Source: Diphasiastrum complanatum (Eukaryota; Streptophyta; Lycopodiopsida; Lycopodiales; Lycopodiaceae). Taken from it: DNA of 64,000 bases. The notes under the pieces are model-generated. The model searched no databases and was not told where the DNA came from. It was given only the letters and a program-made list of their open reading frames with translations. The position numbers were made by a program, and so were the translations under genes. The stretch lies in NCBI GenBank assembly GCA_029204225.1, contig CM055093.1, forward strand, positions 31,569,777 to 31,633,776, read 5' to 3'. Positions 1-64,000 of the stretch are shown here, piece after piece. Position 1 is the first letter of the stretch. Each line of letters begins with the position of its first letter.

Positions 1-482
1 TGACTGCATTCTTCTCAAACTAGTCTTGCTTCCACATACAATATCCTGTTTGGGGCTGACCTTAAAGTAGGTTGCATAGTCTGAAACTCTGTGATAGTGA
101 AACTTGTACAGTACAATCTTCAAGGAAAGACGCTGCACATGGCTAGCACAAGGCATCATACATGCATAAGAAAGAAACTAGCAACATAGTTTTAGATCAG
201 TTCCCTAGCTTAAATTTATGAAGTAGTTTTCAAAGGAACAAAGCAAGAATTGGCCTTGGGAACTATTTGAATGGATTTAAGCTTCTCACCGTTCGAGGCT
301 TGTTAACTGATGCATAATCCTCTAAATGACTAGCAGATTATGTGAGAGATGTAATATGATAATTTGGAACACATCAAGATGAAGATTGCTGTACTTATTC
401 ACTGAAACTTTCTTTTGGCATTATACAAAGTAGTAATGCTTAATGCTTTTATGTTCTTTGGAACAAATTTTTTCATCTGCAG
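1..482 (+). other. Probable intron 5' of the DOG1-domain exon
   Basis: No credible open frame lies here on either strand. The right end has a pyrimidine-rich run followed by CTGCAG, which makes a good 3' splice site with AG at 481-482. I therefore read most of this stretch as the last intron of the gene whose terminal exon starts at 483. Earlier exons must lie to the left of the window. Confidence 0.45.
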
Positions 483-923
483 ATGCTTGTTGCTGATCAG
501 AATGTAATTACAGCAGTATGTTCCAGAGATTGGTCTAAAACAAGAGTGGCAGTGGAAGAAAAAGTTTCAAAATTGAGGGATCTTCTTATACAGGCTGACA
601 GTCTTCGCTCCCAGACACTCCATGAGCTTTACTCAGTCCTTGATCCAATACAAGCGGCCAAATGTAGTATAGCTGCATTTGAACTTGCTTTTGCTATCAA
701 TACCTTCACTGGATCCTTATTAAGATCTAGCCCATCAGGATCTCGGGCAGTTGAGCATGACACCTCTAATGGAAAAGGTGTTTATAAATCGATCTCGGAG
801 AAAGAAAAAATCAGTGAAAAGAGAGAAGTTGCAGACCATCACTCATCATCAGTGGAAATTGAGCCTCTAAAACATTTTTCTTTGGAAGGGTCTGGAGGGG
901 ATGAAAAAGGAGATTGCTCATAA
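483..923 (+). CDS. Terminal exon of a DOG1-domain protein (TGA-bZIP or DOG1-like)
   Basis: The open frame runs 146 codons from directly after a 3' splice site to TAA at 921-923. Around residues 33-75 it reads LRDLLIQADSLRSQTLHEL followed by an LDPIQAAKCSIAAFELAF stretch. This matches the end of the DOG1 domain, where TGA bZIP factors and DOG1-like proteins show (Q/E)AD.LR..TL...ILT..QAA..L.A. The tail after residue 80 is hydrophilic, rich in Ser and Glu, and shows no domain. The first codon is ATG, but because it follows a splice acceptor in phase 0 it is more likely internal than a true start. The DOG1 domain is a plant-specific helical module; in TGA factors it sits C-terminal to the bZIP. 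Which subfamily this is cannot be decided, because the bZIP region, if any, is outside the window. Confidence 0.55.
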   Translation: MLVADQNVITAVCSRDWSKTRVAVEEKVSKLRDLLIQADSLRSQTLHELYSVLDPIQAAKCSIAAFELAFAINTFTGSLLRSSPSGSRAVEHDTSNGKGVYKSISEKEKISEKREVADHHSSSVEIEPLKHFSLEGSGGDEKGDCS

Positions 924-1220
924 GGAAGTGCAAATTGTTCATATTTGCAAACACCTGATGAGAGTTATCACGTGCTCATTTGTGATTCAAGCTGAATTTT
1001 GAGTCCTGATTACATTTTAGTGCTCAGATTAACTTTGGAATGTCACATTTTGCAAAAGACATGGCAAGCTTGTCTTTTGTGTCTCAAACTTCACTGTTTC
1101 CTTGTAAGATATTGGATTCATGTAAAGTTCAATTTTTTTGCCAAAATAAATGTGCTCGTTGATTTTTATACATATAAACTGAACATGCATTGTGTGGGTA
1201 TAGAAGAATTTTGAGGACTA
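924..1220 (+). other. Probable 3' untranslated region
   Basis: The stretch directly follows the stop codon of the DOG1-domain exon. It is T-rich and contains an AATAAA-like signal near 1145, as expected of a plant 3' end. The true cleavage site is not visible. Confidence 0.35.
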
Positions 1221-1840
1221 CCTTTTCCAGGCTTGCAGCTGCTTGTCTCTGTTCACTTCCTGAAGGGCCTTAAACTGTTGTCTCTATTATCAATCTTGGT
1301 TCACTTCAATTAATCACTTAGAAATCATTTCCTCATGTTTTTATACCATATTCATGGTGAAAAGTTACAACATAATAAGGAATCAACTGCTTTCTTAGTA
1401 TCTCAATCTTAAAGAGGGATTAGGTTGTTGTCAGATTATAGTGTATCAACTGTTGGATCAACTAGCCCTCCTATCAAAGCAGACTCGGCCTCCATCAAAG
1501 AGCCCCTCAATCAACCCAATCCTCAAGAGAATAAAAAACATGAGAAACAGATAAATTAACCGCAATGAGAGAAAACCCTGCTAAACAATAATTTAAACAC
1601 ATTCCGTAGGTTTTTGCCATGTTTGATAAACACCAAAATCATTGCTCAGGTTTGGAATTCTAAAAAACAAATAGTTGTCACAATTCAGTGTAAAAAGATT
1701 TTAACAACATTCAACCAAGCAAGTGCAGCCTGCCTTATACTCTTTTTGCACATGCTCAGAGATAAGTTTATTATCGTATTGCTGTAGGTGACTGATGACT
1801 CGGGAATCTCTTTGCATGCAAATTATTCCAAACCATAGAA
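1221..1840. other. Intergenic, nothing recognised
   Basis: Both strands are full of stops. There is no repeat, RNA gene or retroelement motif that I can support. Confidence 0.4.
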
Positions 1841-2310
1841 CCCACGGTTCCAAGAACCGTGGGTCTTAGGAACCGAGTGAACTATGGTACTGTTCAATTG
1901 TCAGTTCCTATATCAAGAGACATGCAGACTTAGGAGCATTGAGGATCTAAGTGATTCCTCGTGCTACCAGTCTTGCCTTCCTTTGACCGATCACTCCATT
2001 GGCATTGTACTTGATCTTAAAGATCCATTTGCAATCAATGATATTGCAACTAATAGGAGCTTCGACTAATGACCACGTCTGGCTCTTGATCAGAGAGGAA
2101 TACTCTCTATCCATGGCTCTTCTCCAGAGATTAGAGTCTGGTTTTGGCCCTTTTCCTCGCAAAACCCATGGTAAAAAAAAAATTATTTAATTAGTTAATC
2201 CACGGTTCACCATGGTTCTTGGGACCAAACTTTATGAATCGTATGGTTCACAGTACGGTTCCAAGAACCGTGGTGAACTGTGGACGGTTCACGGGAACTA
2301 TGTTCCAAAC
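1841..2310. repeat. Foldback/MITE-like cluster of ACGGTTC palindromes
   Basis: A perfect hairpin lies at 1841-1863 (CCCACGGTTC, loop CAA, GAACCGTGGG). A second palindrome with the same core lies at 2255-2271. The stretch 2201-2225 is an imperfect inverted repeat of 2257-2283. The two clusters flank a Copia reverse-transcriptase fragment. This looks like a foldback or MITE-type element, either interrupted by the Copia piece or generated from a Copia LTR. I see no clear target duplication. Confidence 0.45.
1947..2162 (-). pseudogene. Copia reverse-transcriptase N-terminal fragment
   Basis: On the minus strand the frame reads WRRAMDREYSSLIKSQTWSL, then DCKWIFKIKY and KARLVARG. This is the classic start of a Ty1/Copia reverse transcriptase (W..AM..E..SL..N.TW.LV, CKWVFK, KARLVAKG). 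Only about 70 residues remain, with no YVDD motif, integrase or LTR. It is closest by eye to the minus-strand Copia at 45.4 kb, which carries the same EYSSLIK-TWSL wording. It is a dead relic between the two palindrome clusters. Confidence 0.85.
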
Positions 2311-4382
2311 AAATAAATGAATGGAGTTGTATTTTGTGCGTTCTGATTGCCTAACAGAGGATCTTAAAAATTAATTCATACTCTAAAAACAAGAGTACCC
2401 TAACACTGAGTTTTCGTCTGTTTGCTTCCTTTTAATTAACCGAAATTGCAGATCTACTGGCTCCTCAAATCTGGGTATAAATGTCCTAGAGCATACATCC
2501 TGATATAGCCACCTCTATGAAAAATGTGTAATCCTCCATGACTATGATATTTTTCTAATGATGAGTTTCTTAGTCATGGACTTCTAGAAGCCTATCGTTA
2601 TTTCCTACGCCATTTGAATATTTCAGTAACTTACAAGTGGTAACTTATGATTAGAAAAAACTATGGGAGGACATTTTATGATTTTTTTTCATCCCAATAA
2701 GCAAATTTGTACACTAGATAATGTGTGCCATTGGGTGGAATGGGAAAGGAGACTTGAACTCACAGAAAATACACTTGATGTGCAGTGCTAATTACTATTT
2801 CTTTCAATTTCTAGTCATAAACCTAGCATCATGGAGAGATTACGCTTCTTCAATATTTTTCTTACTTCTAGGTAAAAATTAGCATGTATGAGCCGTTTTC
2901 CACCATACTACTTTTGAGCCTATACTTGTCATGTCATTGATGGCATGTTGAATCCATATGCAATTCAGATTTTACCTTATCAAAGAGGACTTACATGAGT
3001 TTGTGAAAATTAATGCTAATGGATATCATCAATCCTAAATTGTGGACATTAGCAAGCAAAAGGATCATTTTTATAACATTAACTCATTCTCCCAAAAAGC
3101 TTTACTAACTTTTAGTGGCATAAATTGCCTTTCCTGCTTTGAAATATGCTCGGGCTTCAAAAACCTATGCACGAAATTTTTTAATCTCTCATCAGTCTGC
3201 ATTATGGGGTTTGGAAAGATTACATGAACATATAGTTTATAACTTTGAGCAATCTTCTAAATGGAGATGCCACATGTAGAAAGGATGGAAATCTAGTTGC
3301 TTGTATTTAATACTCATTCTGTTTTATCACCCTAAAGTAGGACACATTTTAGTGTAAATGTTGATGTATTATTATATTGAGATACACCAATAAAGGAAAA
3401 ATGAGGGATACTTGAGTCTCAACTCTTTTATTATGTTGGTGAGGTGTAAGTTCTAAGAAAAAAATGAACCAATTCGTTGAAAGTCATAAGAGAAGAATGT
3501 TTTTAGAATGTAATGACGACTCATGCCATTTCAAGTGTGAACAAACTTATTGCATGTAATTATCTATGTTAGTTTTTATTTATTATGTGGATTAGAATGT
3601 TAACTGCAAGCAAATATATCCTAGTTTCACAAATTTTTTGTATTGTAGAGGCTTGCCATTTCGATTTCCAATATATAATATGGGAAGTTTGTAAACTCTA
3701 GGAAATGCTAAAAAGGGTATATTGGTAAATTGGATGAGTGAAACTACAAAGCATTTGTGATTGTTGTAGATAGAGTTGAATGAGAAAATATTTTATTGTA
3801 CACAATCATTTGGGTATGAGATGTATATCTATAAATCAAAAAATTTCAAGCCATAATGTATGTTTATGTAATGTCTCTCTTTAGATGGAAGTGTCTCCAT
3901 TTTATGTAATTAATTGCATTGGTAATTTGAGATGATCGTGACATTGGTATAGATGTGATAAAAAAACAAGAACTTAGAAAGTGATTTGGGCTATGCCATA
4001 ACATCCTGTTAGGCTACCCTTTTGAGGCAAATGATACAACCCTTGGATTTTATGCATACGCTCATAGCCTTTGTAGCAAAAAGTATATAGATCTCATGTC
4101 ATTTGATGCAAAAACGATGGATGAACATGTTATGAAGTAAATTGCAAGGTATGTACTTCATAGCAAGAAGTGTGTAGAATCCTTAAATGTGCAAGAAAAT
4201 TCACCACTTATTATTATTTGGAATTGATCTTTGTGCGATAACTTTCAAAAATGACATAAACTTAGCTAGAAAACAATGCACCACATGGATACTATTTAGT
4301 TTTAAACTTCTTTGGATCAAAAGCATCAACCATTTTTATCATAAAAAGTAAACTTTGAAATGAAAAGATTAATTAAGCAATG
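2311..4382. other. Long AT-rich intergenic stretch, no gene seen
   Basis: About 2.1 kb without a supportable gene; all open frames are short. Weak coding-like wording is broken by many stops on the minus strand between about 3990 and 4330. That could be decayed 3' exon sequence of the gene that ends at 4406, but I cannot support it. Confidence 0.4.
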
Positions 4383-4405
4383 CTAGTAATAGAATATGCG
4401 CATAC

Positions 4406-5501
4406 CCTTCTCAATCTTGGTCATGAAAGCTTTCAGTCGGTTGTTGCCATCCCACACAAGAAACATTTTGTTGCTCAAATGGGCCCACTCAGGGCATGTG
4501 GCAATTTCATTCTTGAATTCAAGGTTCACCTCTTGCCATAGAGGATCCCAATCTGATATAATTGTAGGAGTCAATTCGTGCTCACTACCGTCAAGGCCCC
4601 TAATAGAGAGGATGACTGATCCCTTCGACTCGAGGAACCCAAATCTCTCAAACTCATACATCATTTTTGATAGATCCTCTTTGATAGTTCTTACGGCTTC
4701 ATTTGGCACAAGCCTACATAGCGAGATATGTGGAGGGGGAATAGATGCCTTTACTCTCAAACGATCCAAAACAATTTGGCATACATTAGTTTGTAATACA
4801 TACGATCTAGGAGTATCTTGGTTTTTTGATGTTCCTTTTCCTATAGACAATGTAAAACAATAATGTTAAGCCAAAATCCGTGTAAATTCCAAAATTTTAG
4901 TGTAATAAACTTAAAATTATTTAAAAAATGCAAAAGTTAGCAAATTCGGCTGAGTTAAGTGTTTGAAAACCTTTTTTGGGGGTGTCAGTAATGGACAACA
5001 CCTTTGAATTAGATGCTTCATCTGTGGTTGCTTTCCCTATAATCAATCAAAGTACAAAATGTATGTAGTAAAAGTATGTGTATACATTTTTTTTTCTTTT
5101 TCTTTCTCAAACGGTTTTTGTTTTATTGCCATGAAAAGACAGTTTGTTCTGAATCGCCATGGGATGTAAGAGCATTAACATTTTATGTAGATTGTCAATA
5201 AAAATACCTTCTGAAACTGAATCAACAGAAGGATTTGCATCCTCCTATCTGAAGCTGTGGCATCCTCTGAAGTATCATTATTATCCTCCTATGCACTACA
5301 TCGGCTAGCAATAGGGCTCTCATTATTTACCTCATAAGCTTGAGTTCCAAACACACCGACGGGCATGTCCTCCATGACTGGTGATGGGGGGATGGAGGTG
5401 GGTGGCAGAAATGTTATGGACAGTTGGCTATCACAGCTCTCACGTCTGCAACATGATCTAAGATTGTACCTAGAAAAATCAGTGAATGCTGAGGACTCCA
5501 T
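4406..5501 (-). CDS. Spliced gene, possible ParB/sulfiredoxin-like domain protein
   Basis: Proposed minus-strand exons are 5331-5501 (ATG at 5501, 57 codons, donor GAG|GTAAAT), 5208-5244 (37 nt) and 4406-4840, which ends at a possible donor G|GTATGC or runs on to a stop at 4383. The phases join cleanly (0, then 1). The third exon carries ISLCRLVPNEAVRTIKEDL, then FGFLES, and near its end VWDGNNRLKAFM. A start motif of the type L.PNE.VR followed much later by DGNHRL..AM is the layout of ParB/Srx-fold proteins, where the DG(N/H)(N/H)R loop binds nucleotide. The fold call is inference from motifs only. An alternative acceptor at 5289-5290 and an extra cassette near 4996-5030 (it starts GGAAAGCAACC) do not keep frame. 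The 3' end is unresolved, so the gene may continue or be truncated. Confidence 0.4.
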
Positions 5502-5565
5502 AACTAGGTATGAAACAATGTAGAGCAAGTTAGCTCAAAATAAAGTATGTTCCACAAACATGAAA

Positions 5566-5568
<3 letters not shown>

Positions 5569-5619
<51 letters not shown>
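5569..5619. repeat. (CT)n microsatellite, about 25 units
   Basis: A perfect CT run lies 70 bp upstream of the ATG proposed at 5501 on the minus strand, where it reads as GA. GA/CT runs near plant promoters are common, so a 5'-leader role is possible but not shown. A looser CT-rich patch follows at 5700-5720. Confidence 0.9.
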
Positions 5620-5622
<3 letters not shown>

Positions 5623-5944
5623 CGTTTCTGGTCCATGATAAATGCGTTGTTTACACCTTCATACTCTTTCTTTCTCTTTCTACTGCTATCCATTGCCCAT
5701 CTCTCTCTCTCACTCTCTCAATGGCTGAGGAATTAGGATGGCTGATGGTGGATGGGAGTGGATAGGCTGTAGGCAAAATGGAGAGATGAAGACAAACCCT
5801 AAGCCATTGGAGGGGGCCGGGCAGATGGAGACGGGATGGCCAGGGAATGCTGAAGGCTGAAGGTTGAAGTTGAACCCTACTATGTTGATGGGTGCAATTT
5901 GAAAGTTGAAAGAGTTGAAGCCTACTATAATTGGTTCAACTGCA

Positions 5945-6150
5945 AGCCAGAGATGCGTCACGATGTAGAAATGAAGCCTCTTTTTGAAGCTTAGCTACAG
6001 GCCAAAGACATGTCACGATGCAGAAACGAAGCCTCCTTTTGAAGCAGTTCCAAAGCCTCTTTTTGAAGCTTAGCTGTAGGCCAGAGACGCATCACGATGC
6101 GGAAACGAAGCCTCTTTTTGAAGTAGTTACAAATCCTCTTTTTGAAGCTT
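5945..6150. repeat. Tandem repeat, about 56-79 bp unit, three copies
   Basis: Copies start at 5945, 6001 and 6080. Each begins GCCAnAGAnnnnTCACGATG and continues into GAAnGAAGCCTCnTTTTGAAG. The third copy is followed by a further partial CCTCTTTTTGAAGCTT. The open frames across it are by-products of the repeat. Confidence 0.8.
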
Positions 6151-6179
6151 ATCACAGGTATGGGTGCAGCCTCCACCCA

Positions 6180-6428
6180 CGGAGGAGTGGGGGTAGGGAG
6201 TAGGGGTTCGGTGGGTTGGGGTGGTGAGAAGGAGACACGAAGGGGCAGGGTTAGGGAGTGGGGTGGGGAGAGGGAGACGAGGGATGGGTAGGGAGTAGGG
6301 GCAGGGGAAGGGAGTAATGGTAGGGGTAGGGATCGGAGGGGCGGGGAAGGGAGTAGGGGTGGAGATAGTGAGCGAGGTGGTGAGAAGGAGACGTGGAGTA
6401 GGGAGGAGTAGGGGTAGGGAGTAAGGGC
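6180..6428 (+). repeat. G-run-rich degenerate minisatellite
   Basis: The plus strand is built of degenerate GGGTAGGGAGTAGGGG-like words with dozens of runs of three or more G. It has strong potential to form G-quadruplexes. It ends exactly where the Copia LTR begins. It is not the plant telomere repeat TTTAGGG. Confidence 0.75.
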
Positions 6429-7967
6429 TATTGGAAATTAAGCCCACAGTTGTCTCCTTGGTGAATCATAACTTAGACAGCCAATAATTTGAAGAACGTC
6501 TACAACGAGCTTCCGGCTGATCTCCAGCAAAGGGTAACCAATCCTATTATAATTTCAAGTTCAGATGTTAAGTTTAATAACTTGAAGTCATTGAAAACTT
6601 GGCCATCTTCAAGGACTTCCACAAACTTGCATTTAGAACAAGTCTGCAGATTTACATTACTTTTTAAATAGTCTGTAGAAATACACTAAGTGTCGCACAA
6701 TTCACATTTTTCACACTTTCTCGAAAACTGCGGAACTTGCCTTTGACTTCTTCCATTCAACTATTTTGAAGAAGTTAACTTGTTCACAATTCAATAGTTT
6801 AACTTTTTTCAACACCTTCGGCTTTTTCACATTTTCCTGAAAAATGCAAAGAAAGATGAATTCCAAAAGGTCCTCTATTTTTAAGGGTCAAACTGTTAAA
6901 GGCACCTTCGCCAACTTTTTAAGGGCACCTTAAAGTTGTTTTAAAGGCACCTTCGGCTTTTTCGCATTTTTCCGAAAAGTGCGAGAAAGTAAAATTGTTA
7001 AAGACATCTTCGCTTTTTAAGGGCACCTTTGGCTTCTTCGCATTTTTCCAAAAAGTGCGAGAAAGTTAAACTGTTAAAGACATCTTCGCTTTTTGGAGGG
7101 CACCTTCAACTTTCTAAGGGCACCTTCGGCTTTTTCGCAAAATCTCAAAGAGAGAGAAAAATGTCGAAGGTCGTCTAAATTGCGTTCCCAAGTCACTTCC
7201 CGAAATTCGCAAAGTGAGAGAATTTGCGACGTCCTCGTCCACGTCAACGATCCTGATTTGTTGACCGTATACACTATGTATAGTTGTCATGAAAGCCACA
7301 TACTTCCAAGTCCAATGGCTTTCCTAATTAGGTGACAATCATTCTATGTAATTAGTACATGGATGAAATCTATAAATAGATCATCCAAGAACTGATTATT
7401 GGTTGCTCCGTCCATGAGACGTATTATTTGAGCCTCCCAGTTACGCCATCAATTTTTGGTTGTAATTGCTATTTGTATTGTGCTTCAGTGTAATATAGCA
7501 GCAACACGTTTTTATCTGTGTACAATGTAGATGAATGCTTGTTGTGATTGAATGCACTTTCATCGTTGTTTGATCGCGCTTGTTTACTCACTCTGATCAG
7601 AACACAGACGTTTATGACTCAGTTTCTAATTAGACGATGGGTGTCTTTGACGCCTGAGAAACTCGCGATATCATACTGCTCTTCCATTTATTTCAGAACC
7701 ATATTTCACATTGAATCTGATTTCCAGTAATACCACACAAAAACCATTTCTAATCTCTTCGGTGGACTGTACTCTTGTTTTTAAAGTATGAATTAATTTT
7801 TAAGATCCTGTTGGACAATTAGAACACCTAAAGTTGTGATTACATTTAGCATGAGCTGTCTATTAGACTGTTTTTGTATATAGCAGCTGATTGTAATGGG
7901 AGAGCTGTTCCACAATATTTCTGCTCTCTTCTCCGTTCGCGTTCTTCTATCTCCATTGCCCCCATCA
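6429..7967 (+). repeat. 5' LTR of Copia element 1
   Basis: It begins TATTGGAAATTAAGC and ends CCCATCA just before the primer-binding site. A TATA box (TATAAATAGA) sits at 7371-7380. Its U5 part matches the plus-strand sequence at 18,780-19,080. A tandem repeat inside it (about 6900-7140) has two to three roughly 100-bp units built on GGCACCTTCGGCTTTTTCGC and GAAAAGTGCGAGAAAG. These units are absent from the 3' LTR. Confidence 0.8.
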
Positions 7968-7970
7968 GAT

Positions 7971-7982
7971 TGGTATCAGAGC
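7971..7982 (+). promoter_or_regulatory. Copia primer-binding site (tRNA-iMet type)
   Basis: TGGTATCAGAGC, the standard complement of the initiator-Met tRNA 3' end used by plant Copia elements, lies 3 nt after the 5' LTR. Confidence 0.9.
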
Positions 7983-8137
7983 AAAGCTCATATAAACTAA
8001 GACATTAAGTTTGCTCTATCTGTATTACTGTTATCAATTCTCATATAGGTAGCTCTTCATCGCCATCATCCAACGAGGCTAGAGTCATTGACAAGTTCAA
8101 TGGTTCTAACTTCTACATCTGGAAGTTAAAACTCTGG

Positions 8138-10850
8138 ATGATGTTGATAGATAGAGATCTTTGGGATGTAGTAGAAGGTGCAGATCTGCAACCAGAAGAT
8201 GGTGATCAAGCAAAGGCATGGAAGATCAAAGATCAGAAGGCCTTAGCATGTATCACACTCAATCTGGCCGACTCCCAAATATCCCACATTACCACATGCA
8301 AAACCTCTAAGGATGCATTAGATTTGTTATCAAATCTCTATGAGACTCATGATGTAACTACTAGATTACATCTTAGAAGGAAGTTCTTTACTCTTAACAT
8401 GTCTGATTCTACTGCCATCACTTCTCACATCAACAAGTTCAAGTTTTTATTGGATCAGTTATCGGCTGCAGGATGTTCTATTCAAGATGATGATGCCGTT
8501 ATGACCTTGCTTTCTTCTCTTCCAAAGTCGTATGAATACTTTGTGGTGATAATCTCCACAGAACCTGACCTCACTCTTCAAAAGGTGATTGGTCACCTAC
8601 TTCAAGAAGAAATAAAGAGAACGACTAGCAGCCTGTCTATCAAAGACAAATTCACGGCGAACATGTTATTAGTCTCTAAGATAATTGATGAGGGCTATAC
8701 GGTTACTTTCTCATCTGAGCAGTGTACAATATTCGAGGAAGATACTGATCTGACTACATGCACTAGAGTCAGAAATCTTTACGTACTCTCTAATTCAGTT
8801 GCATTGGCTAGTGTCTCTAATGAAAATGTAAACGATAGTGCTGTTCTGTGGCATAGTCGATTTGGACACGTGAATACAAGATCACTTTCCTATATGCATT
8901 GTAATAACTTAGTTGATGGATTGAATTTTCTTTCTTCATTAAATAGGAAATCTTTCTTTTGTGAATCATGCGTCTATGGCAAACACTCTAGAAGCAAGTT
9001 TCCCAAATCACATTCCATCAAAACAAAGCATGTATTGGATCTTGTACATAGCGATCTCTGTGGTCCTATGCCAACTCCATCATTAGGAGCTGCAATTTAT
9101 TTGATCGATTTCATAGATGATTATTCTAGATGGTCTACAGTCATGTTCATTAAGCAAAAATATGAAGCCTTTGAATGCTTTAAGAGATTCAAGGCCACGG
9201 GTGAGACACAAACGTCTACAAAAGTGAAGGCACTCAGAACTAATGGTGGTGGCGAATACATCTCTAACGAGATGTTCGACTACATGGCTGAACATGGTAT
9301 TAGAAGACAATTCACCACTTCCTATTCACCTCAACAGAACATGATTGCAGAAAGGAAGAATCGAACTCTTCTCAACTTAGCCAAATCCATGCTACATGAA
9401 GCACACCTACTTGCAAAGTTCTAGGCAGAAGCTGCTGCCACAGCCTATTATGTGCAGAACAGATCTAGCACCAAAGCCGTCAACAACAAAATTCCTTATG
9501 AAGTTTGGCATGGACACAAGCCTAGTGTCAGCCATTTAAAAATCTTTGGTTGTATATGTTTTTTTCACATTCCTAAACAGCTTAGGAAGAAGCTAGATCA
9601 TAGGACAAATACATGTATTTTCATTGGCTATCCTGATGAGCATAGAGCTTATAAAGTTTATGATCCATCCACCAATGTGTAATTTGTCTCTAGGGATGTA
9701 ATATTTCAAGAACATACATACTATGATTTCAAGCAACCATCGATAAATGATGCTATGTCATTTCATCCTATTTTACGTAGCATGGATTCTTCCAATGTTG
9801 ATGTTCTTTCTACAGAACCTGCAACTACAATTATAGAAGTTGAGCAGTCGACAGTACCTGTCATTAGACCAGACCAAGCTAGCTCGAACAAATCTAGAGA
9901 AATTCAAGAAGAAGTATCATCGCATCTTGGTCAACCAGACGTCCGCAGATCCTCACGGACTCGGACAGTTCCTGAGAGGTTTACACCTCAATCGTTCTGG
10001 ACTTCATCAGAAGAACCAGAGAGCCTAGCTGAAGCAATTAACTCCAAGGATGTTGTGAAGTGGCAAGAAGCTATGGAAAGCGAGTACAACTCACTTTTGA
10101 CAAATCATACCTGGACACTGGTTGACTTTCTCACTCACAAGAGAGTTATCGACAACAAGTGGATCTTCAAGAAGAAGATCAACTATGATGGTTCTATTGC
10201 TAAATGGAAAGCATGGCTGGTGGCTAAAGGATTCACTCAAGTTTAAGGAGTGGATTACCAAGAAATTTTCAGTCCTATCATCAAGATGCAGTCAATCAGG
10301 ACTCTGATTGCATTAGCAGCCGTAGAAGACCTCAAAATGCACCAAATGGATGTCAAGACAACATTTCTCAATGACAATGTCGAAGAGGAGTTGTATACCT
10401 TCCAACCGAAAGGATTCAAAGGCAAAGGCCAACATCACAAAATGTGCAAGTTGCACAAAGCAAGCTACGATCTGAAACAGGCCGCAAGAGCATGGTTCGA
10501 TAGAATCAACTCTTATCTCATTCAATTGGGATTTGCAAACAATTCAATTGACTATAATATTTATTCAAAGCATATAGGCACCAATTCAGTTCACATAGCT
10601 CTTTACGTAGATGATGCATTTATTTTGTCTAACGACACCTCTCTTCTGCACACTACTAAGAGTGATCTGTCAAAGGAATTTGACATGACTGATTTAGGAG
10701 CTATCCATTCTTTGTTAGGAATTCACATTATCAGAAATAGACTTCAAAAGAAGATCTATCTTAGTTAGCAGGATATCTAAAAGGCATTTTAGAAAAGTTT
10801 CATATGTCTGATTGCAAACCAATTGATACTCCAATAGATCCAAGTATAGT
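8138..10850 (+). pseudogene. Copia element 1 gag-pol, first part
   Basis: One reading frame runs the whole way to 10,768, broken by TAG at 9422, TAA at 9680, TAA at 10,244 and TAG at 10,766, then a 1-nt frameshift before HMSDCKPIDTP. Gag (UBN2 type, residues 1-170) ends HLLQEEIKRTTSS and passes directly to LLVSKIIDEGYTVTF, which normally follows protease. The CCHC knuckle and the DSG protease are thus missing by an in-frame deletion. The pre-integrase motif (LWHSRFGHVN, CESCVYGKHSRSKF) and integrase follow. The catalytic motif LRSDNGGEY has become LRTNGGGEY, which removes the second Asp; the Glu in AERKNRT is kept. Reverse transcriptase retains YVDDAFIL. The frame stops at the insertion at about 10,855. 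The element could not move on its own proteins. Confidence 0.9.
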
Positions 10851-10892
10851 CGGTCGACTTTTGATGGACTCAACTCTGTCAACTTTGTATGC

Positions 10893-11040
10893 AGAGTATG
10901 GACGCTCAGCTCGGTCCACAGTGAATTCAGAGCATGGACGCTCGGCTCAGTGCACAATGATTGTAGAGTATGGGGGCTTGGCTCTATGAGCAGTGTATGT
11001 AGAGTATTGCTCGGCAGTGTATGGAGACTAGAAATTTCTG
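10893..11040. repeat. 36-bp tandem repeat, four copies
   Basis: AGAGTATGG-type starts fall at 10,893, 10,929, 10,965 and 11,001, exactly 36 bp apart, with GCTCnGCTC cores. It lies just inside the insertion that interrupts Copia element 1. The 36-bp period is a multiple of three, but stops occur in each frame after the third unit. Confidence 0.85.
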
Positions 11041-11426
11041 AAAACATTTGGAGCAAGAAAAGCAAGAAATAGCTAAAATGCAGCTATACTAGTTAGTGGA
11101 AACCTATCTCCGGCATCGGCGCCACTGTAAGGTCAAAGATCTCTTGTAGTAGTAGCCCTTCCGCCTGTCAACAAGGGTTAGAACACTGATAGGTACCTAG
11201 CTATGTAAAGATATTACTTTTAGATAGTTTTCTACTTCTTACACTAACACTACCACCTTTAACACTACCCTCACTAACTCTACTCCACTAAGCTAGCGTT
11301 CAACATGAATTGTAGTGAAAAGAGATGGGAGAGAGAGAGAGTTAGATGGATAGAAGGATCATAGAAGGTAGAGGAATAGAGAGATAGAGAGAGAGAGAGT
11401 GTGTGAGTGAGAGAGTGAGGAGGGAC
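11041..11426. other. Left arm of the DNA inserted in Copia 1
   Basis: No gene. It ends in a GA-rich stretch (11,325-11,420) directly before the left LTR of the nested element. I found no matching sequence on the right arm, so the outer inserted element remains unidentified. Confidence 0.35.
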
Positions 11427-11696
11427 TTAGAATTTGCTTTGCACAGGAACACAGATCATGCTACACAGTAATACAGACAGAAAACACTCTCCACAGCAAG
11501 CTCACATAGCAACTGTATTTCTCAAAATGAAATTACACTGTACATATAGTTGTTCACTCAAGCAACCCATGCATGACCCAGGTTGCCGTTGGCGGGATGC
11601 GTGTCCTGTCGACTTGCCTCGTGGCGAGGCCAACTGATCCTTATCCACTGATAGGACCCACAATACAGTAACATAGTGATTCTACTTTAATTCTAA
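11427..11696 (-). repeat. 3' LTR of Copia element 2
   Basis: A 270-bp direct repeat of 15,385-15,654, differing at only a few positions by eye. It has terminal TTAGAATT/AATTCTAA and is adjacent to a polypurine tract on its right. Confidence 0.9.
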
Positions 11697-11752
11697 CTCT
11701 CTCCCTTAAAGTAGAGTCTACTTTTTATACAGTCATATACATAGCTTTAAAG

Positions 11753-12724
11753 TCAACAAACTTTAAGTACAAAAAGCTTTGATCTAGACTTATCAAAATT
11801 TTCTCCAGTAAGTGGCTTAGTGAAAATATCAGCTAGTTGTTCTTCTGTGCTACAATGAACAACATGAATTTCACGACTTAGCAGCCTCTCACGTATGAAG
11901 TGATACTGAATCTCAATGTGTTTAGCTCTCACATGAAACACTGAATTCTTTGCTAGCTTAATGCCACTCTGACTGTCGCTATGTAAAGTCGTGGGATTTT
12001 TCTGCTTCATGCCAATTTCTTCCAAGATTTGTCTCAACCATATAGCTTCTTGTGTTGCACTACACATTGCCTTATACTCTACTTCTGTGGTGAAAAGAGC
12101 AATTGTACTTTGCTTCTTACTAGACCAGGAAAAGCAACTACCACAAAACTGGGATATATACCCTGTGGTGGATCTACGATCATCATAGTCACCTCCCCAA
12201 TCCGCATCCACATAGCCACACAATTCAGGTAAACCATCATGCTTCCTGTAAATCAAGCCATACTCTGAAGTGCCTTTCACATAACGCAAAATGCGTTTAG
12301 CTTCCTTCCAATGCATTTCTGTAGGTGCTGCCATAAACTGACTTACAATGCCAACAACATAGCATATATCTGGTCTAGTCGTGGTAAGGTAAATCAAGCT
12401 CCCTACTAACTGTCTATACAACGTAGCATCAAATGACTGTGACTCATTAAGCTTAGAAAGCTTTTTACCTGGTCCAATAGGAGTGTTTACTGGTTTGCAA
12501 TCCTGCAACCTAAACCTGTGCAGCAACTCTTTGACATACTTCACTTGTGTTAAACCCACTTCATGTCCTTTTTGCCACACTTCTACTCCAAGGCAGTAAT
12601 GCATCAGGCTGAGATCTGTCATCTCGAATTGTTCCATGAAGTCTTTCTTGATCATGTCTATCATCTCTTGATTATTTTTTGTAATAATCAATTCATCAAC
12701 ATAAAGGGCAACCAAAGCAATCAT
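11753..12724 (-). pseudogene. Copia 2 reverse transcriptase C-terminus and RNase H
   Basis: The frame is 323 codons and open. It starts at the catalytic loop, which reads LYVDELII instead of LYVDDLII, so the second active-site Asp is lost here. It continues with the conserved MTDLSLMHYCLGVEV, the thumb/connection, TTRPDICYVVG and RNase H (YVDADWGGD, RRSTTGY, SSKKQ, HSDSQSGIKLA, RAKHIEIQYHFIRE, ADIFTKPL). It ends at 11,753, 57 bp before the LTR. It is the least damaged coding piece of this element. Confidence 0.9.
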
Positions 12725-13430
12725 ACCATCAAAGCATAAGACAAAGATTTGGATCAGAGTGTGAAAGATTTCATATCATTATGATCTAACCCACCTGAAA
12801 GATCTTGGGTTACAAAGAGAAATACTCTATCAATCTCAATAATGTAGAAAAATCAGCATCTACACACAAAATGAGATGCAAACTCTAATAGAACTTGATC
12901 AAACATGAATCAAATGATTAAATACTATTGTTGTCTATACAAAACCAGCAAGCTACTGTATTTCACACATGTGAATCCAAAAATAACAAATATAGACCAT
13001 TCTACACATAGAATTGCATGCAATTACAAGTATAGTGCACCAATGAATGGTAGAACCCAGGAGAACCATGTATAAGCATGAAATGAGATAGAGAAGAGAG
13101 AAGATATCTCTCTCCATGAGTTACATCCTTTTATAACAGGTCCAAACCCTATCTGGCCACTTGGATTTCCCTCCAAAATGCTAACCCTACTATATTTGGG
13201 TCTAGATTCGAAGTACCCAACATTCAAATTTGAATCTACTCAAATTCAAATCTACATGTCCTTTTTGCCACACTTCTACTCCAAGGCAGTAATGCATCAG
13301 GCTGAGATCTGTCATCTCGAATTGTTCCATGAGGTCTTTCTTGATCATGTCTATCATCTCTTGATTATTTCCCATAATAATCAAGTCATCCACATAAAGA
13401 GCAATCAAAGCAACCATACCATCATTTGAA
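12556..13430 (-). repeat. About 175-bp reverse-transcriptase segment duplicated around 520 bp of foreign DNA
   Basis: The segment 13,254-13,430 repeats 12,556-12,732 (from the YVDD region through CLGVEVWQKGH) with few differences. The right copy keeps YVDD, while the left copy has YVDE. The 520 bp between them has no coding content. Copy differences argue against a recent assembly artefact; a template switch or abortive insertion during reverse transcription is a likely origin. Confidence 0.85.
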
Positions 13431-14874
13431 ACCAATGGGTTTCTTGCCGACTGGTGGTTCTACTAAGTCCCATGTGCTATGCTTAGCAATTGACTCCATC
13501 TCCTCTCCCATGGCCTTGACCCAAATGTCATCATCCTTCGCTTCACCATAAGTCGAAGGTTCTTTGTTTTGAATAATGCTAGATAAGAGAGCATAATTTG
13601 CTTCATACCTTTCAGGTAGTGTCTTCTCTCTTGTTGATCTTCGTAGCTCTCCCTGGTTAGATGATCCTGGAAAGTCATCTATGTCGTGGCTCTCCAACAA
13701 TCTCTCAAACCACTTAGGGAGCTTCCTGTTAGGTGATCGGCTTCCTTGTGAAAATGTATCCCACGGTACATTCTTCTCCTTGCGTTTGTCACCTGCAACT
13801 TCAATCCTTCTTGTACCAAAAGGTTTGTCCCTACCTCTCCAGCCTGTTTTTTGAGGTTGAGTAGTAGTAGTATCTTGAGATGTATCCTCATGTTCATCAC
13901 TCGAAAGGTCAATGAATGGATCATCATCAGGTGGTATCCTCACTATACCATCTTTCCCAGTGGATGTGTCTATCTTCTCAGCATCCTCGTCTTCATACAT
14001 CTTGGATTCATCAAAGATAACATCACGGCTTATATGGATTTTGTTTTCGACTGGATCAAAACATCTATAGCCCTTCACACGATCATCATATCCTAGGAAT
14101 ATGCACTTGATAGATTTTACATCAAGTTTACGTCTCTCTTCCTTAGGAATGTGTACAAAGGCCTTACATCCAAAGATTCGCAAGTGATTCACCTTTGGCT
14201 TCTTCTTCGTGAATGCTTCCTCAAGTGTTATCTTTGGTATGGCAATGGTAGGACTTCTATTTTGAAGATAGACTGCCGTGCTACGTGCTTTTGACCAAAA
14301 ATCTTTTGGTAGTTTCATCTCAGCTAGCATAGATCTGGCACTTTCCACAATCGTACGATTCTTGCGCTCAGCTACACCATTGAGAGCAGGAGTATGAGCT
14401 TGTGTAAATTGTCTTTTAATCCCACATTGATCACAAAGATCATTGAAGTCATTAGACTTGTACTCACCTCCACTATATGATCTTAGGACTTTGATCTTCC
14501 TACCTGTCTGATTTTCGACCAATGCTTTGAAGCTTTTGAAGTTATCAAATGCATCTGATTTCTTCTTCAAGAAGTAGATCCACATCTTACGTGACATATC
14601 ATCAATAAAGGTCATGAAAGGCTTTTCCTAAAGACATGGTCCTCATAGGCCCGCATAAATCTGTGTGGATTAAATCCAGGATGTTCTTTGCTCTTGCAAC
14701 ACCCCCTTTATTAAACTTTTCTCGATGCTGCTTCCCATATACACAAGATTCGCACATCGATTTCAAGTGATCTTCTATGGTAGGCAATCTTGTTACCATC
14801 TCCAATTTTCTCATCAAACTGAGGCTTTTCAATTTCAAGTGACCAAGTTTCTTATGCCACAACTCAGTTTGCAA
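13422..14874 (-). pseudogene. Copia 2 pre-integrase, integrase and start of reverse transcriptase
   Basis: From the right, the frame reads LWHKKLGHL and CESCVYGKQHREKF, then the first integrase Asp in DLIHTDLCGP. A frameshift near 14,610 leads into the main 397-codon frame. The second Asp motif is LRSYSGGEY, so Asp is replaced by Tyr. NGVAERKNRT with the Glu is intact. The C-terminal part (IFGCKAFVHIPKEERRKLD, FLGYDDRVKGYRC) is well kept. The frame passes through a hydrophilic spacer into the first residues of reverse transcriptase (STWDLVEPPVGKKPIGFK) and then jumps to the YVDD segment. Roughly the first half of the polymerase domain has been deleted. Confidence 0.9.
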
Positions 14875-15370
14875 TGGAATGGACGATACAAGTCCATGTT
14901 GCCCCTTAGAAATACCGTGGAGAAACGGTGATTTTAGCTCAACTTGACAAAGTGGCTTTTTTCACCTTTTTATCGCAAATCTGCTAGGTTAACTGTCTGG
15001 AGACAAATCTCTGACATAAACCTTAGAATCTCTCCGTGGCTGGTTGACAATGTGATTAGCTTCCTTCCTGACCTTACTGCATCCAAAACGGTGCACAAAC
15101 AGTGAAGAAATCACCAGTTATGTATAAAAACCGTAACCCCAAGCCCGGTTTCAATTTTCAGCTGGCTTCAAAATTGTCAATTTTTCACCAAATTTTTCCC
15201 TATCTGATGCTATGCATAGGCTAATAATCCCTCTACTGAGCTTAGCAAGCCTCTATAAACTAGAAATCGTGCACCAGTGCTTCTCTTCCCGTCTTCAACC
15301 CACCGTAAACCCCGAACCCTCAGAAGACAGTTCTCCCGAAGCTCTCTTCAACGTGTACACTCCCTGTACG
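14875..15370 (-). other. Copia 2 leader, gag deleted
   Basis: Non-coding DNA lies between the primer-binding site and the pre-integrase frame, where gag and protease would be expected. It retains no gag motif on either strand. Confidence 0.5.
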
Positions 15371-15654
15371 ACTCTGATACCAACTTAGAATTTGCTTTGC
15401 ACAAGAACACTGATCATGCTACACAGTAACACAGACAGAAAACACTCTCCACAGCAAGCTCACATAGCAACTGTATTTCTCAAAATGAAATTACATTGTA
15501 CATATAGTTGTTCACTCAGGCAACCCATGCATGACCCAGGTTGCCATTGGTGGGACGCGTGTCCCGTTGACTTGCCTTGTGGCGAGGCCAACTGAAACTT
15601 ATCCACTGATAGGACCCACAGTACAGTAACACAGTGATTCTACTTTAATTCTAA
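15371..15654 (-). repeat. 5' LTR of Copia element 2 with primer-binding site
   Basis: The LTR is 15,385-15,654. The complement of the tRNA-iMet primer site (ACTCTGATACCA) is at 15,371-15,382, 2 nt from the LTR edge. This fixes the element's orientation as minus. Confidence 0.9.
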
Positions 15655-17518
15655 CTGAGGGAGGTTAGATCACTTGCTCATTGTACTTTCTAAGAGAGAA
15701 ACATAAACTATTGAAAGCAAAAACCATGAACTTGAAAGCAAATGAAAAACAACAAGAGCAATAGCAAGCATTGAATAGCAAATGAGGATTCTTCTCTTCC
15801 AAAAATGGTAGAGTTTCTTTCTTCTCATTAGGCATTCCAATAGAGTACAAATAGTGCCTTTTTATAAATGGGAAAGGCCCTTGCCCCAAAATCCTAATGG
15901 CTAATATTCACAATGATCCTATCCATTCATCTTGGACCCAACTTCATCCAAGGGTTCATAAAAAGTACATTAGAATTCACAAGATTCATGTGAGTCCAAA
16001 ATTGGACCCAACTCTAAAAAAGTAAACTTTAAGTTAGAAATGACTTTGGGCCTCAAGTTTTATTTTAATTACAAAGGGCCCAAGTCTATTATAATTTCTA
16101 TTTACAATTAGCTCGCGTGCTCATTGGGCCATGGACTTATACGTGCAGGAAGCCATGCCCTTGCAACACATTTATTGACTTTATTCGCTCTATGTTGGGA
16201 ATACCCCCAACATCGATGTTGTTCGCAACTTAGAGAATCTCGCCAGTTTTTACCACATGCTCCATTGGGTTCTAACCAAGTGGTCGGTTGGGTTTGGAGA
16301 ACCATAATTCATATTGGAAAAAAGTACCATCGCATTCCAGAGTCGATTTAGCCATAGGTCTTTAGAGCACAACAATTATGGATTTTTATAGCATCCTTTT
16401 TCATGCATTCAAATAGTATGTTGTTAGGTGATTATCATGCATGCTAACGAGTTTGTCACCTATAGTGTCACACAATTTTAGGGCAAAGCCATCATCATCA
16501 TCGTAGAAAGGCAAAAACATCATATCTTATCAACAGGAGGGTACTAGGTGATGAAACTTCATAGCCACATCAGAGAGAGAAGTACATCATGTCATATAAG
16601 TACATACTACACATGTATGGCCCACCAAGTTATGACCAAAAACCAAATAGCGAGATCTTCTACTAGGCCATGGGTAACTAAGGACTCTACTTGTAGTATA
16701 ACTACTAGACAGATAGAGACCATAACATTTGTTTAGGCCAAGTTGACAGAAGTAGAACCTACTTCTTGAAGCCTGAAAACTTCCATTGGTAAGGAGAGCA
16801 CGAAGAGCCCAAGTGGACCCCAAGGTTGAAAGTAGTTTTTCCTCACCTTTTAGGACTTTCTGGGTGAGACCCATTCGAAAAACTCCTAACATTGGTGCAT
16901 CTGTCGAGAGTCATTTTTTGAACTATAGTAGGAAGATTGTAAGGAACACAATTATTTCTAGCAAACAACCGCCTAGATCTCCTTTGCCATCTAAAAATTA
17001 GCTTGGAGTGCTTTCTATCACGCTTGTGTGATTTCTCTTATAGCTTTCAAATCCGTGAGTCTAATGCTATTTGCTTATGTAGTTTGTTTTCAAGCTGGAG
17101 GACATACTATATGTGTGAAGGCCCTTTGGATCATTTACACCTTGTTTTACATTGCTTCCTTGTTAGATAAAGATTCTTTTCATTTCCTCAAGGAATAATG
17201 ATGGAGATGTTCAAAAGCTTACCACTTTGGGAACCTTTGCCAACCTTGATATCTTCATTATGAACCTTCGCCGACCTGACATATGGATTCAAAATGCCAA
17301 AATTAGGTTGTCCATAGGTTCAAATCCTGAAAATTGTCATTAAATGCAGTACTTAGGCGAAGGATGCTCTTAGACGAACGTTAAACTATCGCCAGACCTC
17401 CAGAACCTTTGTTGGGCTACACCAGTTGTCAGAAACCTTCGCCAAAACTTGTAGAAGCTATTTTCACAATACTGAAGCTGCATGTGAATTTTTATCTAAT
17501 CCTAGGATCTTGCATTGA
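15655..17518. other. Right arm of the DNA inserted in Copia 1, nothing identified
   Basis: 1.9 kb with only short frames. It contains scattered CCTTCGCC words near 17,220-17,450 that recall the Copia 1 LTR vocabulary. I could not find LTR ends, terminal repeats or coding motifs. It may belong to the element into which Copia 2 inserted. Confidence 0.35.
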
Positions 17519-18092
17519 AAAGCATTAAACAGATCGATGAAATATATTCAAGAAAGTTTAGATCACATTCTATGCTATGATGGAAGTGCTATCGACCCAC
17601 TGGTCCTACAAGGCTACTCCGACTCAGATTGGGGAGGAAATGCCTCTACCAAAAAATCTACCTCCGAGTTTTGTTTCTTTCTAGCAAGGGGACCAATTTC
17701 ATGGAATTCAAGAAAGCAAAAAAATAGTGGCGCTTTCTTCAATTGAAGCAAAATACATCACATCATGTCAAGCTTCAAAAGAAGCTATGTGGATCAGATT
17801 ATTACTTCGTGATTTACATCACAATCAGTTTAATGCTACTACCATTCTGTGTGATAACATGAGCTGTATTTCACTATCTCTGCATCTCAGATTTCATGGC
17901 AAGTCAAAGCACATTGAAATTTAATATCATTTTACTCAAAAAAAGGTTTTCTCAGGACAAGTGATTCCCCAATATTGCTCTACAACAGAAATGGTTGCAA
18001 ACATATTCACCAAAGCTCATTCCAAGATCAAGCATCAAAAGTTTTTCCGCATGCTAAACCTGACGAAGACACTCAAGGCACCAACCATGACC
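17519..18092 (+). pseudogene. Copia element 1 RNase H, second part
   Basis: The interrupted polyprotein resumes in the connection region (MKYIQESLDH) and continues into RNase H: GYSDSDWGGN, KKSTSEFCFF, GPISWNSRKQK. A frameshift in an A-run near 17,730 leads to LSSIEAKYITSCQASKEAMW and LCDNMSCISLS. The end matches the usual MVA.IFTKA..K.KH..F. The frame then reaches the polypurine tract. About 60 residues between SDCKPIDTPIDPS and this point are missing. Confidence 0.88.
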
Positions 18093-18103
18093 TTAAGGGG
18101 GAC
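18093..18103 (+). promoter_or_regulatory. Polypurine tract of Copia 1
   Basis: TTAAGGGGGAC sits immediately before the TATTGGAAATTAAGC start of the 3' LTR and primes plus-strand DNA in this element class. Confidence 0.8.
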
Positions 18104-20110
<2,007 letters not shown>

Positions 20111-21130
20111 AGCATTGCAAATAATATATTTTAAAAACTCCTATCCAAAATTTTGAATATTAGCCAAAAAAATCCTTAGAAAATGTGAATATCCAAGCAA
20201 TCTACTGATACAGCTATGGAGAAAGCCCATATTACTTATTCCTAAGAAGTGAATAATCACTTACTTGGAGGTTAATTCCACCATTAGAAGGAAAAAGCAA
20301 AAAGATCTTTCCAAAAGTTTGCAAAAGTAACACATTAGAGGAGTTCCAAAATTCAAAGTTTGTAAAGATACCTTCATTTTTTTTCTTTGATTTTGACCAC
20401 CACTTGGCCCAATCAAAATGCACGCATTTGAAATCTATGTAGGGTAGCTCAAAAATTTTAGAAAATAAAAATATATCATAGCAAAGATTGAATTTGTCGT
20501 TGGGCAACATGGATGCATTCCAATGGTTGGCTCCTCTTGCCCAATACGTCCTAATCTACCCGACGACAATATCGCATGTTAAATTTATTCAATTGTGCTA
20601 GTTAGTATAATGAAAGTTAGTATTTAGATTACTTACAATTTCAAAATGATAATAAGCACAATAACCTTATGTTGTTACTGTGATTATGTCATGAGGTTAA
20701 TTGTGATAAGGGAGGATGAACATACAGGTGAGATTTGGTGCCCAACCTTTGGCAATCACAATAGCAAGGAGACCAAGATCCAAAATCAAATATGTGATTC
20801 TTCACAATGAGAAAGATGAAGCTGATATGTCGAAACTAACAAAATATACAAAGAATTCATGGGTGTTGCTGCATCCATCATCAAAGGGCAATTTTTGACA
20901 GAAGAAAAGGGCAAAAATGACATACAAATCTTATCAGAAAGTGAAGATTCTAGAGTTTAACACCACTCTTGGAGGTCATTCAATATCAGTTGTATTAGTA
21001 CAACATGTTAATATGAATTCGGAATCAAAACTAAAGGATTTCAAAAGTTTAATTGTAAATACATCAAAATGTATGCACTCTGATGCTATCATTTGTGTTT
21101 TTTGATTTAAGATTTTAATATGATCATAAT
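20111..21130. other. Intergenic, nothing recognised
   Basis: Short frames only. A plus-strand frame at 20,716-20,898 has no family resemblance that I can name. No LTR of the adjacent Gypsy element was found here. Confidence 0.35.
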
Positions 21131-21135
21131 ATCCA

Positions 21136-24100
21136 TTATAACTGCCATGCCTTCCGACGGGCTTTCTCTACTGCTAATGTATGAATTGCCATCAATCTTG
21201 TTTCACACAATTTGTGCAAAGCTTCATGACATAGTTGTAAAGAATCATCATCATTTAACCACTCTATTGCTGCCATGCATAAAGATGGTATTAAAAATTC
21301 AATTGGCATGATAGCATCTTGACCATAAACAAGTTGAAAGGGTGTTTGATTTGTACTACTCTTGTAAGCAATTCTGAATGCCCATAATGTTGCATGCAGT
21401 TTATGTTCCCAATCAGACCGACTCGCTTCAACTATTTTTGTCATAATAGTGCAGAGAATCTTATTGGAAGATTCAATTTGGCCATTCCCTCTGGGATAAT
21501 ATGGAGTACTAAATCTGTGTATAACAAAAAAATCTTCCAACAAACACTTTATTGTTTGATTAACAAAGTGTGTACCTCAGTCACTGACAATCTCGATCGG
21601 ACATCCAAATCCGATAATAATATTTTCATAGAGAAACTTGGTCGTAGATTTCACATCAGCAACTTTGACTACTTTGGCTTCAACCCACTTGGTCATATAA
21701 TCAGTTGCTACGATAATATATCGGGCCTGAGATCCTCATGCAGTAGGATGAATAAGACCAACATAATCCAGTTCCCATTTTTCAAATGGTGCTTGCGATA
21801 AAATCGGATGTAAGGGTTCATAGTTCTGTCTAGTTGGCCGTCATGCTGGCAAACATCACATGTCTGAATATGATTTTTTGTGTCTTTATGAAGCGTAGGC
21901 CACCAAGAACCTGATTGCAAAAGTTTGCGAACAATAATATATGTAGAGAAGTGTCCTCCGCCCATGCCATCATGTGAAAACGTGATTAAATCTGATATTT
22001 CATGTGGTAAAACACATCTTCGGAGAATATTGTCTGATCCATGACAATACAATTGTCCTACAATCAATTGATAAGGTCGAGCCTTATGAATCAATTGCCT
22101 CTTCTGTACTTTTGTCAAAGACTCATTCGGTTGTCCTACCATCAGATACTCAACAAAATCTAATGCCCACTCAGGCACTGCTTCTATATAGAATAATGCA
22201 GCATCTAGTAATTCATCATCCACTTCAGTATTAACTGGTGCAAATTCAATTCACGAAACATGGTCGACAAGATAATGTTGCTTTCCCTTACGAACCACAA
22301 TTTGAAAGTCAAATTTAGTCAATAACATTAACCATCTTGCAATACGCCCAGTATTGCACATCTTGTTTACCAAGTAAAGTAACGGCTGGTGATCCGTATA
22401 AAACGCAAAGTGTGATTCCGTGAGGTAATGTCAGAATTTCCATATAGAAAAAATCATGGCTAACGCTTCACGTTCTGTTGCTCAATAGTTCTTCTCTGTA
22501 TCTATAAGATGTCTGCTTGCAAATCATATTGGATAGCTCTTATATTCACTTGGTTGCGTCAAAACTGATCCAATTGCATATTTCAAGGCATCAGCGTGAA
22601 CATGAAATTCAATCGTCCAATCTGGAGAACGCAGTATCGGTGTTGAGGGTAATGCTTTTTTTGATTTTTCAAAGGCTTCTAACGCCTCTACTGTCCAAAT
22701 AGGAACAATAGTCAGTTTGTATATAGGTCTTGCTAAATCCGCGAAGAAGATAATAAAAATTTGATAATAGTGCGCATGACCCATAAACACATAAACTCCA
22801 TGAATTGTTGTTGGCAGTGGCAATTCCACAATAACCTTGATTTTAGAATAATCTGTGGCAATGCCATGTCTTGATATCACGTGTCCAAGAACAACTATAT
22901 GGGAAACCCATATCTAGCACTTTTCTGGATTCAAGGAAATTTGATACTTGCGACAATTTTCAAATACTTTCTCCAATCGATCCAGGTGGTCATGGACTCC
23001 AAGGTCATCCAAGTAAATTTCAAGGAATTTCTGTACATAATCTTTAAAAGCAAATTACATTACTCTTTGGAACGAGCTTGGTGCATTACAAAGTCCAAAC
23101 GACATTACTTTGTAAGCATAGGTGCTCCATTCTATTGCAAAAGCTATTTTGTGACGATCTGCAAGTGCAATCTTGACCTGGTTGTATCCACTAAATCCAT
23201 CCAAAAAACTATAAGCTTCTGGTCCAGCAAAGAGGTCTAAAATGCTTTCAGTAAAAGGTAACGGAAAGTGATCCTTTCACGTCACTTTGTTCAAGGCCTT
23301 GAGATTCACACAAATTTTCAATTTCCCATTCTTCTTAAGAACAATGACAATTGTATAGCGTTTGTTTGGGCATTTCATGCTTAACTTCATCTGCTTGTTT
23401 TTTGTCAAAAGGATTTGTCTTCGATCTTGGCTTAGACTTCTTAGCAGGAATTGATCGTGGAGGTGATGACTTCTAAGAAGATAAACTTTCCTTCGAAGGT
23501 AAAGACTTTCTAGATGACGATGTCTTGCTAGAACTCTGACTTGAGGATTTTTCGTCAACTTTTTCTTGCCTTTATCCATATTGCTTTGGTGTTCATTGTT
23601 GGTTCATCAGGAATATTACGCACTCCAAATCTGGTCAGATCCATATGATTTAGAATCTGCTCATCAATAAGTTCTACGTTGTCATCATAAGTCAAGGCAT
23701 GACTCATAGGAATAAGTTCATCTTCAATCAGATCTAGTATAGGCTCTGTTGATATCCAAGCTATATTCAACACATTCAATGGAAAAGTGATTGGTGTATC
23801 CAAAGTTTGATCCAATAATAAAATCTCGCTCAAATCTGATTGATTATCTTGTTGACACATATAACCTGCTGTACAGTCAATTGTTGCAAGGGCTTGATTC
23901 TAGTTGACAGTATCGGTTTGAGAGTCGTAATGTACTCCTCAAGTTTTTACTGGTCGGTCACAAGTAAGATCCGTTGTTGACGAATCATCATCCTCTTTTT
24001 AAGCCACTGGTTTGATAGTCCAAGTTACAGGATCAACCTTGATTGCACGTTCGAGATTTTCAAAAGTGATTTTTCTGGTACCCCAGTTATGAATTACTTG

Positions 24101-24633
24101 CGCAACTCATAACCATGGGCGTCCCAATAGGATTCGGTAGACATTTGGTGCTTCCGGTAGGTCCATTACTACGACAGTAATGACGAACTATACTCCGACA
24201 ATTCTGACAGGTATATCTTTAACCATTCCTCGCGGATGAACTGTCGTTTGATCAACCATCTTAATGGCAAAATTCGCAAGCTTTATCTTTGTAAGGCCCA
24301 CTTTGCACATAGCTTTGCAAAAATTAGGTTAACTTCCGAAGCGCCATCTATCACGATTGCTTCGTTAGGAGATTGCCTATGTTGTATTGGTAGGGTGATA
24401 TTTTTTCGTTCACTTTCCCAAGCTGCTCCAACATGGAGTACTTCATTAGATTCTTCAAATCCAGCACAAAAAAGTGGCTCTTGATGGACTTCTGGTTCAA
24501 CTTGAGTTAACTTTTGTGCTAATACTTCTTTTGCTTTTGGCACCAGCTTCAGGAACTCTCCCAATGAAATATTGATCTTACTAGACAAAATACTCATGAG
24601 CAGTTCTATTTGCGGTGCTTCCGATTTAGTCAT
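21136..24633 (-). pseudogene. Ty3/Gypsy pol, heavily decayed
   Basis: Read from the right on the minus strand. An aspartic protease region (AIVIDGASEVNLI near 24,330, ILLGRPWLW near 24,110) is followed by reverse transcriptase (VLKKNGKLKICVNLKALNKVT near 23,290; FLDGFSGYNQVKIA near 23,190; catalytic YLDDLGVH near 23,010). Next come the connection and RNase H (HYYQIFIIFFADLARP, then PDWTIEFHVHADA). Integrase follows, with an HHCC finger (HDGMGGGHFS ... WWPTLHKD ... TCDVCQ, 21,800-22,000) and the C-terminal part (YYPRGNGQIESSNK, TPFQLVYGQDAIMPIEF) at 21,136-21,500. Protease-RT-RH-INT is the Ty3/Gypsy order, unlike every other element here. Many stops and frameshifts interrupt it. Gag and both LTRs were not found. 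Confidence 0.88.
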
Positions 24634-25355
24634 CTTGAAGGGTTATTCATGATGATGCAATTGAGCATTCATATCTGTACGTGATATTTTTAAACTTTTT
24701 TTTTAAGTTTTTGCAAAAATCTCATTGTAATCTTGTTCTTCTTGTTTTCAACTGTTTTTGCTTGTGTTTGATGCATGTCTTTTGTTTTTAATCCAACCCG
24801 AACCTCTACAACCTCCCCACCAATAGAATCCATCATCATTTTTCATCTTTTTTTATTTTCTTGCTCGCGCACTAAGCACAAGTCTTTTTTATTTTCTTGT
24901 TAAACACTTTTCCTCCTATCAAACACTCACCTTCGAGATCCATCTGGGATCTGAAACTAACAGAAAAAGTACGAAACCACTCTAATATTCAACCAATCGA
25001 CATTTCTTATTGCAATAAGGACACATTGAACTTCTTTTGAAAAGATCAAACAATTTGGTGAACATTCTATCTAGTCTATGTCTAAAAGTTGGGAAGAAAT
25101 GAACAAAATCAGTATAATGCATGTACTGGAGTGAACCTATGGAGATAATAGGCTTATTTGAGTATATCCCTAAATCTAACATAATGTTCATAAAATACAT
25201 CAGAATTTGATTGTGTAGTCTTGAAAACATGTAAATATGGCTTGAATAAGCTGTGGAAGTAGTCTAGATTTTCAGTAATCCCAAATTCAATAAAAAATGA
25301 ACTCAGGCCTGAATCTCATGTAGATCTTGAGGAAGAGGCCATGGAACTAATGTAG
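24634..25355. other. Intergenic, nothing recognised
   Basis: Expected position of the Gypsy gag or 5' LTR, but neither is visible. The stretch is T-rich with no credible frame. Confidence 0.35.
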
Positions 25356-26134
25356 ATATTGCACTTGTGCACAAGGGAGAACAAACGAAACGAAACTAAC
25401 TCTAAAGATTGCGCACAAGAGGGATATGTACGGTAGGTAGCTACTGAATATTGCACTTGTGCGCAAGTAGGTATCGTTGTAAAAAATGGACAACAATGCG
25501 CGCGTACAAGAGCGATATGCCGTGAATTTTGGGAAAGAAAACAGTAAAAAATTAATTGGGTTTTGTGCTTTTATACTGAATTCTCACACGTGGTCAGCTT
25601 TCGATTGAGCTGCAGGCCCTGGCACGTGTGAGGTGACACCTAGACACATGTGAAATGACACCAGTACACGTGTCTCGTGTCCATTCGTTAGTTCGACAAC
25701 ACGTATCGCTCTCGCATTTGCCCGTACAAATCCCACATGTGTAAAATGACAACTTGACACGTGTCACTCTCGCATTTGGCCGTACAAATTCCACATGTGC
25801 GACAGGACGTTTTTTTGAAGGTGCAAACCGTGATATAAAATCACAAACTCCGATGAATTTTTTTCACTTTTTTTTCACTCTGCATATTGCACTTGTGCAT
25901 CTCCTTCACAATCAATATTTTGCCTACTGCCTTCCATGCGCACAAGTCTGATATTGCTGCCTATGTGTCTCCTCATATCAAACTTGTGCACCTCTCTTCT
26001 ATACTAATCGATCTCTCTGATATTCGGCTCGCACAGGTCCGATATACCGTACATTCTTTCCGTACATATCGGTCCTCTGTGAGGGCTTCATAATCCTTCC
26101 CTGCTCATCCTAGTCGTCACGCACAAGTGCGATA
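25356..26134. promoter_or_regulatory. Upstream region with a repeated GCACAAGTGCGATAT motif and CACGTG-like words
   Basis: A roughly 15-bp word, GCACAAGTGCGATAT, or close variants, occurs about eight times in both orientations. Positions are 25,356-25,370 (reverse), 25,411, 25,449-25,463 (reverse), about 25,500, 25,884-25,898 (reverse), 25,939, 26,032 and 26,119. Between them lie several ACACGTG/CACATGTG words (25,580-25,800) and a tandem duplication with a 58-bp period (25,699 and 25,757). All this is upstream of the H3-like frame at 26,152. It may be a promoter with clustered binding sites, or the subterminal repeats of a DNA transposon. The sequence alone does not choose. Confidence 0.5.
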
Positions 26135-26151
26135 TCCCCTAGTACACTTCC

Positions 26152-26664
26152 ATGGATAGGAGAAAGCAGAAAAGGAGGGATTTCTTCTCTGCTGGCTCAT
26201 CCTCAGCTCCTGCGGTTTCCATTACACCTCCTGCTAGATCTAGAATGTGCAACCGCAGCAAGTGGCTCTCTGAAATACGTAAGTATCAGAGATCAACTGC
26301 TCTATTGAATCCCAGAGCTCCATTCTACCATGTCGTCTAAAACATAACTAAAAATGATCTCGGACAGTTCGTTAGATTCACACCCACTGCTCTTCAGTGC
26401 CTTCAGGAGCCTGCCGAAGACTATATTGAAGATTCATTTTTGCTTGCTATTCATTCCAAGAGAGTCACCATAATGCCCAAGGACTTTCAGCTACTGATGA
26501 GAATGAGGAAGAGATTTTGCAAGTTACACATATCTCAGCCTGCTGCTCCTAGACCTATTCCTCTAGATAGGACTGATCTTCCTACCAAGCGTCCTAGGAA
26601 GCAGGCAGCCCCCAAGAGAGCTCCGAAGAAAGTAAGGAGCAACCACAGAATTTGCGAAGCCTAA
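26152..26664 (+). pseudogene. Histone H3-like (CENH3-like) reading frame with one stop
   Basis: ATG at 26,152. A basic tail without the canonical ARTKQTARKS is followed by an unmistakable H3 core: LSEIRKYQRSTALL (alpha-N), APFYHVV, an in-frame TAA at 26,338-26,340 where H3 has Arg/Lys, then [16 protein letters not shown] and [14 protein letters not shown]. The first loop is one residue longer than in canonical H3, and AEDY replaces AEAY; both are features of centromeric H3 variants. About four residues are missing before the HSKRV segment. A Lys/Pro/Arg-rich extension of about 45 residues follows instead of ending at GERA. There is no intron. After a 1-nt shift near 26,640 the coding stretch runs on into the protease-like frame, so both may once have been one protein. 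Confidence 0.8.
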
Positions 26665-27800
26665 CCTGGAACCAATTGTAGATAACGCTGCTCTTGATAA
26701 TGTTGTAAATATAGCTACATCAATTTTGGATATCTCTGTAATTCCTGTAGATACTACACATCCACCTCCTCCTCCTCCTTCAAATCTTTATACATATATA
26801 GATTTCGATGATTATCTTAAATTTGAGAAGGACATAGCAGATGTTGTAGATAGAATTGGTACTCCTTTTTGTTTTAGACTAGAGGAACTTGACTTTAGTA
26901 TAAACTATAAAGTTCTTGATTGTTTGGATCTCAAAAATAGACGGGCTTCTATCAATGATCCTGTGATAGAGTCTGGGCTTACACTCTTGCAATATGACAT
27001 TGCAAGAGATTCATCCAATGAGTTGTTGGTGCTGAGTGACTTTTTGCTTCAAGCCTTCAAGGAAAATAATGACACATTGTCACAGTGTCTGACTAGTGGA
27101 TTCACACCAACAACAAAATACATGCTCGTCCCTTTTTATACCAAGTAAGATATATTAAATTCTTCTTGTTGTTTAATGCTTTATCATTGGCATTATCAAT
27201 GGAAATAATTCTTAGAATTGCAGCTAAAGAAATTTCAATCTTATTTTGCAATGACCACTGGAGTTTAAACCTGATCTCTATTAAGAGATCTGTAGATAAT
27301 ATTGTTAAAGGTTTTTGTGTCAAGATGAACTCGATGAGCAATATGCATAAGGATGTAGATATATACCTTCCATATTTAAGTAAATATATCCCAACAGATG
27401 TTCCCCATTCCGTGGACTAGCAGATCGTTAGTTTGGAGGTAAATTTTGTCTTCCTTAACAACATTTTGAAATCAGTATTTTAATGTATTTGTTTCATTCT
27501 AATTCATTCTGTTTCATAATTGATTTCTTGTGTGCTAAATTCTTTTGCAGTCACCCCTGCAAAATGATTCATTCAGCTGTGGGTGGTACACATTATACAA
27601 TGCAAAGTTATTTTTTGAGTGGTTCAACCTTCAGGAAGATGGTGATATTTCTAAGGTAATAAATTTTGTTTATTTTTATTTTTGGAATCATGATTAGTTT
27701 TCTATTTTGTTGATGTTTTTAGCCATTACTAATACATGAATGTTCTATCTTGCAGTTTACACTTCTTGCAGTACACATCAAGCCATGTGTACAGATTTAG
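26640..27800 (+). pseudogene. Ulp1/SENP-like (C48) cysteine protease, four exons
   Basis: Exons: to 27,144 (donor A|GTAAGA), 27,216-27,438, 27,551-27,655 and 27,756-27,800 (stop TAG). Phases fit at every junction. A Pro-rich linker (six prolines, about 26,765) precedes the domain. ASINDPVIESGLTLL corresponds to the L.D..I...L..L start of Ulp1 domains. NDHWSLNLI supplies the catalytic His, and SPLQNDSFSCGWYTLYNAK supplies the oxyanion Gln and the nucleophile Cys. These enzymes cleave SUMO or related modifiers. One in-frame TAG (27,418-27,420) interrupts exon 2, just before the QIVSLE segment that leads into the Cys motif. The upstream H3-like frame is one nucleotide out of phase. It is either a recent pseudogene or a gene with sequence errors. 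Ulp1 genes captured by Mutator-like elements (Kaonashi type) are known in plants; I see no terminal inverted repeats here. Confidence 0.65.
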
Positions 27801-28096
27801 ACAATAAATTATCTTGAGCATACTGGCTAGGGCAAGGCTTTAGCCTCCCATTGTTGATGATGGTGCAAAGGATGATGTAATTATACTAAATAAAGATTAG
27901 AACAAATACAGATAGCATAAAACAGAAATAGATTGCACATGTATAGAATTCATAGAAAAATATACATTGATATATCAATTGCTGCTCCATTTTATGAATT
28001 TGGGAGCACAAAATACATGTACTGATGCCCAACTTGGGCTTTCATTTATTGAATGAAAGAGTGTATACACAGATTGTTACTAAAGTTTATTTGAAG
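27801..28096. other. Intergenic between two convergent genes
   Basis: About 300 bp between the stop of the protease-like gene (+) and the stop of the gene on the minus strand. AATAAA-like words near 27,805 and 27,890 could serve the plus-strand 3' end. Confidence 0.4.
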
Positions 28097-29211
28097 CTAT
28101 TGTTCTCCCACAATGGTGATTGTTGTAGGTAGATCTTTGCAGCACGTTATCAGCTTCTGTCTTTTTCGCATCTGTGACATGACAAATATTAGTGAATGTG
28201 CAATTGTAAATGATGACATTTTCAATTATTTTGTTCTATTTTGAAATGGCAATAAACATAAAGTACTTACGAGTCTTCCGTTGATGATAAATTTGAAATA
28301 TGTTGGTAGATTGATTTGTAATAGCATGAGCTCTGTTATGATAAAATCAAGCTTCCAATGCTCTTCCACCTGAACCATAGTCAAATATACCTCATTGTAG
28401 ATAATGCTTATCTCCATTCGATTTGTGTGACCATTTAGTTCAAAGTCTTGATCCAATGGTAGCCATGTACTTTCAATTTTCTTGTATCTCTGATAGCTAA
28501 ATGTGAGCATTTGCTTTTCGATATGATAAGAAAAAATCATTGAAGACTTTTTAATCCTGCATTCTATGTCATTATTTGTTTTACTATCCCAGCCTTGATC
28601 CATGAGATCTGACAAAATCTCATCTGATAAATCCTTGCAAACAAATAAAGTTGGTGTCCTACAAACACTAGCACTCGAAAAAAAATCAACAAATATATGT
28701 AATGAGATAAACCAATTTAGGTGAACAATTTTTGAGCCTGTGCTTATCTTCATAACATTTCTAATATCAATGAGTAGCTTGCATCTCAAGGATTCAGAAA
28801 GAATACTGTCAGGAGTAGGCCACTCATCACTTTGAAAACTAGGCAATGGAATTGTTTCGAGCTTGCCAAAACCACTATCTGTTTGTGGCGTATATAAAGA
28901 GTCATAAAAATAGATACCACAATCTGCAAGTTCCTTTGGACTTCTTCCTCTGTGTTGTAGCTTTCCAACATCAGAATAAATCATTAACAATATTCCTGCA
29001 AGTGATTGTGCTGGCTCCCATTCACTTATGCATGATGGATATAAATCTGAAAGAAAAAAACAATGTTGAAGCATTTAAATCATAATCTGAAGAGCATCAA
29101 TAAAGAAAATCACCTATGATTGTTGTAGAGTGCATATGTTTTGATATACTTACAATTACATTTTTGATGATCATGAGGATTAATATCATGTACTTTGATT
29201 TTTGAATGCAT
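28097..29211 (-). CDS. Uninterrupted three-exon gene of unknown function
   Basis: Minus-strand exons are 29,154-29,211 (ATG at 29,211, donor ATT|GTAAGT), 28,271-29,046 (acceptor TTTCAG, donor CTC|GTAAGT) and 28,097-28,171 (acceptor TCACAG, stop TAG). Phases are 1 and 0, and the total is 909 nt, 302 aa, with no stop. Unlike everything around it, it is open throughout. The start has CNYLYPSCISEWEPAQSL followed by AGILLMIYSD. By eye this recalls the segment after the active-site Cys in ubiquitin/SUMO E2 enzymes (YPSG.VCLSIL..W.PA....IL..I), but with deletions, and the remaining 240 residues match nothing I know. I give the E2 idea low weight. It is convergent with the Ulp1-like gene 300 bp away. 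Earlier exons may exist. Confidence 0.55.
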
Positions 29212-29333
29212 ATATACATGTTGTACTAAACTTCTGATATCGATTGACCTCCCGGCATTGATTAAGCAAGTACATAATCACTCTTGTGGATCTTCTAAAA
29301 TCCATTTATGTCTAAAAGCATTGTACTTTCACA
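29212..29333 (+). repeat. Probable end of a Copia 5' LTR
   Basis: The stretch ends TTTCACA directly before a primer-binding-site-like GTATCAGAGCC. The LTR start is not recognisable, and no partner LTR was found downstream. Confidence 0.35.
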
Positions 29334-29346
29334 TCGTATCAGAGCC

Positions 29347-29995
29347 AAGCACAAGAGATTTGATCATAGATCTACTCAAATCCATTTTTTGTAGTTTTGT
29401 GTGCTAAAAACTAGTCTTGTGAGGCCGAGCTAGAAGCCAAGTTTTGGTGAGGGGATTTGATCTCAAAGTTGAAAGGGATCAAAATCCATATTGTTTCCAC
29501 TTTTGAACCTACATTTAATGCACTATATTCATTTGGTCACCATAAATACAATTTGAGAGTGTAATTTTTAGTGAAAATTCTAGGATAGTCTACCAAGATC
29601 AAGTGCCATTGATTAGATTTGAATTTGTTTCACGAGATCTAATTGATCTAGGCTGAAATCAGGTCCTCTCAACTTTTTTATAGGTCTTGAAGGTACATCA
29701 AAGTCTGTGAGAGAGATTAAGTTAGTTTATGTCCAAAAATAGGCAAGATTGGCAAGATTTGTTTGAGAGTAGATTTCACATGATCTTATCTTCATTCTAG
29801 CTTTGTGAGTGATAGATTTGATTGAACAAGAAATAGTGTATTAGTGGCTGAAGAGTGTAGGATGATGCACACCAATGTAAGAATGAGCTCAATGTCTTTG
29901 TAGGATGGTGATGAGAAATCCAATTTCTCATTCAAAGGCAAGAAGAAGACCAATGGAAAGAAGAAGCATCCCAAGGAGGCCAATGAAGAGGATGG
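29347..29995 (+). other. Copia 3 leader and eroded gag
   Basis: The position corresponds to leader and gag, but no frame longer than a few dozen codons is kept and no gag motif is legible before the Lys-rich segment that precedes the zinc knuckle. Confidence 0.45.
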
Positions 29996-31033
29996 TGCAT
30001 CAAGTTGAAAGGGCAAGATCAAGGACAAATCCAAGTTCAAATGCTTTTTCTATGGAAAGAAAGGGCATTTTGCATTAGAATGTCTCAAGAAAAAGAAGGC
30101 ACAAGAGAGCAAGCAAAGCAACATTGCACATCAAGAGGAGGAGGAGGATGAAGAAGAATCATCCTTGATGGTTTCCAGCAAACCTCCATTATCTAAGAGC
30201 AACCCCAATTATTCTTGGTGGATAGATAGTGGGTCTAGCTCCCACATGACATTTCAAAAGGACTATTTCTCCACTTTACTCTCTTACAATGATGTACATA
30301 GATCTATCTATACAACTAGTAGTCAGGAGTGTAAGATAAGTGGTATTGGAACCATTCCATTATATGTTGGATCATCCAAAAGGATGAATCTTGAAAGTGT
30401 CTTTTATGTTCCTAAGTTAACTAAGAATCTGCTTAGTGTTGGCCAATTAATGGATAATGGCCTTAATGTACAATTTAAGCATGGAGTTTGTTCCATCCTT
30501 AGAAATGATGAATGTATAGCTAAAGGCTTTAATCAAGGTAGATTGTTTAAGCTTGATGCTAATATGGTAGTGGACAGTTTGAATTTGGAAAAGGTGGAGA
30601 TATCAAAGGTGAAGCTATGGCACAAAAGATTGGGCCACCCCAACTACAAAGCCATGGAAACAATGTGTGCACTCGGCCTCCCCAAGCATTTGTCAATGTG
30701 TGGAAGGATGTGTGAAGCATGTAGCCTCTCAAAGGCTCATAAACTACCTTTTTCAAGATCCACAACAAGATCAAGCACTCCTCTTGAAATCATCCATTCG
30801 GATGGTGGTGCCAAACACTATGTAATCTTCATTGTTGGACATGTCTAACAAATCTATGGTGTATGATTCTTTTGTACAGTTCAAAACTTTGGTAGAAATT
30901 AAACTTAGTACCAAGATCAAGGTATTAAGAAGTGATAATGGAGGTGAATATATCTCCAATAAGTTGATTGACTTTTGTAATTCTAATGGCATAAAGAGGG
31001 AGTTGTCATGTTTATACACCCCTCAACAAAATG
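29996..31033 (+). pseudogene. Copia 3 zinc knuckle, protease, pre-integrase and integrase start
   Basis: The knuckle reads CFFYGKKGHFALEC, so the second Cys of the CCHC set is Tyr. Protease has WWIDSGSSSHMT, an intact D-S-G catalytic loop. Pre-integrase LWHKRLGHPNYK and CEACSLSKAHKLPF follow. The first integrase Asp is in EIIHSD, after which about 15 residues are missing and a frameshift follows (near 30,840). The second motif VLRSDNGGEY is intact. The frame is interrupted at 31,033 by the SINE insertion. Confidence 0.88.
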
Positions 31034-31123
31034 CTTCTTGGTTTCCAAGGGGAGGCTCGAACCTGGGACCAAAGAAACTTTGGATGCCAAGCTAACCAGT
31101 TGAGCCAACCCCGTTGGGTTACC
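31034..31123 (-). mobile_element. tRNA-like mini-SINE, copy 1, with 15-bp target duplication
   Basis: A 90-bp insertion within Copia 3 integrase, flanked by perfect direct repeats CCCCTCAACAAAATG (31,019-31,033 and 31,124-31,138). On the minus strand it has a polymerase III A box TGGCTCAACTGG and B box GGTTCGAGCC about 45 nt apart, as in tRNA genes. It ends ACCAAGAAG with no poly(A). The same unit is inserted at 55,254-55,339, again with 15-bp duplications. The 3' ends are identical and the 5' ends differ by 4 nt, as expected for LINE-driven retroposition. Confidence 0.85.
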
Positions 31124-31790
31124 CCCCTCAACAAAATGGAGTGAGTAAGAGGAGAAATAGTCGCTTTGTGAGTGTGCTAAGGCCTTAAGACTAGATGCTT
31201 CTCTACCCAAACCATTTTGGGGTGAGGCAATAACTTGTGCTAATAATTTGTGCAATAGATTGCCCAACCAAGCCATTGGAGGAATCACACCATTTGAAGC
31301 TCTATTTGGAGAGAAGCCCAATCTCAAGGATCTCAAAGTTTTTGGATCCATTTGCTATGTACACCAATCCTTGGATACAAGAAATAAGGATGATGCAAAC
31401 TCCATCAAAGGCATCTTTGTTGGGTATGGTGAGAATAGCAAAGGTTTCAATCCCATCACTAGCAAGGTGATAGTGAGTGGGGATGTTATTTTTCATGAAG
31501 GAAATGTTTGTGTTTTGGATGATAATGCTACAAATCATCTTGATGCCAAGGATCATGTTAGGATGGAGGAGGAGCTTCCAAGTGATGAAGAACTTGAGGA
31601 TCCACCTCAAGATGCAAGAACTCCAAGAAGATCCACAAGGGCAAGGGACGAGCCATTGAGGCTTACCTATGATGGCAAAGGTGATCAAAGGGAAGGCTCA
31701 TCATCTTTCACATCTTACACTTTTCTTACTTCAATGTTAGATGAGCCAACATGCTATGAAGATGCTTGTAGATCTCAAAGTTAGATGGAT
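31124..31790 (+). pseudogene. Copia 3 integrase C-terminus and linker
   Basis: After the SINE the frame resumes with QQNGVSKRRNSRF, where the usual NGVAERKNR has lost its Glu region, and a frameshift near 31,180. The C-terminal part is readable: CNRLPNQAIGGITPFEALFG, LKVFGSICYVH, GIFVGYGENSKGF. The acidic linker before reverse transcriptase ends in TAG at 31,782-31,784. Confidence 0.85.
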
Positions 31791-32345
31791 GCTATGCAAG
31801 TAAAGTATGATGCTCTCATTGAGAATCATACTTGGGATCTTGTGAATGTTCCTCAAGGGAAGAAACCACTTGATTGCAAGTGGGGTATAGATTGAATATA
31901 ATCAAGATGGATCAATAAGTAAGCATAAAGCTAGGCTTGTAGCAAAAGGGCTTTTAAAAACCAAAGGCATTGATTATGATGAGACTTCTGCTCCTGTGGC
32001 TAAGCTTATTACTATTAGATCGATCATTAGTCCTGCTACAACCTTTAATTGGGAACTAATCCAACTTGAATTCACAAACGCTTTCCTCAATGGATATTTG
32101 GAGGAGGAAATCTACATGAGGCAACCTGAGGGCTTCATCAAGGCAAAGCATGAAGGAAAGGTGTGTTTCTTGAAGAAGAGCCTTTATGGGCTCAAGCAAA
32201 CACCTAAAGCATGGTAGTCTAGGCTAAACTCTTTTCTCATTTCCATCAATTTGTAATGAGTGCATATGATCCATCGTTGTATATAAGGTTTTATGATGGA
32301 AAGATCATCATTCTTGTTTTGTATGTAGATGACATCATTTTGAGT
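31785..32345 (+). pseudogene. Copia 3 reverse transcriptase, partial
   Basis: Motifs: WDLVNVPQGKKPLDCKW, KHKARLVAKG, LEFTNAFLNGYLEEEIYM, CFLKKSLYGLKQTPKAW (TAG follows), YDPSLYIRFYDGK and YVDDIILSG. Stops and two frameshifts interrupt it. After YVDD the sequence loses all homology to Copia. Confidence 0.88.
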
Positions 32346-34620
32346 GGCTACATTGGTGAGCATTGTTTTGATGTTGGATTTGTACTAGCATTCTTGGCTG
32401 GTTTTGCTGATGGAAATGAAGCTATTGGAGGTTCATTATGTCACTCATTCATGTCCAAGTCACCAAGTGATGATGGCATCTTGTGGCGAGATGGAGATGG
32501 AGGCTCATTCATGGAGTATCATGGTGGATACATGGCAACAAAGGACAAAGGAGGAGGAGACATGCAAGCAAATGTTGATCACTCACATTTATTGTTTGTT
32601 TTCTATATTTTTCCAGAGAGTTCAGAGTTGGAAGCATGGTAGAATCATTCATTTACATTCTATTTGATTCTTCATGTACTAGTCCCATTTTGACATGTAA
32701 AATTGATGTAAGAAATAGTGAAGCATCCCAAGTGGACACTATTCTCTATATCAATTATGGTTGTTTCTATTTTGAGAATTACATGATTATTGAAAGGAGA
32801 TCTATTCTTAGGAAGAAGATCATTCTTATGATGGATCAAAGTTCTATTGTCAAAAACTATGCTAGGAGCTAGCATGGGTTTCTTTCCTTACCTAACCTGA
32901 ATCCAAGATCTAATCAATCTAGCATCGAAGAGACAAAGTTAGTTGTCACGCATAGATTCGTTCTCATGAGAGCGATAGCATAGATCAGATTTCAGCATGA
33001 AACATAGCTTACTCTTTCTCTCTCTCCCTTTCTCTCTCACAAAAAGTATAATAACATGCAATCTCAATAACAATCAGATCCAACAATTAGCAAAACACAG
33101 ATAAAGCATGAGAGATGGAAGAAAAGTGATAGAGGGCAAGGAGATTCATCAATCCATTTCACAAGAGAACCAATCTGCTTTATTGAAATGAGGAAATGAA
33201 CATGTGTAGGAACTCGAGTTGGTCCCTTTTTATAGTAGAGAGGAGGACCCTGGCCTCTGAATCTTATTGGTCCATTTCCCTAATTATTCAAACTGAAAAA
33301 AGAGTGGGAACCATCCAAATTGGAGGGAAACGCAACTTTATTCATTAACTTGACATTTAGGCCCTACGACAGTAAAAGTCCCGCAAAAAGGCCTAAAGTC
33401 CTTTTATTGACTTGTAACTAATCAAATAACTATGTGATCATCGGGTTGGACTTACACACGCAGGGTGCCAAATCCCTCTCACTTATTAGGTAGGGTTAGG
33501 GTTGCCTTGGGCTCCGCAAACCCTCCAAGATGCACCAGTCCTTCGACTGCCTATTTGGACCATAGAATTCCATTTCCATACAGACACCTCTAAGTATGCT
33601 ATAGGGAGTTTTGACACAGCCTAGGGAGTACAAGAATGATTACCCGATCTACTTCGTCAGTAGGCAGTTGATTCTTGTGGAGATGAACTATACCACCACC
33701 GAGAAGCACTAGCCATGATATATATATGGTGCAGTTATTCTCGCCGACCTACAAGGCAATTTGCTTGACATGCCCATCAATGGCAGTAGGTTGCGTGGCT
33801 ACTAGTTCGTCGATGTTGAGCTCAGGGATATGCCAGAACTGCCATCCTCGTCATCCTCTTTTGCTCATGATAAACTGCCAAAAATACCCCGTTAGCCAAT
33901 TTAGGTAGGAGTGGATAGTCATTTTCAATCTAAATTTCCTAGGCAGATAGATTGGATAGTTGTCAATTTGGTTAGGAGATAGTGTAGGTTAGTTAAATCT
34001 TAGTGGTAGTTTAGATTTAGATCGCTAGAAGTTAGATCCTTAGCATATCGATTAGATCTAGAATAGCTGAGTAGATTAGATAGGAAGCCCCATTAGATCT
34101 ATGTATTCTGATCCGTTAGAATAGATTTCGGATCAATTAGTCTTAGAGTAATAGATCATGACCCATAGACTAGGGTAATTGTCAACCGAAACCCTTAGAT
34201 AGGTTAAGTTAGGCCGGATTAGATTTTTTTTGGTAGTTGACCCCAGTTCAGATAGGTAGCATTTAGATCTACTCTAGAAAAATAGTTAGTCTAGTAGATT
34301 TTAGACTAGTTCAACCCTTAGGGTAGATGTAGATCTAGTTAATCTTAGAAGTCCCAGATCCCATCCTTAGATTACAATAGCAGTTGACCATGACCCACAG
34401 ATTTAGGTAGATAGGTAAATAAGATAGATAGATAGGCTAGCCAGTAGTGTAGACTAGCTTAGATGAGTAGACAGTTAAAATAAGCTAGGAAAATCAGGTT
34501 AGATCTACGTGTAGATCGACTCGTTAGACTAGGAAGATATCCCTTAGTGTAGTTAAGTGACGATTTCAGAATAGGAAGGAGATTAGGTAGATCTAGTTAG
34601 GGAGAGCATCAACAGAGCCC
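32346..34620. other. Unassigned DNA with a TAGAT-rich stretch
   Basis: No gene supported. The first 550 bp (32,346-32,900) have several overlapping open frames without family resemblance and could be the interior of an unrecognised element. From about 33,940 to 34,600 the plus strand is a degenerate mesh of TTAGATC, TAGATAGG and TAGTTAG words, unlike its neighbours. Confidence 0.35.
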
Positions 34621-35100
34621 TGTAATTAGAAAATTCCATTTTGTACAAACAGCCTTGGCCCATGTGAAACACCTATGTAAAAATTTTCGACTACCTATCT
34701 TTCCTCATTTTCCTTGTAAAATCATCCTGAAATGTCCTGAGTGGTCTGTAAAGAGCTCTATTGTTATTTTTGGTAGTCACTGCCCTTACTCTTATTATCC
34801 TCTATTCCAGTTGAATGCATGGTCAACATTGTCCAAGAATTCCATCTGAAACGCAAGTTAGGCTCATTTTTGACAAAAATTGCCATTTTTAGTAAACAAT
34901 GGGACGAGTCTGATTAGAAAATCTCGTAAATTTGGCGGCCAAATGGTAAACGGATTGTGCACAATGTAAACACTGATGATTTTGGCATAGATTAGACCGA
35001 TGCTCAAAAATGACAATCGGCGAGTTATAATCCCCCTATATATATGAGGGCGGGTTATACATGACAAAATTTCCAGCAAGTTCACACATGTGGGAAATGA
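34621..35100. other. Intergenic, nothing recognised
   Basis: Only short frames. It lies to the left of the probable 3' LTR of Copia element 4. Confidence 0.3.
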
Positions 35101-35557
35101 TCCTCAAGTGTGAATGATCTTATTAAGCTTTATGATTAGCACACAAACTGATTCTAGATTGAATACCAAGATCTAGTATAGAATCTATTAGTGACATTTG
35201 TCACTTCTCATGCATGCATTTCTACTTACTTTTACCAAGTGTCATTTTTTCAGCTAGAATTGTACAAATCACCATACATGTGTCCATTTCACTTTGTGCA
35301 TGACTTGCATGTCACTATGGATCACTTACACCCATTGCATGTGATATGCCATGAGTTTCTACAAGCATAATATTGATATTTCTAAGTCTACAGTCTATAT
35401 GCAAGTTGTATACTACCAACTAGACTTGAAGAACCCATGTAGCTCGAGTTCCTTCTAGGCCAAATTTGGCATTTACATTATGAAACAACAAACTCACATA
35501 GTTAAAACTTTTTGACAAGCCTAAAAGTCAAGATAGATTATTTTTCATTTCTCAACA
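35101..35557 (-). repeat. Probable 3' LTR (part) of Copia element 4
   Basis: In minus orientation, RNase H ends and is followed by a TTTTTAGGAG purine tract and a canonical TGTTGAGAAATG start at 35,557. The far end of the LTR is not defined because no partner LTR is present. Confidence 0.45.
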
Positions 35558-35571
35558 CTCCTAAAAATAAT

Positions 35572-37800
35572 CTATGTTGACTTGAACATGAATCTTGGTA
35601 TTATTCCAAGATTGGCTCTATGCTTGATGAAGGAATTTTTGCTCAAAGGTTTGGTGAGCAAATTTGCAATACAAAATGATGTGTTGATGTGCTCCAAGTA
35701 GATTTCCCCTCCAATGAGCTTCTCTCTCACGAAGTAATGTGCAACTTCGATGTGTTTGCTCCTTGCATGAAATATTGGATTGTTGGCAAGAGCTTGTGCT
35801 AAAATATTGTCACACATGATCAAAGGTAGATCATCTTCCTTGATTATCTTTAGCTCCATTAGCAACCTCTTGATCCAAAGCACTTCTTTTGTTGTAGTAG
35901 TAAGTGCCTAATATTCAGCTTCACAAGATGAGAGTGATATAGTATCTTGCTTTTTGGAAAGCCAAGATATCAAATTTCCTCCAAGATATATGACATATGC
36001 ACTTGTAGATTTCTGATATGCTTTATCACTTGCAAAATCCGAGTCAGAATAGCCAACCATAGAAAGATCTTCACTTTTATATAACAAACCATAATCATAG
36101 GTTGAAGATATGTACCTAAGTACCCTTTAGGACATTTCCCAACGATGAATACGGATTTTGCATAGCTTGGCTCAACTTATGAACACTAAAACTTACATCA
36201 GGCCTAGTTATAGTGAGCCAAAGAGTGATGTCCACGAAGGATCCTTCATCACCTTTGTTAGGGTCTTTTACAATTTGCTCCATAGGAGTATCAATACTCT
36301 TACAATTTAGCATATTGAACTTTTTTAACATTGAAAGAGCATACTTGGATTGACATACAAAAGCTTTATCATTATGGAAACTAATCTCTAATCCTAATAT
36401 GTAATGAAATTTTCCAAGATCTTGCATCTTGAATTCTTTTCCAAGTGCAATTTTGGTTTCCTCAACTAACTTAATACAACTTCCTGTCAGGATAATATCA
36501 TCAACATAAATGAGAAAAATGCCAATATCTCTATCATAAAACTTGACATATAAGGAAGGATCATAGTTACTAAGATTAAATCCTAGTGAATCAAGAAAAG
36601 TGTTAAGTCGAGAATACCACAATCTTGGAGCTTGCTTTAGTCCATAAAGACTTGTAAAGAGCAAGCAAACTTTGGTCTTGTCTTGGATGAACCCAAGAGG
36701 TTGATCCATATAAATTTCTTCTTCTAGATATCCATTTAAAAATGCATTAGAGACATCTAGTTGAAAAACTTTCCATTTGAAAAAACAAGCAATAGAAATT
36801 ATGATTCTAATTGATACTATCCTTGCAACTGGAGCAAAGGTCTCCTCAAAATCAAGTCCATAAACTTGAGAAAAATCTTTTGACAAAGTCTTGCTTTGTA
36901 CTTGTTGATTATGCCATCTTGATTATATTTGACTCAAAAAACCCATTTGCAACCAATGGTGTGCTTGTTGGATGGAAGATCCACAAGCTCCCATGTCTTG
37001 TTGGCAATCAATGCTTCATATTCCTCCTTCATGGTTAGAAACCAATCTCTTGATTTGAGTGCATCATATACATCCTTTGGCTCCTCATGTGAAACAAAAT
37101 AAGCATAATTAGTGGAGTTGAGTTCCACTTGCTTGCCTTTATCTCCATATGTAAGCCTCTTAGGCTCAGATCTTTCTCTTTGTGATCTTGTTGGTGAAAA
37201 GATTCGAGGTGACTCCTCAATTATCGGCCCCATCTCTCCATGATAATCTTCAAGGGTGATGATAGGAGAATCCTTTTGAGAATCTTTGATCTCGGCCTCC
37301 TCAAAGATGTATTTTTTATTCTCATGGAAAATAACATCCCTACTCTCAATTGTAATTGAAGTAGAGGGAACATAAATTCTTAAGCCTTCTTGTTGGATGA
37401 GTGTCCAACCATGATCCCTTTGACTAAATTTGGATCATCTCTTTTCCTTGTTTCCAAGGGTACATGAACAAAGCAAGCACATTCAAAAACTCTAAGGTGA
37501 TCAACCTTAGGTTTCTTCTTAAACAATACTTCATATGGTGATCTTCCTACAAGTGCAATGTGAGGTAATCTATTGCACAAATAATTTGCACAATTAATTG
37601 CTTCTCCCCAATATTCAATAGGCAAAGAAGCTTCAACTCGGATTGCTTTAGCACATTCACATAGAGATCGATTTTTTCTTTCAGCAACTCCATTTTGAGA
37701 TGGAGAATAAGCACAAGAAAACTCTCTCTTAGTCCCTTCAGCCTCACAATAATCATAGAACTTGTTGGAGATGTATTACCTCCTCCATCACATCTTAAAG
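35572..37800 (-). pseudogene. Copia element 4 pol (integrase, reverse transcriptase, RNase H)
   Basis: From the right: the second Asp motif of integrase as LRCDGGGNT (37,790), the integrase C-terminus (YWGEAINCANYLCNRLPH, HLRVFECACFVHVP) at 37,380-37,650, and the linker and start of reverse transcriptase (TWELVDLPSNKHTIGCKWVF) at 36,934-37,233. Next is a long open reverse-transcriptase frame (36,116-36,886) with LDVSNAFLNGYLEEEIYM, SLYGLKQAP and YVDDIILTG. RNase H ends at 35,572 (ARSKHIEVAHYFVREKL, LLTKPL). Stops and frameshifts separate the blocks. It ends at an inversion breakpoint near 37,800. Relatedness to Copia 3 is clear from the shared FLNGYLEEEIYM and YDPSLY wording. Confidence 0.9.
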
Positions 37801-37998
37801 CGCAAGAGGTGTGGCATAAGAGATTGGGACATCTCAACTACAAGTCATTGGAGGTGATGGCAAAGAGGCAAGTTGTGTTTGGTCTTCCTAAATCTCTAAC
37901 AAGCTTGAATCATTTTTGTGAGCAATGTGCTTTATCAAAGTCACATAGGTTACCTTACAAGAGGTCTACATCAATATCAAGTAAGCCTTTCCAAGGAT
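37801..37998 (+). pseudogene. Inverted Copia pre-integrase piece
   Basis: On the plus strand it reads EVWHKRLGHLNYKSLEVM, then CEQCALSKSHRLPYKRST, which is the GAG-pre-integrase domain that should lie upstream of the integrase at 35,572-37,800 on the opposite strand. It therefore sits in the right place but is turned around. Confidence 0.88.
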
Positions 37999-38370
37999 CA
38001 ACTTTGTTGTGTGGTCATGAAAAAATTTCTTCCTATTAATATGGATCTATAAAATCAATAGACTAGCTTAATCTACCTAACAATGTCTCTCTTTGCAAAA
38101 ATAATTTTATATGTATTTTGAGGACATTTATGCCCATTTGAGAAATATGATAATGCTCTAATTGCCAATATTATTGTCCCATCATTCAAAGAAAATTTGC
38201 TATGATGAATGCAAATCTCTTTATTTACAAAGCTCTTCAAATAATGGGATATGGATGAATCCTTCTGTCGTGATCCTTGGCGATCTCTTACATATCCTTG
38301 CATTGTTGTAAAGGCATATACCTCCATAGTAGGCTACAAAATACAATCAACGGTCACATATCTTGAAAAC
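37999..38370. other. Unassigned DNA between Copia 4 and the Ulp1 remnant
   Basis: Contains an 84-codon minus-strand frame (38,073-38,327) with no recognisable domain. I expected the His motif of the Ulp1-like remnant here on the plus strand but did not find it. Confidence 0.3.
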
Positions 38371-38408
38371 AAAATAACTACATTTGAATAGAACTCTCTT
38401 TCAAAAAA

Positions 38409-38892
38409 AACCAAATGGAGATTGTTGATGCAAAGGTAAAATGATCTTTTCATGTTTTTTTTATTTACACGATGGCATGCAGTTAAAAATTATACTAAAT
38501 TATAATTTAACAATTTTTCATTGTAATCTTTTAGTCTTCGCAACAAGACAATACAATCAATTGCGGATGGTTTTGCATCTAGAATGTCAAATCTCTTGGA
38601 TTAGTATATGATGCAAACTCCAAATGTTGATATACGTGAGATAAATTTCTCAACTTCCAATATCCTGATGATATTATGTTTGTGTAATTTTAAGTTATTT
38701 TCATTGGCTAATCTATACACTCAATGTTTTAAATTGCAGTTCCAATGCCCTGAAGTATCAACAAATATTGTTCATCAATTCCGACATGAATGCTACAAGT
38801 CCTACTATTGTCTGCAAGGTCCTACAAGCATGAAGTTGCGGAGGTGGATTGTGAAGTTGCAGTGCTTGATGATCTGCCTCAGACACTTATGA
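38409..38892 (+). pseudogene. Second Ulp1/SENP-like remnant
   Basis: An exon end NQMEIVDAK (to 38,435, donor AAG|GTAAAA) joins in phase 0, after the acceptor TTTTAG, to an exon from 38,535 reading SSQQDNTINCGWFCI followed by TAG at 38,580. This is the Gln and Cys motif of a C48 protease. The intron sits in the same place and phase as in the 27.4-27.6 kb gene, where SLE joins SPLQNDSFSCGWY. A further exon-like piece follows TTGCAG at 38,740, matching the fourth-exon position of the first copy. No H3-like part was found upstream. Confidence 0.6.
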
Positions 38893-39840
38893 TTGAAATG
38901 TAAATATCGATATATAATTGTAATTACTTGTTGATATAAAATACAAATGTATAGAAAGATGTCATCACATGATGATGCATAGAACAGATAGGTAAACAAA
39001 AAGTGGGCTATTATTGAAAGCCACAGATATTTTATTTAGATTTTTCTAGCAATGCATATTTTTCAAAATATTGAATATTATATGTTCGATGAAATCTTGA
39101 AGTCATTTGAGACAGTTTTCTATTCCTTTTTTCGAAAGCTTGTTGTTCAAAGTTGTCGTTCTTTGAAAGGTATGTTGCACATCTACCATCAAAACATTTT
39201 TGCGATTTCGACAATTTTTGACGCTTGTATTTAAATCCTTACACTATATATGATTTTCTTGTCTTGGTCCGTACATCAAAGAAACTTGTTAAACAATATC
39301 AACATTGGGTTAATTTTAAATGCAAGCACAAAATAGTGAAAACACTGAAATAAGTTTAAATAAACTCATTGAAAGTCAATTCAAATGTGTATTTAGTAGG
39401 AGAATAATCCAATAGTAGTCAAAGTACATTATCATAAAAATGTAAGTTCAAGCCTGAATCAAAAACCACCGACAATATAACTAATCAAAGGGCCACAAAA
39501 CAAGGCATGGACTGACTCTTTTTTTTTGGACCCAACAAGTTCGAGATGGCAATTTTTGTGGTGTCTATTCACATGATTTGATGACATTTTCGAGACTAGA
39601 TGATCGACCTACGTTTGCAATTGTCGTAAAAAGAGAGTTTATAAAACTGCGATAGTCTTCGAGAGATGGCAAGAGAGAGATAAAGAGGAGTGCGAGAGAC
39701 GGGGTGCAAATTTCTGAAGTGCCATGTGCGCATCCCTCAATGCAAAGCAGGTTAGAATACACAAGGCCGTAGTTTGGTATTGAAGCAAGGATTTTTGGCC
39801 ACACACCAACATTGGAAGAGGTAAAAAAAAGTCTTACAAA
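38893..39840. other. Intergenic, AT-rich, nothing recognised
   Basis: No frame, LTR or repeat that I can support. The Copia 5 gag becomes recognisable only after about 39,840. Confidence 0.35.
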
Positions 39841-42239
39841 ATGGTGATGAACAAGATGAAGCATGGAAAAAACTAAAGCAAAAGAACGAAGTGAGGACAG
39901 CTGCATCGGTCATGCACCTCCACAATCAACTATAGAGCTTGCGATGGAATGAAAATGAGTTGGATCATCATGTAGAGAAGATCAAAATGATCTTCGCTCA
40001 ACTCTCTGCATCTGGACAAGAGCATCACGTCCCAGCACCCCCACAGCTGATGTACTTCATGAAATCTCTACCCTTAGCCTACCAGCCGCTAAGAATGCTC
40101 ATCCTGAGTTTACTTGAGATGACATTCAAAAGAGCAGTCAATCTCGTTGCAGACAAAAGATTGATGAGAGATGAAGGAGAATAAAAAATGCCGACCAGGG
40201 GAAGGCCCTTTTTGTAAGGGGAAAGAAGAAAAACAAAAGCAACGAGAAGACTCAAATGAAGTCTTTGATGAAGGGCAACTACAATAAAGAAACTTGTACC
40301 TATGATCATTGTCACAAGTTGGGACACTCAACATACAGATGCTAGTTCAATTTGACAATACCTTGCACACAGTACAAAAAAAAAAAGAGCATTCAACATA
40401 TAAATTATGGCACAATCCCAAAGGAAGGCACAAAGGAGAAAAGGCCAATGTCGTAGGATCAGAAAAGTAATCTATACCAATCAAAAATCATCAGCAGCTA
40501 CGATAGCATACTTAATACACCCAAAAATGAAAATCATCTATGGCATAGACGAATGTATCATCTGAATATGAGGAGTCTCTATGACATGAGCAGAAAGAAC
40601 TTGTGAATGGTCTGAAGATTACAAGTACATACTCCGACTTTTGTGAAGCCTATCAGAAAGGCAAGCATCATCGAAGTCCATTTTTACACGAAGGAAGTAG
40701 GGCCAAGGACATCCTTGAGCTAGTTCACTTAGATGTTTGTGGACAAATGAAGGTTGACTCCCTTTTTGGATCGAGATAGTTCCTGATATTCATAGATGAT
40801 TATAGTAGGATAAAAACTATATATTATTTGAAGAAGAAGTCCTAAGTGTTTGATGGATTCAAGAAGTTCGTGGCATTTGCAAAGCGACACAACTCCAAGA
40901 AATTGCAGACCCTCAGGTCCGACAATGGAGGTGAATATTCGAGCAAGGAGTTTTCAGGCTTCTACCAAGACATAGGAATTGAGCATTAGTTCACACCCGC
41001 CTATACAATGGTGTAGCAGAAAGATGAAACATAACTTTTGTTGAAGTAGCTAAAAGCATGATGGCTCAAGCATAATTGCCAGGATAGTTTTGGACTGAAG
41101 CAATTACAGCTGCTGTACATCTACAGAACTGATCGATAATGACAACACTGGAGAACAAGATGTCGTATGAAATGTAGACGAGTGAGAAGCCCGATCTATT
41201 ATACTTACAAGTATTTGGATGTGCAACATACATGCACATACCAAAAGAAAAGATATGCAAACTCGATCAAAATTCGGTGCAAACAGTGATGGTCAGATAT
41301 TTTGAATAGTTCGTAGATCTATTGACTCCACAATCCAGCCTCAAAGAAGGTGATAATGAAAAGAGATGTGAAGTTCTATGAATCGACGTTTCTAAGAGTC
41401 AAAGAATCAAGAGGCCATGAAATCTTCACAATATTGTCGATTGAAGAGGGAGTTCAAGGCTAGACATCGAATCAGAATGTCAAATGACAAACTTCAGAGC
41501 AGGAAACAGAAGTTCATCTTGTCGAAGAATTCGAAGAGCAAACACACCACAACCAAGAAGTTCGACAAGAATAAGAAGACCCCCTGACAGATTCATCAAT
41601 AATTTTCAATGTAGTGAAGACACAAATGTCGAATTCTGCAGCTACACTGAAGAACCAACAACATATCTAGAAGCAATCCAGAATCTTGAAGGAGAATTTT
41701 GGAAGCAAGCAATGTCAAAAGAGATTGAATTGATGAAGCATAATCAAGCATGGAACCACTTCCCGAAAGAAAGAAAAAAGTCAACTGTAAATGGGCATAC
41801 AAAAAGAAACTGAGATCAGATGACAATGTCAAAAGTTACAAAGCTCGACTTGTCACTAAAGGCTACACTCAAAGATATGGTATCGACTACTTCAATACAT
41901 ATTCCCCGATGGTTAAGATGTCGAGCATCCAACTACTCCTCGCTTATGCTACGAAGTATGATCTATAAGTACACGAGATTAATGTAAGGCCAGTCTTTCT
42001 CCATGGAGACCTAGAAGAACAAATTTATATGAAGTAGCTTGAAAGATATGAAAAATTTAGTTTTCCAATCAAAGACCAAGCACATACCCCTGAAATATCA
42101 TCATGTTCGAGATCTGATCTCAAAAGGAGAGCTCTGTGTCGAGTTTGTGAGATCGAAAGATATGATAGCAGATGTGCTAATCAAGCCACTGGACAAACCA
42201 CTGTTCATAAAACACAAAAAGACAATCGGAATTACATAA
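39840..42239 (+). pseudogene. Copia 5 gag-pol remains
   Basis: Gag reads LDHHVEKIKMIFAQLSASGQ and KSLPLAYQPLRML (39,939-40,184). The zinc knuckle CTYDHCHKLGHSTYRC has a widened first Cys pair. Pre-integrase (LWHRRMYHLN) and integrase (FLIFIDDYSR, TLRSDNGGEYSS) are crossed by many stops. The start of reverse transcriptase (KKKVNCKWAYKKKL, YKARLVTKGYTQRYGIDYF) at 41,750-41,968 leads to FLHGDLEEQIYM. The frame then jumps to RNase H (KTKHIPLKYHHVRDLI, DMIADVLIKPL) at 42,039-42,239. YVDD and most of RNase H are deleted. Confidence 0.85.
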
Positions 42240-42268
42240 AGAGAAGGGTTACATCATTCAAGAGGGAG

Positions 42269-42565
42269 TGTTGGAACTGGTGAACTCATATAACCCTTCT
42301 CTATCATTCCCCGAACGGTCAACAAATTAGCGGACCATCAACACTGAACAATCTAATTCCCACACAAGTTCTGAAGGCAGAATTCGAGCAAATGAGCCGT
42401 CGGGCAACTCGAGTTATCGGGCTCTAGCTTGTCGTACATGAAGCTTCAAACTGTCACGATCAGTCGTAAAGAAAATTTAGGAGAGAATGTAGTTAGCTTA
42501 TTGTTTAGCATAATTCTCTCTTGTAATGTTTAGTTGATCTATCTTTTAATCCCATCTGGTGGGAC
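42269..42565 (+). repeat. 3' LTR of Copia 5, truncated
   Basis: Begins TGTTGGAACTGGTGAACTC after a purine tract and matches the inverted LTR at 20,110 down to ATCCCATCTGG near 42,560. Its U5 part is missing, and AT-rich DNA follows. Confidence 0.82.
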
Positions 42566-44362
42566 ATAAGTATGGAGGCATAAGTATGGACTAGAAACCA
42601 ATATCATAGCTCTTAAAATAAGAAATTTTTTAATTTGAATATTTGAAATAAAACTAAAAAAATAGATTAAATTTTAATATACTTCAAAACATTATTAAAA
42701 AAGTCGACTGAAAAAATAAAACATTTATCATTGTAATATTTGATTTTTACATCAGTTATCGACATATATTAAAATATTTATATTTGTCTAAATATTTATT
42801 ACCATTGTAAATATCACAATATTTAGAAGAAATTTAAAAAACCCTATATCTCAAAAATGCTATTAAATTTATATCAAGTTACAAAATTTAAGATTAAGTT
42901 TGGTATGATTTTAACAAATCTATTTCTGAAACATAAACTAAACAATAATTATTCAAGATTTAAGTTAGTGTTATACAATTGTTATAAATAGTTATTATGC
43001 ATGTATCATAGATAATTATGAATAAATAATTATACAATTGCTACAAATAAAATTCTATTAAATTAATCTTATATTTCAATTTCATTTTGCATCATTGTCA
43101 CAATTATATTCAATTTTTATGACTTATTTCGATAAAAATTGATATTTATCGCTAAAAAGTCTATCTCCATAACTTTAATGCTCAAAACATTATTTGAAAA
43201 TATTGCTACATTACTTTCTAAAAATTTCAAATCATCCGATATCAACTAATTGCTAATTACAATTGTAGAATATCATGACATAAAATAAAATAATCACAAC
43301 TCCAAAAGAAAATAGAACAAACTATCTATATCACACAATATCCTTGCATATACACTCACATTATTTAAATATTACTTTCATTTCTCTCTTTATCACACTT
43401 TTTGCTTTACAAAATAAAGATATTGCATAATATCATTCTCTACCAAAATAAAATAATAAAATACTAAACTATTGGCATTCAAAGTTTTTTTAAACACAAA
43501 TTACAAATCAAAATAAATATTCAAAATATTTAAAATGCAATCCTCTCGTTGGACTTCCGATACTAGTTTATTTTTTTTTAATATGCGTCTTGATTTTTTT
43601 AAGGGAAGTAGTTTCGATCTTGAACTAATTTAAACTTAAATTGCATGGATAGTTGGCGGATTATGGACGTCTCCCAACTAAAGAAGAGTACGGCTTTGTT
43701 TGAGAATCCTATGAGCCATTAGTCAATAAATGGAAGAGTGTTAAACCGTTATCGGAATGTAACGGATCTTGTGGCCATTGAATTTCGATGATCTCATTGG
43801 GACGTATTTTACGATATGCACGCCAAAAAAAAAAAATTAAACCTATGACTTGTTGAAAATACAGCAAAATAAACCCATTTGATCCTAGAAATGATGGAGA
43901 AAGCACCTATTTAATATCCAATCAAGATCTAATAGCTAGATTACTAATCAATGCATTGATTTTTAGCTTATCTTGGCTTGAACTCCACAAATTGGCTTCA
44001 AAGTCATGCTAAACTCTTTACACATGTGAGTGTACAGTCTGTTGTTGTCTGTGTACTGTACCTGCACCTTCAAACTCCTCTAATGATTACAAAAATCCAT
44101 ATGCCAATAGCAATCATCATTCAAATGATAGACAAAAACTAGTCATGAAGGAAGATCTCGATTTTACTCATAATTGGATGGATGATCCATCACATATTTA
44201 TACATAAGTGCCTCGGATCTGAGCATTTAGGGCTTCATCTGATCCATCCATAACCTAAATCTAATTTTTAACCTATTAGGTTATAGTATCCACGCTGATT
44301 GGTGGTCAAGATCTCGGGATCCAAAATAATGTAAAAATTATTATTTTTAGCTCCTAGAATCT
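42566..44362. other. Very AT-rich intergenic DNA
   Basis: The stretch 42,600-43,560 is about four-fifths A+T and has no open frame. The remainder is ordinary intergenic sequence. No matrix-attachment or origin motif can be asserted. Confidence 0.5.
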
Positions 44363-44655
44363 CTATCTATCATACATTTTGGTCTCATTCCAAAGGTACC
44401 ATTCCAAAGCTAAGTTATTGATTTGACTTAGAATAAAAATAGTTTCTTTTACAATGACGTTCACGAAACCCTCTTTCTCATCTTCATCTGGTTGATCAGC
44501 AAGCAGTTTTTCTTGAATGTGAAATTGTGAGTCCCCCCTACCAGGCTTCTCTGCTACATGAATAAAAAGCTCAGAGAGCTTCGTGTTGGTGACTCCTTTG
44601 GTGAAGTAGTACATGAATTTCATTTTGTCTTTCAAAGGAATATCTTGAGGTTTAC
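44363..44655 (-). other. Exon-like open frame, unidentified
   Basis: A 97-codon minus-strand frame starts after a good acceptor (AAAATCTCAG, exon from 44,655, phase 1) and reads GKPQDIPLKDKMKFMYYF onward, with an acidic patch DQPDEDEKEGF. I cannot name a family. It may be a single exon of a lost gene; there is no companion exon nearby that I can support. Confidence 0.25.
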
Positions 44656-44930
44656 CTGAGATTTTGAAAGAAATTTTAAAAGATTAGCACAAAGAGAAAA
44701 CAATCTGTATTGAGGAAGATTTTTTTAGGAAAGTTTCAAATATTACCTTACTAAAATTACTAAATAGTTTAAAAAGATAGGCAGTTTTTGACAAAAATCT
44801 CTAAGAATTATTGAATAAAGTAAGCAATTTCTATAATTTTAATTATAAATTCTCATAATTTACAAGCTTCTAAAACCTTGGAGAAGCACATATTATTGCT
44901 AAAATGTCTCACAATTTCTACTTTGAACAA

Positions 44931-45341
44931 GGGCCACCTCGACTTGCTATGCTTAGCATATCGAGTCGAGGTGGCCCATGACTCTCACTTATGCTCAGCA
45001 TAGTGGGCGAGGGTATTAACAAGCAGTGGCTATGTTGAGCATAGCAACTACATTGGGACTTTCTCGATGGCTATGCTTAGTATAGAACATGCTTCAAATG
45101 TTATGTTGAGCATAGGTGGGCACTCAGGACTTGAAGACCTTCTATGCTAAGCATAGATGTGAGGAGAGGACCCGAGAGGCCACCTATGCTCAGCATAGGT
45201 CACATATGTGGTAATAAGAAAACAATCACGACTTTATGCTATGTTGAGCATAGGTGAGCACTCAACAGTACCTGAATACATCCTATGCTGAGCATAGGTG
45301 AGAGGAGAGGACAAGTGAGGCCACCTATGCTGTGAGCATAG
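44931..45341. repeat. Array of ten CTATGCTnAGCATAG palindromes
   Basis: The 15-bp palindrome or a near copy occurs at 44,947, 44,989, 45,030, 45,071, 45,101, 45,142, 45,184, 45,239, 45,283 and 45,325 (the last with a 2-bp insertion). The first is nested in a 47-bp hairpin with perfect 14-bp arms (GGGCCACCTCGACT at 44,931-44,944 and its complement at 44,964-44,977). Spacers of 15-40 bp are also partly repeated (GAGGAGAGGAC, GAGGCCACC, GGTCAC). Confidence 0.92.
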
Positions 45342-45368
45342 GTCACCTACGTGATAAGAAGTAAAACT

Positions 45369-46634
45369 TTAATTGAAACTTAAATATTTAGTAGCTGCTA
45401 ATTTACAATTGATTAGATTATATCTGATAAGAATGTTGTGAAGACACCTTTGTTGAGTAATAAAGATCAGTTGTCTCGCTCTGTCTCTGTGGATTTGAAT
45501 GCCCAAACAGAAGTAAGCTTCGCCCAGATCAGTCATGTCGAATAGTGACCATGTCTGGTTCTTGATCAGAGAGGAATACTTTGTGTCCATCGCTTCTCTC
45601 AAGAGATCAGAGTCTGGTGGGCTAAGTGCCTCTTCGACAATCATTGGTTCCTACATTAAAAGAGAGGCAGACTCAAGAGTATACCTTGTGGGTTGTGAGC
45701 GCACTCGACTTGATCTTTTTGGAGGTGGTGTCGGTTGATGATCCAATCTTGGAATTTGTCGTTTTTGAGTACCAACAACTTCTTTGTCTAATTTGTTGTC
45801 GAGTAGTTGATCGACAATGGGCACGCTTGAACCAGAGGTTCGAATTATCATGTTGGAGGTAGGTGTCGAAGATTCGCATTGAACTTTGTCCTTGCCTTTG
45901 AAGTTGATAAACTGATCCTCGATAAAGATTGTATCTTTGCTGAATAAAATCTGTTGGGTATCGAGGTTGTACAACTTGTAAGTGTTGTCAGATGAAGTGT
46001 ATCCGATAAGGATGGTTTTGAGACCTTGGAAGTCAAATCTTTTTCTTGACTCTTTCAGGATCGGCATGTAGGTGATACATCCGAATACTCAAAGGTTCTT
46101 CATCGAAGGCTTAGATCTTGTCCAACTATCATGTGGTGTTTTGCTTGATAAGACCTTGGTTGAACATCTATTCTGGATGTAGCTAAGCCATTCGACTGAG
46201 ACGAATAAGGAGTAATAAACTGTTGTTCAATGTCTTGGATTTGGCAGTACTCCTTGAATTTGGTAGCGATGTACTCTCCACCATTGTCGGACCTCAGGGC
46301 TTTGATATGTTTCTTTCTCTACATGCTCCTTGAAGATTTTGAAACAATTGAAAGCTTCTGATTTCTTCTTGATAAAGTACACCATAGTCCTTCTGGAAAA
46401 TTCATCAATAAAAGTGATAAAAATAATGAAATACTTTGCATCCTTCAGTGAAGGATTCTGCATTGAGCCACAAATGTCTGTATGTACAACATATAATAAT
46501 CCTCGAGCAATATGTTGATGGCTTGATCTAAATGGTTTCCTAATCTGTTTACCGACTAGATATTCTTGACAAAAAGGTAATTTGACTTTCCTATCTGGAT
46601 AGTCGAGATCAAGAACAATAGATTGCTTAGACAT
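45369..46634 (-). pseudogene. Copia 6 integrase and collapsed reverse transcriptase
   Basis: Integrase (VVHTDICGSMQNPS, FIDEFSRRTMVYF) at 46,227-46,634 is frameshifted at the second Asp motif. The C-terminal part (RFDFQGLKTILIGY) is at 45,900-46,067. The reverse-transcriptase frame at 45,369-45,644 reads REAMDTKYSSLIKNQTWSL and passes in frame directly to FDMTDLGEAYFCLGIQIHRD. Some 150 residues including YVDD have been removed without breaking the frame. Confidence 0.85.
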
Positions 46635-46744
46635 TTGTAATATAGAAGCATGATTTAGGTGACCAAGTCTATAATGCCAAAGTAAACTTTTATTGATCTG
46701 AACATAAGTACTAAGGGCCTAACTAGAGGCAGAAAAGCAATGAC

Positions 46745-47945
46745 TTAATCTGTACAAGTATCCATGTCGACTACTTTACACTGATCAGATTCAAATTCTA
46801 CTTTATGTCCTAGATCTGTAATTCTGCTAAGAGAGAGCAGATTTGTAGATAGATTCAATACATGTAGGACATTTGAAAGTAGTTTAGATTGACCATTTGC
46901 AAAGTTCAATCTTATTGTACCTTCACATTTGATAGTTTGTGTGCTATTGTCACCTAGGTAAACATCTCTCTTGGTACTATAAGGCATATAGGACTCAAAA
47001 CAGCCGATATGGCTGGTCATATGTTGTGTGGATCTAGAATCCAGAAACCAGGAGCTGTCGTTGGATGCTTCTTGATGGCTAGTCATGAATGCATCATAAT
47101 CTGCTTCTTGATTGGGTTGTGGCGCTTCTGTAGTTGCATTTGCCATCTGATTCGATTGTCCCTTACTATTGTTCTTGGCTTGTAGTATGCGACAATCTTG
47201 AATCTTGAGGTTGGTTTGTTTGTAGTATCTGTAGAACGGCTTCTTCTTTGGCGGTGGGTTTGACTGCTCTTGACACTTTGTCAGCTTTTGATTTTGCTTC
47301 GATGTTTTGGGACTTTCTTCTTCTGCTTAGTCGAGCCTATGTTGGTGTATAGGGCATGAGAGTCAACAGCCAAAGAACTGGAGGACTCGTTTCTTCGAGT
47401 GTCTTCTTGCAACAACATTGTAATGACTCTTGAAGGACTCAGTTCTGGGTGTGTCGTGATGATCATCACCCAACTATCGTATGAGCTTGGCAAGCTTGAA
47501 AGTAGTGTCATTACTGTAACTTGATCGTCTATGATTGATCTAAAAGTGGTCATTTGCTTCAGTAGGTTCTTGAACTAGTTGATGTGATTCTGCAGGGAAT
47601 CACCATTTGTCATCTTAAGAGAGTAAAATTTCTTCCTGAGATGTAGCTTAAAAGCTATGTCTCGCACTTCGTACAAGGTGCTTAAGATGTCCCAAACTTC
47701 CTTGGAGGTCTGAGCTTCAGACACATAGCTGATTTGAGTGTCTAATATATTAAGGATGATCAGCACAAAAGCTTTGCCATCTTTCAACTTCCATCGGGAG
47801 ATTGCAGCATCGTCGACTTTGGGTCTTGCCTCTGCATTTGTAACAATGTCATACAAAGTGCAGTTCTCATCTTAAATTTCCACAGATGGTAATTGGCTCC
47901 ATCAAGCTTGTCCATGATAGGACTGGCTTTCCCTTGGGAATCCAT
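46745..47945 (-). pseudogene. Copia 6 gag and protease
   Basis: Gag starts at ATG 47,945 (MDKLDGANYHLWKFKM), is frameshifted near 47,850, and continues as AISRWKLKDGKAFVLI, LHLRKKFYSLKM and MTLLSSLPSSYDSWVM. No zinc knuckle is legible. The protease frame (46,745-47,146) has SSWFLDSRSTQHMT, where the catalytic D-S-G reads D-S-R. Confidence 0.85.
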
Positions 47946-48204
47946 GTGGATAGTAAGTCTAGGTAATAGTAGCAACTATCAGTGACTTAGGTATGAAAAT
48001 CTGATGCAACTTACAGAACAAAAAAACTGTTATTCTATCAGCTAATAGAATTAGATTTTGTGGGAAGCTTATCAAGCTATAAAAAATAGCTCTAAGATAA
48101 AGTCGCTTAAGGAATCAGATCTATTTTGATACCATGCTAGGCTGGTATCAGATAAAATGATCAGAAAAGAGTAATTACTGCTCTGATACCATGTTGGAAA
48201 CATG

Positions 48205-51164
48205 GTGCGCTTTTACAATCGTCCTTGAGGGATGCGCAACTAGCATCACTATAGGAAAGCATCTTGAAGCCTGCATCACGACAATAATACAAGCCATAAT
48301 CTCTCGTTAATTGAAGATATTGCAAGATTTTTTTTGCAATCTTCCAGTGTGTCGAGCCTGGATTCGTGCAGAATTGGCTCATCCTGAACACTGCATAAGC
48401 AATGTCAGGACGTGTGTTGTCGACAAGGTACATCAACGAATCTATCAACTTCTTGTAAGGTATGAGCTACATTTGTTCTCTCTCTTCTGCAGTCCTTGGA
48501 CAATCATCGTTTGTCAGCACCGTTCCTATGCGCATTGGAGTATTCGCTCCTTTGCAATTCAGCATCCCAAAATCCTCTAGGATTTTATGGGTGTATTTGG
48601 ACTGGTGAAGGTACAACTTACCTCCCTCATAGTCCCTTTCAATTTGCAAGCCAAGATAACACCTAGCTTCTCTCAGATCCACGATCTCGAAATGTTTCGA
48701 GATGTCTGTCTTCACTTCAGCAATCAGCCTCTCACTCTTGCAGAGTATCAGAGTGTCATCCACATATACAGCCACAATGATGATCTTTCCATCTGTGACT
48801 CTGACATACACATTCGAATCAGCCAACAATGGCATGAATCCTAATGATTTCAGGGCTTGATCCTTCTTCTTGTACCATTGTCGAGCTGACTGTTTCAGAC
48901 CGTAGATACTTCTATGCATTCTGCATGCATAATCAGGAAGTGAATTCGAGACATATCCTGGGGGTTGATCCATGTAGATCTCTTCATCTAGCTCGCCATG
49001 CAAGAAGGCTGTCTTCTCGTCCAATGTGGTTCATGAGGTCATAAGCGGCTGCATATGCAAATAACAAATGTAGGGACGAACGTTTGACAACAAGAGAGAA
49101 GGTCTTGGAGTAGTCAATACTATATCTTTGAGAAAATCCCTTCACTACCAGTCTTGCCTTGTATTTCGAGAAGTTTCCATCTGGCCCATACTTGAGTTTG
49201 TAAATCCATTTGCATTTGACAGTCTTGCGCTTATGTGGTAATGGCTGCAGCATCCATACTTGGTTCTTCCTTATGGATTCCATCTCTTCATTCATGGATT
49301 GGATATATTTGTCCTTCTCTGGACATTCAATCGCCTCCTCAAAAGTTTGTGGTTCGCCACTGAATCCACAGAACTCTTCTGATGCAGAGGCAGAGCTGCC
49401 TGGCACGTATCTTGTTGGCACTCTTTGTGGTCATGTCGACCTTCTTCGTCTTTGTCTGCTCTGCTAGGTCCGGAGCCATCCTGGTTTACAGGAACTGTAG
49501 CAACAGGCTGCCTCTCGAATCTTTTGTCTTCTGATTCGGCACTTGAATGCGGAGCGACTCGAAGATCATCGTCTTCGTGTTTGTCTCATGCTCCCTCTAT
49601 CGCTGGTGACAAGTCATAATACTGTCTCTCCAGAATTTCATAGCTGACAGGATCGTCATTGGCCATTGTCCTACTCTCACCAAGTCTGACATCTCTCACT
49701 GTTTTCACAGTGTTCGTGTCTAGCATGTAGACTCTATAGTATGACGAATTGTTGTCATAACCTACCAGAAATCCATGTTCAGCTTTCTCATCAAGCTTCT
49801 TTCGAAGCTTATTAGGAATATGTGCATCAGTTGCACAACCAAAGATTCTGCTGTGAGATAGGTTGGGCTTTCTACCCCACCATAATTCGTGTGGTGTCGT
49901 GTGAGGGACACCAGACTTCCCTGTCCTATTTTGGATGTATGCAACTGTAGCTACTGCTTCAGCCCACATTACTCTTGGAGCTTTTGAGTAGGCCATCATG
50001 CATCTAGTAGCCTAGGATCACCTTATGTGTGTCAGATGTTGACGTTGAACACAGATCTGCACAAATGTAGGCTGTTGAACAATTTTTGTTCGATCTCTCT
50101 TTACCCATTTTTGAGCTCTCAAGCTCCTCGACATAGGACGAACTGTTACTGTTCTCCTGTCTATTCTATGCTGATTTGTTCCTCGGGTTCAGACGACAAT
50201 CCATGGCTGCATGACCCTTCTTGTGGCAGTGGATACACTCAATTTTTGGATTGAGCCAACACGTATCAACTGTGTGCCCATCTTGTCTGCATCTCACGCA
50301 AGTCTTCTTTTCTCCACCTTGCTGTTTCAACCTCCCTTTTCTCTTCTAGTTGCCTTTGCTAGTCCTCTCTGCTTGCTGATCACGATCCTGCATTTGATTC
50401 GACTTCCTGTTAGGCTTGAATTGTTTCTTGGATTTTTCTTTGTTGTCGTAGAGGGCCTGGTTAGAACCATCCTTGTGATCAAGGTGTTCTCTAGCCTCAA
50501 CTTCCTCTCGAATCTCGACAATTGCTTTTTCGAGGGTCATGGTAGAAACTTTTGCAAGCAGGGTTCTGGTTGTTTGGAAAGATCTGGGTAAGGCTCTCAA
50601 CAGGTAAGTGAGCTGCTTCTCTGCTGACACTATGTTCTCTGCTCTAGAGTTGTGTAGTGACAGGAATAGATTCTTCATCTTCCTTACAAAAGAAGTGAGA
50701 TCTTTGTCGTCCCACTGCAGGTTCGTCAACTGATCTTCCAGCATCATTATTTGACTTCTTGATTTCATTTGAAATCTCGTGAGCAGTGTATCCCACATCT
50801 CCTTAGCTTTGGAGAGTGTGAGACTATCTTCGATGGATGACGATAGCAAGGCTACTGCCTTGTCATTTTTCTCCCTCCATTCGCGTAGCTCTTTGTCTGA
50901 TGTCGTAGGCATCTCTTCTGTGCCATCCACCCAGGGGAATAAACTTTCACCCTTGAGTATCAATGATGTCTTAACTTTTCAGACTAGAAAGTTAGATCTT
51001 GAAGAATCAAGAACTGTACAGATCTTGCTCTGTATGCTGCTGATTGAAGCCATTGCTTCTGAAGTGCGTTCTCTTGTTGATGGTTGTTTGTTTGAATGCT
51101 TGGCCTCCTGGATATGATAGGCCTTTGGCTAGGTCAGATTATGACAATGTAGGCTCTGATACCA
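48205..51164 (-). pseudogene. Copia element 7 gag-pol, large middle deletion
   Basis: Minus strand from the right: primer-site complement GGCTCTGATACCA (51,152-51,164), gag from ATG 51,053 with a stop in place of the Trp of NFLVWK, and open gag at 50,346-50,963 (LLRALPRSFQTTRTLL). Two zinc knuckles follow (CVRCRQDGHTVDTC and CIHCHKKGHAAMDC, 50,200-50,310). Protease and most of integrase are deleted. The integrase C-terminus (VAYIQNRTGKSGVPHTTPHE, RIFGCATDAHIPNKLRKKLD) is at 49,586-49,999. Reverse transcriptase (KCKWIYKLKYGPDG, KTAFLHGELDEEIYMDQPPG, YVDDTLIL) is at 48,467-49,421. RNase H stops at SDASCASLKDDCKS, where the Copia 6 LTR end begins. Confidence 0.88.
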
Positions 51165-51165
51165 C

Positions 51166-51511
51166 TGATGACAATCGCGAACGCAAAAAACACAAACAAT
51201 TCGATTCAGATGGATTTCAGATATGATTGTTGGTCACTGCCAACTGTATCAATCCTACAGTCCTCCAGAATACAAGACAAAGTGAGCTCCTCACCAAGCA
51301 AGTAATGGCCAAAGCTTGACATTACAAAGTTCTAAGGCTACAACGATAGTATTGTCAGTTCCTTCACCCTCCCACCAAGCCCTTCATCATGTTTTCCTAC
51401 CGTCACCAGCCCATCCGGCCAAATCTATTTTTACCACCAATTTGATGATGAGTCCACCCCCTTTGGAGACTGATACTGTTGATCTACGTTTTTGATTAAC
51501 AGCATTCAACA
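51166..51511 (-). repeat. Probable 5' LTR of Copia 7
   Basis: It starts 2 nt beyond the primer site. In minus orientation it would begin TGTTGAATGCTG and end GATTGTCATCA. There is no partner LTR in the window, so the outer boundary is a guess from TG/CA termini. Confidence 0.4.
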
Positions 51512-53650
51512 AAACTCAAACCAAGGTGCAAAATTAAATGAACAAGTGAATCAGACACTGAATAGCAGCAGACTAATTTACATTCAAAATTAGACAAGAT
51601 AAGAGTGATATGTGCGCAATGGCTACAAAAATCAGATCCACGCAGTGCGTTGGCATGAGAGAAATATAATTCTCCCACGAGTAATGTCTCGCTTACTAGC
51701 GGACTTGTGGATCTATAGATCCTATGCAGAATTGTCTCTCACACAGACAGACGCATATTCTGTTTGTGTGTCTTGCTTACTAGCATTAGACTTCATGTGT
51801 ATTTATCATGTATCATCCAGAAAGTATATAGTCCCCTCGTGTAACTTTCAGATTAGAGTATTAAACATCTACAGCTAATCACAAATTACAAGAGTGGCAG
51901 ATTAGCCATGACCTAGAGTGTATCTGCTGATGTCATGCTATCAAATTAGATATCTGTACTTCTAGGTACTTGCATGATCTTGCTGGTCCTTTTTGGAGCG
52001 TGAGGGCAGAAAAAGGTGTCGCAATGATTTTCGTGTCGCTTCGAGTCGTTTGACTTTCTCATTGTTTGACTTTCTCCTGTTGTACCGCAAAAAATTCTCT
52101 TTTGCAAATTTTTCGTGTTCGTGTCTTTTCGTCAGGGTATTCGCTAACATTTTTGCTTCGTGTCTTTTGACTTTTGCGTTCGCGAACATTTTCGTCAGGC
52201 AGAGGGCTGAAAGCTAGCAAAGCTTTGGTAATAGAAATGTTTTGTTTTTTCAAATGGTGGACGATGACGGAACACGGTTGATTAGTTGATTTCATAACTA
52301 AAATTTGTAATGCAAGAATTGAAAAAGAAAAAATTGTAAAGCTTAACGCCAGAAATGTGCTTAGTGGTGATGATTTGGAGAATCTAATTGTTAAGTGTTT
52401 GGATCACATGAGGATGATCATTGCTTATGACCTTTAAAAGAAGATGAAGTCAACATAATTGTTATTGAGAATATTTAAAACATGAATGATATAGTCGCTA
52501 AGGGCTAATGAACCCTTTACATTTTGAATCCAAGTTGAAAGACAATCAATCATACAATTATGATATGGAGTATTCAACATAGAAAATATTCGTAAAAAAT
52601 TGTCATCTCCTTGGGAGTTAAAGTGTCTAAAAAAAACGTTAATAGAATCTCAAATCAAATGAATATGAGTTTCTTCTTGCTTTGTCTTTCATCCACGTAA
52701 TATGCGTGAACTCAAATTTTACAAGATCGGACAATGGAGATTGAGTTTGGGAATTATCTATTGTAATATTGTGCCCTTGTTTTTCTTTGCAATTTGATTG
52801 TCATTTGGTTTCCCCAAGAATGCAAAGTCCTTTGGATGAAACTTGAAAAAGACAAAGCCCTCTTGGATGTATCTGAAAATACAAAGCCCTCTTGGATGGA
52901 ATCCAAGCATAATTTCTAAAAAGTTTTTTGTGACACACTAAGCTTGATAATTTGAGTGTTTTGGCATATTGTGAAAATTACAACTTGAGGAGTCTTGTTG
53001 CTATTGTGGCTAGGTGAGAGGAGTCTTGAATAAATTTGTTATTATATGGAGGATGAGTCTAATTTATTTCGATCATATGTCCTTGAATGCACATTATCTA
53101 GCTCACAAATGGGTGAAGACCTTTTTTAAAGCCTTCACCCTATGAACAATCTTGGAATCTGAATGAGTAGCTACAATTCCAAAATTTGAAGGGCGTCATT
53201 TTGTTTTAACATTTAGTTCTAAACTTTCATTGAGATTCATTTGAAAAATCTAAAGATGATGCATATACTCTTTGAAACATATTCCTTCGAGATTTTATGA
53301 GTTTAAATACTATGGCGTTAAAATGAGGATTTACTATTTGAACTGCAATTTTTAAGAATGGCCTTCCAAGGACTACTTGTGAAATAGTTTTTTTCTTTGA
53401 AAGGCATGGAGGCTTTCAAGGGGTCTGGGCATTTTGCAAATGAAGTAATTGCAAGTTTCTCTCTGCCTGTGATTCAACAAAAAATATTGCACATGAGGTG
53501 CTATCATTTTCATGCAATGACAGGACTTTCTATAAATAAGGATTGTGGTTTGGTACATGGTTAAAAATCTCACCAGCCATCGATATATTTTTGATAGTTC
53601 CATCAAAATACACTTTGCTGCCCTCTAATTATATGTTTATTTGTAGCATA
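51512..53650. other. Intergenic, nothing recognised
   Basis: No gene. Around 52,020-52,200 the words TTCGTGTCTTTT, TTTGACTTTC and CGAACATTTTCGTCAGG recur irregularly, suggesting a decayed LTR or tandem repeat. Confidence 0.35.
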
Positions 53651-53840
53651 GAAAAATGTTCATGAAGTTGTAAAAGCTAGTTAATTTTTATGTTTTCGGG
53701 AGCCAACTCAACTAGGGCTCCAAATATTTTTTTACTTCTTTTAAAAGTCTTTTAAAAAAATCACATTGTTTTCAATTTTTGTCCTTTTGCACGCTAGTGT
53801 GTTGAGGTCCTAGCTTTTACAACTTCATTAACATTTTTTC
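53651..53840. repeat. Long hairpin with 30-bp arms
   Basis: Arms lie at 53,651-53,680 and 53,810-53,840. They share ATGTTCATGAAGTTGTAAA and continue AAGCTAG in inverted orientation, with one internal mismatch and a one-base difference at the outer end. The 129-nt loop contains an inner GGAGCC/GGCTCC pair. This could be a MITE or a small-RNA precursor-like foldback. Confidence 0.75.
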
Positions 53841-54137
53841 ATAATCAAAATAAGCATGTAGTTAAACAATAACAAAGTATCATGCGATGATGGACCTATT
53901 TAGAAATTGATTGATTGTCAATTTTTAATCATTTATTGAAGCACAATTCTTGTTCAACAAAAATCATTTAGTAATATAAACATAGTAGCACACCGTGTGC
54001 AAACTTTTTGTTGGATTATGGGCAAAAAAAATTGCCCTAAACACATGACGAGAATCTATTGGGGCGAAAATGCATGTTGGATTGCTTATTGCCTTAACGG
54101 TTACTTGCTTGCAAAATAACTCGATAAAAACTTCCAA
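53841..54137. other. Intergenic, nothing recognised
   Basis: AT-rich with no open frame of note. Confidence 0.35.
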
Positions 54138-54415
54138 GCCAATAATTCAAATTGCCATATCAATAATTCATTAGAGAGTTTGTAGGTTAAGAAATGCACT
54201 AGTTTTAGTTGTAATTCTAAGGTTTATAGGTATCAATCTATTGTTCAAATGATTTCATTCTAAAATTTATAGGTATTAATCTATTATTCTATCAATTTTG
54301 CAAGCCAATAATTCAAATGGCTATAATTACAACGTTTCTAGGATAAGAATTGCACTTTTTTTAGTTGTAATTTGAAAATTTACAAGTATCGATCTATTTT
54401 TCTAAGGATTTCATT
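54138..54415. repeat. Diverged tandem duplication, about 160 and 115 bp
   Basis: Both copies start AAGCCAATAATTCAAAT (54,138 and 54,301), continue with TTTTAGTTGTAATT and end near TTTCATT. The second is shortened. Several internal words (ATAGGTATnAATCTATT) also repeat. Confidence 0.7.
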
Positions 54416-54419
54416 GAAG

Positions 54420-55180
54420 TTTTGTGGGGGGGAAGGCCCTGCCTGAGGGCCTTCCTTGTTGGGAGGGCCCTTGCCCGAGGGCGGGAGCTCGAGGGCAGGC
54501 CCCGACCAGCAAGGAAGGCCCGAGGGCTTCGGGCCTTCCCCTACGTAATGCCATTGTGCGAAGGTTTTTTTTTTTTTTCGATTTTTTGACCGTAAGGTAC
54601 GGCCGTACGGCCATACACGTGGACCAGTTTTTTTTTTTTTTTGATGTTTTGCCGTTTTTTTTTTTCGCAAATTTTTTTACTTTTGTGGTGGAATGTGGAT
54701 GTGGACAGCCAATGACGGGCTGCCACATAGCACATGCACATTCTACCGGAGAGAGGAGAGAGAACGTGCATTCCACCGGAGAGAGGAGAGAGAACGTGCA
54801 TTCCATCGAAGAGAGAATGTGCATTCCACCGGAGAGAGGAGAGAGAAAGTGAATTCCACCGGAGAGAGGAGAGAGAACGTGCATTCCATCGGAGAGAGAA
54901 TGTACATTCCACCGGAGAGAGGAGAGAGAAAGTGAATTCCATCGGAGAGAGAAGAGAGAATGACAGATTCCTAGGAAAGATAAAATTGGATGAACATTAT
55001 GCTCCTGAAAGTGGTCCCAAAATACAAAGGACACCTGAGCACAAGGCATTACGTATAGAGAAAAGCTCCCATCCGAGGGCCTTCCCCTATTTAAGGCTTT
55101 TTCACGCCCTCAGGCCAAAGCCTTAAATCGAGGAAGGCCCAAGAGGGGGCTTCCCCGGTGTAAAGCTCTTTAAAAAAATT
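54420..55180. mobile_element. GC-rich probable non-autonomous DNA element
   Basis: A sharp rise in G+C marks both ends. The left end (54,425-54,540) holds GGGGGGAAGGCCCTGCC and several GAGGGCCTTCC/GGAAGGCCC inverted words. The right end (55,065-55,165) has GAGGGCCTTCCCC, GGAAGGCCC and GGGGCTTCCCC. The middle has palindromic GGCCGTACGGCC and T runs, then the minisatellite. No coding sequence is credible. A transposon with subterminal inverted repeats fits, but no target duplication was found. Confidence 0.4.
54741..54965. repeat. Minisatellite with 83-bp higher-order unit (30+30+23)
   Basis: Units start TTCCACCGGAGAGAGGAGAG and end in GTGCA or GTGAA. Unit boundaries are 54,741, 54,771, 54,801 (short, 23 bp), 54,824, 54,854, 54,884 (short), 54,907 and 54,937. 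The 30-30-23 pattern repeats with an exact 83-bp period. Open frames through it on both strands are a consequence of the low stop-codon content of the unit. Confidence 0.92.
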
Positions 55181-55238
55181 TACCCCGTTGTGTAACTTTC
55201 CAAAAGTTACCAAAGGTAGTTTCTACTCTTCTTCCCCT

Positions 55239-55354
55239 CATTTTCTATTCTTCACCCAACGGGGTTGGCTCAACTGGTTAGCTTGGCATCCAAAGTTTCT
55301 TTGGTCCCATGTTCGAGCCTCCCCTTGGAAACCAAGAAGCATTTTCTATTCTTC
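55239..55354 (+). mobile_element. tRNA-like mini-SINE, copy 2, with 15-bp target duplication
   Basis: The body is 55,254-55,339 (86 bp), flanked by perfect CATTTTCTATTCTTC repeats at 55,239-55,253 and 55,340-55,354. The A box TGGCTCAACTGG is at 55,266 and the B box (TGTTCGAGCC, first base off consensus) at about 55,110 past the 55 kb mark's first hundred, that is 55,310. It is the same unit as 31,034-31,123 in the opposite orientation. Between the boxes, CCAAAG-TTT-CTTTGG forms its own stem, so the anticodon arm is not that of a working tRNA. The tail is ACCAAGAAG, without poly(A). Confidence 0.88.
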
Positions 55355-56360
55355 TCCGTCGTGTTTTCATGTACACTTTGATCGGGCGACTGAGCAAGGG
55401 ATGAATAAGGAAAAGCTAACGACTGCAATCATTGCAATCATTTCAGCTTGCAGCTTTTGTGAACTCAGAATTTTCAGCTTATGTGAACGAGCTACGGGGC
55501 TGCCTAACAATCAATAACTCCTCAAAAGGACAACGCACCTGAGTCGCGATTGATTCAATCTGATAAAATTAGCGTAGAAAGTGATTGGGTAAAGAGAAGC
55601 TGGTGAAGCGTTTTGCAGCACCTCTACCAATCAGGTAGCTGAAGACAATGGAGGGCAGAAGCCAATGTGTGTGTATCCAGAGGCAACTGGAGCCGATCCT
55701 CCAGAACGATGGGGTCATTGGCTTGCTTTTTGGAGTCTACGACTGCACCTTAATCAGTAGTTTTCTCGAGGGAACTCTCTACAACTGCAGCTTGATCAAT
55801 AGTTATTATGAGAGAACTCTCTGCAGCTTGATCAATCGTTTTTTGGACGCAGTTCACAAATTTTTTTAAAGTGCTTTGCGAGTTTGTTTATATGCTTTGC
55901 TTAAAAGCATTTTAACCTGCATCGAGAACCATGACTATGACATGTGGTGACTCAAGAGCATCGTAGCTAGCTAACATACCCATGTTAGCACCATCGCGTG
56001 TATTGTTGGCTTTTAACTCTTTCTAGTAGGGTATGGCTAGGAGGTTCAAACGTTCAAACCCATTGGAAGTGGCAAAACCGAGGTGGGAAGGAAGAAGCTC
56101 TTACAAATAGGGTAATGCTACGTAGGGAGGTGATGGGGCTTGGAAGCACATACTTGCCTTAACCACATATTTCTTTATTTTATCTTTCCCCTTAGCATTT
56201 TTTTTTCATTTTACTCCCGATAGCTTGAATGGGTGGCTGAGGGGCCAAAATGCTAAACGTTCCTCCAAGATGTGACTACAAGGGGTTTGATAGTTATTGG
56301 AATGGAAGAATCGTATGTTGACCCATGTTATAGGGAAATTACATAATAGGTGTTGTTAGA
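55355..56360. other. Intergenic with a short degenerate tandem repeat
   Basis: No gene supported. At 55,745-55,850 three imperfect copies of a 36-42 bp unit (CAGCTTGATCAATnGTT and GAGAACTCTCT) create a 73-codon open frame, which I do not consider a gene. Confidence 0.4.
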
Positions 56361-56770
56361 TTGACATTTCCTAGAAGTAGGAGAATGATATGAAAGTGAT
56401 TTTGGTTTTGTGGGGGCGAAAGGGGAGAGAAGTTAGAAAGATGGCATTGTAACTTGTGAGGTTGACATTTCCTAAAAGTGGGCGAATGATATGAAAGCGA
56501 TTTTGGTTTTGGGGGGGCGAAGGTGGAGGGAAGTCACAAAGAGGGCGGTATAACTTGTAAGGTTGACATTTCTTAGAAGTGGGAGAATGATATGAAAGTG
56601 ATTCCATTTTTTGAAGGGGTTGAGGTGGAGTCGGGTCTTGGGGGTCTAAGGTGGAGGGAAGTCACAAAGAGGGCGTTATAACTTGTAAGGTTGACATTTC
56701 CTAGAAGTGGGAGAATGATATGAAAGTGATTCCAGGTTTTGAAGGGGTTGAGGGGGAGGGAAGTTACAAA
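56361..56770. repeat. Tandem repeat, about 100-bp unit, four copies
   Basis: Copies start TTGACATTTCCTAGAAG at about 56,361, 56,461, 56,562 and 56,690, each followed by GAATGATATGAAAGTGATT and a G-rich GGTGGAGGGAAGTCACAAA block. The third copy carries about 28 extra bases. It ends 740 bp before the receptor-kinase start. Confidence 0.9.
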
Positions 56771-57512
56771 TAGATAGTGTTGGAGCATGAGACAAGTTTC
56801 AATACATGAAATTGGTCCTCATTATTTGGTCAAGAGTCAAAACCGAGGAAATGGAAAGGAGCTGTCAAACTATAACTTGTTCTGTTCTATGTTTTTCCCG
56901 GTATGTCCTCTTTTTGTGCACGTATCCTTAATTTGTTTTATTTCTTGTATCTCCTCTACTTTGTTTCTATTTCTTGTATCACCCACATCTTGTTTCTACC
57001 CACATTTTTTTCTTCAAAGAATCATCCACACTTTAGATCAGAATCATTGAGATAGATTGGTTCCCTGTAACATAGTAATCGAATTCAGATCGAGAACACA
57101 GCCGAAATTGCGTGTAGTTTGTTATCTTGCACAGGTTCTCTGTAATTGGGTGGACATTAAAACAAAAAAAAGTGTCAAAGGATTGAAGATTAGGCACTAC
57201 CACAGATTCACTCCTCTCTGCCTTGAACCAGCTGAAGTAGCTCAATGCTAGTGTCAGATAAGGAGGCGAGGCATCACTTGCTTCGATTTTGCAATATTTG
57301 AAAACCAAAAAAGGCAGGTACAAAATATGAATTCAAATGATTATTCCCATAGCAAGGTGAACATGTAGTGTCTGATCCTCTGAACAGACTGCAAGCATTT
57401 ACTCTAAAGGCTTGCTTTCTGCCTGCTTTAAAGAAACAAGCTTTTTCGTTTTCAATGGGAGTTGCCGCTTAGCCTGTATTTTGACGGAAGAGTGCGTGCG
57501 GAAGATGCAGCT
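56771..57512 (+). promoter_or_regulatory. Upstream region of the receptor pseudokinase, with two tiny uORFs
   Basis: No other gene intervenes. Two upstream ATGs are visible close to the main start: 57,455-57,472 (five codons and TAG) and 57,505-57,516 (ATGCAGCTATGA), whose stop overlaps the main ATG in the pattern ATGA. Whether they are in the transcript depends on the unknown cap site. Confidence 0.45.
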
Positions 57513-60500
57513 ATGAGTCTGGGAACCTCCACAGCCCTTCTTGTAATACCTCAACTTTTAGGACTGATCATCATTTTGCCATTGTTAATTATCCTGTGTG
57601 CAGCTGTGCCTCTGCCTCCTTGGAATGATGACGTGCTGGGTCTTACTGTATTTAAACAAGGGGTGCAAGATCCACAGAGTGCTCTGAGCTCATGGAGCCA
57701 GGATGATCTAAGCCCCTGCAATTGGACAGGCGTAGAATGCGATCCCAGTGATGGCAGAGTCATAGGAATAGCCCTTGATGACTTATCCTTATCTGGGCAC
57801 ATTGGGAGGGGATTTTTCAAGCTGGATAAGCTCAAATCTCTCTCCTTATCTCGAAATAATCTCTCCGGCTTCATAGATTCGGAGATTGCAGCTCTCGGCT
57901 TGCTGAATTATCTTGATCTCAGTCACAACTCGCTTTCAGGGGGCATTCCTGGTGAACTTGGAAACCTCACTTCTCTACGTTTGCTAGATCTCTCCGACAA
58001 TCTTTTCACAGGTTTAATATCCCCGGATCTTTTCGGAGCTTGCTACAGCTTGCAATCTATAATTCTATCAGAAAATTTACTGGAGGGTAGCATTCCTGTT
58101 TCAATCGGCAATTGTAAAGAGCTGCTCTCGCTAGACTTATCATATAACAGATTGAACGGAACAATTCCTTCTGCAGTTGGTTCTCTATCAAGGCTCAAAC
58201 ATATGGATCTATCGTCTAATGATATGTCTGGCCAGCTTACTCCCCATCTGGGTTCACTCCAAAATCTTGAATCTCTTTTCTTGCAGAACAATGGCTTCTC
58301 TGAGGGCATTCCACCACAGCTCGATGGTTGTGTCTCACTCCGGGTTTTGGATCTGAGCAACAATTTTCTTTCACAAGCACTGCCTGCCACTTTTTATAGC
58401 CTCAACAAAATGCTTACCCTGCGGCTTCATCGTAACTCACTTTCGGGCTGGATTCCTTCCTGGATCGGCAATCTCACGGGACTTCAGGAGCTTGATTTGG
58501 CATCAAACCGTTTTGTTGGTGAAATTCCTGACTCAATTTCCTTCTTGAGCTCCCTTCAAAGACTCTCTTTGTCTGAGAACGAGCTAAGTGGCTACATTCC
58601 CTCAACCATATCTTTAATTTCCAATCTCCAGATCCTTGATCTTAGCAATAATAGCTTTGTCGGACCATTAAGAAGCGAGCTCTTCTCGCTGCAATCACTG
58701 CAGTCCCTTGTTTTGTACATGAATAGACTCAGTGGAGAGCTACCTCCAATTGCACCTGGCAATTGTGCTTCTTTGCAAGCATTAGACTTATCTAGCAACC
58801 GTTTTGTGGGTACCATTCCTGCCCAGATAAGCCAATGCTCTGATTTGCGATTCATTAGTCTCTCTACTAATATGTTGTCTGGGGAGATTCCTTCTGCGCT
58901 CCAAATCAGCCCTCGATTGCAGTCCCTTGATCTTAGCAGCAACCAGCTGGAAGGTTCCATTCCAAACATTTTTCTCAACGCTTCATCTCTTCTGCATCTG
59001 AACTTGGCAGACAATGCTCTTCAAGGACAAATTCCAGCAACAATTTTCGAGTCCACCACATTATCAGACCTGTAAGTGCTCTGCAACCCGGCTTTCATTA
59101 CCTTGAATCCATCACTATGCTGACAACTGTGTGATACATGTCTTTCTCGTTACTTTGTTTTCATACTCTTCTGTGGCAAATCCTCCTGAACACAAAGAAT
59201 GTACTATCACAAAGTTAACCATATTTTGCTTTTTATAGAGAAATCAAGTTTCTCCAATTGACCAACACTTTTGAATTTGACCCATAAAGAAAACTATAGT
59301 ATCATCCTAGTTACTATGGACTTAGCTATCAATGCAAATTCAGGTTGCTCCTCATCAAGTATGCTACTTGTCCTTGTGGACTTGGCTATCAATGTAAATT
59401 CAGGCTGCTCCTCATCAAGTATGCTACTTGTCCTTGTCCTTGCGTAAAACACAAAGCCTAAACCGTTATGTAAACTTATTGAGAAGTAGCCAAATTCCGA
59501 TTTTGAATACCTGATGGAAATTGAATGTACCTCAACTATCACATATTTCTATGAAGGATCTATCACATTTTCCCGATGAACAAGCAACTTACCACCTTTA
59601 ATGTCACAACTATCACAATGTGTATCTCATTATCTCAGAAAATGAAAATCATATTATTTTTTCAAGAAATTTGGGAAAAACCCAATAATATTCACAAAAG
59701 TTGCAAAAATTCCATGAGTTCCTGACCAAAACAAGTTAGCTAATCTCTACCACAAATCTTTGTATGTAATTTTTGTTCATGCTAGATATATAAGCCACCT
59801 ATCAATGATTGAAGTAGTGGGGGCTACAAAATAGACATTTAATCATTCATTTTCTTTACAATGATTGAGACAAGTAGCGGTTTGCAATTCTAGACAAGTG
59901 GCAAAACTTTAGTTTTGCAATTCTACAATAGATGATTATCCATATCAAAATTTCATCATCTTCTTTTTTCCCAACATCTTAGTTCATACTTTTATCCTAG
60001 TTCAATAAAGATTTGTGAATAGTCTTTCAAAGCACTTCTTGCGCATTCTATTGCCATTGATATCTAATGCAAGTACCAATCTTTACATTGTCAATCGCTT
60101 TGAACTAATGATATCACGTAAGAGATTATTCAAGATCAGAAATCAATGATCAAATGGCTATCTAAAACTTCTCAATGATTACTAATATGGTTGTCACAGA
60201 CGCCTAATTTAACTTGGAAATTTATGTACTAAGATTGATAAATTTGCAAAATCTTGTCATTCTTTTCTTAAATCTAATATGAGTAGAATTTTTGTTGAGA
60301 ATTTGCGCATTTTGATCATGGCCATTTTCATGCTTCCCATTCGACTCCCAAAAAATTAGTTGACTCGTTCATGATAATTAAGGAACAAACTCTAATTTAT
60401 TACTTATGGAATAGCTAAAAAGTGGCATAAGCTCATGCTAGAGAGTATAATCGTTTGAAGAGAGTATACATGCATAGAAACATGCAAATTTGATTTTAGA

Positions 60501-61397
60501 GATTTTGTTTTGTATGAAATTACTATTGCTATAAACCATTGAAATGTGGCTCTTTGTTGTCAATTTATTCTAGGACATTGTTTTTTATGAGACAAATAAA
60601 TAGGGGCATTGCAACTCGCAAGTTTCAAAAAGTGGGAGTAAGGACTATGTATGATAGAGTGATAATCTCAAGTTATTGGTTCAGTTTCAAATTCATCTAT
60701 CACATATTGGATGTGTTGGTGATTAATCTTTAGAACAAATATCATTCCATTGTGTTGTTAATGCTTGTTTTTAAGTACATGTGTGTTCATCATGTCATGT
60801 GTTAGATAAAACCAAGTAATTCTTCTAGTTCTTTTGCACCCTCAAGTAAGACAACCCTCTTACTCATCTAAAGAATTCAATCACATATCATTTATGAATC
60901 CAAAAGGCTTTAGGAAACTCTCAATAGCCTATTGGAAGGGCAACAGAGCCCTACACTCCAAGACGAACTAAGCTCTCTAATGGCTAACAAAACCCAGGCA
61001 CTTGTTTAACTCCAATCAATCGTCTCAGTGGGTTTTCATGCGAAAGTATAAAGTTAAAATGTCTGTAGAGAGGTTCAAGGTTAGGCTAATCTCCAAAGCA
61101 TATACTCAACAGCATGGGATTCACTATACCAAAGTATTTTCACATGTGGCTAGACCATTGTCTTTTAAAGTGATAACAACACTAGACTATTGTCTATTAA
61201 AGTGATAGCAGCACTAGACTATCGTTTATTAAAGTGATAGCAGCACTAGTAGTTGTTGAGGATCACAAACTCAATTAAATAAACTTTGAGCCCATCACAA
61301 TACACATCTAGAAAATCAAGGAGTCCAAGTGAATTTAATAGTAAGAGAAGCAAAAATAGGGAGAGTCAAAATTGCAATGTTTTAACTAATTTCTTTT

Positions 61398-61441
<44 letters not shown>

Positions 61442-63150
61442 CTACTCCTACTAGATTGATGGGCCTGTACCTATTCATAGCCCTAATCCATATTTAGCTT
61501 GTGATTATGATTTCACTTGATAAATTGCTCATGATGCTTGTGTGGAGACTTATTTTTAAGAGACTTGGCTAAATTGTTGCAGAAGATGCTATTTACTGTG
61601 TTGGTGGACAAATTATCAGGAAAAGGCTCCGGAAGGATCAGTCCTTCATCTAACCAAGTGTTTTCTTGTTTTGCAACGGAATTGGTAACAGAGATCTATC
61701 AGCCAACCTCTTGAGTGGGAGGCTGCCTTCGGTGCTGGCCAATCTCCTTAGTCTGGAAAGACTGGATCTTTCCTGGAACAATTTCTCAGGTACTATACCA
61801 CAAAACCTGGTTCAACTGCACAACCTTTCCACCTTCAATATTTCCCACAATCGGTTGCGTGGGGAGATCCCCAGCAATGGCAGCTTCTCCAGATTCAATT
61901 CCAGCTCTTTCAGCGACAACGCTGGCCTGTGTGGATCCATTGTGAATGTTCCATGCCAACGCATTCCCTTACCAATCGTCGCCATCCCAAATTCGGTCGG
62001 TGCACCTAGTTCGGGCACAGAATCCGTTCCCCACCGTAAACAGAAAGTGCTAACAATTCTCACCCTTCTTGCCATAGTTGCAGCAGCCGTGATTGCACTT
62101 GGCATTGCGGCTGCAATACTCCTCAATCTGAGAACTCGTGCTCGTTCGGTATTCACCCAGGTAAAAGGCCATCCTGCTGAAAGCTTGCCCGTAGCTGCTT
62201 CAGGCAGTGAGGGGCTTTCCATAGCTAAGCTGGTGATGTTTACAGAAGGCATGGAGCCGAGATCAAATGAGCTCCTTCCTAACGCCAACGTGCTGCTAAA
62301 CAAAGACTGCGAGATCGGCAGTGGAGTGTATGGGATCGTGTACAAGGCAGTTCTAGCTCATGGTCGCACGGTTGCAGCGAAGAAACTGACGGCAGAAGGA
62401 TTGGTGCAATCACAAGCGAAGTTCGAAAAGGAAATTCATATTTTAGGGAGAGTGCAGCACCCCAATGTGGTGAGCTTACAGGGTTACTGCTGGACTCCCA
62501 AGCTGCCGTACATCTTCTACGATTTCATCCCCCATGGCAGCTTGTACAGACGTCTTCACGAAAGAGCCGCAGGAGAGCCTCCTCTCACCTGGCGCCAAAG
62601 GTTTAGAATTGTAGTAGGAGCTGCTTCCGGCCTCGCCTATCTCCATCACGACTGTCACCCACGGATCATACACTGCGCAGTAAATTCAAGCAATGTGTTG
62701 TTAGATGAGGACTTCCATCCGAGGATTTCAGACTATGGCCTCGCAAAGCTCTTTCCTAAAATGGATCGCCCGCAACTTAGTAGCCAATTGCAAAAATCCC
62801 GAGGGTATCTTGCACCAGAATGCGCACATAAGAACTTCAAGATGAACGAGAAGTGTGAGATATATGCCTTTGGGGTGATTTTACTGGAGCTGGTGACTGG
62901 AAGAAAGGCAGTGGAATGTGTGCAAAATGACGTTTTGCTTCTGCCTGAGTATGTGCAAGAACTTATGGATCATGGGGAGAGCTTGATGTGCATTGATCCA
63001 ATGTTGGAGAGCTATCCAGAGGACGAAGTCATGCCGGTTATAAGGCTGGGTTTGATCTGTACTTCTCATAGGCCCTCAAAGAGGCCATCCCTGTCAGAAG
63101 TAGTCCAAGTTATGGACCTCATCAAACCTCTTGGTGATGACAGTTTCTAG
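57513..63150 (+). CDS. LRR receptor-like pseudokinase (At3g28040/PXC2-like), two exons
   Basis: Exon 1 is 57,513-59,071 and exon 2 is 61,692-63,150. The intron 59,072-61,691 (donor CT|GTAAGT, acceptor AACAG|A, phase 2) falls inside an LRR and restores L-D-L-S-A. The protein is 1005 aa. I chose ATG at 57,513 because the open frame upstream has no ATG. Domains: signal peptide (1-30), LRR N-cap (DDVLGLTVFKQGVQDP, then WSQDDLSPCNWTGVECDP), about 20 extracellular LRRs to residue 590, a juxtamembrane spacer, a transmembrane helix (639-665) and a kinase domain (about 725-995). The glycine loop GSGVYG (729-734), Lys750 and Glu767 are kept. The catalytic HRD is HCA (847-849), the following Lys is Asn, and DFG is DYG (867-869). 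It should bind ligand and perhaps ATP, but not phosphorylate. Relatives in this clade are annotated probably inactive. All reading frames are intact. Confidence 0.92.
59317..59436. repeat. 60-bp tandem duplication in the intron
   Basis: 59,377-59,436 repeats 59,317-59,376 with a handful of differences (TGGACTTnGCTATCAATG through ATGCTACTTGTCCTTG). A further CTTGTCCTTG begins a third copy that stops at once. Confidence 0.93.
60955..61250 (+). pseudogene. Copia reverse-transcriptase relic inside the intron
   Basis: The plus-strand frame reads QWVFMRKYKVKMSVERFKVR, then SKAYTQQHGIHYTKVFSHVA. This corresponds to CKWVFK.K...G...R.KARLVAKGYTQ.HGIDY.E.FSPVA of Copia polymerase. About 65 residues survive. 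It is followed by the 32-bp triplication. Confidence 0.85.
61150..61245. repeat. 32-bp tandem triplication
   Basis: Units 61,150-61,181, 61,182-61,213 and 61,214-61,245 begin CTAGAC and end CAnCA (TTAAAGTGATAnCAnCA). They derive from the end of the Copia relic. Confidence 0.95.
61402..61439. repeat. (CT)19 microsatellite in the intron
   Basis: Uninterrupted CT run, 250 bp before the acceptor. Confidence 0.95.
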
Positions 63151-64000
63151 CATCAGCAGCCGCTGCAGCGTCAGAGTTGCTGTAATTATCCATGGATAAT
63201 GCACAAATGCAACCAATCTCATTCAACAACCTCCACTATCATAGACTCTTCCATATTGCCACAAGTCATCGTCACTCCAAATTTTGGGGTTTTTTTGACA
63301 TGCACATGATCTGGGCTGATCTTAAATCCGTCAGCAAAAGAACAGACGCCCTTTTGTAAGAAGCAGATGACAAGCTTAACTCTCAAATTCTGTTCTGGAT
63401 CGACACCAGGATCAACAACACAAATAGTGACTATCTCATAAATTCAGCTCAAAGCAATACAGTTGCAGCAAGTAGACACATTACTCATCAGACAGGCAGT
63501 TTTGTGCTCCTCTTGTTACACCTTTGAAAGAGGAGATATTAAATTCTATTTATTGAAAACACTTCAAGACCGACTACAGATAATCGTCAGTGAAGCTTGA
63601 TGAGTGCAAATCCTGCAGATGTAGCAGAGATGAAATCTACGACAAGAGTACTCAATATATAATGACTTGGTAGAAGCTTATAAGATGACAGTTGGCCCAT
63701 CAAAGAAGAAGCTCCACACTAAATCCTCAGTCGAATGTATTTCAAACATTTCTACGAGATAGCGTTTCATTTCTCATTCTTTTTGTTAAAGCATTTCGAT
63801 TTAGGTTCACGAGCCTACTCTCCTTGTGCAAAATTTTCTCTAGGAAGTGGGAAATCCTCAAGAGCCAAGATTGTGCTCACTTTCCCTTTTTTTCATCTCA
63901 CAACTCAATGGATGGTACACGGCAAATTCGCCTATTTTTATGTTGCTTATAAAGCATAATTTGTTACTTTTTTGAGAGCACATGGGCAAAAAATTCAATG
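63151..64000. other. 3' untranslated region and downstream intergenic DNA
   Basis: The first few hundred bases after the stop are expected to be 3' UTR of the receptor pseudokinase; no definite polyadenylation signal stands out. The two overlapping frames at 63,692-63,959 have no recognisable motif and I do not call them. Confidence 0.4.

Follow-up and report, generated by a model that had tools for sequence, protein, structure and literature searches.

A probable transposon-borne gene of Diphasiastrum complanatum that joins an H3-type histone fold to a Ulp1/SENP-like (C48) domain

Introduction

VANC is the element-encoded anti-silencing protein of VANDAL transposons, and its targets often form tandem repeats, as stated in the portion of PMC5735166 considered here; the sections of a review on VANDAL and KIU elements used in this work add that some Vandal VANC genes carry a Ulp1 domain of unknown role (PMC13317346). 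The fusion of the protease to an H3 fold makes its role in the Ulp1-carrying plant transposons testable. CACTA, Ginger, and other DNA transposon superfamilies also carry Ulp1.

Here, we describe a locus in a 64-kb stretch of Diphasiastrum complanatum DNA (CM055093.1, 31,569,777-31,633,776), which as a whole is referred to as the window, and its relatives in the 1.74-Gb genome of the same organism.

Results

In the window, the gene is laid out in four exons on the plus strand. The H3-like part of exon 1 (26152..26661) has a frame that runs from the ATG at 26152 to 26661, is interrupted by a TAA at 26338, and contains a short N-tail, a histone fold, and a basic, proline-rich linker. The remainder of exon 1 (26639..27144), with linker and the N-terminal region of the protease, is read in a +1 frame with respect to the H3 part, and since the open protease frame begins at 26636, a single +1 shift near 26.64 kb is indicated. 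Exon 2 (27216..27438) includes the catalytic His of C48 proteases (DHW), an Asn at the expected Asp, and the second in-frame stop of this copy, a TAG at 27418; exon 3 (27551..27655) contains the C48 Gln and Cys (QNDSFSCGW), and exon 4 (27756..27800) finishes with the stop codon TAG at 27798-27800. When joined at GT-AG sites, the exons translate to ...FCNDHWSLN... and ...LQNDSFSCGW....

With the TAA read as X, the H3-like frame matched PF00125 Histone above the Pfam cut-off (E 7.4e-21), and its two halves scored separately gave E values of 4.7e-06 and 1.4e-09. Exons 2-4 matched PF02902 Peptidase_C48, also above the cut-off (E 6.2e-05, 23.4 bits), and no Pfam family exceeded its cut-off when the protease portion of exon 1 was scored alone. 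The joint H3-like and C48 match in this window is beyond chance. These matches confirmed a preliminary description of this DNA, which had reported at 26152..27800 an H3 core and, after a 1-nt shift, a Pro-rich linker and a spliced C48 protease; the three lesions that it had listed (TAA 26,338, shift about 26,640, and TAG 27,418) were all found in place. The lesions in exon 1 are not common to all copies of the gene, as four others have no stop or shift there.

The genome was searched with the linker plus the protease N-part and with the C-half of the H3 part, which gave 4372 and 5853 first-look candidates, respectively, these being candidate counts and not confirmed copies. In each search 150 places were scored, at 75-88% identity for the protease half and 79-91% for the H3 half, the window's own place apart. 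The best 30 loci per search were read, in sets that overlap and contain some near-identical duplicates. H3 codons were found in 28 of the 30 loci selected by the protease half, window included, with at least 100 of the 127 codons in 21 of them; L008 and L019 had none. The protease N-part was found in 27 of the 30 loci selected by the H3 half, at least 118 of 141 codons in each. The preliminary description had named protease homologues that never carry the H3 part as the observation that would speak against a fusion, and the outcome was the opposite.

At most loci read, exon 1 was interrupted by stops or by breaks of the frame. Six of the 44 non-redundant copies had at least 330 exon-1 codons free of stops; in four of these (L014, L024, L033, and L068) a single open frame of 340 aa, starting with Met, covers the H3 part, the linker, and the N-part of the protease, and the remaining two (L010 and L057) use more than one frame. 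L008, L019, and L043 were stop-free too, with a coverage of merely 183-211 codons. An exon-2 stop is present in L014, L024, and L033, and exons 2 and 3 of L068 are stop-free. As three of the one-frame copies are thus stopped and L068 was read through exon 3, an intact gene was followed over its full length in none of the copies. A Pfam C48 search of the same genome returned three matches among 150 scored of 520 candidates, a small number because the search proceeds exon by exon and covers that part of the candidates. A viral origin was considered and dropped, since neither the fusion nor the transposase-like piece described below had a relative in viral_contigs.

The protease part was analyzed in residue rows covering 38 of the 44 copies for exon 2 and 34 for exon 3, with gaps omitted. 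The C48 residues were kept in nearly all of them (His 32/35, Gln 29/30, Cys 31/34). The place of the catalytic Asp was occupied by Asn in 38/38 rows, so that a His-Asp-Cys triad was not found, with the qualification that the assignment of this place is somewhat doubtful because the PDB alignment with Ulp1 has gaps at that position. The L068 protease scored 29.5 bits against a Pfam C48 cut-off of 20.7 (E 8.1e-07), and yeast Ulp1 (1euv) was the better of its two PDB matches (E 0.0028). The invariant Asn suggests that the C48 domain may be weak or inactive, and leaves room for a non-catalytic role, in which the domain, with the histone fold as its scaffold, would serve to bind SUMO or ubiquitin-like proteins. 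The modest Pfam score in L068 would agree with this reading, but we consider it unlikely, given that pure binding has no need of the retained His, Gln, and Cys, and that Asn is the third residue in papain-type proteases. Regarding splicing, donor 1 was GT in 37/39 and acceptor 1 AG in 29/38 aligned copies. The introns were not more diverged than the exons across copies; therefore, splicing rests on the reading frame and the GT-AG sites.

The H3-type histone fold was recognized by sequence (PF00125, E 7.6e-25), and the homologue L068:6149-7168 matched the H3 chains of the PDB with E 1.6e-25; similarity to the histone folds of CENP-T and CENP-S was weak and below their cut-offs. Canonical H3 has a modifiable N-tail, ARTKQTARK. 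This was absent from the element copies, where the N-tail is MDRRKQ(T/K)RRDFFS or similar.

The gene is part of a transposable element. The copy in the window (24941..29255, +) is an internal part, with neither inverted end attached; positions 24941-29186 are 87% identical to L076 over 4297 bp, and another comparison reaches 29255. L076 is a 9.37-kb element with inverted 34-bp ends at 97-130 and 9432-9465, and so has the matching inverted ends on both sides that define a TIR DNA transposon. Read in the direction of the H3 gene, L076 contains a transposase-like gene, ORF2 on the other strand, the H3-C48 gene, with six stops in exon 1, and ORF4, also on the other strand. The window retains the 5' part of the divergent gene ORF2 (24941..25399, -), which is cut off at 24941 and is 88% identical to L076:4596-5049, within an open frame that in L076 spans 4596-5660. 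ORF4 (28226..29074, -) is open here and encodes 282 aa with no Pfam family above cut-off; its dN/dS was 0.45 over 17 copies, with 0.82 and 0.70 in the shifted frames. In addition, the segment 20332..21102 (-) is a terminal fragment from a second related element, which is more diverged; its CATTAGAGGAG end lies at about 20332, and its identity to the element ends in copies D, B, A, and L076 is about 71-74%.

The 34-bp end sequence ATTAGAGGAGTTCTCAATATCAAAAAGACCCTTT was derived from a long-range comparison of three copies, and a C precedes most of the ends seen. It was found with up to three mismatches at 2393 sites in the genome, and at none when read backwards as a control. Comparison of target sites showed GAC on both sides of L076, provided that the outer C is excluded from the end, and no match for L074 or L075. 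An LTR retrotransposon had been suggested by a direct repeat of 914 bp that surrounds copy B; this reading was rejected for the inverted ends, and because the repeat has no TG...CA ends and contains coding sequence of the element.

We call the first gene of the element transposase-like by its position and a DLK...CxxC pattern, which we take to be that of DDE transposases. The gene is spread over several frames, for which Pfam gave no fitting family, and its PDB matches were not convincing (best E 0.16). The genome search with this gene gave 11981 candidates, 150 of which were scored at 90-95% identity, the query's own place apart; the number suggests that its copies may outnumber those of the H3 gene. 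From the top-150 lists, 24 cases in which the transposase-like piece and an H3 or protease match are no more than 10 kb apart were chosen by eye. The piece was upstream of the match on the same strand in 21 of them, at 1.2-4.2 kb; in the others it was downstream once and on the opposite strand twice.

The window also has an LRR receptor kinase gene at 57432-63150 (+), with the LRR (57432-59075) and kinase (61654-63150) parts separated by 2.6 kb of intron or insertion. Fragments of Ty1/copia type (gag, integrase, and reverse transcriptase) are present at 8009-14627, 36116-36922, and 46227-50978, assigned by scanning four ORFs and the remainder by eye.

Between ORF2 and the H3 gene, at 25356..26135, there is a phased array of nine 15-bp motifs resembling GCACAAGTGCGATAT. 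With up to three mismatches, these nine were the only matches in the 64-kb window; 100 shuffles gave a mean of 1.34 matches and a maximum of 4, a count that is no blind test since the motif was chosen after being noticed in the sequence. The sites mostly alternate in orientation and form two clusters, with steps of about 57, 35, and 56 bases. Their order is nearly the same in copies B, D, and L076, the array is thinner in copy A, and isolated matches outside it were seen in copies D and A; this recurrence could come from shared descent. It is possible that the array provides candidate binding sites for a protein encoded by the element. Such sites, phased within a divergent promoter, would suit a histone fold serving as a mere dimerization and DNA-contact module of the transposition complex, in the manner of non-nucleosomal histone-fold proteins, with the fusion at work on the array or the element ends, and so would the missing H3 N-tail and the sub-threshold similarity to CENP-T and CENP-S. 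However, the best matches of the fold are by far to H3 itself and the H3 motif is kept, which makes such a module improbable.

To place the H3 part relative to H3 and CENH3, identities and a tree were calculated with five reference sequences. Three element copies showed 53-56% identity to plant H3 versus 49-51% to Arabidopsis CENH3. Loop 1 was one residue longer than in H3 and one shorter than in the CENH3 references in the alignment with these sequences. In the tree, the element sequences formed their own group (100/99) and the five references the other, with the CENH3 pair at 80/72; the element sequences were joined to neither H3 nor CENH3. Most of the six copies shown have LLIP, VRxIT, EDY, and KDF, with L068 lacking LLIP. 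These are residues of Arabidopsis CENH3 rather than of H3, and maize CENH3 has neither EDY nor KDF. The preliminary description had termed the gene CENH3-like, which some of the signature residues make plausible, but the tree decides neither for nor against it.

A degenerate AIHARRVT pattern was found at six sites of the genome. One, L080 (G000:C3:74762790-74762960), looks from its sequence like an exon of the host's own CENH3. A second H3-like family, in which the linker is similar, accounts for three of the sites (L077-L079), and a third family for the other two (L081 and L082). At the corresponding position, the family of the window (family 1) has HSKR, where families 2 and 3 and the presumed host CENH3 exon have HARR. 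In the search with family 2, 46 of 150 scored places, counted by eye and including the query's own, had at least 72% identity; the others had 55-62%, and several of them were family 1 places from the H3 search. The search with family 3 gave 5082 candidates, which may include other families, and 150 were scored at 62-85%, the query's own place apart. This family is diverse, with open frames of up to 427 aa. A continuation into a protease was looked for in family 3, one copy of which has a single open frame over 191 bp; this stretch gave no clear match (best E 0.19).

Exact end sites listed on C1 were clustered, 15/83 at 64.9-66.7 Mb and 28/83 at 95-100.7 Mb, and these clusters may correspond to centromeres or to arrays of deleted elements. 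Along with the CENH3-type residues, the extended loop 1, and the HARR of the related sequences, this clustering could be accommodated by an H3 part derived from host CENH3, which would direct the element, or the complex that inserts it, to the chromatin of centromeres, where the C48 domain would act on kinetochore or centromere SUMO. We regard this as quite unlikely: the copies compared are nearer to plant H3, part of the signature is absent from maize CENH3 and from L068, family 1 has HSKR, the tree does not group the element with CENH3, and the top H3 and C48 matches are spread over many chromosomes, with few on C1.

The analysis of substitutions gave dN/dS values that omit stop codons and that post-insertion decay pulls towards 1. 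For the H3 fold, the ratio was 0.24 over 44 copies, with 0.88 and 1.18 in the shifted frames, and 0.15 across the six stop-free copies. The linker value of 0.59 is close to those of its shifted frames (0.65 and 0.76), so little selection is visible there, and the protease N-part gave 0.43, with 0.66 and 1.15 in the shifted frames. Judged by these ratios, the H3 fold is under purifying selection and has the strongest constraint within exon 1.

Stops recur at several codons of exon 1. The commonest is at codon 100 (11 copies), which is often GAA; others are at the CAG codons 9, 85, 120, and 75 (8, 6, 5, and 3 copies, respectively), and codon 66, which is the TAA of the window, is a stop in 7/44 copies, with CGA and CAA common there. 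Stops at CAG and CGA would fit C-to-T change at methylated CHG and CG sites, but codon 100, the most frequent of all, is not explained in this way. Stops common to several copies may be inherited. The lesions in the window, to judge from this pattern, look like ordinary repeat decay rather than sequence errors. The preliminary description had seen a gene that was recent or contained sequence errors; it is instead a decayed copy of a very numerous element, other copies of which are also stopped, some of them at codon 66.

That description had also offered two host genes captured side by side, which would now be functionless passengers, and although the window copy is broken, as is exon 1 at most loci read, this proposal is unsupported and highly improbable because the halves stay together in 28/30 and 27/30 of the loci chosen by either half (overlapping sets), the H3 fold is under selection, with a dN/dS well below its shifted-frame control, the very result named as counting against passengers, and two more diverged H3-like families exist.

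Discussion

The sequence leaves us nearly certain that this is a transposon-borne H3-C48 fusion. The best explanation overall, which we favor with some reserve, is that the window contains a decayed copy of a transposon accessory gene whose fusion product acts on chromatin, perhaps against silencing. The four-exon gene would yield one protein, with an H3-type fold, a basic proline-rich linker, and a Ulp1/SENP-like (C48) domain. The H3 fold would pair with host H4 or a similar partner, and this pairing would place the C48 domain on nucleosomes; once there, the domain would remove or hold SUMO or another ubiquitin-like tag. The outcome could be to counter host silencing of the element, as VANC does for VANDAL, and escape from silencing would be the element's likeliest benefit.

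The steps of this chromatin-directed model differ in strength. It is probable, from the conservation of the fold, that the H3 part tethers the fusion to chromatin; the fusion joins the protease to the fold with the highest constraint in exon 1, and this points to chromatin as the protease's workplace. That the fusion opposes silencing by deSUMOylation is suggested tentatively, by analogy, and from the sequence we infer, in line with an idea of the preliminary description, a putative deSUMOylating activity on a nucleosome-like particle. A bolder version, which is possible and somewhat doubtful, is that of a transposon-encoded histone variant, in which the element's own H3 would enter nucleosomes and bring along a ubiquitin-like protease that strips silencing marks; its lineage would comprise at least three families in one genome, two of them very numerous. 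If true, an H3-like subunit provided by the mobile element itself would represent a new means by which transposons influence host chromatin.

Ulp1-bearing plant transposons are already known. A transposon-encoded, selected H3-like domain was not found in the searches of open-licence papers, which listed none on a histone-carrying transposon; likewise, the word 'histone' is nowhere in the portion consulted of the review on VANDAL and KIU elements (PMC13317346).

When compared with H3 and CENH3, the element protein shares the histone fold with its H3-specific motifs, but it has no ARTKQ tail, is fused to a linker and a protease, and is encoded by a transposon. Similarly, its protease domain resembles C48 (Ulp1/SENP) proteases in exceeding the PF02902 cut-off and keeping His, Gln, and Cys, and differs from them in the Asn for Asp and in an N-terminal half that Pfam does not recognize.

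Among transposons, the element is similar to CACTA and Ginger in being a Ulp1-carrying DNA transposon. Its ends, CATTAGAGG, start with CATTA instead of CACTA, neither Transposase_21 nor an integrase core was among the Pfam matches of the element ORFs, and it therefore does not qualify as CACTA. The Pfam matches of these ORFs, taken as fragments and with E up to 5 or 10, also contained no MULE family, so a MULE transposase was not found. The element also resembles VANDAL with its VANC and KIU/Kaonashi, which, in the parts of the literature covered here, are also plant DNA transposons with a Ulp1/C48 domain in an accessory gene. A further similarity is that VANC target motifs are often tandem repeats. 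According to the same parts, however, those elements are non-TIR MULEs, whereas the element of D. complanatum has 34-bp inverted ends and an accessory gene that adds a histone fold to the protease domain.
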